DNA from: Bacillota bacterium
Lineage (GTDB): Bacteria; Bacillota; Clostridia; Christensenellales; UBA1242
DNA: 64,000 nt
Assembly: GCA_009784185.1 (NCBI GenBank)
Contig: WRCD01000002.1
Coordinates: 62,001-126,000 of the forward strand
Direction of reading: 5' to 3'
Part shown: positions 1 through 64,000 of the stretch, one piece after another
How the letters are laid out: each line of letters begins with the position of its first letter
How positions within the stretch are numbered: the first letter of the stretch is position 1
Translations under genes and position numbers: made by a program
The notes under the pieces: generated by a model
What the model saw: only the letters and a program-made list of their open reading frames with translations
Database searches by the model: none
Told to the model about the DNA's origin: nothing

Positions 1-123
1 CTGGTAGGCCAGAAATATATGCTGAAGAAAATGGTAGAAAACGACTACACCGCCAAACGCTACAGCGCACTTGCCGTATTCCTGCAGGAACAATTTGAAA
101 CGGTAGGCCAACTATTTAGTTAA
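1..123 (+). CDS. 3' end of an unrecognised CDS
   Basis: Frame 1 is open from the window edge to a TAA at 121-123 and gives a 40-residue C-terminus ending ...EQFETVGQLFS. Its codon use resembles the neighbours, and repeat sequence starts directly after the stop, as it does behind other genes here. Too little is present to assign a family. It could be the tail of an enzyme or of a regulator. Confidence 0.6.
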   Translation: MVGQKYMLKKMVENDYTAKRYSALAVFLQEQFETVGQLFS

Positions 124-142
124 AATAAAAGCAAGCAGCAAA

Positions 143-229
143 AATTCCCCCTTGATAAAGAGGTGGGCGAGCAACTCAGTAAAATTCCCCCTTTAGCAAA
201 GGGGGTGGTGCGAAGCGCCGGGGGTTGTG
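143..229. repeat. R2/R1-like arms, two in tandem
   Basis: A partial arm (AATTCCCCCTTGATAAAGAGG, from 143) is followed by a full R2 arm at 183-229. The full arm has a CCCCCTTT/AAAGGGGG hairpin, a variable GC-rich hairpin and the GGGGGTTGTG end. The same modules form full palindromes at 1793, 2043 and 61057. Confidence 0.8.
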
Positions 230-272
230 ATAGCCTGTCTCTTTTTCTTTTCAAAAATTTTGCATTTACCTA

Positions 273-302
273 TTGACTTTTGGTTAGGGGGGGGGGCATA
301 AT
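273..302 (+). promoter_or_regulatory. Promoter with a G10 tract in the spacer
   Basis: TTGACT (273-278) and CATAAT (297-302) are separated by 18 nt, and ten of those are a run of G (287-296). A strong SD (AAGGAG) and ATG 333 follow. Gain or loss of a G would change the -35/-10 spacing, which is a known way to phase-vary transcription. That this happens here is inference. Confidence 0.6.
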
Positions 303-332
303 GTATCTATACAACAATTAAGGAGATAAAAA

Positions 333-917
333 ATGGAAGATAAGGCTAAAGAAACAATGGACTGGTTTGCAAAGGAAAGGGCTGCTTATGCAGAGCGAGA
401 GGCAAAGAAGATATCTGATTTAGGTTCGGCACTTGCTGCAATTGCGGAATCCCACAGAAGGCAGCTTGTTAAGTTGGTAAATTTTGATTTTAGTGACAAT
501 TTACAAAATAATTTTGAAGTGGCCAAGGCTGTTGTTATCAAGTGTCCGGATATTCAGTTGAAATTTGATTTGGGGGATAGAGGGCCAGAATTGGGAGTGT
601 ATCGCAACTTTGCTAAGGCGATTGAAGAAGCTGCCGAATTTTGTGCTACCGGAGAATTAATAAGTAGCAATGATCATACATATTATGTGAAAGTAGCACT
701 ATCATATCCTGGCTATGGCAAAGACTATGATTTAATATCTCGCAAACAGAAAGGTGCAATATTTAAAGAGGTTTGTGAGGCCAAGGCAAAGGAGGCTACC
801 CCAAACGCTACCCTAGCACGCAATTTCAGCAGATACACCGTTTTGCCAAGGGGAATTGAAATAGTTAAGGATACTTTTTTTAAGACTTATGATGCTATAA
901 AAGCTATGGCAAAGTGA
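333..917 (+). CDS. Unknown 194-aa soluble protein
   Basis: The ORF follows an SD (AAGGAG, about 9 nt before ATG). I do not recognise a family. The N-terminal 45 residues are charged, rich in Ala, Glu and Lys, and probably helical (a coiled coil is possible). The middle is mixed alpha/beta. There is no signal peptide or membrane segment, so it is presumably cytosolic. It is monocistronic, with its own promoter (the G10-spacer promoter) and its own terminator at 935. The putative phase-variable promoter would suit a surface-associated or defence function, but nothing in the protein shows this. Confidence 0.75.
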   Translation: MEDKAKETMDWFAKERAAYAEREAKKISDLGSALAAIAESHRRQLVKLVNFDFSDNLQNNFEVAKAVVIKCPDIQLKFDLGDRGPELGVYRNFAKAIEEAAEFCATGELISSNDHTYYVKVALSYPGYGKDYDLISRKQKGAIFKEVCEAKAKEATPNATLARNFSRYTVLPRGIEIVKDTFFKTYDAIKAMAK

Positions 918-934
918 TATTAGCTTAGGGCTGT

Positions 935-967
935 AAAAAACCAAGTAAAAACCAGCTTGGTTTTTTG
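935..967 (+). terminator. Rho-independent terminator
   Basis: AAAAAACCAAG pairs with CTTGGTTTTTT across a short loop, just after the 333-917 gene. The T-rich arm overlaps the promoter region of comFC. Confidence 0.75.
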
Positions 968-977
968 TTTTATATGA

Positions 978-989
978 TACAATATACTT
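978..989 (+). promoter_or_regulatory. -10 box of a leaderless promoter (comFC)
   Basis: TACAAT (978-983) is followed by exactly 6 nt and then ATG 990, with no SD. Transcription would start at or next to the A of ATG. The -35 is weak (TTGGTT, 957-962, in the terminator arm). Confidence 0.5.
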
Positions 990-1778
990 ATGTACAATCC
1001 ACAGAAACAAAACTTGTTCAAGCGTATTATTTTAGTGCTGTTTCCGCGGCACTTAAAGTGCGTTTGCTGTAATACCGACCTGCCGGAGAAAAGCGAATAC
1101 GCTTTTTGTGAAAGTTGCGAAAAAGCCTTGCCGCTTAACAACGGCAATGTCTGCACGCGCTGCGGAGTATACCTGAGCCAAAGCGGCAGGTTATGTTTAG
1201 CCTGCAAGGCGCATACTGCTAATTACGTCGAAGCGCGCGCTCCGCTACGGTACAAAGATAAAGTGCCGACTTTAATTCGTAGGTTTAAATACGACAACCA
1301 GCAATATCTTGCAAACGTATTCGGGCGGCTTATGCTGGACTCGTATTTACTTAGCGGCTGGCAGGCAGATTGTATCATTCCGGTTCCGTTGTTTGAAAGA
1401 AGGCAAAAACGCAGAGGATATAATCAGGCGTACCTCCTGGCAAAATACATATCCGATAAAACACAAATTCCGCTTGATATAACTAATCTTGTAAGAATAA
1501 AAGACACGCCCACTCAGGTTAAGCTTACGTACAAACAGCGCGCACAAAACCTGGAGCGTGCGTTTAAGGTCTTAAACAAGCAGGAGCTTAAAGGTAAGAC
1601 TGTGCTTTTAATAGACGATGTTATTACAACCACCGCAACAATCAATGAATGCGCTTTAGCACTAAACAAAGCCGGAGTAAAAGCCGTTTACGCCCTATCT
1701 GCCGCCAGAGCCGACCAGAAAACACCAATGGCAGGCACACCAAAAGAGTCATTGCCGGTAAATGTGCTGTACAACTAG
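990..1778 (+). CDS. comFC: ComF-family phosphoribosyltransferase-like protein
   Basis: This 262-aa protein has the ComFC plan: an N-terminal four-Cys zinc ribbon (CVCC...CESC, then CTRC...CLAC, about residues 25-72) followed by a type I phosphoribosyltransferase fold. The PRPP-binding signature is LLIDDVITTTATINECA (about residues 205-221). In Bacillus, ComFC takes part in DNA uptake and transformation. Many genomes keep the gene without proven competence. The secA neighbourhood is typical (comFC-hpf-secA in many Clostridia), but hpf is absent here and two R2 palindromes occupy the gap. The ATG lies 6 nt after a -10 box, so the mRNA is probably leaderless. Confidence 0.9.
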   Translation: MYNPQKQNLFKRIILVLFPRHLKCVCCNTDLPEKSEYAFCESCEKALPLNNGNVCTRCGVYLSQSGRLCLACKAHTANYVEARAPLRYKDKVPTLIRRFKYDNQQYLANVFGRLMLDSYLLSGWQADCIIPVPLFERRQKRRGYNQAYLLAKYISDKTQIPLDITNLVRIKDTPTQVKLTYKQRAQNLERAFKVLNKQELKGKTVLLIDDVITTTATINECALALNKAGVKAVYALSAARADQKTPMAGTPKESLPVNVLYN

Positions 1779-1792
1779 TAAAAATTCTCCCT

Positions 1793-1890
1793 TAAGCTAA
1801 GGGGGTGGTGCGGAGCGCCGGGGGTTGTGATAAACTAACAGAACACAACCCTCCCGCCTGCGGCGTACTCCCTTAGCTTAAGGGAGAATT
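1793..1890. repeat. R2 full palindrome (about 98 bp)
   Basis: The left arm, AATTCTCCCTTAAGCTAAGGG plus a hairpin plus GGGGGTTGTG, is mirrored by CACAACCCTCC...CTTAAGGGAGAATT. Each arm is itself a hairpin, so it resembles a pair of inverted REPs. Confidence 0.9.
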
Positions 1891-1958
1891 GATACGGCGA
1901 AAATTTAAACTGTTTTAAGCTTTGGCTTGTAAGTAGCAAAATAATTACCATAAATACA

Positions 1959-1988
1959 AAATCCTCCCCAAGCAAGGGGGATTTTTGT
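1959..1988 (+). terminator. Possible terminator downstream of comFC
   Basis: AAAATCCTCCCC and GGGGGATTTTT can pair across a short loop and end in a T run. It lies in the 396-nt gap between comFC and secA, which otherwise holds two R2 palindromes and the secA promoter. Confidence 0.5.
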
Positions 1989-2021
1989 TGTGCAAAACAA
2001 TAGTCAATAATTAATAAATTT

Positions 2022-2029
2022 GGTATAAT
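2022..2029 (+). promoter_or_regulatory. Extended -10 of the secA promoter
   Basis: TGGTATAAT (TG-N-TATAAT; the hexamer is 2024-2029) lies 14 nt upstream of an R2 palindrome. No good -35 is visible, which fits an extended -10 promoter. The leader would run from about 2036 to 2174. Confidence 0.5.
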
Positions 2030-2042
2030 ATTCTGTAGAGAT

Positions 2043-2153
2043 AATTCTTCCTTAAGCTAAGGGAGTACCGCTAGCCTAGCGGGGAGGGTTGTGTTTCATA
2101 TCCTGTCACAACCCCCGGTGCTTTGCACCACCCCCTTTACTAAAGGGGGAATT
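2043..2153. repeat. R2 full palindrome forming the secA leader
   Basis: This is the same element as 1793-1890 but in the opposite orientation. It fills almost all of the predicted 5' UTR of secA, from shortly after the -10 to 8 nt before the SD. The transcript should fold into a long hairpin directly upstream of the secA SD. Confidence 0.9.
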
Positions 2154-2174
2154 ATTAATTCAAGGAGAACATCA

Positions 2175-4883
2175 ATGGCTTTTTTAGGAATATTTGCCTC
2201 AGACAATGAGCGCGCGCTGAAGCAGGTTGAAAAAACTGCGCAAAAAATAGAAGCGCTTTCTGATAAATACAAGGCAATGAATGATACCGAGCTGAGAGCA
2301 GTTACGCCTGCGCTTAAGGCTAGGCTTGAGGCGGGTGAAACATTAAACGACATCCTGCCGGATGCCTTTGCCGCAATCCGCGAAGCCAGTGTGCGTGTTA
2401 TAAATCAGCGCCCTTTTCATAGTCAGGTTGTGGGCGGAATTGTGCTGCATCAGGGCAGAATTGCCGAAATGAAAACAGGTGAAGGTAAAACGCTGGTGGC
2501 AACTCTGCCGGCTTATTTAAACGCGCTTGCCGGCAAGGGAGTGCACGTAGTTACGGTAAACGAGTACCTGGCCGGCCTTGCTGCAGAATGGATGGGTAAG
2601 ATTTTTAAATTTATGGGGCTTAGCGTTGGCTGCAGCTTTAGTCAGATGGACCCTATGCAAAAGCGGGATGCTTATGCCTGCGATATTACTTATGTAACAA
2701 ACAGCGAACTCGGTTTTGACTATCTGCGTGATAACATGGCGCAAAAAGCCCAGGACAGAATGCAGCGCGGGTTTAGTTTTGCTATTGTTGACGAGGTGGA
2801 CAGCATTTTAATTGATGAAGCCCGAACCCCGCTCATTATTTCCGGCCGCGGCTTTAAAAGCAGTGATACGTACACTAAGGTTCAGCGGTTTATAAAAACC
2901 TTAAAGCGCGATACCGACTACAAGGTGGACGAAGAGAAAAAAGCAATTCACTTAACCGAGGACGGGCAGGAGCGGGCAGAGCAGCATTTTGGAGTTGAAA
3001 GCTTAAGCGACATGAATGCAATGGAGCTTAACCAGCATATTATGAACGCCTTGCGAGCTAACTACATGATGCGCCGTGAATCGGATTATATTGTAAAAGA
3101 CGGCGAGGTTCTGCTGGTAGACGAGTTTACCGGCCGTATTATGGACGGCAGGCGGTACTCCGACGGTTTGCATCAGGCAATTGAGGCCAAGGAAGGCGTT
3201 CAGGTAAAAGATGAGCTGCTTACGGTGGCAAGTATTACTTTACAGAACTATTTCAGAATGTATAAAAAACTATCGGGCATGACCGGTACCGCCAAAACCG
3301 AGGAAGGCGAATTTAACAAGATTTACGGCTTGGACGTTGTTAGTATCCCGACCAACCTGCCAATGATAAGAGTAGACGAACCCGACATTGTTTATGTAAA
3401 CACAGCGGGCAAGCTGAAAGCTATTGTTAACCGTATTGAAGAAGCACATACAATAGGGCAGCCGGTGCTGGTTGGCACAACAACAATTGAAAAATCCGAA
3501 GAAATTAGCAAAATGCTGAAACAAAAGAAGATTCCGCACCATGTGCTTAACGCAAAGTACCACGAACAGGAAGCTGAAATTGTGGCACAGGCCGGAAGAC
3601 ACGGCGCGGTTACAATTGCTACAAACATGGCGGGCCGTGGTACCGACATCCTGCTTGGAGGAAATCCCGACTTTCTGGCTAAGCAAAGCATGATAAAATC
3701 GGGCTATAATCACGCTCAGATTGAGCTTGCAAGCAGTTATCACATTGAAGCGGCCACAGACGAAACCAGAAAAGCAAAAACTGACTTCGGTTCGGCAATA
3801 AAGAAGTTTTCATCTGAAACACAGGAAGAAAAGAAACGGGTAGTTGAAGCGGGCGGATTGCTTATAATCGGTACCGAGCGCCATGAGTCCAGGCGTATAG
3901 ATAACCAGCTAAGGGGGCGCGCAGGACGTCAGGGCGACCCCGGCAGAAGTGTATTTTACATTTCGCTTGAGGATGACCTTATAAGGCTTTTTGGAGGCGA
4001 CAGGCTTAAAAGCATATCCGGGTTCTTCAGGCTTGATGAAGACACGCCGTTTCAGATTAAAATGCTTAGTAAGCAGATAGAGAATGCTCAGAAAAAGGTT
4101 GAGGCCAACCATTACGGCATGCGCAGACGGCTGATTGAATACGATGACGTTATGAATAAACAACGCAGCCTGATATATGAGCAGAGAAATAAGATTCTGG
4201 ACGGGCACGACGTGCACAGCGAGATTGTAGATATGTTCCCCGATATTGTGCGCGAGACAATTTACAAGGCTATTGATACCGATAAGCCTAGTTTTGAGTG
4301 GAATTTAGACGAGATTAACGACACGCTTGAGGATAAGATATTCAAAAAAGGCACACGTTTTATAACCGAGAAAGACATTGAAGACACCGACGAACATGAG
4401 CTGGTTGATAAAATATTAGACTATATTAATACCCAATACGAAACCAAAATAAAAGAAGTTGAAGAGCTTGGTATTAAGCATGATATGATAGAGCGGTTTA
4501 TTTTGCTTAGCAATGTTGACCGGGCATGGATGGAGCATATAGACGCCATGACAACTCTCAGGCGCGAAATCGGCACATTAGCGCACGGAAACCAGGACCC
4601 GATTGTTGCATATAAGCGCGAGGCGTTTAGTAAGTTTGATGAGATGATTGCTAAAATCCGCGAGAATACCGCAACCGTGCTGTTGAACCTGGAAAAGCCA
4701 ACGGTTACGGTTACGCCGGCTGCTCCGCGCCCGCCGATGCAGAATTTGCAGACAGGAACCGAAACCATGCGCGGCGAAACTCCGCGGGTAGCCAAAGGCC
4801 CAGCTAAAAGTGATAAGCTAACCGGCAGAAACAGCCCATGCCCGTGCGGCAGCGGAAAGAAGTATAAAAACTGCTGCGGCTAA
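2175..4883 (+). CDS. secA: Preprotein translocase ATPase SecA
   Basis: SecA drives Sec-dependent protein export through SecYEG. The protein is 902 aa, near the usual bacterial length. It has Walker A MKTGEGKTL (about residue 99), Walker B/DEAD-like DEVDSILIDEARTPLIISG, motif III MTGTAKTE, the second RecA fold with NMAGRGTDILLGG and QLRGRAGRQGDPG, and a C-terminal zinc motif CPCGSGKKYKNCC. The track begins at 2091, but those first 28 residues are translated R2 repeat. ATG 2175 has a strong SD (AAGGAG) at 2162-2167 and gives the canonical start MAFLG. prfB, often found next, is replaced by the R1/DUF559 unit. Confidence 0.98.
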   Translation: MAFLGIFASDNERALKQVEKTAQKIEALSDKYKAMNDTELRAVTPALKARLEAGETLNDILPDAFAAIREASVRVINQRPFHSQVVGGIVLHQGRIAEMKTGEGKTLVATLPAYLNALAGKGVHVVTVNEYLAGLAAEWMGKIFKFMGLSVGCSFSQMDPMQKRDAYACDITYVTNSELGFDYLRDNMAQKAQDRMQRGFSFAIVDEVDSILIDEARTPLIISGRGFKSSDTYTKVQRFIKTLKRDTDYKVDEEKKAIHLTEDGQERAEQHFGVESLSDMNAMELNQHIMNALRANYMMRRESDYIVKDGEVLLVDEFTGRIMDGRRYSDGLHQAIEAKEGVQVKDELLTVASITLQNYFRMYKKLSGMTGTAKTEEGEFNKIYGLDVVSIPTNLPMIRVDEPDIVYVNTAGKLKAIVNRIEEAHTIGQPVLVGTTTIEKSEEISKMLKQKKIPHHVLNAKYHEQEAEIVAQAGRHGAVTIATNMAGRGTDILLGGNPDFLAKQSMIKSGYNHAQIELASSYHIEAATDETRKAKTDFGSAIKKFSSETQEEKKRVVEAGGLLIIGTERHESRRIDNQLRGRAGRQGDPGRSVFYISLEDDLIRLFGGDRLKSISGFFRLDEDTPFQIKMLSKQIENAQKKVEANHYGMRRRLIEYDDVMNKQRSLIYEQRNKILDGHDVHSEIVDMFPDIVRETIYKAIDTDKPSFEWNLDEINDTLEDKIFKKGTRFITEKDIEDTDEHELVDKILDYINTQYETKIKEVEELGIKHDMIERFILLSNVDRAWMEHIDAMTTLRREIGTLAHGNQDPIVAYKREAFSKFDEMIAKIRENTATVLLNLEKPTVTVTPAAPRPPMQNLQTGTETMRGETPRVAKGPAKSDKLTGRNSPCPCGSGKKYKNCCG

Positions 4884-5350
4884 ATTCCCCTCTATAAGAG
4901 GGGTGGCGGCGGAGCCGACGGGGTGTGGATGAAAACAGAAATGCAAAACAATAAAAACTCTGATTTGCCTTGTAATATAGAACTAAAGAAACTAGCCTCC
5001 GAGTTAAGAAAGGCAGGCAACTTGTCGGAGGCTTTGTTGTGGTTGCAAATAAAGAACCGGAAGCTTAAAGGGCTGTGCTTTGACAGACAAAAAGTTATTG
5101 GTAATTATATAGTGGACTTTTACTGTGCGGACAAAAGAGTTGTAATTGAAATTGACGGCACAACACATGATTACAAATATGAGTACGATAAAGAACGAGA
5201 TGAATATTTGAAAAGTTTTGGATTGAAGGTTGTTCACATCTTGGATATAGATGTTAAACAAAATTTGGCGGGCGTGATGCAATTTTTGGAGGAGAATATA
5301 TAATTTGTATCCACACCCCGCCCTGCGGGCACCCCTCTTATAGAGGGGAA
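4883..5350. mobile_element. R1 inverted arms enclosing a DUF559 gene
   Basis: The left arm (4883-4928: AATTCCCCTCTATAAGAGGGG, variable hairpin, GGGGTGTGG) and right arm (5311-5350: CCACACCCCG, variable hairpin, CCCCTCTTATAGAGGGGAAT) are inverted copies of the dispersed R1 repeat. They flank a single nuclease-like gene and nothing else. Full R1 palindromes without a gene (12042, 25383) look like internally deleted forms. Mobility is inferred and not shown. Confidence 0.6.
4929..5303 (+). CDS. DUF559 endonuclease-fold protein
   Basis: The protein is about 124 aa and matches the DUF559 family, a single-domain PD-(D/E)xK-like fold related to very-short-patch-repair nucleases. Visible features are an N-terminal helix with LRKAGNLSEALLW, the VIGNYIVDFYC strand and VIEIDG, where VDF and EID are the likely metal-binding acidic residues. 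Next come a His (TTHD) and a C-terminal helix. The track starts at a GTG (4923). ATG 4929 or 4941 is as likely, since no clear SD exists beyond the GGGGTG of the repeat arm. The ORF sits exactly between two inverted R1 arms. The cellular role of this family is not established. Confidence 0.8.
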   Translation: MKTEMQNNKNSDLPCNIELKKLASELRKAGNLSEALLWLQIKNRKLKGLCFDRQKVIGNYIVDFYCADKRVVIEIDGTTHDYKYEYDKERDEYLKSFGLKVVHILDIDVKQNLAGVMQFLEENI

Positions 5351-5369
5351 TCTTTTGTTAGGTTGTTGT

Positions 5370-6893
5370 CTAATTATTCAATTCCTCAATTATTACCTTT
5401 CCGTCAAGCCAGCTGGCAAATATGCCGGATAGATTTGTTCGGCTGCCTTTGTTCATGGATTCAATTAAGCAATCCGGAGTTGCGTTTTTAAATGCGTTGG
5501 TTTTATAGTAATGCTGGAGTCCCGCCAGCATTTTCTTTTCGCCTATTGCTTCGTATACGGAGTCAAACATGAGGAGGCCGCGCACATAGGTCATATACAC
5601 ATATTCCGGTTCGGTTGTATACTCGTATAAATTACGCCGCATATTGCTGTTGACAGAGCCGTAAAAACTGCTGTAAACATCACAGAACAACAAATACGCA
5701 TTAAGTGCGTTGCCAATTACTTCCTGGTAGCTGTTTTCGTACCCAGAGTTGTGCTTATAAAACAGTGCCGTGCTAAACTCGGTTAGCCCCTCATCCAGCC
5801 ACGGGTGGCTTACTGCATTGCTGCCCACAAGCCCGTACCACCATTGATGCGCAATTTCGTGTATTATTACGTGCTGATATTCGCTGTCGTTAGCAATGCT
5901 GTCGGATATATAAACCAAATTAGGATATTCCATGCCTCCGTGCAGAAAATTGGCTTTAGCCACATTCAGCGTACTGTACGGGTATTCTCCAAACAACTTG
6001 CCGAAGGTGCTAATTGCATCAATGGCAGTGTTTAAAAACTTAGCCGGATTTTCGTCATTGTAATAAAAGTAGCTTATAGTTGTATGCTTAACTTTTTGGC
6101 TGACGGTATTAAACTTACTGCTCAGCACCATTGCAAAATCCCGCACGGCTTTTGCTTCTATTAGATAAGCGGTATTGTTGCCGGCAATTTTCACGTCTTT
6201 TATTTCGCCTGTGCTGGCTAAGACCATATTGCTGGGTGCGGCCAGTGACACGGTGTAGTTTGCTGTATCGGAATAAAACGGGTCGCCGTTGGGGCTATAT
6301 GGGTCAGTGATGAACCGCCCGGACTCATACACGCAGACTATCGGATACCAGTTGCCGAGATTAGTGGTGTTGTCTCCGTATCCAAAGCGGTGAGCAATGT
6401 TGGGTATGGTCAGTGCAAAGCCGATGGTTATTTCCACCGCTGAGCCGGCAGTCAATTGATTTGGCAGGGCAACAATCAGGTAATGCCCGTCATCTCCACC
6501 CAGCTTAACCGGCACTTGTGTGTCGCCGACCTTCAGGTGGATAATATCAATTCCGCCTTCGCTGAAACCGTTTGGGTAGGCCTTGGCAGAGCTTCCTGCA
6601 TGAACGGGCTTGTTTTTAGCGGTTCCTCTATACGCATTTGGGTACAGGTGAAACAAGACAGAATCCAGCGGCACGCCGGTTTTGTTTATGTACCGCACTT
6701 CCTGCTTTGCGCTTAAAGTGTTATCACTGCCGAGAACCGCGCTGATGTTGTATTGCGTAAGATTTCTGCTGTGCTTATCCAATAGAGAACCGCCGTCACA
6801 ACTAACCAGCATAACCGTGCAAGTGCAGATGATTGCCAGAATTACGGCAAAAGAAACAACTTTTTTAAAGTTTAACTTAATGGTTGTAATCAT
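5370..6893 (-). CDS. M1-family zinc metallopeptidase lipoprotein
   Basis: This 507-aa protein has a lipoprotein signal: a Lys-rich start, a hydrophobic core and lipobox LVSC, so it is probably anchored outside the membrane. A beta-rich N-domain precedes a gluzincin domain. That domain has HGGMEYPN (in place of the GxMEN exopeptidase loop), HEIAHQWW (His at about residue 345) and WLDEGLTEFS, which supplies the third zinc ligand Glu. This is the M1 aminopeptidase plan without the C-terminal ARM domain. The track starts at 6986, but residues 1-31 are translated GAATAAT heptamers (R4). I chose ATG 6893 because the signal peptide begins there. Its substrate is unknown. Confidence 0.85.
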   Translation of the reverse strand: MITTIKLNFKKVVSFAVILAIICTCTVMLVSCDGGSLLDKHSRNLTQYNISAVLGSDNTLSAKQEVRYINKTGVPLDSVLFHLYPNAYRGTAKNKPVHAGSSAKAYPNGFSEGGIDIIHLKVGDTQVPVKLGGDDGHYLIVALPNQLTAGSAVEITIGFALTIPNIAHRFGYGDNTTNLGNWYPIVCVYESGRFITDPYSPNGDPFYSDTANYTVSLAAPSNMVLASTGEIKDVKIAGNNTAYLIEAKAVRDFAMVLSSKFNTVSQKVKHTTISYFYYNDENPAKFLNTAIDAISTFGKLFGEYPYSTLNVAKANFLHGGMEYPNLVYISDSIANDSEYQHVIIHEIAHQWWYGLVGSNAVSHPWLDEGLTEFSTALFYKHNSGYENSYQEVIGNALNAYLLFCDVYSSFYGSVNSNMRRNLYEYTTEPEYVYMTYVRGLLMFDSVYEAIGEKKMLAGLQHYYKTNAFKNATPDCLIESMNKGSRTNLSGIFASWLDGKVIIEELNN

Positions 6894-6919
6894 GCTATAG
6901 GTATATGTGCTGCTGCAAT

Positions 6920-6980
6920 GAATAATGAATAATGAATAATGAATAATGAATAATGAATAATGTCGGGTCGCTTTCGCTCC
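6920..6980. repeat. R4: six GAATAAT heptamers plus GGTCGCTT-CGCTCC
   Basis: GAATAAT is repeated six times without error at 6920-6961. It is followed by TCGGGTCGCTTTCGCTCC, a motif shared with copies at 27175, 59825 and 61569. In the opposite frame it gives the artefactual peptide SLFIIHY. Confidence 0.9.
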
Positions 6981-6991
6981 GAACAAATGCT

Positions 6992-7058
6992 GTCATTGCG
7001 AGCACGCACAAAATTCCCCTCTACAAGAGGGGTGCCGAGTTTGCGAGGCGGGGTGTGG
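6992..7058. repeat. R3 left half followed by an R1 arm
   Basis: TGTCATTGCGAG (R3, 6992-7002) is followed after 9 nt by an R1 arm (7012-7058). The same R3-then-R1 succession occurs inside the M14 gene at 27704-27765. Confidence 0.8.
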
Positions 7059-7077
7059 AGAACTTTCCCAAAAACCC

Positions 7078-7105
7078 TTGACAATAAATCTTTGTGTGTT
7101 ATAAT
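7078..7105 (+). promoter_or_regulatory. Sigma-A promoter of the ArsR-like gene
   Basis: TTGACA (7078-7083) and TATAAT (7100-7105) have a 16-nt spacer, both consensus. The start site would fall about 7112, inside the inverted repeat at 7116-7133. Confidence 0.8.
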
Positions 7106-7115
7106 ATATTATGCG

Positions 7116-7133
7116 ATTACGCAAATACGTAAT
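7116..7133. promoter_or_regulatory. Putative operator, ATTACG-N6-CGTAAT
   Basis: A perfect 6-bp inverted repeat with a 6-nt spacer sits between the -10 box and the SD of a winged-helix regulator gene. This is the usual place for autoregulatory repression. The assignment is inference. Confidence 0.5.
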
Positions 7134-7146
7134 TAAGGAGAAGTGT

Positions 7147-7692
7147 ATGGAAAAAGAAATTTTAAAAAGGCTTGAAGCAATGGAAGCGGAAATTAAAGTA
7201 CTTAAAGGCGGCAGCAAAAGCGTGCAGCCGCAAGGCACTCAAAACGGGAAGTGGCTTGATGAAGTTAAGGCTATGCCTAAAAACCACATTCATGTGCGCG
7301 GCAATTTTCATATGGAAGGCTCGGGCAGTGATTTTGGGGTTAACACTAACTTTGAAAATGTTTTAGCGTTTGACAACGATAAAACGGCAAAAGTTTTAAA
7401 TGCACTTAGCAGCAGTGAGCGTATTTTGATTCTTAAAGAACTATTAAAGAAAAGCAGCACGGTTGCCGAGCTTATGAAAGCTTGCAGCTTTAAAACAACG
7501 GGCCAGGCATATCATCATTTAAACGCACTTGAAAAGTCGGGGCTGATACAAAAGGATAAAGACACATACCATTTTGAGGCATCACTAATCAGTTCGTTTC
7601 TGCTTATTTTAACCGGCGTGCAAAACTTCTTCCGCGGAAGCCCTAAAAAGGCAGAGTTTGACGTTGTTGCATTGGAAAGCCAAAAGAAGTAA
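7147..7692 (+). CDS. ArsR-like winged-helix regulator
   Basis: The protein is 181 aa. Residues 1-20 look like a coiled coil (MEKEILKRLEAMEAEIKVLK), then a linker, then a winged helix (about residues 80-145: a helix ending LLKKSS, AELMKACS, then QAYHHLNALEKSGLIQKD as recognition helix and wing). This is the ArsR/HTH_20 plan. No cysteine metal site is evident, so the effector is unknown. The SD (AAGGAG, 7136-7141) fixes ATG 7147, not the track start 7111. The palindrome at 7116-7133 suggests autorepression. It is monocistronic. Confidence 0.75.
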   Translation: MEKEILKRLEAMEAEIKVLKGGSKSVQPQGTQNGKWLDEVKAMPKNHIHVRGNFHMEGSGSDFGVNTNFENVLAFDNDKTAKVLNALSSSERILILKELLKKSSTVAELMKACSFKTTGQAYHHLNALEKSGLIQKDKDTYHFEASLISSFLLILTGVQNFFRGSPKKAEFDVVALESQKK

Positions 7693-7696
7693 AAGG

Positions 7697-7737
7697 TTAT
7701 GCACAGTATCCACAGCGCAATCAAAAGTCGTGGATAA
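7697..7737. promoter_or_regulatory. Cluster of three DnaA-box-like sites
   Basis: TTATGCACA (7697-7705) fits the TTATNCACA consensus. GTATCCACA (7706-7714) and, on the other strand, TTATCCACG (7729-7737 reversed) each have one mismatch. They lie just upstream of the promoter of a DnaD-type replication gene. Confidence 0.6.
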
Positions 7738-7753
7738 CTTTTTTCATATTCTG

Positions 7754-7783
7754 TTGAAATTTACGGAGCGGTTGTGATATAGT
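7754..7783 (+). promoter_or_regulatory. Promoter of the dnaD-like gene
   Basis: TTGAAA (7754-7759), an 18-nt spacer and TATAGT (7778-7783). It lies 17 nt downstream of the DnaA-box cluster. Confidence 0.6.
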
Positions 7784-7820
7784 ATGTAGACCCAATTCCC
7801 CTTTGACAAGGAGCAACCAA

Positions 7821-9617
7821 ATGCCGTTTTGCAAATTTTCAACCGAGCATAAAGAGAATAACAGCGTATCAATTGAAGCGCTTTTTTTCGAGCGCTACCT
7901 GCCAGATGCTTCTGCCGAGTTTTGCAAAGTGTATTTGTACGGGCTGTATCTTTGCCAAAGCGGAGTAAGCGGCGCCAACACCATAGACGACATGGGCAAA
8001 AAACTTAACATGGCTCCGCACGAAATAATTAAGGCATATGAATACTGGCATGAAATAGGGTTGGTGCAAATTATAAACGCCGAGCCTGTTGAGGTGCGGT
8101 ATCAGCCGATTCGCGAAGTAACGCATTACAAAAAATTTAAGCCCGGCAAGTACGATGCGTTTAACAAGCAGGTTACTCTGGTTTTGGGGCGCGATATTTT
8201 GCCGAATGAATCCAATAGTTATTACGAGTTTTTAGAAACCAGCGGTATGCAGCAGGAAGCGTTGCTGATGGTTATGAAATATTGTGCAATGATTAAAAGC
8301 GACAAGGTGGGTTTTGCATATATCCTGGCGGTAGCAAAAGCGTGGGCTGCCGACGGTGTGCTCACCGCCGGTCAAGTTGAGGAGCGCTTGCAGGAATATG
8401 AACTAAGCGACAAAAACATAAAGAGCGTACTTAAGGCAATGGGAAGCAGTCGTAATGCGTATGTTGAGGAGCGGCAGCTGTTTCTTAAATGGACTCGTGA
8501 CCTTGGCTTTGAGCCAAACACGATTGTGTTTGTTGCTAAATCTGTAGCTAAGGGCGGCTTTAACAGGCTGGATAATATCTTGTTAAAGTTTTACGAAATG
8601 CGGAAAACCAGCATTAAAGAAATTGAAGAATACACAAAGCTGCACGCCGAAAACACAACGCTTGCAAAAGAGATTAATAAGACGATTGGCGTATATTACG
8701 AAAACCTTGAGCAGGTTGTTGATACATATATCGTTAAATGGCTGGAACTTGGCTATGTTGGTGCTACGCTTAAACAGATAGCAAACTTCTGTTTTTTAAC
8801 CGGCGTGCGCAATCTTGCGGGCATGAACGAGGTTGTAATCAAATTGTATAAGCAAGGGCTTATAAACCAGGGTTCAATAAACAAACATATTTCCGGCATA
8901 GCTGCAAACGATGACATCATTCGCCGGATTTTAAGTCTGGCAGGTGTAGAGCGGGGCGTGTCCGTTTATGACAGAGAGAACTATAAAACATGGAGCGAAA
9001 TCTGGCATATGCCGTTGGAGGTGGTGTTGTATGCTGCCGGTCTGTCTAAGCAGAAAGCACAGCCCATGGCGTACATAAACAAATTGCTGGCGGCTTGGTT
9101 TGAGGCTAAAATAACCGGTTTAGACCAGGCAAAAGCGCAGTATGATTCATTCAAATTTGACGACAATGTTAAAGCAGTTAAGCCGTCAGCGCCAAGCAAG
9201 CGTGAGATAACACAAAAGGCGATTAAAGAAATTGAGGCAGGCAGACTTGCAAACATCATTGCGGCAGAGGCTAATTTTAGCCTTGCAATGCAAAATAGAA
9301 AATTTGCGGATTTAGAAAAGCAAAAGCGTGAACTTACTCAAAAGCTGGCGCGGGCAGAAGGTAAAGAACTGACCGCACTTAACAAGCAATATGCCGGATT
9401 TGAAGACGCTCAAAATGCGGAACTCATTAATCTGAATCTGACACGGTCCGACCTTGCCCCTAAGTTTAATTGTTTAGAATGTAATGACACGGGCTACATT
9501 AACGGTAAGCTTTGCAAGTGCGCAGAAACCAAAATAAGCGGGCTGATAAAAAAAGAAAGTTTTTCCAGGCAGCAGCTTGAAGCTGCCATTGACAATTTGC
9601 CCGAAATAGAACTATAA
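7821..9617 (+). CDS. DnaD-like replication protein with a C-terminal zinc motif
   Basis: The 598-aa protein starts at ATG 7821 (SD AAGGAG). The track's TTG at 7803 lies in front of the SD. The N-terminal ~100 residues resemble the winged helix of DnaD/DnaB-type initiation proteins. At least one DnaD C-terminal-type helical domain follows (YYEFLETSGMQQEALL...YILAVAKAWAADGV), with further similar helical segments up to about residue 430. The charged C-terminal region ends with CLECNDTGYINGKLCKC, a knuckle like the one at the N-terminus of DnaC/DnaI helicase loaders. The AAA+ ATPase expected after it is absent and the next gene is unrelated. The likely role is primosome assembly. DnaA boxes upstream suggest DnaA control. 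Confidence 0.8.
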   Translation: MPFCKFSTEHKENNSVSIEALFFERYLPDASAEFCKVYLYGLYLCQSGVSGANTIDDMGKKLNMAPHEIIKAYEYWHEIGLVQIINAEPVEVRYQPIREVTHYKKFKPGKYDAFNKQVTLVLGRDILPNESNSYYEFLETSGMQQEALLMVMKYCAMIKSDKVGFAYILAVAKAWAADGVLTAGQVEERLQEYELSDKNIKSVLKAMGSSRNAYVEERQLFLKWTRDLGFEPNTIVFVAKSVAKGGFNRLDNILLKFYEMRKTSIKEIEEYTKLHAENTTLAKEINKTIGVYYENLEQVVDTYIVKWLELGYVGATLKQIANFCFLTGVRNLAGMNEVVIKLYKQGLINQGSINKHISGIAANDDIIRRILSLAGVERGVSVYDRENYKTWSEIWHMPLEVVLYAAGLSKQKAQPMAYINKLLAAWFEAKITGLDQAKAQYDSFKFDDNVKAVKPSAPSKREITQKAIKEIEAGRLANIIAAEANFSLAMQNRKFADLEKQKRELTQKLARAEGKELTALNKQYAGFEDAQNAELINLNLTRSDLAPKFNCLECNDTGYINGKLCKCAETKISGLIKKESFSRQQLEAAIDNLPEIEL

Positions 9618-9622
9618 TTTGG

Positions 9623-9651
9623 TTTACAAAGCAAGCAAAAAGTTGTATAAT
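9623..9651 (+). promoter_or_regulatory. Promoter of the 9677 operon
   Basis: TTTACA (9623-9628), a 17-nt spacer and TATAAT (9646-9651). It drives the 9677-12021 gene set. Confidence 0.6.
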
Positions 9652-9676
9652 TGGAGCAAGTTTTAGAGGTGTAGTA

Positions 9677-10402
9677 ATGTTAAGTTATGTTTTGTTGGGA
9701 ATAGCTGTTGCATTGAGCATCGGGTTTATAATATTTCAGCGTCCGAAATACCCGTTTATTTCGCTTGCCCTAAAGGGTCTGGCCAGTCTTGCGGTTGTGG
9801 CTGCGGCGCTTATCGGATTTGTGGATGCGCTGGGCAGCAGTGTTATATTAGATTCTTCCGCAATATATATTTGCTTAGGTCTGGCTGCCTGTATGCTGGG
9901 CGATGTGTTTCTGGCACAGCTTGAGTTTAACGATGCAAAATACGCCTTTAGAGTACGTGCGTTTGGAATGCTGGCCTTTACCATAGCTATGTGCAGCTTC
10001 TTTGTATTCTTTGTGCAGTACATTGGTGACAGCGCACTGTTTGCGCTTATAGTAGGAGTTATTCTTGCGCTGCTCATATTTTTAATCAGCCAGCTGCTGG
10101 GTCTTAAATTTGGGAAGCTGTTTGCGATTGTAATTGCTTATTCCTTTGCAATCGGAACGGTTCTGGGTGCAGCAATTATTAACCTTGTGCTCAGCCTTAA
10201 GGCGGGGATTGACTCCGTGTTTGCGCCGTTTGCAATAATCTTTGCTGCCGCCATGTTGCTGTTCCTGATATCCGACCTGGTGCTGTCGCTTATTTACTTT
10301 GGACCAAAGCAGCCGGCAAACCGAAAACTTTATTATGTAAACTACGCTTTTTATTATGCCGCAATTATTGCTATAGCATCAAGCCTGATATTTGTTCTTT
10401 AA
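9677..10402 (+). CDS. YhhN/TMEM86-like membrane protein (possible lysoplasmalogenase)
   Basis: This 241-aa, very hydrophobic protein has about eight predicted membrane helices. The segment CLGLAACMLGDVFLAQ resembles the conserved LGD motif of the YhhN family, some members of which hydrolyse lysoplasmalogen. The assignment rests on this motif and the topology, so the function is tentative. It is the first gene of a compact operon: the next ORF starts 8 nt after its stop. Confidence 0.5.
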   Translation: MLSYVLLGIAVALSIGFIIFQRPKYPFISLALKGLASLAVVAAALIGFVDALGSSVILDSSAIYICLGLAACMLGDVFLAQLEFNDAKYAFRVRAFGMLAFTIAMCSFFVFFVQYIGDSALFALIVGVILALLIFLISQLLGLKFGKLFAIVIAYSFAIGTVLGAAIINLVLSLKAGIDSVFAPFAIIFAAAMLLFLISDLVLSLIYFGPKQPANRKLYYVNYAFYYAAIIAIASSLIFVL

Positions 10403-10410
10403 GGGGTATA

Positions 10411-10851
10411 ATGGCTACCGTAAATTATTTTGCGTATGGCAGCAATATAAATGCCAATAGAATTATTAAAACCTGTCCCAGTGCCAGAAAGTTGGGCACT
10501 GGTTTTTTAGTGGACCGCAAACTGATTTTTGCGGGCAACAAGGGCAATGCAATTGCAAGTATTGTGCCCGGTAAAAAAAGCAGGGTTCCGGTAGTTTGCT
10601 GGCAGATTAACGCAGCCGAAACCGGCAAGCTTACCAATGCGGTTACGTTGCCGTATTTATATATTAAAAATCAAACCACCGCTGAAATCGGCGGCAAGAT
10701 TTTAGACGGAATAGTTTATGTGCCGAGTTCTAATTTAAAGCTTTGCGTTCCCGGACAGGAATACTTAAGCATTTTGCGCCAGGGGTATGGTCAGCATGGT
10801 CTGGATGAGAAATTTATAGACAATGCTCTTTTAGAAGCATCCGTGGGGTAG
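10411..10851 (+). CDS. Gamma-glutamylcyclotransferase-fold protein
   Basis: The 146-aa protein begins with the family signature YFAYGSNINANRI, the glycine-rich loop of the GGCT/AIG2 fold. A middle segment (VPVVCWQI) and a LDGIVYV strand match the domain. Members release 5-oxoproline from gamma-glutamyl amines or peptides. The substrate here cannot be told. SD AAGGGG lies 6-7 nt before ATG. It is in an operon with the flanking genes (gaps of 8 and 3 nt). Confidence 0.8.
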   Translation: MATVNYFAYGSNINANRIIKTCPSARKLGTGFLVDRKLIFAGNKGNAIASIVPGKKSRVPVVCWQINAAETGKLTNAVTLPYLYIKNQTTAEIGGKILDGIVYVPSSNLKLCVPGQEYLSILRQGYGQHGLDEKFIDNALLEASVG

Positions 10852-10854
10852 GCT

Positions 10855-12021
10855 ATGAGTAAAGGGGAAAAAAACTTTGTGCCGCCGGACTACAATAATT
10901 GCCTGATAAACGTTTTAGCAAGCGTATCACGGCACTCCGGAATAGATACCGGTCACGCAGGCTTGCCCGAAATTGACGCGGTTCTTAAACGCAAGCCTAA
11001 AAACGTAGTTGTTATTGTGCTGGACGGGCTTGGAAGCAATGTGCTGAAAAAGACCTTGCCGGAGCGTTCGTTTCTGCGCGCCGGACATATCAGGAATCTG
11101 AAAAGTGTTTTTCCAAGCGCAACAACTCCTGCCATGATTAGTTATATTACGGGGCAGACGCCTTTAGAGCATGGCTGGCTTGCCAGAAACGCCTATTTTA
11201 AAGAGGCCGGGGCAGTGGTATCTTTATTTAACAATACCGATGCTTTCAGCCTGAAAATGGTAGGTAAAAACGTTGACGTGGCTAATTCCGTTATGCCGCA
11301 TAAAAGCCTGCTGCAAGAGATTTTTGATGCCTCTAAGGGGCGGATACGCACATATACCGTAAATCCGCCGCATACCCGCGGACCGTACGAACACACTCAA
11401 TTGGTTTATAATGATTTGGAAGAAATGATGAGTTTAATCAGCGTGCTTTGCGAAACGCCGGAGCGCAAGGTGGTTTTTGCGTATCATCATGAGCCCGACG
11501 GCGTACTGCATGATTACGGAACAAACAGCAAGTATGCTATAGATGTGGTCAGCAATATCAACAACCGGCTGGAAAAACTTGTAAGCGGCGTAAAAGATAC
11601 ATTGTTTATAATAACCGCCGACCATGGCTCAACTAATATAACCAAACATATTGACCTGAGCGGATACAAAGAGTTGAATGAATTGCTTATTATGCCTCCG
11701 ACTATGGAAGAGCGTATGACTAGTTTTTTTGTGCAGGCAGGCAAAGGACTGCAGTTTAGAGAGGCGTTTAACAAGCTTTTTGAGCATAAGTTTTTACTGC
11801 TTGCTAAGCATGAGCTGCTTGAGCTTGGCTGGCTGGGCACAGGCAAGCCGCACCAAAAAACAGAAGAGCTGCTGGGTGATTTTATTGCAATAGGTATTGC
11901 GGATTGGGATTTAACGTACAGCACGATTCATGACCTGTATGAGCAGGATAAAAAAGCCAACCACGGCGGCCTGACGGCGGAGGAAATGATAATACCGCTT
12001 ATAATAGTAGACAAGAAATAA
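10855..12021 (+). CDS. Type I phosphodiesterase/nucleotide pyrophosphatase family protein
   Basis: The 388-aa alkaline-phosphatase-fold enzyme has VVIVLDGLGSNVL (first metal Asp), FPSATTPAMISYITG (nucleophile Thr in the ATTPA loop), YHHEPDGVLHDYG (metal ligands) and ITADHGSTN (Asp-His ligands). These are the metal-site motifs of PF01663 enzymes, which hydrolyse phosphodiesters or pyrophosphates. There is no signal peptide, so it is probably cytosolic. It ends the 9677-12021 operon, and an R1 palindrome follows directly. Confidence 0.85.
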   Translation: MSKGEKNFVPPDYNNCLINVLASVSRHSGIDTGHAGLPEIDAVLKRKPKNVVVIVLDGLGSNVLKKTLPERSFLRAGHIRNLKSVFPSATTPAMISYITGQTPLEHGWLARNAYFKEAGAVVSLFNNTDAFSLKMVGKNVDVANSVMPHKSLLQEIFDASKGRIRTYTVNPPHTRGPYEHTQLVYNDLEEMMSLISVLCETPERKVVFAYHHEPDGVLHDYGTNSKYAIDVVSNINNRLEKLVSGVKDTLFIITADHGSTNITKHIDLSGYKELNELLIMPPTMEERMTSFFVQAGKGLQFREAFNKLFEHKFLLLAKHELLELGWLGTGKPHQKTEELLGDFIAIGIADWDLTYSTIHDLYEQDKKANHGGLTAEEMIIPLIIVDKK

Positions 12022-12041
12022 TGGAAAGACTGCAAGACAAA

Positions 12042-12160
12042 AATTCCCCTCTATAAGAGGGGTGTCACGAAGTGACGGGGTGTGGTTGCTTACAGCAGCT
12101 TTTGCTCTATCCACACCCCGTCAAACCTGACGGTTTGCCACCCCTCTTATAGAGGGGAAT
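12042..12160. repeat. R1 full palindrome (about 119 bp)
   Basis: The left arm 12042-12085 and right arm 12111-12160 are inverted, with a 25-nt centre. Each arm has a CCCCTC-TATAA-GAGGGG hairpin and a second hairpin whose sequence differs between the arms. The layout is that of the DUF559 unit at 4883 without the gene. Confidence 0.9.
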
Positions 12161-12164
12161 TTTA

Positions 12165-12199
12165 TTGCAATTAATGCTGGGATTTGTTATACTTGCTCT
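12165..12199 (+). promoter_or_regulatory. Leaderless promoter of walJ-like gene
   Basis: TTGCAA (12165-12170), a 17-nt spacer, TATACT (12188-12193), 6 nt, ATG 12200. No SD is present. Confidence 0.65.
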
Positions 12200-12988
12200 A
12201 TGAAACTGATAGTTCTGGCCAGCGGAAGTAAGGGTAATGCAACATATATAGAAACCGAAAACGCTAAAATTTTAATAGATGCGGGCCTGAGCCTATCCGA
12301 CCTTGAGGCGCGTATGCGTCTGGTTGGCATTAATCCGCACGAGCTCAGCGGTGTGCTGGTTACGCATGAGCACATTGACCATATAAAAAGTGTAGGCGCA
12401 TTATCGCGTAAATACGGAATTGATGTGTATGCGCATGAAGACGTTTGGGAACACATAATCAGGCGTTCCGGTTTTGTGGGGGTTAAAAACCAGAAAATAA
12501 TATCCGAGCGGGGCTTTTATATAAACGACTTGGACGTGTCTCCGTTTGAGGTTCCGCATGACTCGGTGCATTGCTTTGGCTTTTCGTTGTTTAATAATAA
12601 TAACAAAATCAGCCTTGCTACCGATATTGGGCAGGCTGATGACAGAACGCTGAAGGCAATGTCGCGCAGCGACCTGATTGTGCTGGAGTCTAACCACGAC
12701 CCGCATATGCTGAGTTGTACTAAGCGTCCGGAGCAGATTAAAACCCGGATATTGTCCAGCCGCGGTCACCTTAGCAATGCCGCGTGTGCCGAAACTCTAA
12801 AGCAATTATTGAATCAAAATGTGCGCGGGGTAATTTTAGCGCATATCAGCGAAGAGGCCAACACGCCGGAACTTGCGTATCAGTCTGCCGTTGCCGCACT
12901 GGAAAGTGTGGGGGCAGGCAGAGATGTACATATAGGTATTGCGCCGCAGCGCCATGTGGGCAATGTTTATAAACTAAAGAATAGATAA
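12200..12988 (+). CDS. walJ: Metallo-beta-lactamase-fold hydrolase, WalJ/YycJ type
   Basis: The 262-aa protein has the family start MKLIVLASGSKGNATYI, then ILIDAGLS and the zinc motif THEHIDHIKS (HxHxDH). Later ligands fit LATDIGQ, SNHD and a GHLSN segment. WalJ-type proteins are MBL hydrolases linked to cell-wall regulation and DNA metabolism in Bacillota. No walRK genes are visible here, so the symbol rests on the sequence alone. Transcription is probably leaderless. A terminator overlapping the convergent gene's stop codon follows. Confidence 0.85.
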   Translation: MKLIVLASGSKGNATYIETENAKILIDAGLSLSDLEARMRLVGINPHELSGVLVTHEHIDHIKSVGALSRKYGIDVYAHEDVWEHIIRRSGFVGVKNQKIISERGFYINDLDVSPFEVPHDSVHCFGFSLFNNNNKISLATDIGQADDRTLKAMSRSDLIVLESNHDPHMLSCTKRPEQIKTRILSSRGHLSNAACAETLKQLLNQNVRGVILAHISEEANTPELAYQSAVAALESVGAGRDVHIGIAPQRHVGNVYKLKNR

Positions 12989-13011
12989 AAAACCGCCTCT
13001 CAGGCGGTTTT
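12989..13011. terminator. Bidirectional terminator between convergent genes
   Basis: AAAACCGCCT-CTC-AGGCGGTTTT, a perfect 10-bp stem flanked by A and T runs. It also encodes the last residues (KTA-stop) of the minus-strand gene at 13000. Confidence 0.8.
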
Positions 13012-13815
13012 AACTTGCTCCCGGGCCGCATTTCTTGCTGCCACACGTTCTCTCTGTCTTTGGTGAAAACCCGATGGGGCAGCTCCGTAAAAATGCTGCG
13101 ACTGACCAAGGTTTACGCTTTCAATGTGTTTTTCGTTTCGTTGAGTGTTAGCTTCCGTTTTTTGTTTTTGCCGTAAGCCAATTGCGTTTATCATAGCCGT
13201 ACCGTCCACAGGCTTACGGGCATATCCTGTGCTGCCGGGCGGCCGGCTGTATATCTTGGCACTTTCAATTTCCGCTAAAGGCGAGCCATGCAGCACAACA
13301 TGAGCATTATTGATGTTAAACAGGTATTGATTCATCTTATCAAACCTGTATGAATCAAGACCGTTTTCTTTTGTGTCAATTTCTCTGTAGCGCATTGCTG
13401 ACATGGCCACTTGCTTTGTTTTGCCATTTGAGTATCCGGTAGTAAGCAACACGCCCTCCTGCACACTTGCGGTTATAGTTGTTCTGCCTGAGGTGCACAA
13501 TAATGCCGGCAGGTGCTGAGGCAGCAAATCCTCGTGCAACCTTGACTTTAGGTTGCGCTCGGGAAACTGGACGGGCGAGATATGCACATACGCACTATTG
13601 CCTGGCTGGCCGTTTTGTACGAGACTGATTTTTGCAAAATAGTCGTAATAAAAATCCGGGCAGCTTTTATGCTTTTCCATAATCTCTATAGCCTCGTTAT
13701 TGTTGTTAAGCGGCACAAGGGTTCTTTCGTTGCTTGCAACATCTATTACTTTCAAAAACAGTTCAACCTGAACTGCAATTTCCTGAATTGGTAAAATTAC
13801 TTTTTTGCGTGGCAT
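13000..13815 (-). CDS. Unknown protein, tandem paralogue A2
   Basis: The 271-aa protein comes from an SD-preceded ATG (AGGAGACC before the ATG). It is a paralogue of the 290-aa gene 20 bp upstream. Shared features are the N-terminus (QxIxVQVELFL), a FDYYAKxxLxxNG-type block (here YDYFAKISLVQNG), RFDKxxxxxFNxxxxxVxLxxGP, and near the C-terminus H(F/Y)xGAAPxG followed by an Arg-rich helix. No signal peptide or membrane helix is visible. I do not recognise the family. The positive C-terminal tail might bind nucleic acid or a partner. Confidence 0.75.
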   Translation of the reverse strand: MPRKKVILPIQEIAVQVELFLKVIDVASNERTLVPLNNNNEAIEIMEKHKSCPDFYYDYFAKISLVQNGQPGNSAYVHISPVQFPERNLKSRLHEDLLPQHLPALLCTSGRTTITASVQEGVLLTTGYSNGKTKQVAMSAMRYREIDTKENGLDSYRFDKMNQYLFNINNAHVVLHGSPLAEIESAKIYSRPPGSTGYARKPVDGTAMINAIGLRQKQKTEANTQRNEKHIESVNLGQSQHFYGAAPSGFHQRQRERVAARNAAREQVKTA

Positions 13816-13835
13816 TTTGGTCTCCTAAATTGATT

Positions 13836-14708
13836 TTATTTTAAGTGGGTTAATGTTGAGTTATCTCCCTCTGCCGCTGTTTTTTTGTCTGCACGTTTTT
13901 TATCGTTCTCTCTCCGCCATGCGGCATATGCGCCGGGTGCTGCGCCAAAATAATGCCTGGGCTCGTCTAAGCTGAACGAACGATTAAGTCCTTGATTGCC
14001 CGCTACAATAAACTTGCTTGAGTCATCCCGCTGCATTTTTCTGAAAGTAAATCCGTCAATTACGGTCTGTCCGGGCTCGATTCCGGGCCGCTTTTCTTTA
14101 TCTACAAAATCAAGATTATAAAGCCGTACTTTCTGTCCCGGCTCCGTTGGCCCGCTGTATAGGCTAACGGGCTTATCACCAACGTTAAAACTGAACTCTT
14201 TGATTTTATCAAACCTGTAGCCGGTCAGAGTTTTATCATATCCGTTTATTTCCTGCAGCCTGATATGATTCATGGCTCTAGTGGATGCCTTGCCGACTTT
14301 ATGAAAGGTTGTCAGTTTTACCAGGTCTTTTGCATTTGCGGTTAAATTTACTGTCCCGCTTGTTTGTAATATTTCGGGCAGTTTTAGCAAATCGTCTGCA
14401 AGGCCGTTATATACATTTCTGGCGGGATTCATATGAGATGCAATATGCACGAAAGCCGCATCGCCGGCAAGGCCGTTTTCAAGCAAAGTAAGCTTGGCGT
14501 AATAATCAAAGACCCATTGGCGTTTGGATGGCTTGCCGTTTGCCGATTTGTGGCGCGGCTCGGAATTTATTATTTCTATGGCGTGCAGATTGTTTCTTAC
14601 CGCGTGTGTTGCCACTTCTTTAAGCGTAAGTCTGTCTTCAACATACAAAAACAGTTCAACCTGAACCATTATGTCTTGCGGTGATGTTATGATTACCGGC
14701 TTCGGCAT
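13836..14708 (-). CDS. Unknown protein, tandem paralogue A1
   Basis: This is the first gene of a two-gene minus-strand operon (290 aa). Its N-terminus (VQVELFLYVEDR), the YYAKLTLLENGLAGDAAFVHI block and the HYFGAAPGAYAAW motif match its neighbour at 13000. The protein is beta-rich, ends in a Lys/Arg/Asp-rich tail and has no signal. No known domain is recognised. The SD is GGGAGA and the promoter (TTGACT-N17-TATCAT) diverges from that of the B pair. Tandem duplication followed by divergence is evident. Confidence 0.75.
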   Translation of the reverse strand: MPKPVIITSPQDIMVQVELFLYVEDRLTLKEVATHAVRNNLHAIEIINSEPRHKSANGKPSKRQWVFDYYAKLTLLENGLAGDAAFVHIASHMNPARNVYNGLADDLLKLPEILQTSGTVNLTANAKDLVKLTTFHKVGKASTRAMNHIRLQEINGYDKTLTGYRFDKIKEFSFNVGDKPVSLYSGPTEPGQKVRLYNLDFVDKEKRPGIEPGQTVIDGFTFRKMQRDDSSKFIVAGNQGLNRSFSLDEPRHYFGAAPGAYAAWRRENDKKRADKKTAAEGDNSTLTHLK

Positions 14709-14737
14709 TTAAATTTCTCCCGGATTGTTATGTATTA

Positions 14738-14766
14738 ATGATACCATAATTGATTGATACAGTCAA
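14738..14766 (-). promoter_or_regulatory. Divergent promoter, minus strand (A pair)
   Basis: On the minus strand TTGACT (14766-14761), a 17-nt spacer and TATCAT (14743-14738). Its -35 lies 24 bp from the -35 of the plus-strand promoter, close enough for shared control. Confidence 0.6.
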
Positions 14767-14790
14767 TAGTCAGGCAATTTATTTTAGGTA

Positions 14791-14824
14791 TTGACAAATT
14801 TCTAATTTGTGCTAAACTAATGCC
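14791..14824 (+). promoter_or_regulatory. Divergent leaderless promoter, plus strand (B pair)
   Basis: TTGACA (14791-14796), a 16-nt spacer, TG-C-TAAACT (extended -10, hexamer 14813-14818), 6 nt, ATG 14825. No SD. Confidence 0.7.
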
Positions 14825-15550
14825 ATGGACAAAACAACAGACATAAGGGGCAGTGCAGCCGATATAATGTTAAAGTACGTAAGCACGGTAGGCGGTGCTA
14901 CTAAGGCGTGTCGTGCCAGGCTTCGCGAAATATCTGACGGGGGGGGGCGCGAAGCAACTGAGCTGCTGGCTAAGCTTGCGGAAACGGAAGCCAAGGCAGA
15001 CGGGGCCGCTCCGTTTAATGTTGTTAAGACTTTTAAAGACTTAGCGCAATACTTTAACAAAAAGAGCCGCAAGTTTGAGTTTGTTGAAAACACGCTGATT
15101 ATTGCCAGCCCGCCGGAGGGTAATATTGTGCAACGTGGCGGCATATCGGGAGTGGGCATGGGGCATTGCTTAGAGATAGAGGCGTTAGGTTCGCTGGGCA
15201 TTGTTTGTGATATAAGTGATAGGATTTGGAGCGATGTTACGGCGTACGATGACCTGATGATTGCAGGGTACGAGGTTAATGTGGCAGGAAAAGTGAATGT
15301 TGTGGACGGCTCGCTTACGGTGTTGCCGGTTGACAAGGGCGAGGCTGCAAGAGGAATTGAGTTTAGTAAAAGCACAACGGTTCAGGATGGTTTAAATATT
15401 GACCCGCGGTTTGCTCCGGATACAGAGTACAGAACCTTAGTGCGCTTTTACGAGCAATCTGATTTAAGAGTGTTGGGCAGGGCGTGCGACCCGAACAAAC
15501 TCAGCAACGCGCATCACTTTTGCCCAACAGAAACTGCGGTAAGGAGATAA
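14825..15550 (+). CDS. Unknown protein, tandem paralogue B1, with a G9 tract in frame
   Basis: The 241-aa protein shares with the downstream 291-aa gene the block PF(N/I)V(V/L)KT(F/Y)xDLAxxF, ENTLIIAxxPE, RGGIS and AGxEVNVxGxVNV. That last block reads like short beta-solenoid strands and ends with DxxNIDPRF. There is no signal peptide or membrane segment. The family is not recognised. The run GGGGGGGGG at 14939-14947 (codons 39-41, SDGGGR) is a slippage-prone tract, and a change of one G would frameshift the protein near residue 41. The mRNA is predicted to be leaderless. The SD of the next gene overlaps its stop. Confidence 0.75.
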   Translation: MDKTTDIRGSAADIMLKYVSTVGGATKACRARLREISDGGGREATELLAKLAETEAKADGAAPFNVVKTFKDLAQYFNKKSRKFEFVENTLIIASPPEGNIVQRGGISGVGMGHCLEIEALGSLGIVCDISDRIWSDVTAYDDLMIAGYEVNVAGKVNVVDGSLTVLPVDKGEAARGIEFSKSTTVQDGLNIDPRFAPDTEYRTLVRFYEQSDLRVLGRACDPNKLSNAHHFCPTETAVRR

Positions 15551-15553
15551 TAA

Positions 15554-16429
15554 ATGAATAAAATAGTTGATGTCATGATGGCATATATAAATACGGTTTC
15601 TCCGCACGCAAAAGCTTATTGGGCTAAGCGGAGAGAAATGGTGGAAGAAGAAAACTATTTTAGAAACGAAGCCAACAAGCAAAGCCTCGACTTTTACTTA
15701 AAAGACCAGGAAACCATAATGAAACGCCTTAGGCAGGATAAAATCAGATTGCATGAAGAGTTTGTTTATGCCGAAGCAAAGGCGGACCTGGAAACTCCGT
15801 TTATTGTTTTAAAAACGTATGAAGACCTGGCGAAGTGTTTTGATAAAAATGCCAGTAAATACGTGTTTCCCGAAAATACGCTTATAATTGCGGCAGCACC
15901 GGAAAACGATGTTGTAATGCGGGGCGGAATATCCAGCATTGGGCTTGGTTCGTGCAATACCGAAGCGCACAAGTCGCTGGCTATCTATTTTGACAGAAGC
16001 GATAGTTTGTGGAATGATTTTACCGTTGCAGGCGACTTTGTTATTGCTGGAAAAGAAGTAAACGTGCTGGGCAATGTAAATGTTGGAGGCTCTCTCCACC
16101 TTTTGCCGATTTATATGTTTGACCAGGAAGGGATAAGTTTCCGTAAGCAAGTCGTGGCGGATGGGGATATAAATATTGACCCAAGGATTTCTCCGAATCG
16201 AGATACCTGGTGGGGGAGGCCGGTACACTTTCTGCGCAGCTGCTCTCTAAACGCTGGCGGCAAAATAAACGACCCCGAAAAGTTGAGCAACTTTTATGGA
16301 GGAAGTGTGCATGAGGGCTCAGCTAGCGGTGCAGTTGGAACGCGCATTGGCGACAAAGGTCCGGCAGGCAACCGCGGCAACCTTACCGACTTAGAAGGCG
16401 GCGAGCCTGAGATGGGTGGTAAAAATTAA
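15554..16429 (+). CDS. Unknown protein, tandem paralogue B2
   Basis: This 291-aa paralogue of the preceding gene lies 3 nt downstream with its own SD (AAGGAG). It has an N-terminal helical, highly charged segment (about residues 20-75), then the shared beta-rich core (ENTLIIAAAPE, RGGISSIGLG, AGKEVNVLGNVNVGGSL, DINIDPR) and a Gly-rich C-terminal tail absent from B1. It lacks the G tract. Repeated V-N-V-x-G motifs suggest a small right-handed beta-helix, as in polymer-forming bactofilins, but similarity to those is not demonstrable by eye. Confidence 0.75.
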   Translation: MNKIVDVMMAYINTVSPHAKAYWAKRREMVEEENYFRNEANKQSLDFYLKDQETIMKRLRQDKIRLHEEFVYAEAKADLETPFIVLKTYEDLAKCFDKNASKYVFPENTLIIAAAPENDVVMRGGISSIGLGSCNTEAHKSLAIYFDRSDSLWNDFTVAGDFVIAGKEVNVLGNVNVGGSLHLLPIYMFDQEGISFRKQVVADGDINIDPRISPNRDTWWGRPVHFLRSCSLNAGGKINDPEKLSNFYGGSVHEGSASGAVGTRIGDKGPAGNRGNLTDLEGGEPEMGGKN

Positions 16430-16431
16430 TC

Positions 16432-16456
16432 AAAAAGAGCCGTAACGGCTCTTTTT
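16432..16456 (+). terminator. Terminator after the B pair
   Basis: AAAAAGAGCCG-TAA-CGGCTCTTTTT, a strong stem with a U tract. Confidence 0.9.
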
Positions 16457-16483
16457 ATTTTAGTAAAATATTTAAAATAGTAG

Positions 16484-16512
16484 TTGACACTAGCAACTAG
16501 CTATGCTATAAT
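16484..16512 (+). promoter_or_regulatory. Consensus promoter of rpoBC
   Basis: TTGACA (16484-16489), a 17-nt spacer and TATAAT (16507-16512), preceded by TG at the -15 region. It is a perfect sigma-A consensus. It leaves a leader of about 310 nt before rpoB. Confidence 0.9.
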
Positions 16513-16519
16513 TAAAAAT

Positions 16520-16831
16520 CTGATATTATTTAGTTGTGGTGTGGTTGACTATTGGTTTGCAAAAAATTTAATTGTAATTTACTCTCCAAATCGTTTTAGC
16601 CGAGCGGAGCAAATGCTTGTTTTTATACGGCATTTTTTTGTGTTTTACAGTGTCATTGCGAGCAATTCTATTCCGGATTCCAACGAAGCAATCCCCCGGT
16701 TAGAAGTTCAATCCATCTTGCAAAGACAAAATCTTTACCACCAAGCCACAGCCCCATGGTATCAAAATTAATTACATATGGCAACTAAATTTTAGCAAGT
16801 TTTAAAAATAAATATTTTTAGGAGAGTATCA
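16520..16831 (+). promoter_or_regulatory. Long rpoB leader with an R3 copy and a possible attenuator
   Basis: The leader has no credible gene; the ORF at 16484-16771 begins within the promoter. AAATGC (about 16610) can pair with GCATTT followed by a T run (to about 16638), like a weak terminator. An R3 element (16652-16697) and an AT-rich segment up to the SD (AGGAG) follow. Whether it attenuates rpoBC is unknown. Confidence 0.4.
16652..16697. repeat. R3 half element
   Basis: TGTCATTGCGAG...CGAAGCAATCCC. About 45 bp is nearly identical to the copy at 27232-27276, including the interior TTCTATTCCGGATTC. Confidence 0.85.
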
Positions 16832-19800
16832 ATGCCTGCAGCTCAAACAAAACCAGCACCTGCGTTTAAAAAGATTAAATGCGGAAGCAAAACCGAGAGA
16901 TTAAGTTTTGCCAGAATTCAGGAGCCGATTGAGGTTCCGTACTTGATTGCAATTCAGAAGGATGCCTACAAACGCTTTTTAGAAGAGGGAATTGGGCAGA
17001 CCATTAAGGAATTTTCTCCCATAGAGGACTTCAGCGGAAAGGCTGAGCTTCACTTTTTAGACTACCGGTTGGACGGTGCCCCCAAGTACGACATTCAGGA
17101 ATGCCGCAGAAGGGGACTTACTTACTCGGTGCCTATTAAAGTAAGCGCACGGCTTATTAATAAAGAAACCGGTGAAGCAATTGACCAAAACGTGTTTTTG
17201 GGTGATGTACCTCTTATGACCGAAGAAGGTTCCTTTCTTATTTCAGGTGTAGACAGAGTTATCGTCAGCCAGATTGTGCGCAGCCCAGGTGTTTATTACG
17301 AGCTTTTAGACGACAAAAACACAGGCAAGCAAACTTATAAAAACACATTAATTCCAACCCGCGGCACCTGGCTGGAGTTTGAACAGACTCAGCTTGACAC
17401 CATGCGTGTAATTATTGACCGCGGCGTTAAGGTTTCGGTTGGTTTATTATTAAAGGCGTTTGGTCTTGGCGAAGAGGCCGAGATTAACAAGCTGTTTAAC
17501 AACCACCCGATGATTGCTGAAACCTTGAAAAAAGAAACTCAGAAAACGCAGGAAGATGCTTTAATTGAACTCTCTAAAAAGCTTAAGCCAAGCGAGCTGC
17601 CCAGTGCTGAGGCAATAAAAACATATATCAACAATCTATTTTTTACCGAGCTAAGATACGACCTGGCGCGTGTAGGCAGATACAAATTTGACAAAAAGCT
17701 GAATTTGTCTACCCGGTTAATAGATAAAACTTTGGCCGAGGACTTAAAACTGGCTGACGGTACTGTGCTTAAGTCCGGAGTTGAGTTAACTCGTGAGCAG
17801 GCAAAAGCCATACAGAACAGCGGCATAAACCGTGTTGTAATAGAACTGGACAGCGGCAAAAAGCACCTGATGATTGGAAATAACCGTGTTGCACTTGACG
17901 CTATTATTAAATGCGACCCTAAAGAGCTGGGTGTACTGGAGCAGGTTTATTATCCGGCATTGCTTGAGCTGTTTAAAGGGCAGAAGACAAATGCTGCCAA
18001 ACTTGAAGTTATAAAGACCAATGCCGCCAAACTGATTAACCGCAGCGTAACTTTAGACGACATTATTGCAAGTATCAGTTACTTATTAGACCTTAGCGAG
18101 GGAATTGGCGAAACCGACAACATTGACCATCTTGCCAACCGCAGAATAAGTACTGTTGGCGAGCTTATGAGCATTGCGCTTCATAGCGGAATGGCTAAGC
18201 TTGCTACTTTAGCTCGTGAAAGTATGCAGGGCCAGGATTTGACAACCGCCAGCCCGACAAGCATTATAAACGCGCGTCCGATTAATAAAGCAATTATGGA
18301 CTTTATGAAAAGCTCGCAGCTGTCTCAAAACATGGACCAGGTTAACCCGCTTAGCGAGCTTACGCAAAAGAGAAAGGTTTCCGCTGTTGGCCCGCGCGGT
18401 GTGCGCAAAGAACGTGCCGGCGAAGAAGTGCGTGACATACATTACACTCATTACGGCAGGCTATGTGCTATTGAAACACCTGAAGGTCAATCAATCGGAC
18501 TTATAAATACTCTTGCTACATACGCAAGGGTTAACGAATACGGATTTTTAGAGGCTCCTTACCGCAGGGTGGACAAAAACACAGGTAAGGTTACCGATAC
18601 CGTAGACTACCTTATGGCAGACGTTGAGGAGACTTACAAGATTGCCGAGGCCACCGAGGTGCTTGACAGTGAAGGCAGATTTGACCACGAAAACATTGTT
18701 TGCAGATATAAGGACAGATTTATTGAGGTAAACAAAAAACAAGTTGATTACATTGACGTTAGTCCACGTCAGTTTATTTCTGCTGCAACCAGTTTAATTC
18801 CGTTTTTAGAGAACGACGACACCCCGCGTGCGCTTATGGGCGCTAACATGCAGCGTCAGGCTGTTCCGCTGTTGCGTACCGAGGCTCCCATTGTGGGCAC
18901 AGGGTATGAGCACCTTATTGCCAGAGACAGCGGCGCAGTGGTGCTGGCTAAAAATGACGGTGAAGTAAAATATGTTGATGCTAACGAAATTATAGTAAAA
19001 ACGGCTGCCGGTGAAGACAAATATAAGTTGCTGAAGTTTAACAAGACCACAAAAGACACCTGTCTTAACCAGAAACCGATTGTTAAGGCCGGCGAAAAAG
19101 TTAAGGCGGGAGACTCTATAATTGACGGGTTCTCAACCAAAGACGGTGAGCTTGCCTTAGGTAAAAACATGCTGGTTGCGTTTATGAACTGGGAAGGCTA
19201 CAACTACGAGGACGCAATTTTGATTAGTGAGCGCCTGGTTAAAGATGATGTTTACACTTCTATCACGCTGCGCGTTGAAGAGCAAAAAAGCCGAAGCACA
19301 AAACTTGGTAACGAAGAGATTACAAGAGATATTCCAAACTTAAGTGACGATGCTCTTAAAAACCTGGACGAAGACGGAATTGTCAGAATTGGTGCCGAGG
19401 TTCGCCCCGGTGATATTTTGGTAGGTAAGGTCACTCCCAAAGGAGAAACCGAGCTTACGCCCGAAGAAAGGCTGCTTAGAGCCATATTCGGCGAAAAAGC
19501 AAGAGAAGTTAGGGACACCAGTCTCCGCGTTCAGCACGGACGCGGCGGTGTGGTTGTTGACGTTCAGGTATTCAGCCGGGCTAATAAGGACGAGCTTGAA
19601 GCAGGCGTAAACCAGCTTGTTAAGGTATATGTTGCTCAAAAGCGTAAGCTTAGCGTGGGTGACAAAATGGCAGGCCGTCACGGAAACAAGGGTATTGTGT
19701 CACGTGTGCTGCCGGTAGAGGATATGCCGTTTATGGCAAACGGACAGCCGGTTGATATCGTTCTTAACCCGCTGGGTATACCAAGCCGTATGAACGTAGG

Positions 19801-20545
19801 GCAGATGCTGGAGTGTCATTTGGGGCTTGTGGCAAAAACTCTTGGCTGGAAGGTAGCCACTCCGGTTTTTGACGGAGCAAACGAGCGGCTTATTCAGGAA
19901 CTGTATAAAGAAAACAGTATGCCGCTTGACGGAAAGATGCAGCTCTTTGATGGGCGTACGGGTGAGGCGTTTGAAAACCGCGTTACGGTTGGATACAAAT
20001 ATATGCTTAAGCTTGACCATATGGTAGACAGCAAAATGCACGCAAGAAGCACCGGACCGTATGCGCTGGTTACCGCTCAGCCGCTTGGCGGAAAGGCCAT
20101 GTTTGGCGGACAGAAGTTTGGTGAAATGGACGTATGGGCGCTTGAAGCGTATGGCGCAGCAAGCTTGCTGCAGGAAATGCTTACGGTTAAGAGTGACGAC
20201 ATTGCGGGCAGAACAAAAGTATACGAAAGTATTGTTAAGGGTCAGCCGATTGCCGAACCGGGCATACCCGAGAGCTTTAAGGTATTGATAAAAGAATTGC
20301 AGAGCCTGGGGCTGGATATGAGGATTTTAACCGAAGACAGCCGCGAAATTGCAATTACCGAGCTGACTAACGATGAGGTTGATATAATAATACCTCAGGG
20401 CAGACGAGAGACAAAAGAAAAAGACTTAGACTTAGACTTTACAGCGGCTACGGAAAGCAATGACATTGTAAGCAAAGATGAATACGAAGCAGAGCAAGCG
20501 GACGCGTTTAGCGCGGGCAACCTGTTTGATGACTTTGATGAATAG
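16832..20545 (+). CDS. rpoB: RNA polymerase beta subunit
   Basis: The 1237-aa protein has the usual length and domain order of RpoB: protrusion and lobe regions, fork loop and rifampicin region ([42 protein letters not shown]), the flap, [12 protein letters not shown] and the C-terminal clamp. It forms the catalytic core with RpoC. The rifampicin region reads as wild type (QNMDQ in place of QFMDQ, S and H/K positions typical). An SD (GGAG, about 10 nt before ATG) is present. rplJ-rplL, normally just upstream, are missing. Instead a consensus promoter and a long leader precede it. Confidence 0.98.
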
Positions 20546-20566
20546 GATTAAGGGAGAAAAAATTAA

Positions 20567-23500
20567 ATGTTTGAACTAAATAACTTTGATTCAATCCGGA
20601 TAAGCATCGCAAGCCCTGAAAAAATCAGGGAATGGAGTCACGGAGAGGTTACTAAGCCGGAGACCATTAACTACAGGACGCTTAAGCCCGAAATAAACGG
20701 GCTGTTTTGCGAGCGTATATTTGGGCCTAGAAAAGACTTTGAATGTCATTGCGGCAAGTATAAACGAATCAGATACAAAGGACACCATTGTGAAAAGTGC
20801 GGCGTGGAAATAACCCGCAGCAAGGTGCGCCGCGAGCGCATGGGGCACATTGAACTTGCAACCCCTGTCAGCCACATCTGGTTTGTGCGGGGCGTGCCCA
20901 GCAGAGTTGGCAGTATATTGGAGCTTACGGCAAAAAGCCTGGAGCAGGTGCTGTATTATGCCAGCTATATTGTGCTGGACCCGGGCACAACCAAGTTTAC
21001 TAAAAAGCAGATTATTTCCGATAAGGAATATCGCGAGGCTCTTGAAGAGTTTGGATACAAAAGCTTCAGAGCCGGCATGGGCGGAGAAGCTGTACGTGAA
21101 CTGCTTAGTGAAATTAACCTTGAGGCTGAGGCTGCCGTTTTACGTGAGCAGATGACCACTACTAAGGGCCAGAAGAAGCTTAAAGCAATTAAAAAACTGG
21201 ACATAGTAAACTCGTTTTTAAAGAGCGGCAACAATCCGCGCTGGATGATTTTGGACGTGCTGCCGGTTATTCCGCCGGAGCTTAGGCCAATGATTCAGCT
21301 GGACGGCGGCAGATACGCAAGCAGCGACCTTAACGACCTGTATCGCCGGGTTATTAACAGAAACAACAGGCTTAAAAAACTGATTGACCTTGGCGCGCCC
21401 GATGTTATTGTACGTAACGAAAAACGTATGTTGCAGGAAGCGGTTGATGCGCTCATCGACAACGGCAAGCGCGGCAAGCCTGTACAGGGTGCTAAGCAGA
21501 GAGAGCTTAAATCACTTACAGCTATGATTAGCGGAAAGCAGGGCCGGTTTAGGCAAAACCTGCTTGGTAAGCGTGTAGACTATTCCGGCCGTTCGGTTAT
21601 CGTGGTTGGACCTGAACTTAAATTGTATCAATGCGGAGTGCCTAAAGAAATGGCACTGGAGCTGTTTAAGCCGTTTGTAATGAAAAAGCTGGTAGAGCTT
21701 AACTTTACCCAGAACATAAAAAGCGCAAAACGTATGGTAGAGCGCGAAAAACCGCAGGTTTGGGATATCTTGGAAGAGGTTATTAAAGACCACCCGGTTA
21801 TTTTAAACCGTGCGCCAACCCTTCACAGGCTTAGCATTCAGGCGTTTGAGCCGGTGCTGGTAGAGGGCAGAGCTATTAAATTGCATCCTTTAGTGTGCCC
21901 GGGCTTTAACGCCGACTTTGACGGTGACACCATGGCTATTCATGTACCATTAAGTTTGGAGGCTCGAAGCGAAGCCCGTCTCCTTATGCTTGCCAGCAAC
22001 AACATCCTTAAGCCGGCTTCGGGAGCTCCCGTAGTTACTCCTAACCAGGATATTATCCTTGGCTCATATTACCTGTCATTAGAAAAAGATGGCGCAATAG
22101 GCGAAGGTACAATGTTTACCAGCGAAGACGAGGCGCTGCTGGCTTACCAGGACAAGGTTATTGAGCTTCAGGCAAAAATCTGGGTGCGAAGAACGGTTGA
22201 GTTTGAGGGCAAAAATTACACCGGCAGAACTCAGACTACAACCGGAAGAATAATACTAAACCGTGTTGTTAGTCAGGATCTTGGTTTTGTTGACAGAACC
22301 AAAAAAGAAAACATATTCATGTACGAGATTCATTTTCCGGTTGGAAAAGGCAAAATGGGCGAGATTACTGGTGCTGCGTATGCTAAGCACGGAACAACAG
22401 CCACCGCATCAATGCTGGATAAAATAAAAGAAATCTGCTTTAAGTTCAGCACGGTGGGTGCGGCAACGGTAAACGTGTTTGATATGAAGATGCCGGAAGA
22501 GAAAGCCAAAATTATTGCCGAGTATCAGGAAATGGCTACCAAAAACGAAAAGTTGTTTGACCGCGGACTGATTACACGTGACGAAAAGGTTAACAAAAAT
22601 GTTGAGCTTTGGAACGCTGCAACCCAAAAGATTAAAGCGGTTGTGGTTGCCGGTATGGACAAGTTTAACCCTATTAAGATGATGGTAGACAGTAAGGCCA
22701 GGGGAACCGAAGAACAGCTTAACCAGCTTTGCGGAATTCGTGGAATTATTGCAAACGCTTCAGGTAAAAAGGTTGATATTCCGGTATTGTCCAGCTTTAG
22801 AGAAGGCCTTAGCAGCCACGAATACTTTATGTCTGCGCGCGGCGGACGTAAGGGTCTGGCCGACACGGCACTTAAAACGGCCGACGCAGGATACTTAACC
22901 CGAAGGCTGGTTGACATAGCTCACGGTGTAGTGGTTGTGGAAGATGACTGCTTTAAGGCGGCGGGTGAAACTGTTAAGGGTCAGGTTGTTTCTGATATGG
23001 TAAACGGTGACCAGGTGATTGAAAAACTTGAAAACCGTATTGTAGGCAGGGTTAGCGTTGAAGATATTATTAACCCTAAAACCAGACAGCCGTTTGTTAA
23101 AGCAGGCGAACTTATATCTAAGGCTGCCGCAGATGCAATTGTTGCAGCCGGAATTAAGAGTGTAAATATAAGAACAATTCTTACCTGCAGAAGCAAAAAC
23201 GGTGTATGTGCAAAATGCTACGGACGTGACCTTGGCAGCACCGGCCTTGTTGAAGTGGGCGAAGCTGTTGGTGTAATTGCCGCTCAAAGCGTAGGCGAGC
23301 CCGGCACCCAGCTTACAATGAGAACCTTCCACACAGGTGGTATTGCCTCTGCTGCCGACATGACTCAAGGTCTGCCGCGTGTAGAAGAAATATTTGAAGC
23401 ACGAAGGCCGGGCGGTGTGGCCATGGTCAGCGAGGGCGCCGGCCGGGTTACGGTACGCGATGTTGATAAACGTAAAGAAGTTGTAATTAAAAACGGTGAC

Positions 23501-24172
23501 GGTGAAGTTAGTTACTTGCTTCCCGCAAGAAGTATTATTAAGGTTAAAACCGGTGACAACGTTGAATCAGGCACGCCTTTAACCGAAGGCGCATTATACC
23601 CGCAGGATATTTTGCGTACTAGAGGGCTTAAAGATGTTCAGGAATACCTGCTTAAAGAAGTTATATCGGTTTATAAAAGTCAGAGCGTTGACATCAACCC
23701 TAAGCACGTAGAAATTATTATCAGGCAGATGCTGAGAAAAGTTAAAATCGACTCAAGCGGCGATACGCAATACATCCCCGGTGATATGGTTGACATAAAC
23801 GATTATGAGGAAGTTAACCAGAAAATTATTATGGATGGCGGAGTGCCGGCTACGGCAAAACGAATTCTGTTGGGCGTAACAAAGTCGAGTCTTACCACAA
23901 CCTCGTTCTTGTCGGCAGCCAGCTTCCAGGAATCAAGCAGAGTGCTGACTGAAGCTGCAATTAAGGGTAAGGTAGACAGACTTGTAGGACTAAAGGAAAA
24001 CGTTATTATTGGTAAACTTATTCCGGCAGGAACCGGCCTGAAGCAATATACTTCGGTTATGCCCGCCAACAGCGTAGACAGTAAAAGTGCAGCCAGCAAG
24101 TTTTTAAGCGGATTTAACAACCAGACAGCCGACGACGATTACGAAATAGCTAAGCAAGAATACAGTGACTAA
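20567..24172 (+). CDS. rpoC: RNA polymerase beta' subunit
   Basis: The 1201-aa protein begins 21 nt after rpoB with SD AAGGGAG. It has the N-terminal zinc site ([20 protein letters not shown]), the catalytic Mg loop NADFDGD (about residues 448-454), the bridge helix/trigger-loop region ([13 protein letters not shown]-like [11 protein letters not shown]), the second zinc site ([13 protein letters not shown]) and the closing segment GVTKSSL...[19 protein letters not shown]. Length and order match Bacillota RpoC. A terminator follows, and no rps12-rps7 operon follows in this window. Confidence 0.98.
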
Positions 24173-24174
24173 TT

Positions 24175-24201
24175 AAAAAACTCCCAGACGGGAGTTTTTT
24201 G
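24175..24201 (+). terminator. rpoC terminator
   Basis: AAAAAACTCCC-AGAC-GGGAGTTTTTT immediately after the rpoC stop. Confidence 0.9.
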
Positions 24202-24209
24202 TATTAACT

Positions 24210-24251
24210 CCACACCCCCCACTTCGTGGCACCCCTCTTATAGAGGGGAAT
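24210..24251. repeat. R1 single arm
   Basis: CCACACCCCCC...CCCCTCTTATAGAGGGGAAT, a right-hand R1 arm without its partner, between the rpoC terminator and the next promoter. Confidence 0.85.
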
Positions 24252-24255
24252 TTTC

Positions 24256-24290
24256 TTGCTATTTAATTCCAACTGCGCTATACTGTATTA
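24256..24290 (+). promoter_or_regulatory. Leaderless promoter of CPBP gene 1
   Basis: TTGCTA (24256-24261), a 17-nt spacer, TATACT (24279-24284), 6 nt, ATG 24291. No SD. Confidence 0.65.
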
Positions 24291-25367
24291 ATGAAGTTTA
24301 AGCGGGACTATTATAATCCGGAGGATTCCGGAATCGGGTTTGTTGCCGGGGTGGTTGCACCTCAGATTATTATATTTGCCTTAGGAATAATTCTTGTTAT
24401 TGTGGCTGCAATTGCCGGCGTAACTTACAACGAAATTATTACCACCGCACCGGCATTGTTTATTAGTGCGGCACTTGCCGAACTCAGCTTTTATTTTGTA
24501 TATTTAATTATTACAAAAGCCCGCAGAATAAACGGCGTAAAAGCCGCGTGGCTTAATAAAGGCGTAAATTTCAAAACCGTTGCGGTGCTGATTTGTCTTG
24601 GTGCGGCCATGACCGTGCTATTTTCTCCGATAATCGGAATACTGGATTATGTTATTTCGCTGACGGGTTATGAGTTAGCGGGCTTAAATCTTCCGCTTGA
24701 TAATTTTGGATATTATCTGCTGGCCGTTTTGCTTATGGCTGCGCTTCCTGCTTTCTGTGAGGAATTTCTCTTTAGGGGAATTATTTTAAACGGCTTGCGC
24801 AAATACGGAATGTGGGCAAGCGTGCTTATAAGTGCGCTATGTTTTATGCTGATGCACGGAAACATTCAGCAGACTGCATACACGTTTTTTCTGGGCATAA
24901 TGCTTGGGTATGTGGTATACAAAACCCGCAGCTTGTGGGCGGGAATTATATTGCACTTTGTAAACAACTTTATTGTTATTACCTTTATGTATTTGCACGA
25001 AATTGGCGTGCTGGAAGCTGAAGTTATGACTTCTGTCAGTTGGGCAGATGCGGGCTATGCGGTTGGGGCAATGATTATTGGTGCCGGAGCGGTTTGGCTT
25101 GCGGTATGGCTGATTAAAAAATGGAACACACCATCCGTCACTGCGAGTGTCTCTGGAGACGGATTCAAACGAAGCAGTCCCATGGATAAAACTTCTGCCG
25201 AGGGGATTGCTTCGCCTGAAGATGTCTCGGGTGAGTCTCGCAATGACAGAGTGCCGCTAAAAGACTTGTTTAAATCCCCGTTTACGGTGCTGATGTTTGC
25301 GGCAGGTCTTGCTATAGGTTTGGCGCTTTGGTTATATAACTTTATATATAAAGCATTTATTATTTAG
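24291..25367 (+). CDS. CPBP (CAAX/Abi) intramembrane protease with an in-frame R3 insertion
   Basis: This 358-aa multi-pass membrane protein of the CPBP/Abi family has motif 1 FCEEFLFRG (EExxxR), motif 2 MLMHGN and motif 3 HFVNNF. These carry the Glu and His residues of this glutamic-type intramembrane protease family. Roles range from prenyl-protein processing to bacteriocin self-immunity; the substrate here is unknown. Residues about 282-320 are a full R3 palindrome (25136-25249) translated in frame in the cytosolic stretch between the last two helices. The final helix (VLMFAAGLAIGLALWLY) is retained. Transcription is probably leaderless. A paralogous CPBP gene follows. Confidence 0.88.
   Translation: MKFKRDYYNPEDSGIGFVAGVVAPQIIIFALGIILVIVAAIAGVTYNEIITTAPALFISAALAELSFYFVYLIITKARRINGVKAAWLNKGVNFKTVAVLICLGAAMTVLFSPIIGILDYVISLTGYELAGLNLPLDNFGYYLLAVLLMAALPAFCEEFLFRGIILNGLRKYGMWASVLISALCFMLMHGNIQQTAYTFFLGIMLGYVVYKTRSLWAGIILHFVNNFIVITFMYLHEIGVLEAEVMTSVSWADAGYAVGAMIIGAGAVWLAVWLIKKWNTPSVTASVSGDGFKRSSPMDKTSAEGIASPEDVSGESRNDRVPLKDLFKSPFTVLMFAAGLAIGLALWLYNFIYKAFII
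25136..25249. repeat. R3 full palindrome inside a CDS
   Basis: CGTCACTGCGAG...CGAAGCAGTCCC, then GGGGATTGCTTCG...GTCTCGCAATGACAG. The outer arms are inverted and about 114 bp apart. It is translated without stop as a Ser/Asp/Arg-rich segment. Confidence 0.9.
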
Positions 25368-25382
25368 GAGAGCAGAAAGCAA

Positions 25383-25490
25383 AATTCCCCTTTGCTCCGC
25401 TAAGGGGTGGCAGGCGAAGCCTGACGGGGTAGTTGCTTGCGTTATCACATACCCCGCCCTTCGGGCACCCCTTTATCTTAAAGGGGAATT
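25383..25490. repeat. R1 full palindrome (about 108 bp)
   Basis: AATTCCCCTTTGCTCCGCTAAGGGG... and ...CACCCCTTTATCTTAAAGGGGAATT are inverted. It separates the two CPBP genes. The stems differ in sequence from 12042 but keep the pairing. Confidence 0.9.
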
Positions 25491-25511
25491 AATTACAACA
25501 CAGGAGTTAAC

Positions 25512-26717
25512 TTGGAAAACAACACCACAAAACAACCGTTAATAAAAAACAAACTGCTATTTTACACGGGGCTGGCTTATTTTATTATTCTGCTGCTGTT
25601 TATTGGTCTCAGGGTGGCGTTTTTACTTATTGACTTTGGTGATATGCCGCTTGTATGGAAGGACAGGCTGTTTACAATCTGCACTCAGATAATAATTATG
25701 GGTGCTGTACCCGTATTGCTTATATGGTGGTTCACCAGACCAACAAAGCAGGAATTTGTAAAAAGATTTTCGCTTAATACCGTAAACTGGCAATCCATAT
25801 TATATACAATAGCTCTGGGTGTTTGTTTTTACTTTCTGACTATTGCAATTTCCAGTTTCTTTAACGGAATTATAGGTATGCTGGGCTATGCGCCGCCGGA
25901 GCCGGTTAAGGCAGATGTAACTGAGTCGCCGGCAGTCTATTTTTTGCTGGCGGTGCTGTTTACCGCAATTCTGCCGGGCATATTTGAGGAGGTTTCGCAC
26001 CGCGGAATGCTGCTTGGCGGGTTAAAAAGCCAGGGCAGTAACCTGCGTGCCGTAATACTCTGCGGATTGCTGTTTGGACTTATGCACTTAAACATAACGC
26101 AGTTTTTCTATACTGCAATTATCGGTATGCTGCTGGCTCAGCTTACCATAATTACTAAGAGCATAATCCCCGCTATTATCATACATATTGTAAGCAACTT
26201 TCTGGGCACGTATTTTTCACACGCAGACAAAAACGATTGGTGGCTGGGCGGCTTTTACGATTCAATAAACGGCTTTTTTGCCAGCAACAACGTTTTTGTG
26301 GTATTTATAGCAGTGTTTTTAATAATGTCACTTATTGTTTTTGTAATTCTGGGATTATTTATAAGGCTGTTTATTGAGCGCGGAAACAAAGACTTTAAAG
26401 ATTTTGTTAAAAAGTTTAAAGCCAAAATGCAAGCCGACGGGCAGGCGGATGGAATTGACTTTAACAACCAGGCGTTAATGCTAAGCTATTACCGTCAGGT
26501 ACAATTATTAAAACGGCAGTCGGAAGCACAGGCAAACGGCATGACCGATAGCGAATATGGCGCATATTTAAAAAAGCACGGTATGCTGAATGTAATGCTG
26601 GCGGATGAGCGGGTGAGCATGGCTAAACCTTCGTTTTGGGAGAACTTCTTTTTTTACGCTTCAATTACGCTTGGGGTAATTGTAACCATATTTACATTTG
26701 TTTGGGGAGTATTGTAA
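25512..26717 (+). CDS. CPBP intramembrane protease 2
   Basis: The 401-aa protein starts at TTG 25512 (SD CAGGAG, 7 nt before). It has about eight membrane helices. The CPBP motifs are FEEVSHRGML (EExxxR), GLMHLN and IIHIVSNFLG. A long cytosolic segment with charged and Tyr/Gln-rich sequence (about residues 295-375) precedes a final membrane helix. The substrate is unknown. Its stop codon directly abuts the rlmH ATG (TAAATG), so the two are likely co-translated. Confidence 0.88.
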   Translation: MENNTTKQPLIKNKLLFYTGLAYFIILLLFIGLRVAFLLIDFGDMPLVWKDRLFTICTQIIIMGAVPVLLIWWFTRPTKQEFVKRFSLNTVNWQSILYTIALGVCFYFLTIAISSFFNGIIGMLGYAPPEPVKADVTESPAVYFLLAVLFTAILPGIFEEVSHRGMLLGGLKSQGSNLRAVILCGLLFGLMHLNITQFFYTAIIGMLLAQLTIITKSIIPAIIIHIVSNFLGTYFSHADKNDWWLGGFYDSINGFFASNNVFVVFIAVFLIMSLIVFVILGLFIRLFIERGNKDFKDFVKKFKAKMQADGQADGIDFNNQALMLSYYRQVQLLKRQSEAQANGMTDSEYGAYLKKHGMLNVMLADERVSMAKPSFWENFFFYASITLGVIVTIFTFVWGVL

Positions 26718-27173
26718 ATGCTGGAACTGAGAATTATTTGTGTAGGCGGGCTTAAAGAAAACTACTTTAAGCAAGCCGTAGAGGAATACACCAAACGCCT
26801 TAGCGCATGGTGCAATGTAAATATTATTGAGGTAGCGGAAGCTGCACCTGCAGGGAACGACCCGAGCCCGGCGGAGGCGGAGAGAATTGCCAGGCACCTG
26901 AAGGGCTATGTAATAGTCGGTGATATTGGCGGCAAAGCGTATACCAGCCCGCAGCTATCGGAAACAATAAACGATGTAATGTCCGGCGGAAACTCATGTA
27001 TCAGTTTTGTAATCGGCGGTTCATGGGGCTTAAATGACACAATTAAGAAAAGAGCAGACCTGCGCCTGTCATTCGGAAGTTTTACTTATCCGCACCAGTT
27101 GTTTAGAGTAATGGCGCTGGAGCAATTCTACCGAGTGTTTACTATTTTGAACGGTACGCCGTACCATAAGTAG
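26718..27173 (+). CDS. rlmH: 23S rRNA (pseudouridine-1915 N3)-methyltransferase
   Basis: The 151-aa SPOUT-family methyltransferase matches RlmH in length. It has an N-terminal ICVGGLKENYFKQAVEEYTKRL and the AdoMet-binding trefoil-knot region FVIGGSWGLND. The C-terminal signature is LSFGSFTYPHQLFRVMALEQFYR, ending ILNGTPYHK. RlmH methylates pseudouridine 1915 in helix 69 of 23S rRNA. The start is ATG directly after the CPBP stop. Confidence 0.97.
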   Translation: MLELRIICVGGLKENYFKQAVEEYTKRLSAWCNVNIIEVAEAAPAGNDPSPAEAERIARHLKGYVIVGDIGGKAYTSPQLSETINDVMSGGNSCISFVIGGSWGLNDTIKKRADLRLSFGSFTYPHQLFRVMALEQFYRVFTILNGTPYHK

Positions 27174-27174
27174 A

Positions 27175-27225
27175 ATGAATAATGAATAGTGAATAATGAA
27201 TAATGTCGGGTCGCTTCGCTCCAGG
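27175..27225. repeat. R4 copy
   Basis: GAATGAATAATGAATAGTGAATAATGAATAATG followed by TCGGGTCGCTTCGCTCC, the same organisation as at 6920. Confidence 0.85.
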
Positions 27226-27231
27226 AAGTGC

Positions 27232-27276
27232 TGTCATTGCGAGCATTTCTATTCCGGATTCAAACGAAGCAATCCG
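27232..27276. repeat. R3 half element
   Basis: TGTCATTGCGAGCATTTCTATTCC...CGAAGCAATCC, almost identical to 16652-16697. The rest of this 272-nt gap (27277-27433) holds GC-rich imperfect repeats (GGCCGCGGC AAGGCCGCGACTAGCC) and no gene. Confidence 0.85.
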
Positions 27277-27433
27277 CTGGACAGAAGTCAAGAGTTGTAG
27301 GTGCACAAAGCAAAATTACCCAATTCCTTCGGGGCGGAAAGACGGAGTAACAGCGGTCAAAGAAGAGTCCGTGCTGTTGGCCGCGGCAAGGCCGCGACTA
27401 GCCGCTTGGCGTTAGCCGAGCGCAAAAAACAAG

Positions 27434-27445
27434 TACAATTCATAT
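27434..27445 (+). promoter_or_regulatory. -10 box of a leaderless promoter (M14 gene)
   Basis: TACAAT (27434-27439), 6 nt, ATG 27446. The -35 (TTAGCC, 27412-27417, 16-nt spacer) is poor. Confidence 0.5.
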
Positions 27446-28426
27446 ATGTTTTGTATGAAACACAACCAGTTAGAGCAACAGATTTTAGAGTTCAAAAACT
27501 CCGGCATCAAAGTGTTCAGCATCGGTAAGTCTGTGCTGGGAAGAAACATCTGGTGCGTGGCGGTGGGGAGCGGTGAGCCAAGTGTCATCATTCAATATGC
27601 TATTCACGCCAGGGAGTACATAACTGCTTATTTGGCGATAGAGCATATCAAACTTTCGTTTGGCTACCCCGTCTGTCTCGCTGGCGCAAAATCTAACCAT
27701 TGCCATTGCGAGACGGCACCAATAATTCCCCTCTTGAGAGGGGTGGCACGAAGTGACGGGGTGTGTTTAGCGAAGCAATCCCTTGGGTTGGGTGCAATTT
27801 ACTTTATCCCATGTGCTAATCCCGATGGAGTTGCTCTTGCGCTGGATGGAGGAAGTGACTTCAGCCTATGGAAGGCAAATGCAAATGCTGTTGACCTTAA
27901 CCGCAACTTTGATGCCAAATGGGGACAGGGTACGGACAATAAGTTTGAACCAGCCTCAGAAAACTATATTGGCAAACACGCTCATAGCGAGCCGGAGACC
28001 AGGGCACTGGCGGAATTTACCTTAAAAGTAAAACCCAAACTTACAATCAGTTATCACTCCAAAGGAGAGGAAATATATTACGAGTTCGGACAAACAGGCG
28101 TTCGCCTGGAGCGGGATAGGAAAATAGCGGAAGCTATATCCGGCATAACCGGCTATACAATTAAATCCACGCCCGGCAATACCGGAGGCTATAAAGACTG
28201 GTGTATGCAAAAATTAAAAATCCCCGCCTTGACAATTGAAGTTGGTAATGATATTCTTAACCACCCGATAGGAGTGGAACACCTGCCGGAAATTTTAGCC
28301 CAAAACAAAAATGTGCCGGCAAAGGCACTGGATATTGCAAATAAAATTCCCCTCCTTGGAGGGGTGCCCAAAGGGCGGGGTGGTTTAAAAAGGAGAAAGC
28401 AATGGAAAACGAGAAAGCATTATTAA
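27446..28426 (+). CDS. M14 zinc carboxypeptidase with in-frame nested repeats
   Basis: The 326-aa protein has the M14 fold. HAREYI supplies the first two zinc ligands (His, Glu), CANPDG and VDLNRNFD are typical substrate-site strands, SYHSKGEEIYYE supplies the third His, and TIEVG carries the catalytic Glu. There is no signal peptide. Residues about 72-114 are foreign to the fold. They are an R3 element split by an R1 arm (27704-27782), translated in frame. The last ~25 residues (after ANKIPLLGG) come from another R1 arm (28345), so the C-terminus has been rewritten by the repeat and runs 25 nt into the next gene. Activity is uncertain because the insert sits between core strands. Confidence 0.85.
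   Translation: MFCMKHNQLEQQILEFKNSGIKVFSIGKSVLGRNIWCVAVGSGEPSVIIQYAIHAREYITAYLAIEHIKLSFGYPVCLAGAKSNHCHCETAPIIPLLRGVARSDGVCLAKQSLGLGAIYFIPCANPDGVALALDGGSDFSLWKANANAVDLNRNFDAKWGQGTDNKFEPASENYIGKHAHSEPETRALAEFTLKVKPKLTISYHSKGEEIYYEFGQTGVRLERDRKIAEAISGITGYTIKSTPGNTGGYKDWCMQKLKIPALTIEVGNDILNHPIGVEHLPEILAQNKNVPAKALDIANKIPLLGGVPKGRGGLKRRKQWKTRKHY
27704..27782. repeat. R3 element interrupted by an R1 arm, inside a CDS
   Basis: CATTGCGAG (27704-27712), then an R1 arm AATTCCCCTCTTGAGAGGGG...GGGGTGTG (27723-27765), then CGAAGCAATCCC (27771-27782). The nested order implies R1 entered an existing R3. Confidence 0.85.
28345..28385. repeat. R1 single arm at the end of the M14 gene
   Basis: AATTCCCCTCCTTGGAGGGGTGCCCAAAGGGCGGGGTGG. 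It encodes the C-terminal tail of the M14 protein and lies just before the SD of the DUF3788 gene. Confidence 0.85.
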
Positions 28427-28863
28427 CAGACCCGGAAGTTAAACCAACAAACAAAATTATAGCCGCAGGTCTTGGCGGGGCAAGTGCGGCATACAACAAC
28501 TTTCTTAGCGGGCTAAACGTACAGGACATCTCGCTTATGGAATGGCGGTACTATAACGACGGCAAGGCGTGGCTCTCTAAAGGCGAATACAAATGGACGA
28601 CCCCGCGAGGGGCAAACAAGGTAAAGCCGCTGTTTTGGCTTTCCATCTGGGAAGGGTTTTTTAAAACGGCGTTTTTCTTTTCGGAGAAGCTTAGAGGGGA
28701 CTTGCAAAACTTGCCATTAAGTAAAGAAACAAAGGAATTGATAGCAAACACCAAGCCAATGGGCAAAACAATGCGGTTTCTTCCGGTTGTGCTGGATATA
28801 AAGAGTGAAAAACAGCTTGCGGATGTTTATATGCTTGCGGAATTTAAAAAAGCCCAAATTTAA
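28402..28863 (+). CDS. DUF3788-family protein
   Basis: The 153-aa protein resembles the DUF3788 family: an N-terminal PTNKIIAAGLGGASAAYNNFLSGL, the central WKWT-like YKWTTP, FWLSIWEGFFKTAFFFSEK and the C-terminal DIKSEKQLADVYMLAEFKKAQ. Members are small cytosolic proteins of unknown function. SD AAGGAG precedes ATG 28402. It overlaps the 3' end of the M14 gene by 25 nt and is followed 11 nt later by the tadA fusion, suggesting co-transcription. Confidence 0.7.
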   Translation: MENEKALLTDPEVKPTNKIIAAGLGGASAAYNNFLSGLNVQDISLMEWRYYNDGKAWLSKGEYKWTTPRGANKVKPLFWLSIWEGFFKTAFFFSEKLRGDLQNLPLSKETKELIANTKPMGKTMRFLPVVLDIKSEKQLADVYMLAEFKKAQI

Positions 28864-28874
28864 AGGGGAGAACT

Positions 28875-29681
28875 ATGGAAAGGAAACAGGAACAACTTTA
28901 TTATAAAAACAAGAAACACATTGCATCAAGGGTGCAAAAAGAGCCGCAGCCTGATGAGGACAAGATTTTAGCATATCTTAAAAGCGGCAATTGCTTCGTA
29001 GCTTCGCCTGGAATTGCTGATGATATTTTTGCGCCTGAAAAACGCATTCTTGGCCCGTACTGTTATACCGATGGCGAGTGGGACTGGGACAGTGCGCTAG
29101 TCTATTACATAGAAAACTACCACTTCAGAATCTCAGACGAATTTCTTGCGCATATAAAGGCTAAAAACTGGAAGTGTCATAGAATGTCAAAAAAAGAGAT
29201 ATATGGATTTTGCAAGGCAGATTATATGGAAACATTAATGCGTATAGCTCTTGTTGAAGCCAAAAAGGCTGCTGCTGCCGACGAAGTGCCGGTGGGTGCT
29301 GTGGTTGTTAGAGACGGAGAGATTGTTGCGCGGGCACATAACTGTAAAATAAAAAACAACTCGGCATTTGCGCACGCCGAGCTAATAGCAATGACCAAAG
29401 CCGCAAAAAAACTGGGGGATTGGCGCCTTAACGAGTGTACGCTTTTTGTAACGTTAGAGCCATGCCCCATGTGCGCGGGTGCAATAATAAACGCCAGAGT
29501 AAAGGAAGTGGTGTTTGGGGCATACGACCCCAAAGCCGGCTGCTGCGGCACGCTGTATAACTTGCCGGAAGATAAGCGCTTTAACCACCGAGCAAAAGTA
29601 ACCGGCGGAGTGCTGGAAGAAGAATGCGGCAGGATACTGACAGAGTATTTTAAAACGAAACGGAAAAATTCCCCTCTATAA
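28875..29681 (+). CDS. tadA: tRNA adenosine deaminase TadA with an extra N-terminal domain
   Basis: The C-terminal ~150 residues are a complete TadA. They include LMRIALVEAKKAAAADEVPVGAVVV, HAELIAM (zinc His and proton-shuttle Glu), EPCPMCAGAI (two zinc Cys) and KAGCCGTLYNL. TadA makes inosine-34 in tRNA-Arg(ACG). Residues 1-115 form a separate small domain (GNCFVASPGI...DGEWDWDSALVYYIENY) resembling stand-alone hypothetical proteins of Clostridia. TadA itself would start at ATG 29226, but no internal SD is obvious, so a true fusion is likely. The stop codon and last four residues (NSPL) are supplied by an R1 arm. Confidence 0.88.
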   Translation: MERKQEQLYYKNKKHIASRVQKEPQPDEDKILAYLKSGNCFVASPGIADDIFAPEKRILGPYCYTDGEWDWDSALVYYIENYHFRISDEFLAHIKAKNWKCHRMSKKEIYGFCKADYMETLMRIALVEAKKAAAADEVPVGAVVVRDGEIVARAHNCKIKNNSAFAHAELIAMTKAAKKLGDWRLNECTLFVTLEPCPMCAGAIINARVKEVVFGAYDPKAGCCGTLYNLPEDKRFNHRAKVTGGVLEEECGRILTEYFKTKRKNSPL

Positions 29682-29712
29682 GAGGGGTGCCCGCATTGGG
29701 GCGGGGTGTGGG
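29667..29712. repeat. R1 single arm providing a stop codon
   Basis: AATTCCCCTCTATAAGAGGGG...GGGGTGTGG. The TAA in the hairpin loop ends the tadA reading frame. Confidence 0.85.
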
Positions 29713-29716
29713 CAAT

Positions 29717-29832
29717 TGAGAATAAAATTCGTAGGTCAGAAAGACCCTGCTAATGGTGGTGAAAATGAGTAAAAAACCACAGGATGCGTGGGGAAAAGTG
29801 GCAAATTTCAGCCCACCTACGAACTTAATAGT
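29717..29832 (+). other. Possible structured RNA closed by TTCGTAGGT/ACCTACGAA
   Basis: A 9-bp perfect inverted repeat encloses about 80 nt with internal hairpins (GGTC-AGAAA-GACC and GTGGT...ACCAC). It lies in the 223-nt gap between tadA and the CYTH gene. It matches no riboswitch class I can recall and may be an unrelated remnant of the accessory junction sequence. Confidence 0.3.
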
Positions 29833-29904
29833 TCATACGACTAATTCACTATGCACCCACAATATGGCAACCGCATACTGCCACAATATCAAAAGGAGAA
29901 AAAT

Positions 29905-30474
29905 ATGACTGAAATTTGTTATCAAGTTTTTGAAACAGTGGATGCTGTAAAAGAAAAGCTGAGAGAGGCTGGTTTCATTTTTTCTGAGTCATACGATAAC
30001 CACGATTCATATTTCACGAGATTTGGCAAAGAAGAAGCGAAAAATCTTGAATATAAAAAATTGTTGGATAGTTCATTAATTGTTCGCTGGATTAAGAGTG
30101 AAAACTGGGAAGTGAAAAACATTCTTCATAAGACAAGAATTTTAGATAAAAAAGGGAATGTTATTAGTGAAGAAAAAACCAAGATAGCTTGCAGTGACAC
30201 AATTAAAGCTAAAATGATTTTTATTGATGCGGGTCTTAATTGTTGGTGCGATTTTGTTGTTCAAAACAATGAGTACAAAAAAGACGATATTATTATAAAT
30301 CTACAAGTTGTTGACAATTTAGGTGTGTTTATTGAAATAGAAGAATGCGATTCTATAAAAAACTATTCAGATAATGCTAAGTTGTATTACTTAAAAGAAA
30401 TCATACAAAAGTTAAAAATAGAAACGGGAGAAGACTTCAGTTGCAAAAAACCCTATATGTTTCTGAACAGATGA
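29905..30474 (+). CDS. CYTH-like protein (class IV adenylate cyclase/triphosphate tunnel fold)
   Basis: The 189-aa protein starts at ATG 29905, with SD AAAAGGAG, not the track start 29851. The N-terminal YQVFETVDAVKEKL, the HDSYF segment, LIVRWIKSE (R/K-rich tunnel strand), the middle FIDAGLNCWCDFVVQNNEY and the strand IEIEEC near the end resemble CYTH-fold proteins that bind triphosphates or nucleotides. The family ExExK start is replaced by FETVD, so catalysis is doubtful. It is AT-richer than the flanking housekeeping genes and sits in an accessory patch. Confidence 0.6.
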   Translation: MTEICYQVFETVDAVKEKLREAGFIFSESYDNHDSYFTRFGKEEAKNLEYKKLLDSSLIVRWIKSENWEVKNILHKTRILDKKGNVISEEKTKIACSDTIKAKMIFIDAGLNCWCDFVVQNNEYKKDDIIINLQVVDNLGVFIEIEECDSIKNYSDNAKLYYLKEIIQKLKIETGEDFSCKKPYMFLNR

Positions 30475-30592
30475 AACCACCTTACCAATCGACCTACTTC
30501 AGGGCAGTCACCCTACCAATCGACCTACGGAAACAGTTGAAGACAAAGTTCGACAAAAAATTTGACGCAGCATGTAGTGGAGGAGAGAAAAA
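30475..30592 (+). repeat. Accessory junction repeat (copy B)
   Basis: CCACCTTACCAATCGACCTAC...CCTACCAATCGACCTACGGAAACAG. The motif is doubled here and related copies occur at 29811, 31547 and 32332. In one frame it reads LPIDLRKQL, so it may derive from a small gene. Confidence 0.5.
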
Positions 30593-30697
30593 ATGAAACA
30601 CAACATACAGGGGTTGAAAAGTGGATTACACAAACTCTGCACTCCTTGCCGGAAAAGTGGTATACACCAGCGATATGAAAAGGGAGAAAACATATGA
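30593..30697 (+). CDS. Small ORF (34 aa) coupled to the kinase
   Basis: ATG 30593 has a good SD (GGAGAG) and ends with TGA overlapping the next ATG (ATGA at 30694-30697), a translational-coupling layout. The peptide starts MKHNIQGLKSGL and has CTPC. It could be a real leader peptide or the remnant of a gene broken by rearrangement. Confidence 0.35.
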   Translation: MKHNIQGLKSGLHKLCTPCRKSGIHQRYEKGENI

Positions 30698-31539
30698 AAC
30701 TAATTGGTGAAGGACGAGAAAGTAGTGCTTATTTTCTTGATGGTAAAACAGTTTTGTTGGTAGGGAAGAATAAAACTGCCATAGATAATTACAAAAAGCA
30801 AAAAACAATCTATAACATACTTGATGGCAAAGTCAAATGCGTAAAGATTCCAGAGAATGCTAATCTAATTGAACCATGCGAAAAGCATCCTTTTGGTGCT
30901 ATGACAATTTCATATGTAGCGGGGGAGCCGTTAGATATAAAAGTTTTAACAGACGAACAAAAAATTAAAATAGGAAAACAAATTGCACAGTTTGTTTATG
31001 AGTTTCAAAAAGTTGGTGAAAAACTAGGCAAAGAAGAGATAAAAAAGCTTCAAGAAATACAAATCAAAACAGATGCCAAAGCCGTAAGAGAATGTTTAGA
31101 ACTTGTTAAGGTGCACTTTAGTGACGACGAGTATAGCAGGCTTGTAGAAGTTGCAAAACGATATAATGCAAAAATTAAGAATCGAACGCATATTTTACAT
31201 CAAGGCGATTTGGGCGGCAGTAATCTTCTGACTGACAAAGACAGAAACCTTATCGGTATAATTGACTTTGAAGAAGTTGGTTTTTATATTCCAGAATATA
31301 AATTTAAGGGTCAGGGTCTTAGGAAAGATAAAATATTGTTCGATTCCTTGGTAAAGGAGTATCACAAACTTAGCGGGATACTTGTTAATGATACGGACTT
31401 TATGGATGTTTGTGAAATTATAACAATGATTTTGCATCTAAGACGTTTTTATTGTCTTGGGAGTCCTCAAATAGAAATGAGAGTAGGGATAATTAAAAAA
31501 CTGCTGCAAGATTATTTTAATGGTGCGGTGGTAAAATGA
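30694..31539 (+). CDS. APH-like kinase (phosphotransferase family)
   Basis: The 281-aa protein has the aminoglycoside/choline kinase fold: an N-lobe GEGRESSAYFLDG, hinge YVAGEPL, catalytic loop ILHQGDLGGSNLL (HxD...N variant) and the metal site GIIDFEEVGF. The substrate could be a small alcohol, a sugar or an antibiotic; nothing here decides this. It is AT-rich compared with the housekeeping genes. SD AAAGGGAG precedes ATG 30694. It is in the accessory patch with CYTH and an unknown gene. Confidence 0.75.
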   Translation: MKLIGEGRESSAYFLDGKTVLLVGKNKTAIDNYKKQKTIYNILDGKVKCVKIPENANLIEPCEKHPFGAMTISYVAGEPLDIKVLTDEQKIKIGKQIAQFVYEFQKVGEKLGKEEIKKLQEIQIKTDAKAVRECLELVKVHFSDDEYSRLVEVAKRYNAKIKNRTHILHQGDLGGSNLLTDKDRNLIGIIDFEEVGFYIPEYKFKGQGLRKDKILFDSLVKEYHKLSGILVNDTDFMDVCEIITMILHLRRFYCLGSPQIEMRVGIIKKLLQDYFNGAVVK

Positions 31540-31546
31540 AATTACA

Positions 31547-31634
31547 CAAATCAACCTGTGGAAACAACTTGTTGCACGCGCCAAGAATGAAACATTAGCG
31601 CGAGAAGAATATTTAAAATGGAGGAATGCAAGAA
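31547..31634 (+). repeat. Accessory junction repeat (copy C)
   Basis: AATCAACCTGTGGAAACAACTTGTTGCACGCG is closely related to copy D at 32338. Its frame reads QINLWKQLVARAKNETLAREEYLKW before a stop inside the next gene, which looks like the remnant of a small coding sequence. Confidence 0.5.
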
Positions 31635-32321
31635 ATGGTTGATATAAAAAAGCTTATAACTGAACTTGAAAACGACAATTTAGAGAAAGTAGACAGAAAA
31701 TATTTTACACAAACTCAAATGGAGCGGGCAGCTTGTTGGGGCTACCCTAAAGGCCTTAGAATAATTAAGAGGTTGCTCAAATTGGGGGTTATTAAAAACA
31801 TTAAACCCGGGTATGCACATTATGAAACGACTAAAAAATTTGAAACTTGGCAGGCAAGTATTATTGATATGGTTGCCAGTCTCTTAAGCGTACATTTTGG
31901 TGAACATAAGAGAATAAGCAGCAGTGCATATACAGCATTGAGGTCAGAAAAGGCTAAAATTTATGAATTTAATACCAAACTTGTTATAACCGGAGAACGG
32001 TATATGTTTTCGCTTTATCTAACGGAAGATGAAGAGGGTTGCAATTTAGAATTTCCGCTGTGGACAATGGAAGCTGACGGGTATAGCATTGATATTGACA
32101 AACTGTCTGATAACAGCAGAAATTTGTTTGATAAGATACTGGATTTTCATAGTATAGATTTGGATGATATTAAAGGTTTATATTACATAGCTTCACCTAT
32201 TCAAGCCAATGCAATGAATGTGAGGCATGTTGTTTCAAGGATGTTATCGGTTGTTTTATTCTTGCCTGTGCTTGAAAACGGAGAATTTGAGGCAGTAGAC
32301 CGGAAAAGACAAAAAGCCTAA
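31635..32321 (+). CDS. Unknown 228-aa protein with a winged-helix-like N-terminus
   Basis: I chose ATG 31635 because the SD (GGAGG, 31620-31624) is only 1 nt from the track's ATG 31626 but about 10 nt from this one. Residues about 15-60 (FTQTQMERAACWGYPKGLRIIKRLLKLGVIKNI) resemble an HTH/winged helix. The rest is an unrecognised alpha/beta domain (EDEEGCNLEFPLWTMEADGYSID). It might be a regulator. It lies between two junction repeats. Confidence 0.6.
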   Translation: MVDIKKLITELENDNLEKVDRKYFTQTQMERAACWGYPKGLRIIKRLLKLGVIKNIKPGYAHYETTKKFETWQASIIDMVASLLSVHFGEHKRISSSAYTALRSEKAKIYEFNTKLVITGERYMFSLYLTEDEEGCNLEFPLWTMEADGYSIDIDKLSDNSRNLFDKILDFHSIDLDDIKGLYYIASPIQANAMNVRHVVSRMLSVVLFLPVLENGEFEAVDRKRQKA

Positions 32322-32331
32322 ATAAATCGCA

Positions 32332-32400
32332 GCCCACCTTGCCAATCGACCTGCGGAAACAACTTGTCGCACGCGGGCACCCCTTTGGAGAAGGGGAATT
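32332..32400 (+). repeat. Accessory junction repeat (copy D) and a partial R1 arm
   Basis: CAGCCCACCTTGCCAATCGACCTGCGGAAACAACTTGTCGCACGCG runs directly into GGGCACCCCTTTGGAGAAGGGGAATTTT, an R1-like arm. It marks the end of the accessory patch. Confidence 0.55.
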
Positions 32401-32405
32401 TTGGC

Positions 32406-32441
32406 TTGACTATTTCCTTGCAGTTATGCTAAACTCTCTAC
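32406..32441 (+). promoter_or_regulatory. Leaderless promoter of the glmU-like gene
   Basis: TTGACT (32406-32411), an 18-nt spacer, TG-C-TAAACT (32430-32435), 6 nt, ATG 32442. Confidence 0.7.
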
Positions 32442-33263
32442 ATGGAAAAGTTGGTTTTAAGTGAGCAGGTTGAGCGGGCGCTTGATATTGAGCCCCGGTT
32501 TGCCGTACAAAAAGAAATACTGGATGATGATGTTGCGGTGATAATTTTAAAAACGCACAATCCCGCTTTTGGCATATCCGGCAAATCATATGAAATTAAG
32601 CTCTGGGGAAGAACCAGCTATGAGTGGCTGGCTCTGGCCTTTGATATGTGCCCGATTGAGTATATAGAGTGCGGTATGGAAAGCGATATATTAACCGTAA
32701 TTAAGCCGCATTTAACGGACAAGAAATACACAGCAGTGTTTTATGCTGATACTCCGCTAATTACCCGCAAAACCTTTTTATCTATCATGGACTATGTAAA
32801 AACAAAACGCCTGAATGTGGCAAAGCTCCCAAGAGGTTACGTTTTTGTAACCGATTTTGTGCGCGGGGCAAGTAATATATATTCTAATCAGAGTATTTAC
32901 TCGGACGAAGCTGAGTTTATGCCGGTGCTGAATCTGAACAGCTTAGCAGAGGCAAGCAAGGTGCTTCATGACAGGATTATTGAATTTCACCGGGGCAGCG
33001 GTGTTTTGATTGTTGACGCCGCTTCCGTCTTTATTGATGCGGATGTAATAATCGGCAGGAATACTGTTATAAATCCAAACAATATTATCAGCGGCCTCTC
33101 CGTAATTGGTGACAGTGTTATGTTAAACTCCGGCAACAATATAATTAACAGCAAGCTCGGTTCAAACGCAGTTGTAAGCTATAGCGTAATTGAAGGCTCG
33201 GTTATTTTGCCCGCCGCCGTGGTTTTGCCTTTTACACATATAATCGGAGGCAAAAAGAAGTGA
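32442..33263 (+). CDS. Degenerate GlmU-like nucleotidyltransferase with hexapeptide repeats
   Basis: The 273-aa protein is much shorter than GlmU (about 450 aa). The N-terminal half keeps the layout of a nucleotidyltransferase (VAVIILK..., YADTPLIT, a partner of GDTPLI). However, the glycine-rich nucleotide loop (LAAGxGTRM) is missing, replaced by LKTHNPAFGISG. The C-terminal half has left-handed beta-helix turns (VFIDADVIIGRNTVINPNNIISG, SVIGDSV, SKLGSNAVV), but too few for the full acetyltransferase. The position before pth matches glmU in many Clostridia. It may be regulatory or act on another substrate. Confidence 0.65.
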   Translation: MEKLVLSEQVERALDIEPRFAVQKEILDDDVAVIILKTHNPAFGISGKSYEIKLWGRTSYEWLALAFDMCPIEYIECGMESDILTVIKPHLTDKKYTAVFYADTPLITRKTFLSIMDYVKTKRLNVAKLPRGYVFVTDFVRGASNIYSNQSIYSDEAEFMPVLNLNSLAEASKVLHDRIIEFHRGSGVLIVDAASVFIDADVIIGRNTVINPNNIISGLSVIGDSVMLNSGNNIINSKLGSNAVVSYSVIEGSVILPAAVVLPFTHIIGGKKK

Positions 33264-33781
33264 AACTGATAGCAGGACTTGGCAACCCCGAACCCAGATT
33301 TAACGGCACGCCTCATAATGTAGGCTTTGCCGCGATTGACGTTTTATGTCAGCGGCTGGGAGTTAGCAAAACCAAACACAAAAAGGGCGCAGAAGTGATT
33401 TTTGCCGAATACGAAGGCGCAGAATTAATATTGGCAAAGCCGTTAACCTACATGAACTTAAGCGGGCTAAGCATAAGAAAACTGGTTAAAAAATACAAAA
33501 TTGCATTAAATGACATTGTGGTTCTGGTAGACGATATTAGCGTAAAGCCGGGCCAGGTAAAGCTTAAAGAACAGGGGAGTGCAGGAAGCCACAACGGTTT
33601 AAAAAACATTGCGGCCGAACTTAACTCGCTGGATTTTAAGCGCCTTAGAATTGGTGTGGGTGAGCCCGCGCCGGGGCAGGACTTAAGTGATTATGTTTTG
33701 GGCAAGCTTCCCGCAGGGATAAAAGCACAAGTTGAAGAGGGAATCTGCCTGGCGGCGGATTTGGCTTTAAAACAAGTTTAA
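33260..33781 (+). CDS. pth: Peptidyl-tRNA hydrolase
   Basis: The 173-aa protein starts at GTG 33260 overlapping the upstream stop (GTGA). It has KLIAGLGNPEPRF...TPHNVGF (catalytic His), LAKPLTYMNLSG, VLVDDISVKPGQVKLKEQGSAGSHNGLKNI and RLRIGVGEP, all characteristic of Pth. It recycles peptidyl-tRNA released from stalled ribosomes. It is slightly short at the C-terminus. Translation is probably coupled to the glmU-like gene. Confidence 0.96.
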   Translation: MKLIAGLGNPEPRFNGTPHNVGFAAIDVLCQRLGVSKTKHKKGAEVIFAEYEGAELILAKPLTYMNLSGLSIRKLVKKYKIALNDIVVLVDDISVKPGQVKLKEQGSAGSHNGLKNIAAELNSLDFKRLRIGVGEPAPGQDLSDYVLGKLPAGIKAQVEEGICLAADLALKQV

Positions 33782-33878
33782 ATAAAGGCGGTCAGTTAAT
33801 AATTAAACTGCCTTTAAGTGATTGATTTTTTCCTGCGCTTGTATTATAATGGTGTATTGTAAAAGGAGTAGGCTTGCT

Positions 33879-35549
33879 TTGCTTAAGATATTTAAGAAAC
33901 TCAGTTTGGCGTTTGCGGTAATTATGCTTAGTGTGGCTGTGCTTTCGGGCTGCAGTCTGTGGACGCTTAATATAAACAATTACCTTAATCAGGTTGTTGC
34001 CCAGATTGGCAACAATATTACTATTACTAAAGAAGACCTCAGAAGGGGCTGGTTCAGTTTCGGCTACCAGTTTGTGGAGCAAGGCCAGACGGTTGAGCAG
34101 GCTGTAAGGCGCACGCTGGACATTTTAATAGACAGGGCGTTTGTTTTGGATTACGCACAAAACACGAATGATAAAGATGCGGCAGGCAATGACAGAAAAG
34201 TAATTCTAACACAGGCACAGGAAAACGATGTGTGGCAATCGGTATACGATTATTTCAACGGTGAAATTCAGAAGCAAGAGCGCGAGGTTATGAGAGAAAG
34301 AAACATGACCGAGGCTAAAATTACAGACGGCAACGCAGCGGACACGGGAGTGGTTTATGCTCCGTACAAAAAGAGTTATATAATAGATAAAGACGGGCAG
34401 CTGCAAAAAATTTCTGTTGACGTTAGGATAGACAATCACAGCATTGCTCCCGGAAGCACGGCTGCAGAGATTTTTAACAACTTTAAAAACAAGTACTGGG
34501 TATATATAAACAACTCTGTAAGGCAGGAGGCACTGGGCAATTATATTACACAGCTTAGAAACAACGAGCGCGACCGCGGCTTTAGCACTATAGATGCCGA
34601 GGTGTTTCAGCGCGAGCTGCAAAAGGCACATAGGGTTTATCGTGAAAACAAGATACTGGAAGCTTTTCAGGAGAACTTTACCAAAAACGTAACTGTAACA
34701 AATGAGCTGGCGGTAAGATATTTTATAGATACTTTCAACTCTCAGGCAGCTCAACACGCAAACTGGATGCAGGGGTACAACGATGCAATGCGCAGCAATG
34801 CAGGAGATTTGTTTTATACGGCAAATCTGGACTGGTTCAGGGTGTCGCATATATTGCTGCCTTTTTCGGAAGCGGATAAGTTGAAAATGAGCAATCTGAA
34901 AACCGCTTTGGACAACATGAAAATTTTGCAGGCTGATTACGATATTGAACTGCAGAAAATATATGACAACATTGAAGTGGTTGAGTACAATGAAGACGGC
35001 GAAAAGGTTGGGACCAAGCTTGCTACTACGGTTTTGACTGAGTTAAAGCAAAAGTTAACCGGCAAGGACTATTTTACCAGAACCGCAATTTTTAACGAAT
35101 TTATTTACAGATACAACACCGACCCGGGCGTGCAGAATGCTGAGTTTAACTATTACATTCCGGTTAATTCTGATTTTGATACCATGGTTGAGCCGTTTGC
35201 CAACGAAAGCCGGGTATTACACGACAATGGCTTTATGGGGGCTATATCCGACCTGGTTGAAACCGATTACGGATTCCATATTATATTCTATGTTGGAGGA
35301 TTGGAGATTCCGAGTCCGTCATGGTTAACAAGTGTAAACGAAGTTACAAAGGAAATTATTTACCATGTATACCCGCTTGATGCATATAGACTAAATGCGC
35401 TTTCACCTGCAAAAACCTACCTGGATAAAGCAATAGAGGGCGTGGCGCTGGATAGTTATTACGATTATGAAACCTTGCTGGTGCGTTCGCTTAAAGCAAA
35501 GCATGAAGTAAAAATCTGGGAAGCATATATAAAAGATATGTGGCAATAG
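33879..35549 (+). CDS. PrsA/SurA-type peptidyl-prolyl isomerase lipoprotein
   Basis: I choose TTG 33879, 10 nt after SD AAAAGGAG, over the track start 33822. From there a lipoprotein signal follows (KIFKKL, hydrophobic core, lipobox LSGC). The 556-aa protein has a SurA_N-like segment (VVAQIGNNITITKEDL...AVRRTLDILIDRAFVLDYAQ) and a parvulin-like part (WFRVSHILLPF... and a late FMGAISDLVETDYGFHIIFYVG) interrupted by a helical insertion. It probably assists folding of exported proteins outside the membrane. mfd, often between pth and this gene in Clostridia, is absent. Confidence 0.8.
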   Translation: MLKIFKKLSLAFAVIMLSVAVLSGCSLWTLNINNYLNQVVAQIGNNITITKEDLRRGWFSFGYQFVEQGQTVEQAVRRTLDILIDRAFVLDYAQNTNDKDAAGNDRKVILTQAQENDVWQSVYDYFNGEIQKQEREVMRERNMTEAKITDGNAADTGVVYAPYKKSYIIDKDGQLQKISVDVRIDNHSIAPGSTAAEIFNNFKNKYWVYINNSVRQEALGNYITQLRNNERDRGFSTIDAEVFQRELQKAHRVYRENKILEAFQENFTKNVTVTNELAVRYFIDTFNSQAAQHANWMQGYNDAMRSNAGDLFYTANLDWFRVSHILLPFSEADKLKMSNLKTALDNMKILQADYDIELQKIYDNIEVVEYNEDGEKVGTKLATTVLTELKQKLTGKDYFTRTAIFNEFIYRYNTDPGVQNAEFNYYIPVNSDFDTMVEPFANESRVLHDNGFMGAISDLVETDYGFHIIFYVGGLEIPSPSWLTSVNEVTKEIIYHVYPLDAYRLNALSPAKTYLDKAIEGVALDSYYDYETLLVRSLKAKHEVKIWEAYIKDMWQ

Positions 35550-35584
35550 CAAACAAAAAACACCTGTAGGTGTTTTTTGTTTGC
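35549..35584 (+). terminator. Strong terminator after the foldase
   Basis: GCAAACAAAAAACACCT-GT-AGGTGTTTTTTGTTTGC, a 17-bp perfect stem that starts in the stop codon. Confidence 0.9.
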
Positions 35585-35750
35585 AATGAAGTGCCTGCAG
35601 CATGAAGATATGAAGACACTTACGTTTATGAAGAGCCAGCGAGTTGGCATTATAGCAAAATTAAATGGCACTTCTCTTCATGTTGTGTGAGCAACACTTC
35701 ATAAGGCGAAGCCGGCTTCGTGAGCAAGCGCGCTTGCGTCTTCATAAAAA
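35585..35750. repeat. R5 element (copy 1)
   Basis: AATGAAGTGCCTGCAGCATGAAG...CACTTCTCTTCATG...CAACACTTCATAAGGCGAAGCC. Several ATGAAG motifs on the left are mirrored by CTTCAT motifs on the right. A second, diverged copy lies among the tRNAs at 36983. Confidence 0.75.
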
Positions 35751-35790
35751 GTCTGCTTCCCTAATATACTACTCCTATAAGGAGATAGGT

Positions 35791-36066
35791 ATGGAATCAG
35801 AGATTAAAAAATCATTGCCCGTTAATCACAAACTTATATTAGATAACCGCAAGGCCTTAAGCCTGACGGGCATTACCAAAATGGACAGTATAAACGAAAC
35901 GCATTGCGAATGCAGTATAGGCAGTCAGTTTTTGAGTGTAACCGGCAGCGGTATACATATTGTTAAACTGGATGTGGAGCAGGGCGTATTAGAACTGGAG
36001 GGCAGTATTGACGGCGTAAGGTATTCCGGTGAGCGCAAGAGCGTATTAAAAAGGCTGTTTAAATAA
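35791..36066 (+). CDS. yabP: Sporulation protein YabP
   Basis: The 91-aa protein starts at ATG 35791, with SD AAGGAGAT, not the track start 35665, which is translated R5. It matches the YabP family: HKLILDNRKALSLTGI, an acidic middle, GSGIHIVKLDVEQGVLELEGSIDGVRYS and a terminal RLFK. In Bacillus YabP is needed for spore cortex formation. It is followed directly by yabQ (stop and TTG start adjacent), as in other spore formers. Confidence 0.93.
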   Translation: MESEIKKSLPVNHKLILDNRKALSLTGITKMDSINETHCECSIGSQFLSVTGSGIHIVKLDVEQGVLELEGSIDGVRYSGERKSVLKRLFK

Positions 36067-36561
36067 TTGCTGTATACAACTCTTGGGCAGGGGTATGTTT
36101 TTCTGGCGCTTTTAGCATTGGGTGCGGGGGCAAGTTTAGCCTGCCGTCCGCTTTTGCTATATGTCAAATTAAAATTCCCCTCAGGGCCGGACAAAAAACA
36201 TACAGATACGAGAGCTGTCATTGCGAGCCTGGCTAGCGGAGCCAACAAACGAAGCAATCTTCAATATAGTACTCATTTATTTAAAAAAGGGCTTGTTTTT
36301 ACTGTGGACCTACTGGTCTGCCTGTTTTTTGCAGGCGTGTTCTGGTTTGGGCTTTTGCTTTTTCATTTTGGGGAGTTCAGGCTTTTTTGTTTGCTGGGGT
36401 TTTTAACCGGAATTTTACTGGAAAAACTATTGCTGGCAAAAACAGTTGATTTTTTATTATTAAAAGCGTATACTCTGCTGGCTAAGATAGTTTTAAGATT
36501 GAGGTCTAAGCTATGCAGAAAACCAAAACCAAAACAGGATTTAAACTCGGCAAAACAATGA
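36067..36561 (+). CDS. yabQ: Spore cortex protein YabQ with an in-frame repeat
   Basis: The 164-aa membrane protein starts at a TTG right after the yabP stop and is probably translationally coupled. The helix layout (one N-terminal helix, then three: FTVDLLVCLFFAGVFW, LFCLLGFLTGILLEKLL and a C-terminal amphipathic segment) and its genomic place identify YabQ. Residues about 36-66 are an R1 fragment plus an R3 half (36172-36261), read in frame in the loop after helix 1. The helices are intact, so function may persist. It overlaps divIC by 49 nt. Confidence 0.85.
   Translation: MLYTTLGQGYVFLALLALGAGASLACRPLLLYVKLKFPSGPDKKHTDTRAVIASLASGANKRSNLQYSTHLFKKGLVFTVDLLVCLFFAGVFWFGLLLFHFGEFRLFCLLGFLTGILLEKLLLAKTVDFLLLKAYTLLAKIVLRLRSKLCRKPKPKQDLNSAKQ
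36172..36261. repeat. R1 fragment plus R3 half inside yabQ
   Basis: AATTCCCCTCAGGGCC (about 36173) followed by TGTCATTGCGAG (36216-36227) and CGAAGCAATCT (36250-36260). The translation VIASLASG...KRSN has no stop. Confidence 0.8.
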
Positions 36562-36797
36562 TTTTTGGCCTTATTGGCGTTGGGGCGTTTGTTTTGGTGC
36601 TGCTTGGCCAGTTTATAACCATGGGGGTGCTAAACGCAAAAGAAGCGGCCCTTAGGGCAGAGTTGGAGCGGGTGCGGGCACTGGAAGAACAGTACATGGC
36701 AAGTTTAAGCGAAGAAGAGCTTAAAGCATATCTCCTGCAAAAGCTGCTGGAGGCCGGGTACGGAACGGACGGTGCACCATATCTGCAAGAAGACTAA
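36513..36797 (+). CDS. divIC: DivIC/FtsB-like septum protein
   Basis: The 94-aa bitopic protein has a short basic N-terminus, one membrane helix (MIFGLIGVGAFVLVLLGQFITM) and a coiled coil (LNAKEAALRAELERVRALEEQ). This is the DivIC/FtsB plan and acts in the divisome with FtsL-type partners. The position after yabP-yabQ confirms it. The SD (GAGG) lies inside yabQ. yabR, next in Bacillus, is missing; tRNA genes follow. Confidence 0.9.
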   Translation: MQKTKTKTGFKLGKTMIFGLIGVGAFVLVLLGQFITMGVLNAKEAALRAELERVRALEEQYMASLSEEELKAYLLQKLLEAGYGTDGAPYLQED

Positions 36798-36869
36798 ACT
36801 GATTTTATTTTGCATTTTCTATTGACATTGATGGTTTTATAATATAAACTATGATAGTTTTCTTTATAT

Positions 36870-36946
36870 CGCGGGGTGGAGCAGTTCGGCAGCTCGTTGG
36901 GCTCATAACCCAAAGGTCGTAGGTTCAAATCCTACCCCCGCTACCA
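36870..36946 (+). tRNA. tRNA-fMet (initiator, CAT)
   Basis: A cloverleaf from CGCGGGG to CCCCGCT plus ACCA. The anticodon loop CTCATAA is flanked by three G-C pairs (GGG/CCC) and position 1:72 is a C-T mismatch. Both are hallmarks of initiator tRNA. CCA is encoded. Confidence 0.97.
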
Positions 36947-36947
36947 T

Positions 36948-36981
36948 TAAAATAAAAAAGCCGGAAGACTTTTTTATTTTA
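36948..36981 (+). terminator. Terminator-like hairpin after tRNA-fMet
   Basis: TAAAATAAAAAAG pairs with CTTTTTTATTTTA around an 8-nt loop. It is AT-only but long. Confidence 0.6.
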
Positions 36982-36982
36982 A

Positions 36983-37135
36983 AATGAAGTGCCTAGCGGC
37001 ATGAGGGTATGAAGCAGCTAACGCTATGAAGTGCAGACAAGTCTGCATGACGGATAAATTTAAAGGCGCTTTACTTCATATTGCAAAGCAATACTTCATA
37101 AGGCGAAGCCGTCTTCATAAGCGAAGCGACTTCTC
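36983..37135. repeat. R5 element (copy 2), between tRNA genes
   Basis: AATGAAGTGCCTAGCGGCATGAGGG...ACTTCATATTGCAAAGCAATACTTCATAAGGCGAAGCCGTCTTCATAAG. It shares its ends and the segment AACACTTCATAAGGCGAAGCC with copy 1, apart from small changes. Confidence 0.75.
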
Positions 37136-37143
37136 TAAAACGT

Positions 37144-37220
37144 GGCGGCGTAGCTTAGTTGGTTATAGCGGCCGGTTCATACCCGGCAGGTCGATGGTTC
37201 GAATCCATTCGCCGCTACCA
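37144..37220 (+). tRNA. tRNA-Met (elongator type, CAT)
   Basis: Acceptor GGCGGCG/CGCCGCT, anticodon loop TTCATAC, T arm GATGG-TTCGAAT-CCATT, CCA encoded. The body resembles the Bacillus elongator tRNA-Met. tRNA-Ile2 (CAT, lysidine target) is less likely. Confidence 0.93.
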
Positions 37221-37275
37221 TTTCAAATTACACCCTTATGTTTCATGTTTCTCGTTTCACCTTTCACGTAAACAT

Positions 37276-37350
37276 GGCCCCTTGGTCAAGCGGTTAAGAC
37301 ACCACCCTTTCACGGTGGTAACACGGGTTCGAGTCCCGTAGGGGTCACCA
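37276..37350 (+). tRNA. tRNA-Glu (TTC)
   Basis: Acceptor GGCCCCT/AGGGGTC, anticodon loop TTTCACG (TTC), T loop TTCGAGT, CCA encoded. It is the last conserved gene before the accessory block. Confidence 0.97.
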
Positions 37351-37382
37351 TAGTAAATTAAGCATTTAGTCTGTTTTTGAAA

Positions 37383-37420
37383 ATGGTAAATTTGGGCGTT
37401 TTTTGACCCGAATTTACCAT
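37383..37420. promoter_or_regulatory. Inverted repeat at the island boundary
   Basis: ATGGTAAATTTGGG and CCCGAATTTACCAT pair over 14 bp with one T-G wobble around a 10-nt loop. It lies between tRNA-Glu and an extended -10 (TGTTATAAT, hexamer 37438-37443). It could terminate the tRNA transcript or serve as operator of the next gene. Confidence 0.45.
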
Positions 37421-37466
37421 ATTTCGATTTTTCATGTTATAATGGTTTCATAAAAGGGAGGGAAAA

Positions 37467-38261
37467 ATGCCAAAAGAAACAACCTCTTTTTATGATTGGT
37501 GCATTGAACACAAGAAATCAGAATTGCTTAAGGAATGGAATTATAAAAAGAATAAAGACATCTCGCCAAAAGATTATGCCCGAGGCTCGGACAAGAAAGT
37601 CTGGTGGATATGCGAACATGGACACGAATGGCAAGCAGGCATTGGCTATAGAACAGCATTTGGTATCCCTTGCCCAGTGTGCAACAAAACGCACACCTTG
37701 GTTTCAGGCGTTAATGATTTAGCAACATTAAATCCTGCACTTGCAAGGGAATGGGATTATTATAGAAACAGCGGACTAAGACCAACAAAAATTATGCCGC
37801 GTTCGATGAAGAAGGTTTGGTGGAAATGTGAAGAAGGTCATAGTTACCAAGCTATTGTAAACAACAGGTCGCAGGGAAGTGGTTGTCCGATTTGTGCAGG
37901 AAGAAACGAAATTTCAAAAAAGATAAACTTAAAAATTCAAAATCCTAAGATAGCCGATGAGTGGAATTACCAAAAGAATTTAAAAGGTCCAGAGTCTATT
38001 TCAAGTTCGAGCAATAAAATAGTTTGGTGGAAGTGTAGTAAGTGCGGGCATGAATGGGAAGAAAAAGTTAGCAGCAGACTGGGTAAAAATAGAGAATGCC
38101 CCGAGTGCAGTAGAATCAGCAAAAAGGATTTGAACAAATTTGAGGATGCATTTTTAGATGCAATATTTAAAGATTTGTTAAATCAAAAGTTGATAACAAC
38201 CGAAGAACTAATGCAAATGAAAGCTGACATGAAGAAAAAGCCTAATAAAGAGAGCGAATAA
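37467..38261 (+). CDS. Zinc-ribbon repeat protein (DUF4379-like)
   Basis: The 264-aa protein has three repeats of a treble-clef/zinc-ribbon unit: WWICEHGHEWQAGIG...CPVC, WWKCEEGHSYQAIV...CPIC and WWKCSKCGHEWEEKV...CPEC. Each is spaced by a LAxEWxYxxN linker. This is the DUF4379 (PF14311) pattern, found in accessory and phage-linked proteins, some fused to nucleases. No nuclease domain is present; the C-terminal ~55 residues are helical and charged. SD GGGAGGG. It is the first gene after tRNA-Glu. Confidence 0.85.
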   Translation: MPKETTSFYDWCIEHKKSELLKEWNYKKNKDISPKDYARGSDKKVWWICEHGHEWQAGIGYRTAFGIPCPVCNKTHTLVSGVNDLATLNPALAREWDYYRNSGLRPTKIMPRSMKKVWWKCEEGHSYQAIVNNRSQGSGCPICAGRNEISKKINLKIQNPKIADEWNYQKNLKGPESISSSSNKIVWWKCSKCGHEWEEKVSSRLGKNRECPECSRISKKDLNKFEDAFLDAIFKDLLNQKLITTEELMQMKADMKKKPNKESE

Positions 38262-38299
38262 CTAGCGGAAATTTTCAAAATGTGGTAAAATGTATGAGT

Positions 38300-39205
38300 A
38301 TGGAAAAGATAGTGCAACAAATCATAGAACAGCATCAAGAGTTATTTGGTACACAGCCTGCAGTCAGCAAAATAAACGCAGGTTTTACAAATACAATTTT
38401 TTCAGTAGCGGATAAGTTCATTCTGAAAATTTGCCATGATGCCGGCAACGAAGAAGAGTTTGCAGTAGAAATAGATTTTTATTTGAGGAACAAGGAAAAG
38501 CCTTATATGCTAGAACTGCTTGCTTATTCGACTGACAAGACGAAATCTCCTTTCTATTACACAGTGATAGAAAAAGCGAATGCACCATCGTTATACGACA
38601 TTTGGCATACATTCACGGAAGAGCAAAGAGAAGAAGTTGTTTGTAAAATCTGCAACATTATGAAAGACTTCCATAAACACAAAGGAAAGTCGTTAAACTG
38701 GGGTGAGTACATTAAAGGATACTACGAAGAACACCTTGCCGTTTTGATAAAACAAAAACAACTTACGGAAGATGAGATTTTGCTTGTGCGAGAAGCAATG
38801 GAAAAGTTTGGTTTTTACCTTAAAAGCAATGACTTCGTTTTAATTCATAATGATATGCATTTCGATAACATTTTTTACAAAGACGGTAACCTAAAACTCA
38901 TCGACTTTGAAAGTAGCAGATTCAATCCAGTAGATAAGGAACTTGAGATAATTTATTACATGGCTGAAATGCCGTGGAAACATGCCAGTGAAGAGAATGA
39001 GAAGTTTGTAAAGGCGGAAGACTACACAACACTTATCCATTACTTCAAAAAGCATTACCCAGAAATGTTTGATGTTCCATACTTGGAAAAGCGAATAGCT
39101 ATCTACCACTTGCGAGATGCCTTAGACCAGTACGGAAGATTTACAAAGGCAAATGAACTGCACGAACGGATAATCAAACTGTCAAGATTTATAGGTAAAG
39201 AATAA
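38300..39205 (+). CDS. APH/choline-kinase-like phosphotransferase
   Basis: The 301-aa protein has a kinase-like fold: INAGFTNTIFSVADKFILKI (N-lobe), VLIHNDMHFDNIFY (catalytic HxDxHxxN) and LKLIDFESSRF (metal-binding Asp). The substrate is unknown. Start: TAAAAT (38286-38291) lies 8 nt before ATG 38300 and no SD exists, so a leaderless start at 38300 is likelier than the track's GTG 38282. It is AT-rich and probably acquired. Confidence 0.75.
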   Translation: MEKIVQQIIEQHQELFGTQPAVSKINAGFTNTIFSVADKFILKICHDAGNEEEFAVEIDFYLRNKEKPYMLELLAYSTDKTKSPFYYTVIEKANAPSLYDIWHTFTEEQREEVVCKICNIMKDFHKHKGKSLNWGEYIKGYYEEHLAVLIKQKQLTEDEILLVREAMEKFGFYLKSNDFVLIHNDMHFDNIFYKDGNLKLIDFESSRFNPVDKELEIIYYMAEMPWKHASEENEKFVKAEDYTTLIHYFKKHYPEMFDVPYLEKRIAIYHLRDALDQYGRFTKANELHERIIKLSRFIGKE

Positions 39206-39334
39206 ATCGCAAAATCAAAACTTATTGAAATCAAAATCGCAAATTCAAACAGGGAATAATCAAAAATGATGGGTGTCGCAAAATCAAATCAAAAAATCAA
39301 AAGCAGACATCATGGTGTGCAAGCCCAAAAAAGT

Positions 39335-39361
39335 CACGGGGACGGAGGTGTTGACACAGAA
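39335..39361. repeat. REP end, left of the RAYT gene
   Basis: GTCACGGGGACGGAGGTGTTGACAC is the inverse of the right end at 40162 (TGTCAACACCCCCGTCCCC). Together they bracket the transposase gene. Confidence 0.85.
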
Positions 39362-39380
39362 AACAGTTGACAACGTCCAC

Positions 39381-39417
39381 AAAAACTCTTACAATCTAAA
39401 TTGTAGGAGTTTTTGTT
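39381..39417 (+). promoter_or_regulatory. Hairpin sequestering the RAYT SD
   Basis: AAAAACTCTTACAAT and ATTGTAGGAGTTTTT pair over 15 bp with one T-G wobble and a CTAA loop. The SD (AGGAG) lies inside the 3' strand, 10 nt before ATG 39419. This resembles the translational repression of IS200-type transposases. Confidence 0.75.
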
Positions 39418-39418
39418 T

Positions 39419-40186
39419 ATGCCAAGGAAAGCAAGAAAAGATACAGATGGAAAGTTTTTCCATGTAATGGTGCAGGGGATTGGTAAAGAATATATTTTTC
39501 CTGATGACGATTGCAAAGGCTATTATCTATCCTGTTTGAAGAAAAGTAAAACCAAGCTTCCCGCTAAAATACTTGCTTATTGCGTGATGGGCAACCATGC
39601 GCATGTTTTGGTGAGTGTTCAAAATGCGCAGGAGCTAGCTTTGTTTTTAAGGCAAGCAAACGGAGATTACGCCAGATATTATAACAACACTCGCAACAGG
39701 GTGGGCTACGTGTTTAGAGACAGGTATCGGAGCGAAGTGATTCAAGATGAGCGATATTTAATACATTGTGTGGCATACATACACAACAACCCGTTAAAGG
39801 CGGGGTTGGTGGAACGTGCAGAAAACTATAAATATTCAAGCTATGTTAATTACTTAACCAAGAAGGGCATGGTAGATTTTGATGAGGCGGCTAAGTTGTT
39901 TGATACAAGTGAGAGAAGCATGAGAGCTATCATGTTGGAAAAAACCGGAGCGAACTGGCTGGAGCATGACGACAAAGAATATGAAGACAAACACAAAGTA
40001 TTGACTGAATTAATAAAAAAGTATAATATATCGTCAAAGGCATCGGTTAGAAACGAAGAACTTGCTAAGGCGCTGACTATGGAGTTGCAAGAGAGAAGCG
40101 GTGTCAGTTTGCGGGAAGTCGCAATATTATTGGAGGTTAGCCGAGAATGGTTAAGAAGAGTTGTGTCAACACCCCCGTCCCCCTGA
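39419..40186 (+). CDS. REP-associated tyrosine transposase (RAYT, Y1/IS200-like)
   Basis: The 255-aa single-strand DNA transposase-like protein has the HUH motif in VMGNHAHVLV, preceded by FFHVMVQG and followed by FLRQANGDYARYYN, RVGYVFRDRYRS and YIHNNPLKAGLVER. These are typical of RAYT/TnpA-REP proteins. The C-terminal ~70 residues add a helix-turn-helix (SLREVAILLEVSREWLRRV). The gene is bracketed by inverted REP-like ends, and its last codons (STPPSP) are read from the right end. ATG 39419 follows an SD in a hairpin. RAYTs process REP DNA and are usually single-copy and domesticated. Confidence 0.92.
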   Translation: MPRKARKDTDGKFFHVMVQGIGKEYIFPDDDCKGYYLSCLKKSKTKLPAKILAYCVMGNHAHVLVSVQNAQELALFLRQANGDYARYYNNTRNRVGYVFRDRYRSEVIQDERYLIHCVAYIHNNPLKAGLVERAENYKYSSYVNYLTKKGMVDFDEAAKLFDTSERSMRAIMLEKTGANWLEHDDKEYEDKHKVLTELIKKYNISSKASVRNEELAKALTMELQERSGVSLREVAILLEVSREWLRRVVSTPPSP

Positions 40187-40260
40187 CCATCCCCGTGACC
40201 ACCCCCGTCCCCCTGACCATCCCCCTGACCACCCCCGTCCCCCTGACCATCCCCCTGACC
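40162..40260. repeat. Right REP end expanded as 30-bp tandem repeats
   Basis: TTGTGTCAACACCCCCGTCCCC leads into nearly three units of CCCTGACCATCCCCCTGACCACCCCCGTCC (30 bp). The strand is almost free of G. The units read in frame into the next ORF as PVPLTIPLTT. Confidence 0.9.
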
Positions 40261-40713
40261 ATGGACAAAAAAGAGTTTTTCAGAATTACGCAGGAAGTCT
40301 TTGCTGAATATGGGTTTAAGGTGGATGGGAAGTATTTTTATTTAGATTTGTCAGAGGTTCATATTACTGCAGTCCTTGCAAAAGCACATGGCATTTATTT
40401 CTTGGGGTATAATTTTAGTATTAAAGCAATACATGAAGGGGAAATTAAGCCTAGAGACGAATTTGCCGGACACGACAGTCACTTGATAAACATGAGCAAT
40501 TATAAAAATGAACGGTGGCTTGAATATGAAAACATGCCAAAAGAGACGTACATTAATGACCTAAAAGAAATGCTTCCAAGATATTTTAATCCGTACAAAA
40601 AAGATGCTATAGGTTACATTAAAAAAATTGCTGTTATACCGGGCGTTATTTACAAAAAAGACATAGTGGTAATCTTCAAAGAAGCGCAGGCATATTTAGG
40701 AATCAAGTATTAA
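40261..40713 (+). CDS. Unknown 150-aa protein (DUF4304-like?)
   Basis: The track start 40147 lies in the transposase gene and translates the tandem repeat. ATG 40261 gives MDKKEFFRITQEVFAEYGFKVDGKYFYLDL, which resembles the N-terminus of small DUF4304-type proteins. It has no signal or membrane helix. No SD is visible because the upstream is C-rich repeat. Coupling to RAYT translation through the repeat cannot be excluded. Confidence 0.6.
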   Translation: MDKKEFFRITQEVFAEYGFKVDGKYFYLDLSEVHITAVLAKAHGIYFLGYNFSIKAIHEGEIKPRDEFAGHDSHLINMSNYKNERWLEYENMPKETYINDLKEMLPRYFNPYKKDAIGYIKKIAVIPGVIYKKDIVVIFKEAQAYLGIKY

Positions 40714-40735
40714 TAGTAACAGAGGGAGAGAGTTT

Positions 40736-41209
40736 TTGAGCAATATTTTAGTTATTAAAAATCCTAGCATGAATAATGAAACTTTTAAAAAGTTCATTAT
40801 TGATTTGAGTAAAGAGGCATTACAAGACGGGGCTTTATCAGACCCACGAGTTTACATAGAAAATGATAATCCTGATAAAGTTGGCGATTGGTTTATCTTC
40901 CCCATGCCATCAAACAATGATGAGGAAAAAATTAGTTCTTGGAAATTCATGCTAGATTACATAAAAAACACCAACCGAACGCAATTGTATTTTGCTGGAG
41001 ATTTCCACTCTACACAAATTGACACAGGCAAAAAGAGCAGTTCTTTAATCGTCTTATATGCAGATGACAAAGGGATTTACGAAGTACACAGCATTCCATA
41101 TGAAAGAAAACTTTTCAAAGGCATAACTTTCGGGGAAATGCAAGCAAGTAATATGGAATTTTGGTGGCTGAAAGACCTGCTTGATTTTTGGAAAAACAAT
41201 AATAAATGA
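40736..41209 (+). CDS. Unknown 157-aa protein
   Basis: It starts at TTG 40736 after SD GAGGGAGAG. It is acidic and soluble and has no signal. Motif-like pieces are VGDWFIFPMP, LYFAGDFHSTQ and a Trp-rich end (MEFWWLKDLLDFW). The family is not recognised. A hairpin AGCAGTA-ATTAC-TACTGCT follows at about 41220, a possible weak terminator. It is part of the accessory block. Confidence 0.65.
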   Translation: MSNILVIKNPSMNNETFKKFIIDLSKEALQDGALSDPRVYIENDNPDKVGDWFIFPMPSNNDEEKISSWKFMLDYIKNTNRTQLYFAGDFHSTQIDTGKKSSSLIVLYADDKGIYEVHSIPYERKLFKGITFGEMQASNMEFWWLKDLLDFWKNNNK

Positions 41210-41265
41210 CAAGGCGAGAAGCAGTAATTACTACTGCTTTCTTAATTTCTGAAAAGGAGCAAGAA

Positions 41266-41463
41266 ATGAAAAATACAAACACTATGCCTCACGGAATATC
41301 CGTGATTTATTTTAACGAGCCACATAGAAACATATATGCAAAACCGCCACCGGACAGAGAGCAGGCAAAACGGCTGGCAAAGCGAATTTATAAAGACGCT
41401 ATGACAGCCGTTGCAGGAGAGAAAGCAAATGTCAAGTTACTTTGCCAAGCTATTGCCGGATAG
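41266..41463 (+). CDS. Unknown 65-aa protein
   Basis: SD AAAAGGAG precedes ATG 41266; the track's start at 41206 overlaps the previous gene and lacks an SD. The peptide has an N-terminal beta-like part (HGISVIYFNEPHRNIYAKPP) and an amphipathic helix (REQAKRLAKRIYKDAMTAVAGEKANVKLLCQAI). It may be a small regulator or immunity-like protein. Function unknown. Confidence 0.5.
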   Translation: MKNTNTMPHGISVIYFNEPHRNIYAKPPPDREQAKRLAKRIYKDAMTAVAGEKANVKLLCQAIAG

Positions 41464-41490
41464 TCTATAATCCGACAATGGAAAATCCAC

Positions 41491-41519
41491 TTGTAAATAA
41501 TAGTAAAACCTGTTATACT
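41491..41519 (+). promoter_or_regulatory. Promoter of a candidate small RNA
   Basis: TTGTAA (41491-41496), a 17-nt spacer and TG-T-TATACT (41514-41519). The predicted start (about 41526) coincides with the first base of a long stem. Confidence 0.55.
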
Positions 41520-41527
41520 GTACCAAA

Positions 41528-41614
41528 GTGGTGTGCGTGTTTAACGCAACCCGCTTCACCAATCGCGAGTGAGTCGAGCCATGGCAGCTCGACTCCCACG
41601 CAGTCGTTCACCAC
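41528..41614 (+). ncRNA. Candidate structured small RNA
   Basis: GTGGTGTGCGTG (41528-41539) pairs with CACGCA (41597-41602) and, across a 6-nt bulge, CACCAC (41609-41614). Inside is a perfect 9-bp hairpin GAGTCGAGC-CATGGCA-GCTCGACTC (41571-41595). The overlapping ORF 41442-41696 shows no protein-like features. No match to tmRNA, SRP, 6S or RNase P is apparent. A clear terminator is not visible. Confidence 0.45.
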
Positions 41615-41679
41615 AGTTCGACTAGAAACTCAAAAATTCGTACTGGTAATTAGCCGTGGCAGTTTTTGTTTATTGCAGT

Positions 41680-41708
41680 TTGACAATGATAAATAGTGGG
41701 AGTATGAT
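41680..41708 (+). promoter_or_regulatory. Promoter of the 41717 gene
   Basis: TTGACA (41680-41685), a 17-nt spacer and TATGAT (41703-41708), with ATG 8 nt further on. No SD, so this is another leaderless candidate. Confidence 0.6.
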
Positions 41709-41716
41709 AAATAATC

Positions 41717-42352
41717 ATGACAAGGAAAGCAAACATTTGGCTGATATGTAGCATCTCAGTTGTTGCTGTTGCAGTCATTGCGACTGTGGGTGGTGTACTG
41801 TTGGCAATGTATTTTCCAAGTATGAATTTCAAACTTGGATTGGTGTTTAAACTTGAAGATAAAAATATGTACATGATGGCTCTTGATGCCCACATAGATA
41901 ACGGTGGCGGCGAGGGCGGCGGCGGTGTTCAAAACGATAACGATGCTATACATATCCATCCGAAAAATCTTAACGACTACTTTATCGTTTATGCGCCTAT
42001 TTCGGGTACAGTAAAAATCGAATACGGAACAATTCAAAACGAAGCAAACCAACCAAAAAACCACATGGTAAATATAAGCATATGCCCCAAACTTGGCATA
42101 GAAATCCATTTTTCTTATGAACCATATACAAACACCCAACAAGACTTGGAATTAATAAAAGAACTTATGTACGCCAAGAACGGTAAAAAAGTAAAACAAG
42201 GCGACCCGCTTTTCAAGTTTGTTTCTGTTGGAAGTTATGCGCATGTTTGCTTTTCTGTTTTTACAACCAGCGGAAAGCGGTATCACCCTTTTGACTTTAT
42301 GACAGACGAAACAAAAGGATATTACGAAAGCATATCCATTCCGAAACCTTAA
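41717..42352 (+). CDS. Membrane-anchored degenerate M23/biotinyl-like protein
   Basis: The 211-aa protein has one N-terminal membrane helix (ICSISVVAVAVIATVGGVLLAMYF) and an extracytoplasmic domain. VYAPISGTVKIEYG and KVKQGDPLFKFVS are the two halves of a beta-barrel half-motif shared by M23/LytM peptidases and biotinyl domains. The zinc ligands (HxxxD, HxH) are absent, so it is not an active peptidase. A short Gly-rich stretch (GGGEGGGG) follows the anchor. It pairs with the similar protein at 44273 across a surface protein gene. Confidence 0.55.
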   Translation: MTRKANIWLICSISVVAVAVIATVGGVLLAMYFPSMNFKLGLVFKLEDKNMYMMALDAHIDNGGGEGGGGVQNDNDAIHIHPKNLNDYFIVYAPISGTVKIEYGTIQNEANQPKNHMVNISICPKLGIEIHFSYEPYTNTQQDLELIKELMYAKNGKKVKQGDPLFKFVSVGSYAHVCFSVFTTSGKRYHPFDFMTDETKGYYESISIPKP

Positions 42353-42355
42353 CTA

Positions 42356-42434
42356 TGCTCTTTTCGTTTAGGGCATCATAGTCAAAGCCGTTGTCTTTTA
42401 GCGATTGTTTAACTTCGTCAAAGGTCAACGGTTT
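42356..42434 (-). pseudogene. Antisense coding remnant
   Basis: On the minus strand this gap reads PLTFDEVKQSLKDNGFDYDALNEKS without stops. It is typical protein sequence but has no start or flanking continuation. It is probably the residue of a deleted gene. Confidence 0.35.
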
Positions 42435-42438
42435 TTTG

Positions 42439-42467
42439 TTGCATTGCAAAAAGTGTAGTGTTATAAT
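42439..42467 (+). promoter_or_regulatory. Promoter of the surface-protein operon
   Basis: TTGCAT (42439-42444), a 17-nt spacer and TATAAT (42462-42467), upstream of the genes 42514-46564. Confidence 0.75.
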
Positions 42468-42513
42468 AAGTGCATACTAAAGGAAAGTAAAAAGATAAAA
42501 GGAGAAATTGAAA

Positions 42514-43920
42514 ATGACGTTTAAGAAAGGTAATCTCAAAGGAGTTCAAAAACTGCTTGGCTTAATGGTCGTTTCGTCGCTTGTATTACTTTGCGGAATT
42601 ACATTCGCAACTGCGGGCATGCCGGGGAACAAAGGCATCGGAACTGTGCACGCGTCGGCGCCAACCGGCTCTGTTACCTGGGAATTTACGGCTGCAACTC
42701 CAAACGCAAGCGGCATCAACGATACGCACTTCAACGGGACTTACGCTTGGGACAGAGACTCGCTAACCTTGACCTTGGAAAACTTTGTCTATTCATCTTC
42801 GGCAGCACGTACGCTTATGTTGCCCGATGGTGCAACCTTAACTTGTAAAGGTGTCAACACGCTGATAAACACAAACATGTACATCGGTCCAGAGATTGCA
42901 GATTCAGTCGTTATATTCGTTGCAGCAGGTCGTGCGTTAACAATTAACGGCAGCGGAACTTTGAGTGCCTATTGTATCGGAAGTGTTGATTGGTATTCCG
43001 CGGCTATTGAAGGCCGTCAGGATAGTGTCATTACTATAACCGGTGATGTTACCGTAAATGCAAAAGGCGGGACCACTATGTTTGGCGTCGATACTTTTGT
43101 GGGCCATCGCAGTAGTGGCATTCTGTATGCAGACCTTATTATCAGCGGAAATGCAAAAGTTACGGCAACCGGAGGGACAAGTGTTTCTTGGAGTTATGGT
43201 ATACAGTATAGTGGTTCCGGCTCGTCTGTGACAATTTGTGATTCGGCCTCTTTGATTGCAACGGGCGGTACTTTGGTTGTTGATTCAAGCAACTATAGCG
43301 TTGGTGTTTATTCCCCTAACGCCACTCTTACTGTTAATGATTCAGCATCTTTAATTGCCAAAGGCGGCACAGGCCATCAAAGCGCGGGTATTATATTCGG
43401 TGGCGGCATTCTTACTATCAATGATTCAGCATCTGTGATTGCCGATGGCGGCGCAGGTCGTGAGAACATAGGTATTATAAATGACGGCACTGCCGCTATT
43501 GCAATTAACGGCGGTTCACTTGAGGCGTTTGGCGACGATAGGGCTTTTATTAGACCTTATACCGTTCCGAATGATTTCAAGTATTCATTCAGCGGGAACA
43601 TAGACGGAAGCAACCCTGCCACGGGCACTAGTAATGGCAGTTTTTCTATTGGCAACTCGTCTCAATATAAGTGGGCGAAAATCTGGAAACATGTCGAAAC
43701 GACGGGCGGCGGCGGTGACGGCGGAGATGGTGATGGCGGAGATGGCGGAGATGGTGACGGTTCGGGCGGCGGTTCAGACGGCGATGGTACAGAACCCGGT
43801 GGTAATGGTGGTTTGAGCACCGGCGCGGTTGTAGGTATTGCTGTAGGTTCTTCGGCAGCGGCGGCGGGCGTAACATTTGGAATTTGTTGGTTTTTGTTAA
43901 GAAAAAGGAAAGTGGTGTAA
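42514..43920 (+). CDS. Secreted beta-helix surface protein with a C-terminal membrane anchor
   Basis: The 468-aa protein starts at ATG 42514 (SD AAAGGAG). It has a signal peptide (VQKLLGLMVVSSLVLLCGITFATA) and a long beta-rich region with repeated strands (ALTINGSGTLSA, DSVITITGDVTVNAKGG, SGNAKVTATGGT, CDSASLIATGGT, NDSASLIAKGGT, NDSASVIADGGA). This suggests a right-handed beta-helix like the Cthe_2159-type carbohydrate-binding family. A Gly/Asp-rich linker (GGDGGDGDGG...) and a C-terminal helix (VVGIAVGSSAAAAGVTFGICWFLL) plus RKRK follow. There is no LPXTG motif. Probably a cell-surface adhesin or scaffold, first in an operon. Confidence 0.75.
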   Translation: MTFKKGNLKGVQKLLGLMVVSSLVLLCGITFATAGMPGNKGIGTVHASAPTGSVTWEFTAATPNASGINDTHFNGTYAWDRDSLTLTLENFVYSSSAARTLMLPDGATLTCKGVNTLINTNMYIGPEIADSVVIFVAAGRALTINGSGTLSAYCIGSVDWYSAAIEGRQDSVITITGDVTVNAKGGTTMFGVDTFVGHRSSGILYADLIISGNAKVTATGGTSVSWSYGIQYSGSGSSVTICDSASLIATGGTLVVDSSNYSVGVYSPNATLTVNDSASLIAKGGTGHQSAGIIFGGGILTINDSASVIADGGAGRENIGIINDGTAAIAINGGSLEAFGDDRAFIRPYTVPNDFKYSFSGNIDGSNPATGTSNGSFSIGNSSQYKWAKIWKHVETTGGGGDGGDGDGGDGGDGDGSGGGSDGDGTEPGGNGGLSTGAVVGIAVGSSAAAAGVTFGICWFLLRKRKVV

Positions 43921-43937
43921 ATAAAGGAGGCTAGCGA

Positions 43938-44276
43938 ATGTTTTTAGCAATATTGTTTCTTTTAGCCGAAATTATTTTAATCCTGACCATTGTGTTTTCT
44001 GTTATGTTTTTGCCGGTATCCGTTACATTTACCTGCTTGTTTTTTCCGCTGCGGAAAAAGAATCTTAAAGAACTAAGCCCCAAACAAAAGAAAATGGCCG
44101 GGCAAAGTTTTGATAGATTTAAAAATTCAAAAAAAGGCAAAAAAACACCGGACTTGAAAATAGAACAATACTTGCCTATTCTTGCCAAGCGCGGTAAAAA
44201 ATATCTGATTGTATCAATTGTTTTTGCGGTTTATCTCATTGCGGCAATCGGTTTGTATGCGGGGGTGTTCCAATGA
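43938..44276 (+). CDS. Small two-helix membrane protein
   Basis: The 112-aa protein has an N-terminal helix (LAILFLLAEIILILTIVFSVMFLPVSVTF), a central basic segment (RKKNLKELSPKQKKMAGQSFDRFKNSKKGKK) and a second helix (YLIVSIVFAVYLIAAIGLYAGVF). SD AAAGGAGG. Its stop overlaps the next start (ATGA), so translation is coupled. The family is not recognised. It is probably a partner of the 44273 product. Confidence 0.65.
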   Translation: MFLAILFLLAEIILILTIVFSVMFLPVSVTFTCLFFPLRKKNLKELSPKQKKMAGQSFDRFKNSKKGKKTPDLKIEQYLPILAKRGKKYLIVSIVFAVYLIAAIGLYAGVFQ

Positions 44277-45082
44277 AGTTAACGAAATACGCGGGAACAA
44301 TGGTTGCTTATATTTCAATTTTTGTTTTAGTATTTGGCGGGCTGTCGGGGTTTTTCCTGTTTGGCAACAGCGGCAAGCTTGTAATTTATAATCTTGGCAT
44401 AGATATGGCGGCTTATGCTGACCCTAACCCGAACAGAAACGAGCATATTATTTCGTTTAGTGGTTTTGGTATGGTAGACGAAAGCGGTCAGATTCAAGCG
44501 TGCTTTAAGTTTTATACAAAAGAAGATGCAATTGTTCGTGCTCCGTGTGACGGAGTGATTATGAACGTGGAGTGGCAAGAGGAGAGCAATGATTACTCCG
44601 TTATGATTAAGCCAAAAGTGAAACGCTTTCTTAATTTCGGCAGGGTGGATTGGTTTATTGATATGGACCATGTAAGAAACATAGGCAGCATAAAAGTCGG
44701 CGACAAAGTTAGTGCCGGCGACCCCTTGGGCAACCCCGGCTACTTTCAGAGAAGCAATGATTTTATAGCGGAAGATTGCTATATGTTTGAAGTTGATATT
44801 CAAGTTTTGGTTGGAGCAACTCATTACGCGCCGTTCTTATTCCTTGATAGTTCTGTTAAAGACAAGTATGACAAGGAAGTAACTCAGCTGATGCAAGATT
44901 TGGATGCCCGTGCTGCGGGCGGACGGCTGCTTTACAAAGATAGAACCACCGGTGAAACAACACCGTGGTTTGATTATGACGCTATGGCTGCAGCCGGTGT
45001 CGGCGCAGGGTGTTTACTAGAAAAGATTCCGGAGAAATGGTACAGGGACCCAAGCCAAACTGACTATTACAGAGGCGGCTGA
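44273..45082 (+). CDS. Membrane-anchored degenerate LytM/M23-like protein
   Basis: The 269-aa protein has an N-terminal membrane helix (GTMVAYISIFVLVFGGLSGFFLFG). The exposed domain has IVRAPCDGVIMNVEWQEE...YSVMIKP and GSIKVGDKVSAGDPLGNPGYF, the beta-strand pattern of M23/LytM domains. The zinc-binding HxxxD and HxH residues are missing. It resembles the 41717 protein in plan, which suggests an ancient duplication. Starts by ATGA overlap with the 2-helix protein. Confidence 0.6.
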   Translation: MKLTKYAGTMVAYISIFVLVFGGLSGFFLFGNSGKLVIYNLGIDMAAYADPNPNRNEHIISFSGFGMVDESGQIQACFKFYTKEDAIVRAPCDGVIMNVEWQEESNDYSVMIKPKVKRFLNFGRVDWFIDMDHVRNIGSIKVGDKVSAGDPLGNPGYFQRSNDFIAEDCYMFEVDIQVLVGATHYAPFLFLDSSVKDKYDKEVTQLMQDLDARAAGGRLLYKDRTTGETTPWFDYDAMAAAGVGAGCLLEKIPEKWYRDPSQTDYYRGG

Positions 45083-45142
45083 TATGAAATTGAAAGTGAA
45101 AGCACTTATTGTATTTTACAAGTATCTTAAGGAGGAAGGATT

Positions 45143-46564
45143 ATGCCGGTTATAACCTTAATCTGTCCGCAATGCGGCGGGCAAGTCGGTCTGGATGATT
45201 CTAAGGAAATAGGTTTTTGTAATCATTGCGGAACCAAAATGATTATTAAAGACGAAATAACAAACAATACATACAACACAACCCACAATGTTACACGCAG
45301 TACAAATGTTAAGCAAAACATTACAAAAGTAATTCATGGCAATGTGTACGGTGCGGAAGCCGATAAAACTACAGAAGAACTAATGGCGGATGGTTACAGA
45401 CTTTTAAAAACAGACCGCACTAAGGGCCTTGAAAAGTTTTGGCAGGCGGTAGAGGCCGACCCCGACAATTACCACACGTGGCTTACTTACGCAAGAGTCA
45501 GCGATGAGCGCGATGATAAACGCTGCTCGCCTTATTACAATTCCACTCCTGTTAAAGAGCTGAAAAAAGCGTGGGAACTGGCTGACGGGGCAGGAAGGGA
45601 AGAGATGCGCGAAGACATTATAGCAGGCATTGAAACCTGCCGCAAAGACGAAGGGTATTGCTATCAAAAACAAGAGCCTAAATTTTGGGAAAGCCAGGCA
45701 AAAAGCTGCCCGCAAAATTGTTATATACAACTCGCTATTGAGCTTGGCGGAGAGATTGGGGTTGTTGGTTTGCGTGCAAAAATTGAAAAACTGATTGCGT
45801 GCAGCAAAACCTTAGCCGGATATGAAGCGCAACGTTTCTTTTATGACGAGATAGAAAGAGAACACGAAAAAATTAAAGCGCTTAATACAGATGCTAAAAT
45901 TAAAGAGGAATTTGAAAAGTTCCGCAACAAGATGTGGAATGAGCGTTTTGATGAGTTCATTGAAAACGAAATTGACGGGGGCAGCCTTAGCCGATTGAGT
46001 CATGTTGACATAAGCGACAAAGACCTGTATTTCTACCATGTAGATTTTTATAAGAAAGCAGCCGAACGAATGTTGGAGGCAAGGCCAGATGATTACCGCT
46101 CGCATTTGTTTATGGCAAAGGTATTTTGCAGCAATAACAAATACTGGAAGGAAATATATGGAATTCTTTCTATAAAGCATAAAGATGCGGAAGAGGCTGA
46201 GGCCGCGGTTTTAAGGGCTTATGACATGGCCGATGAAGAGGGCAAGGAGCTGGTTAACAGATTTATTGATGAAAATCCAGGTATAGATAATCCTATTGCG
46301 GCAAGAGAGGCAGGAAAAAGGGAGGATGATTTAAAGAGCTCCTTATCTAAACTGGTTGAGGAATACAAAGAAATAATACAAAGCGGAAATGCTAAAGCAG
46401 AGAAGCAATTTTTCTCTCGCAACAGTTCCTTTATGGCAACACAGTTTGGTATCAAAAGAATTAAAGAGTCACAAAAAGCCGCCCAAAAATTTGCAAAAGT
46501 TGCAAACAGGGGTGGGGTGGATTGGGACTTGTTTGCGTCCGTGATTTTGCAATATTGGAAGTAG
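45143..46564 (+). CDS. Zinc-ribbon protein with TPR-like helical body
   Basis: The 473-aa protein begins with a two-CxxC zinc ribbon (CPQCGGQVGL...CNHCGTKM), followed by an Asn/Thr-rich linker (TNNTYNTTHNVTRSTNVKQNI). The helical region has TPR-like spacing (GLEKFWQAVEADPDNYHTWLTYARV). No catalytic motif is seen. It is cytosolic by prediction. SD AAGGAGG. A 23-codon ORF (ATG 45084, MKLKVKALIVFYKYL) spans the SD and overlaps its start, possibly a coupling leader. It ends the envelope operon and may be its cytosolic sensor or scaffold. Confidence 0.65.
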   Translation: MPVITLICPQCGGQVGLDDSKEIGFCNHCGTKMIIKDEITNNTYNTTHNVTRSTNVKQNITKVIHGNVYGAEADKTTEELMADGYRLLKTDRTKGLEKFWQAVEADPDNYHTWLTYARVSDERDDKRCSPYYNSTPVKELKKAWELADGAGREEMREDIIAGIETCRKDEGYCYQKQEPKFWESQAKSCPQNCYIQLAIELGGEIGVVGLRAKIEKLIACSKTLAGYEAQRFFYDEIEREHEKIKALNTDAKIKEEFEKFRNKMWNERFDEFIENEIDGGSLSRLSHVDISDKDLYFYHVDFYKKAAERMLEARPDDYRSHLFMAKVFCSNNKYWKEIYGILSIKHKDAEEAEAAVLRAYDMADEEGKELVNRFIDENPGIDNPIAAREAGKREDDLKSSLSKLVEEYKEIIQSGNAKAEKQFFSRNSSFMATQFGIKRIKESQKAAQKFAKVANRGGVDWDLFASVILQYWK

Positions 46565-46574
46565 TCTGAAAGCT

Positions 46575-46609
46575 TTGCAGTAAACCGCTTTTTATGCTAC
46601 AATAAGCCC
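46575..46609 (+). promoter_or_regulatory. Leaderless promoter of the TIGR02206 gene
   Basis: TTGCAG (46575-46580), a 17-nt spacer, TG-C-TACAAT (46598-46603), 6 nt, ATG 46610. No SD. Confidence 0.7.
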
Positions 46610-47419
46610 ATGCATGACATATTGGTATTTTTAAGCAGCACAATGACCACTCCAACGCCGTTTGGATGGTTTCATATTATGTGGCTGGTAATTACGGTTG
46701 CGGCAACGGTGCTGCTATGCGTGTTTTTCCGGAAATGCACCGATAAGCAATACCGGTGGATAATGCTTACAATCGGCATCATCTGCATTTTAATGGAGGT
46801 TTATAAGCAGGTGGTTGTCTCATACAATATAGGCACTCAAACCTGGAGTTACAAGTGGCATATCTTTCCGTTTTTAATGAGTTCAACTCCTATATACGCT
46901 TGTTTGATTATCGGCTTTGTTAAGAATATTTCTTTCAGAAACTGGCTGACCGCGTATTTGGCAACTTTTATCATGTTTGGCGGATTTGGGGTAATGGTTC
47001 AACCGGGGCAGGTGTTTACGGCTACAATCGGCGTAAACATTCAAACCATGTTTTTGCATGGCGCAATGTTTGTGGTTGGCGTGTTTACAATAGTATCAGG
47101 CAAGTGTGGAGTAGATTGGCGGAGCAGCTGGAAAACAATACTTAAGGGCATGGCGGTTTTTGCTGTATGTGTAGCCATAGCATTGGCGCTTAATCTTATT
47201 ACCTGGGCAGCTGAAATCGGGCAATATTTCAATATGTTTGAAATCAGCCCGTATTACCCAAACAGATGGCCGATACTGGCCGGCATCTGGGAGAACCAGC
47301 ACTATGTGGTGTTTCTGCTGGCATATTATGCAATAATGTCATTCTTTGCCGCACTGTTTTATTACATGGTGCTCGGCATTAAAACCGGAGTTGCAAAGTT
47401 GGCGCAGAAACGCAGTTAG
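46610..47419 (+). CDS. TIGR02206/YwaF-like integral membrane protein
   Basis: The 269-aa protein has about seven predicted helices. The start TPTPFGWFHIMWLVI, the central YKWHIFPFLMSSTPIYACLIIGF and TMFLHGAMFVVGVFTI match the YwaF/TIGR02206 family of unknown function. Conserved His and polar residues in helices are typical of the family. It is monocistronic with its own leaderless promoter. A terminator shared with the convergent gene follows. Confidence 0.7.
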   Translation: MHDILVFLSSTMTTPTPFGWFHIMWLVITVAATVLLCVFFRKCTDKQYRWIMLTIGIICILMEVYKQVVVSYNIGTQTWSYKWHIFPFLMSSTPIYACLIIGFVKNISFRNWLTAYLATFIMFGGFGVMVQPGQVFTATIGVNIQTMFLHGAMFVVGVFTIVSGKCGVDWRSSWKTILKGMAVFAVCVAIALALNLITWAAEIGQYFNMFEISPYYPNRWPILAGIWENQHYVVFLLAYYAIMSFFAALFYYMVLGIKTGVAKLAQKRS

Positions 47420-47426
47420 AACAAAC

Positions 47427-47453
47427 AAAAACCACCGATTAGGTGGTTTATTG
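47427..47453. terminator. Bidirectional terminator
   Basis: AAAAACCACC-GATTA-GGTGGTTTATT between convergent genes. Confidence 0.75.
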
Positions 47454-48161
47454 TTATTCTACATTTTCGTTTAAGCTGTTCATGTAATCTAAAAAGAGCT
47501 TTAAAATTTCTTCTTTACTGTTGGTTTTAGCCAGTTCTCTGTAATACATCGGCTTGCCTATAGTAATCTGTTTTTTGTTTGCGCGTGTGTAATGCACTGT
47601 GTAAATGGGCAGGTCAATTCCGTGTTTGGTGTAATATATTTTGGCCAGCTGTAAAAATCCCGGCCATAATTTCTCTATTTTTTCATTATAGCCTTTGCTG
47701 CTGTCCTCGGGAAAGATTAATACAGGAACCTCGGCGTTGAGGCAATCTATTGAGTATTCAAAAGTGTGGCGCAGACGGTCGTCATAATAAACCGGCACTA
47801 CTCCAACAGAAGCGTATACAAATCCGGCAACCAGACCGAACAATGTGGCAACCACAAATGCGCGCGGCTTTTTCCAGCCCAGCTTCTGGCGGTAAAAAAC
47901 ATAGTATAGGTATTTCCAGCGGCTGATAAAGCCCTCGCACATCTGGTGTGCACCCCATGGCATATAATACTTGCCCAGATACGCGCCCTGGCTGACCGGT
48001 CCGCCGGCTCCGTTGTGGTTGCTTATTATTATACACTTATCGGGCAGAGGAGAATCGTTTAGGTTTACAAGCTTTATTTTTGCTTTAAAGGTTTTAACAA
48101 AAAACCTGATTAATTTTGCAAACCAGCCGAGCTCCTTTCTAACCTTAAACTTTCTTTTCAT
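47454..48161 (-). CDS. PlsC-like lysophospholipid acyltransferase
   Basis: The 235-aa protein has IISNHNGAGGP (motif I, with a GG variant of NHxxxxD) and LIFPEDSSKGYNEKI (motif III, FPEG-like), with PIYTVHYTRANKK at the motif IV position. These support a glycerolphosphate acyltransferase fold. The Asp of motif I is not visible, so activity or substrate may differ from canonical PlsC. A hydrophobic segment (FVVATLFGLVAGFVYASVGVVPVYY) may associate with the membrane. It has its own promoter (TTGGAC-N17-TATAAT, minus strand). Confidence 0.75.
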   Translation of the reverse strand: MKRKFKVRKELGWFAKLIRFFVKTFKAKIKLVNLNDSPLPDKCIIISNHNGAGGPVSQGAYLGKYYMPWGAHQMCEGFISRWKYLYYVFYRQKLGWKKPRAFVVATLFGLVAGFVYASVGVVPVYYDDRLRHTFEYSIDCLNAEVPVLIFPEDSSKGYNEKIEKLWPGFLQLAKIYYTKHGIDLPIYTVHYTRANKKQITIGKPMYYRELAKTNSKEEILKLFLDYMNSLNENVE

Positions 48162-48197
48162 TTGAAAACCGCCAGTTGTTTGTTATGTAATATTGCC

Positions 48198-48226
48198 ATT
48201 ATAGTCTAGTTTATGATTTTGTCCAA
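48198..48226 (-). promoter_or_regulatory. Promoter of the PlsC-like gene (minus strand)
   Basis: TTGGAC (48226-48221), a 17-nt spacer and TATAAT (48203-48198) on the minus strand. Confidence 0.65.
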
Positions 48227-48336
48227 ATGTTTTGTCATGGTTTCTTTCAATTCCCTGTCTATTCGTGAAAAACAGGCAAAGAATGCGGTTTTGCCGGGGG
48301 TGCCGGCAAAGGAGAAAGGATGTATACTTTTCCTAA

Positions 48337-48383
48337 CCACACCCCGTCGGCTGACGCTGATACCCCTCTTGCAGAGGGGAATT
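48337..48383. repeat. R1 single arm in front of spoIIE
   Basis: CCACACCCCGTCGGCTGACG...CCCCTCTTGCAGAGGGGAATT ends 6 nt before the spoIIE SD. Confidence 0.85.
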
Positions 48384-48401
48384 TATTTTGGAGGACACGG
48401 A

Positions 48402-50690
48402 TTGGAGAACAGCAAGCTATTATTTAATATACTTAAATACGCGGCATTTTTTGCATTGTTTTATGCTTTGCATCTGGCAAACATAAGCGGCGTTTATGCG
48501 TTTGCTTTCGGTATGCTGTTTGCTCTGGTTTGGTGTAATCAGAAACTATACATATTGGCACCGCTGTATATTATAGCCGCATTTCTGGCGTTTTTCACCT
48601 TGGAAGCAGTTATTATTGCCGGCGCAACGGCGGCTGTGTTTGCTCTTGCGTATCTGGCGCATTACAAATTAAAGCGCCCGCTCAATCTGTGGCTGATAGG
48701 CCTGTACGCGCTGCTCAGTCAGGGCGTGTTTTTGTACTTTAACCTTACCAGCCCGGAGAGCATAGTTGCCTGTATAATTACGTTAGTGCTGGGTATGATT
48801 TGCATGGCGGCATATCTTCATATATTCCAGAATGTTTTACTTAAAGGCTTGAAGCGCAGGTTTACTATAGATGAACTTGTATCGGGCGGAATATTTTTGC
48901 TGGCGGTTGGAATCGGGCTGTCATGTGTGCCGGAAATAGGGTTGTGCCTGGTTAAGTTTGCTGCGGTGTTTGCGGTGCTGATAGCGTGCTTTTTGTTTAG
49001 CGCGCCTGCCGGGATATTTGTTGGAGTTATACTTGGTGCGGGCGCAAGCCTAGCTGCCATGGATATAAGTTTTATGAGTACATTTACGTTGTACGGCCTG
49101 GTAGCGGGAGCATTTAAAACCACAAACAAAGCATATGCCGCAGCGGCGGTGGTGCTGATAGATATATTTATGGGGCTGTTTTTTTCTACAGGGCTGCTGC
49201 TTAATTATTGGATGGCCGCACCGGCAATTTTAGCGGCATTGCTGGTTGCGGCAATCCCCAACAAAACCATAAAACGCTTGGCCGGAGTTTTAATATCGGA
49301 TGACAGCGGCACGGCAGAGCGCAGCATAATCAATCGCAGCAGAGAAGCACTTTGCAGGCGTCTGTTGGAAATAAGCGAAGTGTTTTTGGAAATGCAGCAC
49401 GTGTTTCGCGGTATGGTTAAGGGCACGCTTCCTATTGAAGAAGCAAAAGACTACCTTGCGGGCGAGGTGGTGGATAAGTTGTGCAAAAACTGCCCCGAGC
49501 GCACAAGGTGCTTAATGGGCGGCGGAGGCGAAACAAAGCGGGTGCTGACAGAGCTTATGGGTGCTGCGTTTTTAAAAGGCAAAATAACCCTCCTGGATGT
49601 TCCGCATTTCTTATCGGCCAAATGCACTAAAGTAAATGTTGTAATAGGCACAATAAATCAGATAGTGACCGAGTACCGCGGATATGTTAAAGCAACAAAC
49701 AATATAGATGCCTCGCGTGTGTTAATAGGCGAGCAGCTGCTGGGCGTGAGTCATTTAATGCTTTCGCTTGCCGATGAAGTTAAGCGCAACATTACATTTG
49801 ACACCAGCAAAGAAAGTAAAATAATAGAAGACTTATTATACAAGAATATTACCTGTACTCAGGCGGTGGTGTATGAGCAGAGCAGAGACGTTTGTTCTGT
49901 TACGCTTGTAGTTAAAAACCGGGATGTAACCAGTCAGATTATTCCGCAGGTTGTAGGCGGCATTGTTGGAAGCAAAATGCTGGTAACGGGCGCTAACATA
50001 TCCGATAAGGCTACATACAGCGTAGTTGACCTGCGGACCGCTCCCAAACTGGATATGGTGTTTGGCTCTGCAGGCGCCAAAAAGCATGGCTCTAAAATAA
50101 GCGGCGATACACATAGCATCCTCAGAATAAACGACGACAAATACCTGCTGGCGTTATGTGACGGAATGGGCAGCGGCGAAAAGGCCGAAAAAACCAGCGC
50201 ACTTGCTATATCGCTGATAGAAAACTTTTACAAGGCCGGCTTTGACAGCGGGCTGATACTCAGCAGCGTAAATAAGCTGTTGGGGCTTGGGCATGACGAA
50301 ACGTTTTCGGCGGTAGATGTAAGCGTGGTAAATTTGCGGAACGGATTATGCGATATTATTAAGGTTGGTGCGCCGGTCGGGTTTATTAAGCACACGGATA
50401 ATGTTGAGATTGTTGAGTCCGGCGCACTCCCGCTTGGAATTTTAGACAGCGTTGCGCCTGCCGTAACCTCCGCATTGCTTAGTGACACCGATATGCTGGT
50501 GTTGTGCACCGACGGGCTGATAGATTCGTTTGCCGACATTAACGAATTAGGTAATTTTATAAACAATGTGCGCACAACCAATCCGCAGACACTTGCGGAT
50601 GCATTACTTGATGAAGCGCTTAAATTATGCAAATCTGCGCCCAAAGATGATTTAACGGTGCTTGTTGGCAGAGTGTTTAATAAAAACTAA
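48402..50690 (+). CDS. spoIIE: Stage II sporulation protein E (PP2C phosphatase)
   Basis: The 762-aa protein starts at TTG 48402 with SD GGAGG (48390-48394). The track start 48213 includes a translated R1 arm. The N-terminal half has about ten membrane helices (LLFNILKYAAFFALFYAL to WMAAPAILAALLVAAI). A linker carries LCKNCPERTRC. The C-terminal PP2C domain has LALCDGMGSGEKA, GHDETFSAVDVSVVNL and LVLCTDGLIDSF with metal-binding Asp residues. SpoIIE dephosphorylates SpoIIAA to activate sigma-F in the forespore and acts at the polar septum. As in Bacillus it is downstream of tRNA-Met/Glu and upstream of tilS, though separated by inserts. Confidence 0.96.
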   Translation: MENSKLLFNILKYAAFFALFYALHLANISGVYAFAFGMLFALVWCNQKLYILAPLYIIAAFLAFFTLEAVIIAGATAAVFALAYLAHYKLKRPLNLWLIGLYALLSQGVFLYFNLTSPESIVACIITLVLGMICMAAYLHIFQNVLLKGLKRRFTIDELVSGGIFLLAVGIGLSCVPEIGLCLVKFAAVFAVLIACFLFSAPAGIFVGVILGAGASLAAMDISFMSTFTLYGLVAGAFKTTNKAYAAAAVVLIDIFMGLFFSTGLLLNYWMAAPAILAALLVAAIPNKTIKRLAGVLISDDSGTAERSIINRSREALCRRLLEISEVFLEMQHVFRGMVKGTLPIEEAKDYLAGEVVDKLCKNCPERTRCLMGGGGETKRVLTELMGAAFLKGKITLLDVPHFLSAKCTKVNVVIGTINQIVTEYRGYVKATNNIDASRVLIGEQLLGVSHLMLSLADEVKRNITFDTSKESKIIEDLLYKNITCTQAVVYEQSRDVCSVTLVVKNRDVTSQIIPQVVGGIVGSKMLVTGANISDKATYSVVDLRTAPKLDMVFGSAGAKKHGSKISGDTHSILRINDDKYLLALCDGMGSGEKAEKTSALAISLIENFYKAGFDSGLILSSVNKLLGLGHDETFSAVDVSVVNLRNGLCDIIKVGAPVGFIKHTDNVEIVESGALPLGILDSVAPAVTSALLSDTDMLVLCTDGLIDSFADINELGNFINNVRTTNPQTLADALLDEALKLCKSAPKDDLTVLVGRVFNKN

Positions 50691-50713
50691 GCCGGTTTTT
50701 ACCGGTTTTTTAT

Positions 50714-50743
50714 TTGACATAAAACCGATAAAACTGCTAAACT
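50714..50743 (+). promoter_or_regulatory. Promoter of GLUG surface protein 1
   Basis: TTGACA (50714-50719), an 18-nt spacer and TG-C-TAAACT (50738-50743). The region from the -35 to the start codon is nearly the same as at 57490. Confidence 0.8.
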
Positions 50744-50773
50744 TATTTAAACTAAAGATAAGGGGAAAGGCGT

Positions 50774-53332
50774 ATGCAGCAATATGTAAACAAACCAATA
50801 AGTATTGCGGGGGTAGTTGCCTTTTTGTTTGCATTAATTGTAACGCCGCTTATGGTGTTTTTTGTAGGTAATACTTTAGCAAACGAAGGCATATGGGACG
50901 GCAGCATAGCAAGCAGTTTTGCGGGTGGCAACGGGACTTCTGCCAACCCTTACCTTATAAGCAACGGGGCGCAGCTTGCATATTTAGCACAGGTGGTAAA
51001 CGCAAACACTAACGATACAGCTAACGGCGGTAGATTTAATCAGTCCAGCAAGCATTATGCGCTTACAAGAAGCATTGCTTTAAATAATGCGGCCGGGTGG
51101 CAGGGCTGGAACGCAACAACTACAGGCTTAAATCAATGGACACCGATTGGGGGCAATGGCTTTTGGGCAAACTTGGATGGCAGAAATAATGTAATCACCG
51201 GCCTGTTTATCGGCAGCAGTCCATTTCAAGCGGGGTTGTTTGGGGATTTAAGAGGAAGTGTTTCCAATCTGGGCGTAAAACAAAGTTTTGTGAGCGGCAG
51301 TACGGTCGGAATGATTGCAGCACGGAACGAGGGCGTAATAAACAATTGCTACAATGAAGGCACAGTTGCCGGCGGTCACTCAGGCGGAATTGTAGGAAGT
51401 AATCAGAACGGTGGTTCTGCGGGAAGAATAAATAATTGTTATAACAAAGGAACCGTAACATCAGACGGCGTGAGCGGTGGTATTGTGGCGCAAGGCGGAG
51501 AAGTGTTAAATAGTTATAATACCGGCAATGTAACGGCAACGCCAATAATCATCTCATATGTCGGTGGAATTTCAGGCGGCGTGACAAATGTGTTAAATTG
51601 TTACAACACAGGAACTATAACAGCAGATGGATATGCCGGCGGCATTTTGGGGTATACTGGTCAGGGGAGCTATATAGTAAATAGTTACAACACAGGAAAT
51701 ATTATTGCCGCCCCACGCCCTGACCAACCATTCGTTGGTGCTACTGCGGGCGGAATTGTTGGCTCTATGAGTTCTTCCACAAGTGCCGCAAGCATGGTGT
51801 TGAATTGCTACAACAGCGGCACAATAACCGCAAACACCAACGGGACCAGAATGGCAGGCGGAATTGCCGGCGTGGTATTTGTAGGGACTTCTTTTTCTAA
51901 CATTATAGCAAACTCCTACAACACAGGCGCAATAACCGGCACGGGCACCGGCACAGCCCAGCTTGGAGGGCTGATAGGCAGAAACGATGACGGGCAAGCG
52001 CTGGATTACGGATATTGGCTTAACACAACTGCCGCTGCCGCAATTGGAAACAGCACTACAAGCGGGGCATATACGTTTAACTCAACAGGCGGCGGACTGA
52101 GCGTAACAATTGGCGGAGCAGTGCGGACCACCTTGCTTTCTGCATTAAATGCCTATACAAACAGTCCAAGCCAAACAGCTCCGGCCGGCACATATTATGC
52201 AAAATGGATTAACCAAGTGTATCCGAAACTGGTGCCATGGCTGGGACAAGGCACTCAGCTTGACCCGTATTTAATATCCAATAAAGGCCAGCTGGAATTC
52301 TTTAGAGATGTAATAAACAGTAATATTTCGGACCCCAACGGCGGAATGTATAACAGTAACACCAAGTTCTACGCCATGACCAACGATATTTACTTAAACG
52401 ACACAACCGGCTGGGAAAGCTGGGGTAATTCAACAGCCGGACTTAGTGCGTGGACGCCAATCGGCACCGACACAAACCGATTTACCGCCAATTTTGACGG
52501 TAAAGGCTTTGCAGTATCCGGCATATGGATGTATTTAAACGCGGCTTCTTCTGCAGGAGGGCTTTTCGGGTATGTAAATAATGCCAATATACTTAACACC
52601 GGCGTAGAAAAAAGCTATATAAGTGTTGGCGGCAGCGGAAGCGGGGCTGGTGGTATTGCGGCTCATTCGTTTGGTACTACTACAATATCCGGTTGTTACA
52701 ACAGAGGTACAATAATTGGCTCCAATCCTGCCGGAGGAATAATAGGTGCCGCAAACAATTCAACAATAGTTAATACCTGCTACAATACAGGCCTAATAAC
52801 CGGCACCGGCGGAACCGGGAGTTATACCGGCGGAATAGTTGGTAATCTTGCAAATTCTGCTCAAATTACCAACTGTTACAACACCGGCCTGATTACCGCC
52901 AACGCAACCAATGCAGGCGGCATAGTAGGTTTAAACAACTCCACAGTTGGAGTATCCAACTGCTACAATACCGGCACGGTAACCGGCACTGGCACTAATA
53001 TAGGCGGACTTGTGGGCGACAGCCGAGGGCCTTTAGCCAGCAGCTATAATGTTGGTGCCATAACCGGCACCGCTACCAACCGCGGCGGTGTAGCAGGAAT
53101 ACGCCCAAGCGGTACCATATCAAACTGCTATTACAGTTCAACTGCGTTTAGCGGGTCTCAGATTGGTAACGTGACCGGAACCACCGGCGCACTTACAATG
53201 AGCCAGATGCTGGCAACCGATACGCTGACATTATACATGGTTAACATGGGCAATGCGTGGGCGAAAAGGATTAATACTGCTACACAATCGTATTATCCGG
53301 AGCTTAAGGTATTTGCAACAGACTTAACTTAA
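50774..53332 (+). CDS. GLUG-repeat surface protein 1
   Basis: The 852-aa protein has an N-terminal hydrophobic helix (residues about 10-35, AGVVAFLFALIVTPLMVFFVG) that acts as signal or anchor. The exposed region is built of many degenerate repeats like GGIVG...NCYNTGTITA, the GLUG motif pattern of surface adhesins, in two blocks. Each block opens with a GxGTxxxPYLISxxxQL segment. No LPXTG, SLH or other anchor is visible at the C-terminus. It is a paralogue of the 57550 gene with the same N- and C-terminal sequences (NAWAKR...SYYPELKVFATDL). SD AAGGGGAAAGG. Confidence 0.85.
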   Translation: MQQYVNKPISIAGVVAFLFALIVTPLMVFFVGNTLANEGIWDGSIASSFAGGNGTSANPYLISNGAQLAYLAQVVNANTNDTANGGRFNQSSKHYALTRSIALNNAAGWQGWNATTTGLNQWTPIGGNGFWANLDGRNNVITGLFIGSSPFQAGLFGDLRGSVSNLGVKQSFVSGSTVGMIAARNEGVINNCYNEGTVAGGHSGGIVGSNQNGGSAGRINNCYNKGTVTSDGVSGGIVAQGGEVLNSYNTGNVTATPIIISYVGGISGGVTNVLNCYNTGTITADGYAGGILGYTGQGSYIVNSYNTGNIIAAPRPDQPFVGATAGGIVGSMSSSTSAASMVLNCYNSGTITANTNGTRMAGGIAGVVFVGTSFSNIIANSYNTGAITGTGTGTAQLGGLIGRNDDGQALDYGYWLNTTAAAAIGNSTTSGAYTFNSTGGGLSVTIGGAVRTTLLSALNAYTNSPSQTAPAGTYYAKWINQVYPKLVPWLGQGTQLDPYLISNKGQLEFFRDVINSNISDPNGGMYNSNTKFYAMTNDIYLNDTTGWESWGNSTAGLSAWTPIGTDTNRFTANFDGKGFAVSGIWMYLNAASSAGGLFGYVNNANILNTGVEKSYISVGGSGSGAGGIAAHSFGTTTISGCYNRGTIIGSNPAGGIIGAANNSTIVNTCYNTGLITGTGGTGSYTGGIVGNLANSAQITNCYNTGLITANATNAGGIVGLNNSTVGVSNCYNTGTVTGTGTNIGGLVGDSRGPLASSYNVGAITGTATNRGGVAGIRPSGTISNCYYSSTAFSGSQIGNVTGTTGALTMSQMLATDTLTLYMVNMGNAWAKRINTATQSYYPELKVFATDLT

Positions 53333-53352
53333 AATAATTTTTACAAAACCTA

Positions 53353-53400
53353 TTGAAAAAGTTTCGGTTTTAGCGTATAATAACTCCGGATAAAGGAGTT
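53353..53400 (+). promoter_or_regulatory. tilS promoter and SD-masking hairpin
   Basis: TTGAAA (53353-53358), a 17-nt spacer and TATAAT (53376-53381). AACTCC (53382-53387) can pair with GGAGTT (53395-53400), which contains the SD. That is a 6-bp stem at the very 5' end of the mRNA. Confidence 0.55.
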
Positions 53401-53404
53401 GTTA

Positions 53405-54742
53405 ATGGAAAAAGCGTTTAACTCTATAAAAAAGAACAGATTGTTTAAAAGCGGCGAGACTGTTGGTATTGCCTGCAGCGGCGGAGCGGACAGCATGGCG
53501 CTTCTGCATTTCTTAAATGCAAACAAAGATAAATTGGACATTGATATTATGGTGGTTCATGTTGACCATGCCACGCGTGAGTTTGATGCAAGAGATGCGG
53601 CGTTTGTGGCCGACTACTGCAAACAGAGCGGTATTAAGTTTTATAAGTTTAAAGTTGAATCCGCAGTGCTTGCCCGTCAAAAAGGCTTTAGTCTGGAACA
53701 GGCTTGCCGTGAAGGCAGGTACGGTCTTTTTGAGAGTTTGTTAAAGCGTCAGCTATGCGACAAAATTGCGCTTGCTCACCACATGGGTGACCAGGCCGAA
53801 ACAATTCTTTTAAACATATTACGCGGCAGCGGGCTTAAAGGCGCGCAGGGCATGGAGCCCTTAAGAGACGGTGTTTACGCACGTCCGTTTTTGGACCTTA
53901 CTAAGCAGGAACTGCTTAACTATTGTTATCAAAACGACGTGCCGTTTGTTGAAGATGAAACCAACAGTGACAACAACTTTGCGCGAAACTTTTTGCGCAA
54001 TGTAATTTTGCCCGAAATAAGAAAGCAATGGCCGAATGCGGACGAGAACCTTGTGGCTTTTGGAGCAATTGCTAAAACAGACGATGAGTTTATTAATGCG
54101 CTTATGAACTTTGATGCCATTATTTACGGCGAACAAACAGTAAAAATTCCGCTTAACTATTTTGTGTATCAATCAAGCTTGGTTAACCGTATGCTGATAC
54201 GGGCTTTAGCACATCTTAATGCTGCCGGTTATGAGTCTAAACATATGGTGCTGTTGTCTGATTTGGCCAAAAACGGCAGCAACGGCGCAAAATTAAACCT
54301 GCCGGATAAGGTTACGGCGTACCGTGAATATGACTATCTGACCTTAACCCGCAAAAAGGTCAAGGAAAAAATTGCCGAAGAATATCCGTTTAAGCTGGGG
54401 CAGATAAAGTTTAACGACTACGGCAAGTTAAAAATTAAGCTGGCTAAGCCGATAGAAAAACCGCTGAGCGGTCTGCTGATAGATGCCGGTAAAGTTCCGG
54501 CAGAAGCCGTTTGGCGCCTTAGGGCAGAAGGCGACTACATTACAAAGTTTGGAGGCGGCACCAAAAAGCTGAAACAGTTTCTGATAGATAAAAAAGTACC
54601 CGCCAGAATGCGTGATATGATTCCTGTGCTGGCCGTAGGCAGCAATGTGCTGGCGGTTGCGGGCGTGGAAATAAGTGACAGCCTGAAAGTGGACCAAGCC
54701 TCACGCAGGGCAGCGGTTGTTGAATATGAATTGTTTGATTAA
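53405..54742 (+). CDS. tilS: tRNA(Ile)-lysidine synthase
   Basis: The 445-aa protein starts at ATG 53405 (SD AAAGGAG). It has the PP-loop GIACSGGADSMALLHFL, VVHVDHATR, LAHHMGDQAET and RPFLDLTKQEL, followed by the TilS C-terminal domains (GDYITKFGGGTKKLKQFLIDKKVPARMRD, the TilS substrate-binding domain). It makes lysidine-34 in tRNA-Ile2(CAU), which prevents reading of AUG. It keeps the Bacillus-like order spoIIE...tilS, but the hprT-ftsH pair that usually follows is missing. Confidence 0.97.
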   Translation: MEKAFNSIKKNRLFKSGETVGIACSGGADSMALLHFLNANKDKLDIDIMVVHVDHATREFDARDAAFVADYCKQSGIKFYKFKVESAVLARQKGFSLEQACREGRYGLFESLLKRQLCDKIALAHHMGDQAETILLNILRGSGLKGAQGMEPLRDGVYARPFLDLTKQELLNYCYQNDVPFVEDETNSDNNFARNFLRNVILPEIRKQWPNADENLVAFGAIAKTDDEFINALMNFDAIIYGEQTVKIPLNYFVYQSSLVNRMLIRALAHLNAAGYESKHMVLLSDLAKNGSNGAKLNLPDKVTAYREYDYLTLTRKKVKEKIAEEYPFKLGQIKFNDYGKLKIKLAKPIEKPLSGLLIDAGKVPAEAVWRLRAEGDYITKFGGGTKKLKQFLIDKKVPARMRDMIPVLAVGSNVLAVAGVEISDSLKVDQASRRAAVVEYELFD

Positions 54743-54746
54743 TGGT

Positions 54747-54775
54747 TTGCATACTTGTTAAAAATAGTGTACAAT
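54747..54775 (+). promoter_or_regulatory. Promoter of the flippase-like gene
   Basis: TTGCAT (54747-54752), a 17-nt spacer and TACAAT (54770-54775). Confidence 0.65.
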
Positions 54776-54816
54776 GGGGGTCATAAACGACCTCCATATT
54801 TTTTAAAAGGCAACAA

Positions 54817-56211
54817 ATGGCCGAAAGCGAAAACAATCAAAGGTTAAAAAACTTAACAACCCCGCTTGTTAAAAAACGCAGGCGTTCTTTAGATATCTAC
54901 AGGCAGAGTTACGGTAAGTGGCGTCTGCTTAAACTTAAGCTTAATAAATTCTATTTCAAACAGGTAAAGCCCAAAACCGCACCAATTTACGATGAGCTTC
55001 ATACCGAAAGCAAGTTTGAAGGCGCAAAAAAGGCCGTGGGTGCTCAAAAAAGCAAAAAGAAGCGCCTATTAAGTTTTTTGTTTTTTGCTATTAATCTGGC
55101 TATAGTAGCCGGAATAATTATATATCAGTTCAGCACAGATGACGTAACGCTTGGTGATTTGTTTAGCACATCAATCAATTGGTGGTGGTTTGTTGCGGCG
55201 GTTGCATTGTTTTTTGTAACTATGGGAATAGATAGTTTAAGGTTGTTTATTTTGATAAAACACTCTACCAAGCGTACCAGGGCATATTTAAGTTATAAAA
55301 CTACGGCGCTCGGCCTGTTTTACGACAGAATTACACCTATGTTTACCGGCGGGCAGCCGTTTCAGATGTATTATATGAACAAACGCGGAATATCGGCCGG
55401 CACCGCATCCGGGCTTCCTATAGCTAAGTTTATTTTTCACCAGGTTGTTTTTGCGCTTATTTGTATTGGCGTGCTTATTGCGCAGGCTTCGTTTATAATC
55501 AGTTTAAACCCGTTTGTTATGGCGGCCTGCTACACTGGTCTTGCTGCAATGGTTTTGTTAACCGTAGGCGTTTTGCTCTTGTCGGTTAGCAAAAGGGTTG
55601 GTCCGGCGCTTACCAAGGGTATAGTAAAGCTGCTTCATAAAATGAGGATTGTTAAAAGATACGAAAGAACTTATGCCAAGGTTATGACAGCAGTTAAAGA
55701 ATATAATGTAACGTTCAGGTTTTTCTTTAGCAACTTTAAGATATTGGCGCCAAACCTTCTTTTATCGCTTGGCTTAATAATAGGTTTTTACAGTTTCCCG
55801 TTTATGATTTACTGTATGTTTTTCCCGTTTGACTTGAGCCTTTGGTTTACATTGCTTACAATAGCCATAGTTTGTGACTTGTCGGCAAGTCTTATGCCGC
55901 TGCCGGGCGGGTCAGGAGCAGCCGAGGTCAGCTTTACCGTGCTGGCGGCAGCGTACTTTCCGGGGCCAGGACTGATTGTTCTTGCCATGCTGTTGTGGCG
56001 GTTCTTTACGTATTACGGTTACGTGTTTCAGGGCATAGCAATAATCTTTTACGATTATATTATCGGCAACCGGAAGATTCCGATTCTGCTAAACAGGTTT
56101 GCAGCGGAGGATGAGGCAAAACGTCAGGCAGAGGAGCAGGAAAAACTCCGCCAGGAAGAACATGAAAAACTGCTTAATAACGACATTATAAAGTTACCGC
56201 GAAAAAAGTAA
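54817..56211 (+). CDS. Lysylphosphatidylglycerol synthase transmembrane-type (flippase-like) protein
   Basis: The 464-aa protein has a basic cytosolic N-terminus (KKRRRSLDIYRQSYGKWR) and about eight membrane helices. The segments ALGLFYDRITPMFTGGQPFQMYYMNKRG and SASLMPLPGGSGAAEVSF are characteristic of the UPF0104/MprF N-terminal flippase fold. The cytosolic MprF synthase domain is absent. Members move lipids or polyprenyl carriers; the substrate is unknown. The C-terminus is a charged coiled coil (EDEAKRQAEEQEKLRQEEHEKLL). Confidence 0.85.
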   Translation: MAESENNQRLKNLTTPLVKKRRRSLDIYRQSYGKWRLLKLKLNKFYFKQVKPKTAPIYDELHTESKFEGAKKAVGAQKSKKKRLLSFLFFAINLAIVAGIIIYQFSTDDVTLGDLFSTSINWWWFVAAVALFFVTMGIDSLRLFILIKHSTKRTRAYLSYKTTALGLFYDRITPMFTGGQPFQMYYMNKRGISAGTASGLPIAKFIFHQVVFALICIGVLIAQASFIISLNPFVMAACYTGLAAMVLLTVGVLLLSVSKRVGPALTKGIVKLLHKMRIVKRYERTYAKVMTAVKEYNVTFRFFFSNFKILAPNLLLSLGLIIGFYSFPFMIYCMFFPFDLSLWFTLLTIAIVCDLSASLMPLPGGSGAAEVSFTVLAAAYFPGPGLIVLAMLLWRFFTYYGYVFQGIAIIFYDYIIGNRKIPILLNRFAAEDEAKRQAEEQEKLRQEEHEKLLNNDIIKLPRKK

Positions 56212-56253
56212 GTTATTCAGCAAAAAGCACCGGAATATACTGTGCTTTTTTGT

Positions 56254-56287
56254 TTGCGTCGATTTAAGCGCATCGTAAAATTAACAT
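56254..56287 (+). promoter_or_regulatory. Leaderless promoter of the 56288 gene
   Basis: TTGCGT (56254-56259), a 16-nt spacer, TAAAAT (56276-56281), 6 nt, ATG 56288. Confidence 0.6.
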
Positions 56288-57493
56288 ATGGATATCCGCA
56301 GAATTTTTCTTGTGCCAAACGCTCATAAGCGCTCGGCGGAGTTTTTATTTAATATGTTTCCGTACGGGCGCTGTCTTTTTTTAACAAGCGGTAAAACACG
56401 TGTGCTGGCCGGACCGTTTGCCTGGCAGATGCAAAAGATTGGTTTGCGGCCCGATGAGCTTAACATAACGGGCAGCTTAAGCAGCTTTGATACCGTAAAC
56501 GAAATAGTGGTCTGTGAAAACACACGTGCCATAATTGCATTTGGCACATCAGAACTTTTTAATCTGGCAAAAATGACAGCCCGCGAAAAAAAACTGCCGC
56601 TGATTTTAATTGCGGCGGCTCCGGTAGATGCCAACGTTTTTTGTCCGCACTCTGTATTGATAAAAGACGGGATTGTTGGGGTGTTTGACTCCGCTGCGCC
56701 GGCAGCACTGTTTTATGACGCTCAGCTGGCGGGCTTAACAAACGCAGAAGAGCTGCTGGATGCCGCAATGGGCGTGATAAGTAAAGCCATGCTGTGCTTA
56801 GATAGCAACTGTCATTGCGAGTTGCACCCGAAACTCCTTCAAGCGAAGCAATCCCCTGGGTTGGAAGCACCAATTTCTCGGATTGCTTCGTCTGCAGGCT
56901 TTGCCGGCCAGGCTCGCAATGACAAGGATTTACTCCACGAAATTAGCGGCATTCTTTCTCTGCTGAACAGCAACTGTATAGACAAAGTGTTGTTAACCGA
57001 AAAGATGCTGATATGTGCATATTACGCCTCTGAAATAAATTCAATGTCGCCTGCCGGGCAAATGATGCTGGCATATCTGCAGATAAAGCAAAAGCCCATA
57101 CAAAACCCGGGGCAGACAGAATTGATGTGTGCACGTCTGCTGACCGGTTTGTTTTTATCATACTTAAACAAATGCGATAACATAATAAATATGTGTGATA
57201 TAAAAAAAAGAATAATGCTTACGCAGGTGTTTTTGTCCGAAGAACAAACTGACAAGATGCTGGCAGCTATGCTGGGGGCGGAACAACTTAAAACCGAAAT
57301 TATTAAAGAACGTTTCCTGCTTATTAAAAAGCTTGAAGAAATAAAAGCAATTTTAAACAGCGTTCCCATGCCGGGACAGATGACTATTACAAAGCCTGAA
57401 CTTGAAGCCATGCTTAGCCTTGCCCCGGAGATGACAAATGGAAACAACTTGCTGGTGCTTTTAAGGAATGAAGGACTGCTGGATTTTATTTGA
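56288..57493 (+). CDS. Glycerol-1-phosphate dehydrogenase-like protein with an in-frame R3 insertion
   Basis: The 401-aa protein resembles the dehydroquinate synthase/iron-alcohol dehydrogenase fold. RAIIAFGTSELFNLAKMTAREKKLPLILIAAAPVDAN occupies the place of the GGG nucleotide loop and the PTT motif, but the glycines are degraded. The downstream metal-binding His residues are not clear. Residues about 174-212 are a full R3 palindrome (56810-56924) read in frame (CHCE...KQSPG...RIASSAG...ARND). Probably a diverged, possibly non-catalytic homologue. Leaderless start. The next GLUG gene's promoter overlaps its 3' end. Confidence 0.55.
   Translation: MDIRRIFLVPNAHKRSAEFLFNMFPYGRCLFLTSGKTRVLAGPFAWQMQKIGLRPDELNITGSLSSFDTVNEIVVCENTRAIIAFGTSELFNLAKMTAREKKLPLILIAAAPVDANVFCPHSVLIKDGIVGVFDSAAPAALFYDAQLAGLTNAEELLDAAMGVISKAMLCLDSNCHCELHPKLLQAKQSPGLEAPISRIASSAGFAGQARNDKDLLHEISGILSLLNSNCIDKVLLTEKMLICAYYASEINSMSPAGQMMLAYLQIKQKPIQNPGQTELMCARLLTGLFLSYLNKCDNIINMCDIKKRIMLTQVFLSEEQTDKMLAAMLGAEQLKTEIIKERFLLIKKLEEIKAILNSVPMPGQMTITKPELEAMLSLAPEMTNGNNLLVLLRNEGLLDFI
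56810..56924. repeat. R3 full palindrome inside a CDS
   Basis: TGTCATTGCGAG...CGAAGCAATCCCC, then CGGATTGCTTCG...GGCTCGCAATGACA. It is about 115 bp long and translated in a different frame from the 25136 copy. Confidence 0.9.
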
Positions 57494-57519
57494 CACTAAG
57501 CCCATAAAAATGCTAAACT
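57490..57519 (+). promoter_or_regulatory. Promoter of GLUG surface protein 2
   Basis: TTGACA (57490-57495), an 18-nt spacer and TG-C-TAAACT (57514-57519). It overlaps the stop of the preceding gene and matches the 50714 promoter. Confidence 0.8.
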
Positions 57520-57549
57520 AAATTAAACTAAAGACAAGGGGAAAGGCGT

Positions 57550-59799
57550 ATGCAGCAATACATAAACAAACCGATTGGTTTTGCAGGCATAATAGCTTTC
57601 TTTTTTGTATTGGTAGCAACGCCGCTAATGGTCTGGGTTACCAGTACAACTTTGGCAGCTTCTCCTATCTGGAACGGCACCATTGCCGGTTCATACGCCA
57701 GCGGTTCAGGGACACAAACCGACCCGTGGAAGATTACAACAGCCGAACAGTTGGCGCGCCTGGCGCAAGAAACAAATGCAAACAGCAACAATACCAGTGC
57801 CCACTATTACGAACTTACGCAAGACATACGCTTAAATGACGCCACGCTCGGCGGCGGATGGCAAAACTGGAACAACTATGCCAACGAAGGCGCTGCAGCA
57901 TCCGCAGGCATACGTGCATGGACACCAATTGGTGACGGTCATCATGATGTCAATCACACACGCTCATTCAGGGCTAATTTTGACGGCAAGGGCTTTGCTG
58001 TATACGGCGTGTATTTACATAAAAACACCACGGACGGCAACTTAACCGGTCAAGCGGCTTGTGGTGGCTTGTTTGGTGTAATAGGTGCAAGCAGCCCCGG
58101 TCATGTTCGCAATTTGGGTGTAAAATCAAGTAATATCCGTACCGGTGTTAGTTTTGATGCAGCACAGGGTGAAATTCCAGGGGCCGTTGCATCGGTTATT
58201 ATGAATGGCAGCAGCCTTACCAACTGTTATGTCGAAAATGTTAAAGTGGTGGGCGGAGCCGGTGGAGCCGGAGGTCTTGTAGGCCAGATAGTTGGTGGTA
58301 TGGGTTCTCCATACAACATGTCTGCCGCTTGGGTCTACAACTGCTACAGTATGAACGCAATAGTAACGATGCAGGGGAGTTTTGTCTCCCCCACAGCTAC
58401 ATTAGGCGGTATTGCTGCCACTGTCGGAGGCAGTCTAATAAACAGTTACAGCGTAGGTGAAACACTGACCGGCAGCGGCACTCAGCGTAGGGGTAGTGTT
58501 GCCGGCAATATATCGGGTTTGGCGGCGTTTCCTGCAAGTATAAGCCGCTGTTACTCCGCATCAGGTTCCGGATACCCGGCAGTGCATACAATTGGAACCA
58601 ATGCTACGGCTACGACGGATACCTTTAATACATCCGGCAACATAACAACCAACAACAACGGCTACAATGGTCAGACCCTTCGCACAGCCCTTAACACATG
58701 GAAAAACAACCCAACCGTTGGTGTGGCTGCAAACTACAGTCAATGGTATAGTACCCCATATCCAACGTTTACAATAACAGGTGCAAGTTTTGCGGGTGGT
58801 ACAGGTACGCAACAAAGTCCGTATCTGATATCCACAAAAGCGCAGTTGGAGGACTTCAGAGATGTAATTAACAACAATATTGCAGACACCGTAAATAGCG
58901 GTAATTTTAACTCCAACACTAAATTTTACGCCATGACCAACGATATTTATTTAAACGACACCACAGGCTGGCAGAGTTGGAATGCAACAACCACGGGCTT
59001 GTACGAATGGGCGCCGATTGGCAGAGATGTTTCAGGTCAGCGGTTTGTAGCCAACTTTGACGGCAGAATGAATGCTGTGTTTGGTATGTTTGTAGTTTCA
59101 GGTGAGCATGTAGGATTGTTTGGGTATGCTAGTGGCGGGGGCAGTATAACAAATACTGGAGTCAAGCACGGTTTTGTGCTGGGCGCAGGTTATGCGGCAG
59201 GAATTGTAGGACATGTTAGTTTTCCAATAACAAATTGTTATAATACAGGTGTTAATATAGCAACACGTACCTTTACAACGCATACAGGCGGAATAGTAGG
59301 ATACACCGGCTATGCTGTTTCAAACTGCTATAATACAGCAAACATAACAGGAAGCGGAAGCATCGGGAGTTTTCAGTATTTAGGCGGGATAGCAGGTTAT
59401 TCCGGAGGGCCGATTACGGATTGTTTTAATGTCGGAGCTGTAGCTGGTAGCCCACAATCATTAGGCGGAGCAGGCGGAATAGTAGGCTACGGTTACTCTG
59501 TGGAAAGATGCTACAATGTAGGAAGTGTTACAGGAGCAGTTGACGGAATAGGCGGCATAGTAGGTTTAAGTATGGGTCCAATGAATGTTATAAGTTGTTA
59601 CTACAACTCAATCGCATTCAGCGGTCCTCAAATCGGTGACAAGGTTGGTAACACCGGTGCACTTACAACGAGTCAGATGCTGATAACCGGCACGCTGGAT
59701 ATGTACATGACCGGTATGGGCAATGCGTGGGCGAAAAGGACGAATGATGCTACACAGTCGTATTATCCGGAGCTTAAGGTATTTGCCACAGACTTATAA
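57550..59799 (+). CDS. GLUG-repeat surface protein 2
   Basis: The 749-aa paralogue of the 50774 protein has the same start (MQQYxNKPI), a helix of about residues 10-35, and an SD in AAGGGGAAAGG. The PYLISTKAQLEDFRDVINNNI block and the terminal NAWAKRTNDATQSYYPELKVFATDL are shared. In between are GLUG-type repeats (GGIVGYTGYAVSNCYNTANITG and similar), fewer than in copy 1. It is exported by prediction and probably involved in adhesion or envelope structure. A terminator follows. Confidence 0.85.
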   Translation: MQQYINKPIGFAGIIAFFFVLVATPLMVWVTSTTLAASPIWNGTIAGSYASGSGTQTDPWKITTAEQLARLAQETNANSNNTSAHYYELTQDIRLNDATLGGGWQNWNNYANEGAAASAGIRAWTPIGDGHHDVNHTRSFRANFDGKGFAVYGVYLHKNTTDGNLTGQAACGGLFGVIGASSPGHVRNLGVKSSNIRTGVSFDAAQGEIPGAVASVIMNGSSLTNCYVENVKVVGGAGGAGGLVGQIVGGMGSPYNMSAAWVYNCYSMNAIVTMQGSFVSPTATLGGIAATVGGSLINSYSVGETLTGSGTQRRGSVAGNISGLAAFPASISRCYSASGSGYPAVHTIGTNATATTDTFNTSGNITTNNNGYNGQTLRTALNTWKNNPTVGVAANYSQWYSTPYPTFTITGASFAGGTGTQQSPYLISTKAQLEDFRDVINNNIADTVNSGNFNSNTKFYAMTNDIYLNDTTGWQSWNATTTGLYEWAPIGRDVSGQRFVANFDGRMNAVFGMFVVSGEHVGLFGYASGGGSITNTGVKHGFVLGAGYAAGIVGHVSFPITNCYNTGVNIATRTFTTHTGGIVGYTGYAVSNCYNTANITGSGSIGSFQYLGGIAGYSGGPITDCFNVGAVAGSPQSLGGAGGIVGYGYSVERCYNVGSVTGAVDGIGGIVGLSMGPMNVISCYYNSIAFSGPQIGDKVGNTGALTTSQMLITGTLDMYMTGMGNAWAKRTNDATQSYYPELKVFATDL

Positions 59800-59823
59800 A
59801 AAACCGCCATTGGCGGTTTTTTA
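59800..59823 (+). terminator. Terminator after GLUG protein 2
   Basis: AAAAAACCGCC-ATT-GGCGGTTTTTT. Confidence 0.85.
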
Positions 59824-59824
59824 G

Positions 59825-59872
59825 TGAACAAGTAACAAGTAACAGGTAACAGGTATCGGTCGCTTGCGCTCC
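59825..59872. repeat. R4-like copy (AAGTAACAGGTAACAGG)
   Basis: AACAAGTAACAAGTAACAGGTAACAGGTATC plus GGTCGCTTGCGCTCC. The heptamer differs (AGTAACA) but the GGTCGCTT...CGCTCC tail is that of R4. Confidence 0.75.
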
Positions 59873-59912
59873 AATATGTTTAAGGCGTTCTCAAACAGTC
59901 AATAATCCGCTT

Positions 59913-60386
59913 ATGATTAAGCGGTTTTTTGTGTTTTTGTGTTTTTTGGGTTGCATTGCGTTTCTGGCGCCTCAAACAAGTCTTGTTACATATGCCGCAA
60001 GTTTTCCGCAAGCGGAGTTTAGTTTTTATGTAAACCATTTGCCCAGAGACATTCCCGCAAGCGCCAAGGTTATAAAAAACGGCAATGGGTATATTGTAAG
60101 CACATCAGCCCAACACGCTGCAAGCCTTCAGCGGATGTTGCCGCCGGCAGAAGGGCAGAGCATAACCTTTAGCGGCAATATCGGAAATATGGAGAGCATA
60201 TTAAGCCGGCTTAATGCAACAGTGGTATCCCGTCAGGATATAGGCGGGGAAATAGTAAACTGCTATGCGTATTCTTCCGGCTTTAACAAAAGTGTTTTAG
60301 TTGACGGGCAGAAAATTAATCTCCAGGTAGCAGTGCGCAACGGAACAGTTACGCTCGGCACGCCGTTAATTTTAGGAAGTTTTTAA
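59913..60386 (+). CDS. YwmB-like sporulation-associated protein
   Basis: The 157-aa exported protein has a signal peptide (FFVFLCFLGCIAFLAPQTSLVTYA). The body (PRDIPASAKVIKNGNGYIVSTS, LNATVVSRQDIGGEIVNCYAYSSGF, VLVDGQKINLQVAVRNGTVTLGTPLILGSF) matches a small clostridial family annotated as YwmB-like. Such genes lie near spoIID/spoIIQ, and here the next gene is spoIIQ-like, as expected. There is no SD; a poor -10 (AATAAT) sits 6 nt before ATG, so it may also be leaderless. The exact role is unknown. Confidence 0.65.
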   Translation: MIKRFFVFLCFLGCIAFLAPQTSLVTYAASFPQAEFSFYVNHLPRDIPASAKVIKNGNGYIVSTSAQHAASLQRMLPPAEGQSITFSGNIGNMESILSRLNATVVSRQDIGGEIVNCYAYSSGFNKSVLVDGQKINLQVAVRNGTVTLGTPLILGSF

Positions 60387-60447
60387 TATTTACAAGTATA
60401 AAGTGAGCAAAAGCGGCAAAACTCATCGGTAATTAAGGAGGTAAAAC

Positions 60448-61050
60448 ATGAAAACAAACAACAAAAATAACGACCCCAATACCACACCGTTTGCAAAGTT
60501 TATTAAAAAGTACGGATATTACTTTGTATTGGTGCTTAGTGTAGGTGTACTGGCACTTGTGGTAACGCTGGCTACATTAGATGACGGCAACCTGAATGTG
60601 GGGCCCGATATTGAGGTAGACGTGCGGCCGGTAAGTTTTGCAATGCCGGTTACGTCTGTAACCCTGGGCAAGGGGTACTCGGGCACGGAACTTCAGTACA
60701 ACAACACGCTGAAGCAATGGGAGGCGCATAAGGCAGTTCAGTTTATGGGCGAAGCCGGAACTGAAGTGTTTGCGGTATATGACGCTACCGTAAAAGAGGT
60801 TTACAACAACTACCTCATGGGCAATGTGGTTGTGCTTGAAATGAAAAACGGCGTAAGCGTACTATACGCAAGCCTTGGCAGTGACGTTGCGGTAACGGTT
60901 GGGCAAACTGTAAAAACCGGGCAGAAGATTGGCACCATGAGTGACTCGGCTAAAGGCGAATCCGGCTACGGACCGCACTTGCGCCTTGAAATGTACAAAA
61001 ACGGCGTTAAAATTGACCCGGGCTTGTATCTTGATTTAGCAGGGAAATAA
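60448..61050 (+). CDS. spoIIQ: SpoIIQ-like LytM/M23 protein
   Basis: The 200-aa bitopic protein has a cytosolic basic N-terminus, one helix (YYFVLVLSVGVLALVVTLATL) and an extracytoplasmic M23 domain (AGTEVFAVYDATVKEVYNNYLMGNVVVLEMKNGVSVLYASLG...VGQTVKTGQKIG). The terminal HLRLEM stands where active enzymes have HxHxE. The first His/Asp pair is also incomplete (EAHKAVQF). It is thus a degenerate LytM, as in Bacillus SpoIIQ. That protein forms the forespore half of the SpoIIQ-SpoIIIAH channel. SD AAGGAGG. Confidence 0.8.
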   Translation: MKTNNKNNDPNTTPFAKFIKKYGYYFVLVLSVGVLALVVTLATLDDGNLNVGPDIEVDVRPVSFAMPVTSVTLGKGYSGTELQYNNTLKQWEAHKAVQFMGEAGTEVFAVYDATVKEVYNNYLMGNVVVLEMKNGVSVLYASLGSDVAVTVGQTVKTGQKIGTMSDSAKGESGYGPHLRLEMYKNGVKIDPGLYLDLAGK

Positions 61051-61056
61051 AACTAA

Positions 61057-61161
61057 AATTCCCCCATAAGCCGCGGGGGTGGCGCAGAGCGCCGGGGGTT
61101 GTGAACAATACAACACAACCCTCCCGCCTAACGGCGTACTCCCGCGGCTTTTGGGAGAATT
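61057..61161. repeat. R2 full palindrome (about 105 bp)
   Basis: AATTCCCCCATAAGCCGCGGGGG...GGGGGTTGTG and CACAACCCTCC...CTCCCGCGGCTTTTGGGAGAATT. The stem sequence differs from 1793 and 2043, but its two strands have changed together (GCCGCGGG/CCCGCGGC). A 48-nt partial arm follows (to 61210), and no gene lies between here and the acpP promoter. Confidence 0.9.
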
Positions 61162-61248
61162 TGCGGGATATTGCTGCAGCCGAACAACATCCTCTGCTAA
61201 AGGGGGAATCAGTTTCGGCTGATTTTTATTTTTTGTTGGTTTATTTGT

Positions 61249-61278
61249 TTTACAAATTAAATCGCTTTGGTGTATACT
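61249..61278 (+). promoter_or_regulatory. acpP promoter
   Basis: TTTACA (61249-61254), an 18-nt spacer and TG-TATACT-like TATACT (61273-61278). Confidence 0.6.
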
Positions 61279-61308
61279 ACAGGAACTACACATAAGGAGG
61301 ATATGGAA

Positions 61309-61545
61309 ATGGCGGTTTTTGAACGAATACAGGAGCTATTAAGCGAACAGATGAATGTGGATAAGGAAAAAATCACGAAAACAACTAAGATTGTTGATGA
61401 CCTTAAAGCAGATTCATTAGACATTGTTGAAATGCTTATGGCGCTTGAAGATGAATTTTCTATCTCCGTGCCCGATGAAGACGCAAGAGGTCTTACAGAC
61501 ATCGGGTCAATCGTTGCCTACGTTGAATCAAAAATGAAAAAATAA
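61309..61545 (+). CDS. acpP: Acyl carrier protein
   Basis: The 78-aa protein has VFERIQELLSEQMNVDKEKI and the phosphopantetheine site ADSLDIVEMLMALEDEF (Ser of DSL). It carries acyl chains in fatty acid synthesis. SD AAGGAGG ends at 61300, so ATG 61309 (spacing 8) is preferred over ATG 61303 and over the track start at 61267. No other fab genes are adjacent. A terminator follows at once. Confidence 0.95.
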   Translation: MAVFERIQELLSEQMNVDKEKITKTTKIVDDLKADSLDIVEMLMALEDEFSISVPDEDARGLTDIGSIVAYVESKMKK

Positions 61546-61547
61546 AC

Positions 61548-61567
61548 AGCCGTACGGCTGTTTTTAA
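61548..61567 (+). terminator. acpP terminator
   Basis: AACAGCCG-TA-CGGCTGTTTTTA directly after the acpP stop. Confidence 0.85.
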
Positions 61568-61568
61568 T

Positions 61569-61680
61569 TAACAGGTAACAGGGAACAGGTAACAACTGTT
61601 GGTCGCTCTGCTCCGGATTAGATTATTTGGAACGAAGTGACCTAAAACTATTCACTATTAATTATTCATTATTCATTGTC
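61569..61680. repeat. R4-type cluster at the 3' end of the ttcA-like gene
   Basis: AACAGGTAACAGGGAACAGGTAACA, GGTCGCTCTGCTCCGGATTAG and ACTATTAATTATTCATTATTCATTG. The final ATTATTC units (GAATAAT on the other strand) encode the last residues and stop of the minus-strand gene. Confidence 0.75.
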
Positions 61681-62400
61681 AACATCTTTATAGGTGTTGA
61701 CGAATACATTTGTGCGTTCCTTATCAATTATTGCCCTGTGCATACGCAGTTTTGCTCCGCGGCTTTTTTTCTCTATTCCGTTAAGGAGCTGCTTTACATA
61801 TTCACGCTCGGTATGTTTGTTGGCGGGGCAGGGGTTGTGCAAAACCGGCAGGCTTTTGCTTGCCTTTATGGTTTCGGCTTCGGTCACCAAAATCAGCGGG
61901 CGGATTACGGTAATATCAACTTTATTTAAGTATGTTACTGCGCTGAAGGTAGATATTCGGCCCTCGTATATTAAACTTAAAAAAAGTGTTTCCGTAAGGT
62001 CATCTGCGTGATGCCCAAGGGCAACCTTTGTGCAGCCCAGTTCTTTTGCGGCAGCGTTTAATGCTCCGCGGCGCATTTTGGCACATAAACTGCACGGGTT
62101 TTTTTCCTTGCGCACTTCAAACAGGAGTTCCGCTATCTGAGAATTAACTATTTTGTGCTCAACTCCAAGGCCGTTGCAATAAGCTGTAATTTTGCTAAAG
62201 TCGGTTGCCCCATTGTGCATATCTATGCTTATTGCAACCAGGTCGTACGGAATCGGGTTATACTTAGCAACCTTAGACAGTGCCGTAAGCAAAACCAGGC
62301 TGTCTTTGCCGCCGGATAGTCCTACTGCAATCTTGTCGCCCGATTCAAGCATTTTGTACTCGTGCAGTGCCTTGCGCACCTTTCCTTCAATTTGTTTCAT
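61669..62400 (-). CDS. TtcA-family tRNA thiolation/PP-loop protein
   Basis: The 243-aa ATP-PP-loop enzyme has AVGLSGGKDSLVLL (PP-loop), PCSLCAKMRRG (CxxC for the Fe-S cluster or catalysis), GHHADDLTETLFLSLIYEG and HNPCPANKHTEREYVK. This is the TtcA/CTU1 pattern of enzymes that 2-thiolate tRNA bases. It is near TtcA in length. The end DNE-stop comes from an R4 heptamer (TTATTCATTGTC). The start is at ATG 62400. Confidence 0.85.
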   Translation of the reverse strand: MKQIEGKVRKALHEYKMLESGDKIAVGLSGGKDSLVLLTALSKVAKYNPIPYDLVAISIDMHNGATDFSKITAYCNGLGVEHKIVNSQIAELLFEVRKEKNPCSLCAKMRRGALNAAAKELGCTKVALGHHADDLTETLFLSLIYEGRISTFSAVTYLNKVDITVIRPLILVTEAETIKASKSLPVLHNPCPANKHTEREYVKQLLNGIEKKSRGAKLRMHRAIIDKERTNVFVNTYKDVDNE

Positions 62401-62528
62401 ATGCGCATTTTAGCACATGACTTAGGTTTGGTGCAATCAAGTTGAGTTAAGAAACAAATAAAAATCCGCCAAAATTGCTTGACTTCGCTTATATATACAT
62501 ATATATATTGACAAACGAAAGGAGGAAA

Positions 62529-62963
62529 ATGGTACTAAAGAAAGCATGGAAAATTGTGATAGGGATAGTTGCAGGACTTTGTATTACCATAGCCAGTTTT
62601 TTTGTTGTGGCATACGAGCTTTACTCATGGGACAACGAAACCCAAATCAGGCGAACATATTATTGCGAGCATCTAACATGGGGAATATTTAAAGGAATTT
62701 GGTTGAAAGACGCCTATATTCAAAAGAATTATGGTACATATAATGACTGCATTGTGGTCATGATGAATGCAAAAGGAATTGTCTATATCGCCGCAACCGG
62801 TGAAGAGGATGTGGCGGGGATTGTTTTTGGATATGCTTATGCACCGCAAACAATCTTAGTTTTTAAAAACAGAAAATTGTACAGCTTAACAACTGCTTAT
62901 AATAATGGTTGCCTAACTTTTGAAAACTTACAAGAGATACATGATATTCATAATAATTTATAA
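62529..62963 (+). CDS. Unknown 144-aa membrane-anchored protein
   Basis: SD AAAGGAGG fixes ATG 62529 (track 62475 is upstream). One N-terminal helix (IVIGIVAGLCITIASFFVVAYELY) is followed by a compact exported domain with two or three Cys/Trp-rich stretches (RTYYCEHLTWGIFKGIWLKDAY) and a beta-rich remainder. The family is not recognised. The promoter is probably TTGACT (62479-62484) with TATATA at 62502. Confidence 0.65.
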   Translation: MVLKKAWKIVIGIVAGLCITIASFFVVAYELYSWDNETQIRRTYYCEHLTWGIFKGIWLKDAYIQKNYGTYNDCIVVMMNAKGIVYIAATGEEDVAGIVFGYAYAPQTILVFKNRKLYSLTTAYNNGCLTFENLQEIHDIHNNL

Positions 62964-63001
62964 AAAGGAGAAGGTAATTAACTTAACATATGTGCTTGTT
63001 T

Positions 63002-63034
63002 AAAAAGCCGTGTCTAAATGGACATGGCTTTTTC
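63002..63034 (+). terminator. Terminator after the 62529 gene
   Basis: AAAAAGCCGTGTC-TAAATG-GACATGGCTTTTT. The 309-nt gap to the next gene also holds AT-rich sequence and one R1 arm. Confidence 0.8.
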
Positions 63035-63189
63035 TGTGCGAGTTTATACTATTGCCTTAATCCGTTTGACTTTTTGGCGTATTTAAAATACAATTCTAAT
63101 ATGCGAAATTAGGCGGTTTTTGTAAATAAAACCGCGCCGGAAATGCAAACTAGATATGAACTATGTCTTGCGCCGCTTACAGCGGCGGC

Positions 63190-63234
63190 TACCCCGTCAG
63201 GCTTCGCCTGCCACCCCTTCGGAAAAGGGGAATT
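63190..63234. repeat. R1 single arm
   Basis: TACCCCGTCAGGCTTCGCCTGCCACCCCTTCGGAAAAGGGGAATT, a right-hand arm 39 nt before the lipoprotein start. Confidence 0.8.
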
Positions 63235-63272
63235 CTGACGGGATATCCAACACTCATAAAGGGGAGTACAGT

Positions 63273-64000
63273 TTGAAAAAGTTTTGGAGTTTAGCCACTG
63301 TCATGTGCGTAATGTCGGCTTTGCTGATTTTTTCTGCTTGCGGCGACCCATATGCTAATATGAGTGTTGACACGAGCGTAACCACCATGGAATTTGTTTT
63401 AGATGACAGCAATGCTGCCGACAGCCAGTCCTTTATTGCCGAAGTTAAAGGAGGGGGTAAAAACATCAGCCGCAGGATTGCGGTGGTTTGTGAGCCTGCA
63501 GGAGTGGTTACGGCTTCGGTAAGTTTTGAAAATAATATAAACACCGTTACTGTTACCCCGCTCAGCGGCGGTACAGCCAACCTGATATTAAAGACCATTG
63601 AGGGCGGTTACAGCAGGAATGCGGTAAGCGTAAATGTAGCCAAACCTATTAAGGGGCTGGCGTTTGCCGGTACTCCGCAAAGCGTAGCGGTAGGCGGCTC
63701 GCTTGTTTTGAGCGCAGGCTTGTTTAGTTTTATGCCCGGTAATACAACCGAACTCGGTATTAATTATTCTATAAAATCGTCTGTACCGGGCGTAACCTTA
63801 AACGGAAATGTGTTGGCCGCCGCTGCCGGCAGTGCTGTTGCCGGCGGATTTGTAACAATAGTAGCGCAAAGCAGGGCTATATCACCAAACATGATGCCGG
63901 AACAAACAGCCGCACTTACAACCGAGTTTGATGTGTTGATTTATGAAGAAATAACGGTTTCTGCAATAAGCATAAAAATTTACAACGAAAGTGCCATGGA
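63273..64000 (+). CDS. Large exported lipoprotein (5' part)
   Basis: This ORF is missing from the track because it runs off the window. It starts at TTG 63273 after GGGGAG. A lipoprotein signal (KKFWSLATVMCVMSALLIFSAC, lipobox FSAC) precedes at least 220 residues of Ser/Thr/Val-rich beta-sandwich sequence. Repeated blocks such as VTASVSFENN...TVTVTPLSGGTANL and LAFAGTPQSVAVGGSLVLSAG look like bacterial Ig-like (Big_2) domains. It is probably a cell-surface protein. No stop codon occurs in 242 codons. Confidence 0.85.
   Translation, partial: MKKFWSLATVMCVMSALLIFSACGDPYANMSVDTSVTTMEFVLDDSNAADSQSFIAEVKGGGKNISRRIAVVCEPAGVVTASVSFENNINTVTVTPLSGGTANLILKTIEGGYSRNAVSVNVAKPIKGLAFAGTPQSVAVGGSLVLSAGLFSFMPGNTTELGINYSIKSSVPGVTLNGNVLAAAAGSAVAGGFVTIVAQSRAISPNMMPEQTAALTTEFDVLIYEEITVSAISIKIYNESAM

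Follow-up and report, generated by a model that had tools for sequence, protein, structure and literature searches.

An in-frame palindromic repeat in a CPBP protease gene and in housekeeping genes of a Bacillota genome with endospore genes

The CPBP intramembrane protease gene shown here carries, within its open reading frame, a complete copy of R3, a palindromic repeat that is present throughout the genome of its host. The window, the whole stretch of DNA analysed here, comprises 64,000 nucleotides of contig WRCD01000002.1 from a Bacillota bacterium of the order Christensenellales. R3 is best placed among the protein-coding palindromic elements, a known kind that is seen here in a new lineage; its lineage-specific expansion is genuine, and the range of essential genes that it has entered is unusually broad. 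The best explanation, which we hold with high confidence, is that R3 is a small non-autonomous mobile DNA element which has recently multiplied and of which the frame-keeping copies have been retained.

In-frame palindromes are known chiefly from Rickettsia and Wolbachia, which are obligate intracellular bacteria. With R3 the habit is seen in a small-genome lineage with endospore genes (Spo0A and spore genes are present), at a high load and in essential enzymes. It becomes testable, outside obligate intracellular bacteria, whether such peptides are neutral passengers or raw material from which new parts of proteins arise, and what moves the palindromes. For annotators there is a warning, as segments of the type VIAS/CHCE/SLRD...NEAIP in bacterial proteins are repeat-derived.

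The R3 copy in the CPBP protease gene

The gene and its insert are made up of the following features, given in window coordinates.

24291..25367, plus strand: CPBP/Rce1-like intramembrane protease gene of 358 amino acids (PF02517, E 5.1e-23, at residues 142-228), carrying R3 in frame
25136..25248, no strand assigned: complete R3 palindrome, an inverted dimer of 113 bp, translated as VTASVSGDGFKRSSPMDKTSAEGIASPEDVSGESRND, residues 282-320 of the protease
25136..25193, plus strand: left R3 unit, 58 bp, from the half-unit models; CGTCACTGCGAG ... CGAAGCAGTCCC ... ATAAAACT
25191..25248, minus strand: right R3 unit, from the half-unit models; TGTCATTGCGAG ... CGAAGCAATCCC ... GCAGAAGT

The initial annotation had described a complete palindrome translated without a stop as about 39 residues in the cytosolic stretch before the last helix, and this description holds. 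The reading frame is intact in the ORF call, the element runs from the third position of codon 282 to the first position of codon 320 without a stop, and it lies in a linker of cytosolic type before the last helix. The start assigned to it, 25136, was also correct, but its end is at 25248 rather than 25249, which makes it 113 bp long, one base less than the 114 bp given before. This length cannot be divided by three, and the frame of the protease is restored by the length of the flanks and not by that of the element. As DNA, this copy is a single hairpin of -27 kcal/mol (z -5.3 compared to shuffles). A covariance model derived from 13 copies in this genome, the CPBP copy itself among them, matches it with 98.3 bits (E 1.3e-23). 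When it was used as the sole BLAST query, 46 other segments of the genome matched at E <= 1e-3, a count that includes both strands of the palindrome.

CPBP orthologues of the same family and order, from about 28 other genera, were aligned with the protein as the initial annotation had proposed, and neither R3 DNA nor a similar peptide was seen in them at the position of the linker. R3 DNA is present in none of the 29 related loci, which have unrelated linkers at this place, hypervariable in both length and composition. Orthologues from distant genera that carry the same segment but lack the DNA repeat were not found. Two CPBP protease genes are adjacent in the window (24291-26717), as they are in most members of the family (relatives L032-L060).

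Anatomy and copy number of R3

R3 is a unit found either alone or as an inverted pair, the latter forming the palindrome of about 113 bp. The unit of about 58 bp consists of TGTCATTGCGAG, some 22 variable bases, CGAAGCAATCCC and a short tail with an AGAAGT end. Thirteen full copies can be aligned over 112-115 bp; the middle parts vary among them, with hardly any variation in the outer arms (TGTCATTGCGAG/CTCGCAATGACA) or in the inner ones (CGAAGCAATCCC/GGGATTGCTTCG). Many copies are single units that end at AGAAGT, where the centre of the palindrome would fall. Within one unit only ATTGC and GCAAT can pair, around some 30 bases; the long hairpin is formed by unit with unit. The arms are conserved as sequence with almost no compensatory change, which suits an element acting at the level of DNA rather than RNA. 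A structured RNA was considered and rejected, as an Rfam search with R3 gave no described family at E <= 1 and covariation is almost absent.

The genome of 1.16 Mb contains about 66 copies of R3, of which 22 are inverted dimers (about 113 bp) and 44 are single units (about 58 bp). These were counted with a half-unit model and from the stretches around its matches, at scores above 20 bits; the 66 do not include copies that are broken or very weak, that of the M14 peptidase gene being an example. The window contains these further copies.

16651..16707, plus strand: single unit outside long ORFs, upstream of a 1237-aa ORF (16832-20545)
27232..27288, plus strand: single unit outside long ORFs, from the half-unit model
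27701..27790, plus strand: degraded single unit, interrupted in its middle by a nested R1 repeat and in frame within an M14 peptidase gene, 27446-28426 (PF00246, E 5.6e-34)
36216..36273, plus strand: single unit in frame in a yabQ-like ORF, 36067-36558, register V-I-A-S (Spore_YabQ 22.5 bits, cut-off 27)
56810..56924, no strand assigned: full R3 of 115 bp in frame in ORF 56285-57490, register C-H-C-E; no family match

Genes and registers of the in-frame copies

In-frame copies number 26 of the 66 and are distributed over 22 genes with intact reading frames; the degraded copy in the M14 peptidase gene is additional to these. The genes that could be named by Pfam or NCBIfam encode the CPBP protease, ValRS, LeuRS, MutL, MnmA, MnmE, MurD, PcrA, RbgA/YlqF, RsmE, TruB, a calcium-type P-ATPase, NrdG2, FeoB, a MacB-like ABC transporter, a GNAT enzyme, a HAAS/DUF4097 protein, and YtxC-like, YabQ-like and Gate-domain proteins. 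The family matches of the last three are weak, and that of YabQ is below the curated cut-off. Two further ORFs with R3 have no convincing family. MnmA, MnmE and the calcium-type P-ATPase contain two in-frame copies each.

A scan of other proteins for R3 segments, suggested in the initial annotation, has found them in frame in more than 20. That annotation had already listed three genes besides the protease. Entry of R3 into yabQ is confirmed, with the family match below cut-off, as is its entry into the M14 peptidase gene, where a single degraded unit has a second repeat nested within it. The gene called dehydrogenase-like, ORF 56285-57490, does contain a full in-frame R3, but neither Pfam nor NCBIfam has a family that would justify calling it so. 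Two reading frames had been recognised; there are more, since the arm can be read in six ways, of which at least five are translated (conceptually): VIAS, CHCE, SLRD and, on the reverse strand, GIAS...RND and LAMT/LAKT. In the outer arm five of six registers are open and one meets TGA. For the individual registers, 38-73% of single units and 26-63% of full palindromes are open. The peptides of different registers are unrelated, which argues against one selected peptide. In mnmE (L282:1994-2124) two units are in frame and divergent, with 15 bp between their tagged ends, which face one another, an arrangement opposite to that of the usual dimer.

The positions of several inserts can be defined by comparison with relatives. 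In ValRS the R3 segment is missing in 14 of 14 aligned relatives, which have 41-49% identity. In these proteins the KPxL helix leads directly to the next helix; here GVSLRDAPDTTSNEAIPRA stands between the two, in a loop of the anticodon domain, with a net gain of 17-18 residues. The insert adds about 51 bp, which is shorter than the 58-bp unit, indicating that some target sequence was lost or trimmed. When solved homologues are used as the guide, R3 falls between B. subtilis residues 228 and 233 in RbgA, at two loops in MnmA, between the NKxD and SAL motifs of the G domain in MnmE, in the N-terminal domain of MurD, and between residues 107 and 110 in PcrA. In MutL it is in the interdomain linker. 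The inserts in ValRS, RbgA, MnmA, MnmE, MurD and PcrA are placed, by alignment to solved homologues, at what appear to be fold-compatible loops or linkers between conserved segments. The inserts of TruB and the Gate protein and the second one of the P-ATPase are close to the C-terminus, where R3 may extend the protein instead of forming a loop within it.

Recent copying and the mode of movement

R3 has been copied recently. Copies within genes are no more diverged than the remaining copies: the mean score of single units is 46.7 bits in genes compared to 41.7 bits for the others, and that of dimers is 97.3 compared to 89.8 bits. Three loci, including one in pcrA, share an almost identical 72-bp composite that starts with TGTCATTGCGCG, and the adjoining R3 arms are diverged; the near-identity of these loci points to recent movement.

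The sequence of events would be as follows. R3 would have multiplied recently in the host lineage, with a trans-acting enzyme moving it as DNA. Copies would land both in and between genes, and those that break the frame of a needed gene would be lost. Frame-keeping copies in exposed loops or linkers would survive, the linker of the CPBP protease being one such site, and would presumably be translated as about 18-20 extra residues from a single unit or about 38 from a dimer. Movement as DNA in trans, with selection keeping the in-frame copies located in loops, is the most likely course. Against a mobile element, no target-site duplication of the kind that marks a MITE was recognised by eye in the flanks of R3 copies, no transposase is linked to R3, and the insert in ValRS is shorter than a whole unit.

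The main rival is the spread of R3 by ectopic recombination or by template switching between palindromes at replication, which deserves serious consideration even though we judge it unlikely. Such events would explain the exchange of arms, the nested repeats and the missing target duplications. Arms have indeed been swapped, since the 72-bp left part is almost the same at three loci and the right parts attached to it are diverged, and R1 repeats are nested within R3. However, the units have constant end points in unrelated flanks, TGTC on the outside and AGAAGT at the centre, which argues for a defined mobile unit, and genes without a prior repeat would need an entry step. A mobile element acted on in trans is preferred.

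Distribution of the unit in other genomes

The exact unit was defined as TCATTGCGAG-N(12-36)-GAAGCAATC. It occurs 54 times in the host genome versus none in 397 other sampled genomes of the phylum. Among 58 other genomes of the family, two have it (4 and 1 copies), and members of the family have looser relatives of the unit at a few places. The unit is common in other phyla and is present in MAGs from many of them; when public genomes were scanned, at least 111 stretches with the unit were revealed, from Chloroflexi, Patescibacteria, Omnitrophota, Hydrogenedentota, Nitrospirae and others. The 19 genomes counted among the matches listed have 3 to 129 units each, and a reversed control of the unit had no match in these 19. 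The unit is also present on viral contigs. Carriage by plasmids was considered and set aside, as the PLSDB plasmids gave no match to the R3 consensus. The R3 unit is pan-bacterial, and the host genome stands apart from the rest of its phylum. R3 may plausibly have arrived laterally.

The TCATTGCGAG-N-GAAGCAATC repeats of many uncultured phyla resemble R3 in their constant arms, their variable middle and their tens of copies per genome. They differ from R3 in that, among the genomes listed, the middle is often a hairpin of its own. They differ also in that, by a mechanical test that makes no use of homology, only 13 of 85 scorable copies in the genomes listed are in a long ORF. It has also been considered that these repeats and R3 are one pan-bacterial palindrome family passed between phyla, which in this host has become a recent and general inserter of peptides (it would have changed more than 20 proteins, two essential tRNA synthetases among them), some of these peptides being functional. 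Taken as a whole, this is highly improbable.

Retention of copies in reading frames

In the mechanical test 21 of 66 R3 copies are well inside ORFs, compared to 55% of random windows. A deficit of this kind is expected if frame-breaking insertions were removed. By a rough reckoning, about 20% of copies would be expected in ORFs if frame-breakers are purged and about one fifth of insertions stay open; with 21 of 66 found, in-frame copies are not obviously selected against. In-frame copies at or above this neutral-plus-purging expectation, rough as it is, would also suit positive selection, in which the element supplies exposed linkers or loops and its peptides are functional in some proteins, and so would the two copies each in MnmA, MnmE and the P-type ATPase. 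We consider such selection highly improbable, as at least five registers give unrelated peptides, the target proteins are unrelated to one another, the segment is missing in orthologues, and in-gene copies have no excess conservation beyond the small difference in score. Purging of frame-breaking copies from a mobile element, with peptides that are probably near-neutral, is the preferred reading.

There is hardly any chance that the insertions are artefacts of assembly or binning: the assembly is fragmented (19 contigs), but R3 copies are within single ORFs of which both sides align to the same homologue, they differ among themselves, and contamination is 0.43%. That the CPBP segment is an ordinary protease linker resembling the repeat by chance is refuted for practical purposes; orthologue linkers at the same place are similar or greater in length, but the DNA matches a genome-wide repeat (98 bits, E 1e-23) present at unrelated loci, between genes and in other registers, and no orthologue has the segment.

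Relation to known palindromic elements

RPE-4, RPE-6 and RPE-7 have ATGAC motifs, and their in-frame copies occupy exposed sites of tRNA synthetases and of DNA repair proteins (PMC3767692). RPE palindromes of about 100-150 bp occur between genes and, in frame, in those for IleRS, PheRS, DNA polymerase III, DNA helicase and excinuclease (PMC3767692). R3 is like RPE-4, RPE-6 and RPE-7 (eRPE-4) in having both intergenic copies and in-frame copies in housekeeping genes, and in its end, CTCGCAATGACA (AATGAC); of the sequence, only the ATGAC end is known to be common to both (PMC3767692). tRNA synthetases and helicases are target classes of both. R3 has many palindromic copies per genome, as RPE-like elements do, and its in-frame copies are missing in ValRS and CPBP orthologues. 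Rickettsia is an obligate intracellular alphaproteobacterium, whereas the R3 host belongs to a lineage with endospore genes, and RPE sites are orthologous among Rickettsia species, whereas R3 inserts are missing in relatives. The Rickettsia elements, named as the closest precedent in the initial annotation, are an apt one with respect to RPE-4/6/7, but not the sole one, since in-frame palindromes are also present in Opitutus, Thauera, Xanthomonas and others (PMC3733652). A 2024 review described the in-frame habit of RPEs as unusually frequent and noted that it may occur elsewhere (PMC10969869).

CGTC REPs have stems of 8-9 bp and loops of 4-5 bp, are mostly HH dimers, and are found in Proteobacteria, Chlorobi, Bacteroidetes, Spirochaetes and Thermotogae; CGTC-1 and CGTC-4 of R. 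conorii are RPE-6 and RPE-4 (PMC3733652). R3 resembles this super-family in its YGTC tag followed by AT, its CC-rich end and its occurrence as singles and inverted dimers. The outer end is YGTCATTGC in the alignment, with a CGTC (often TGTC) tag and a stem starting with AT. Both are mostly intergenic with some copies in frame, and no dedicated transposase has been found (PMC3733652). R3 differs in its unit of about 58 bp, its variable middle and its pairs with the tagged ends outside, and it does not have an 8-9-bp stem with a 4-5-bp loop. R3 fits the protein-coding palindromic elements and not the published stem-loop anatomy of CGTC REPs. In a literature search that extended to few subscription journals, in-frame palindromes in endospore formers were not found, and searches by R3 letters or peptides gave chance primer matches only.

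The RAYT gene and other repeats

The remaining features are a transposase gene and a second repeat family.

39413..40186, plus strand: Y1/RAYT-type transposase gene, the only one in the genome (PF01797, E 9e-11), with GTGTCAACACCCCCGTCCCC repeats, not R3, in its flanks
L100:2285-2365 (valS) and window positions 4877, 5327, 7007, 12037, 12136, 24227, 27718, 29662 and 48358: R1 repeats

The RAYT/GTAG REP system is like R3 in its small palindromes, present as singles and inverted pairs, and there is a RAYT-type gene in the window; unlike R3, the repeat that bounds this gene is GTGTCAACACCCCCGTCCCC. RAYT was rejected as the mover of R3, as the flanks of the only Y1_Tnp gene in the genome contain this different repeat. 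The gene is bounded by GGGGACGGAGGTGTTGACAC / GTGTCAACACCCCCGTCCCC, and tandem CCCCGTCCCCCTGACC repeats follow it (40147-40276) and extend into the next ORF.

The R1 family (AATTCCCCT...AGGGGTG..., often with a GGGGTGTG tail) is more abundant than R3 and is nested in R3 copies. Like R3, it has in-frame copies, in ValRS, RsmE, RbgA and the M14 peptidase; in ValRS it forms a second insert, AATTCCCCTTCCTCGAAGGGGTG..., about 100 residues before that of R3. A 72-bp segment, TGTCATTGCGCGTTGGAGCGAAGCGAACAACCATGGTTGACGGGCAT[A/G]CAGTGACGGATACAATTGTAGGG, replaces an R3 arm at L079:749-848, L088:7147-7252 and L291:1998-2135, and is a younger element of the same style. Long diverged direct repeats at 51805-53326 and 57484-59796 have 78% identity over 174-201 bp and are 6.5-6.8 kb apart. 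They contain repeated SYNxGxIxG-like codons and probably encode related surface-type proteins.
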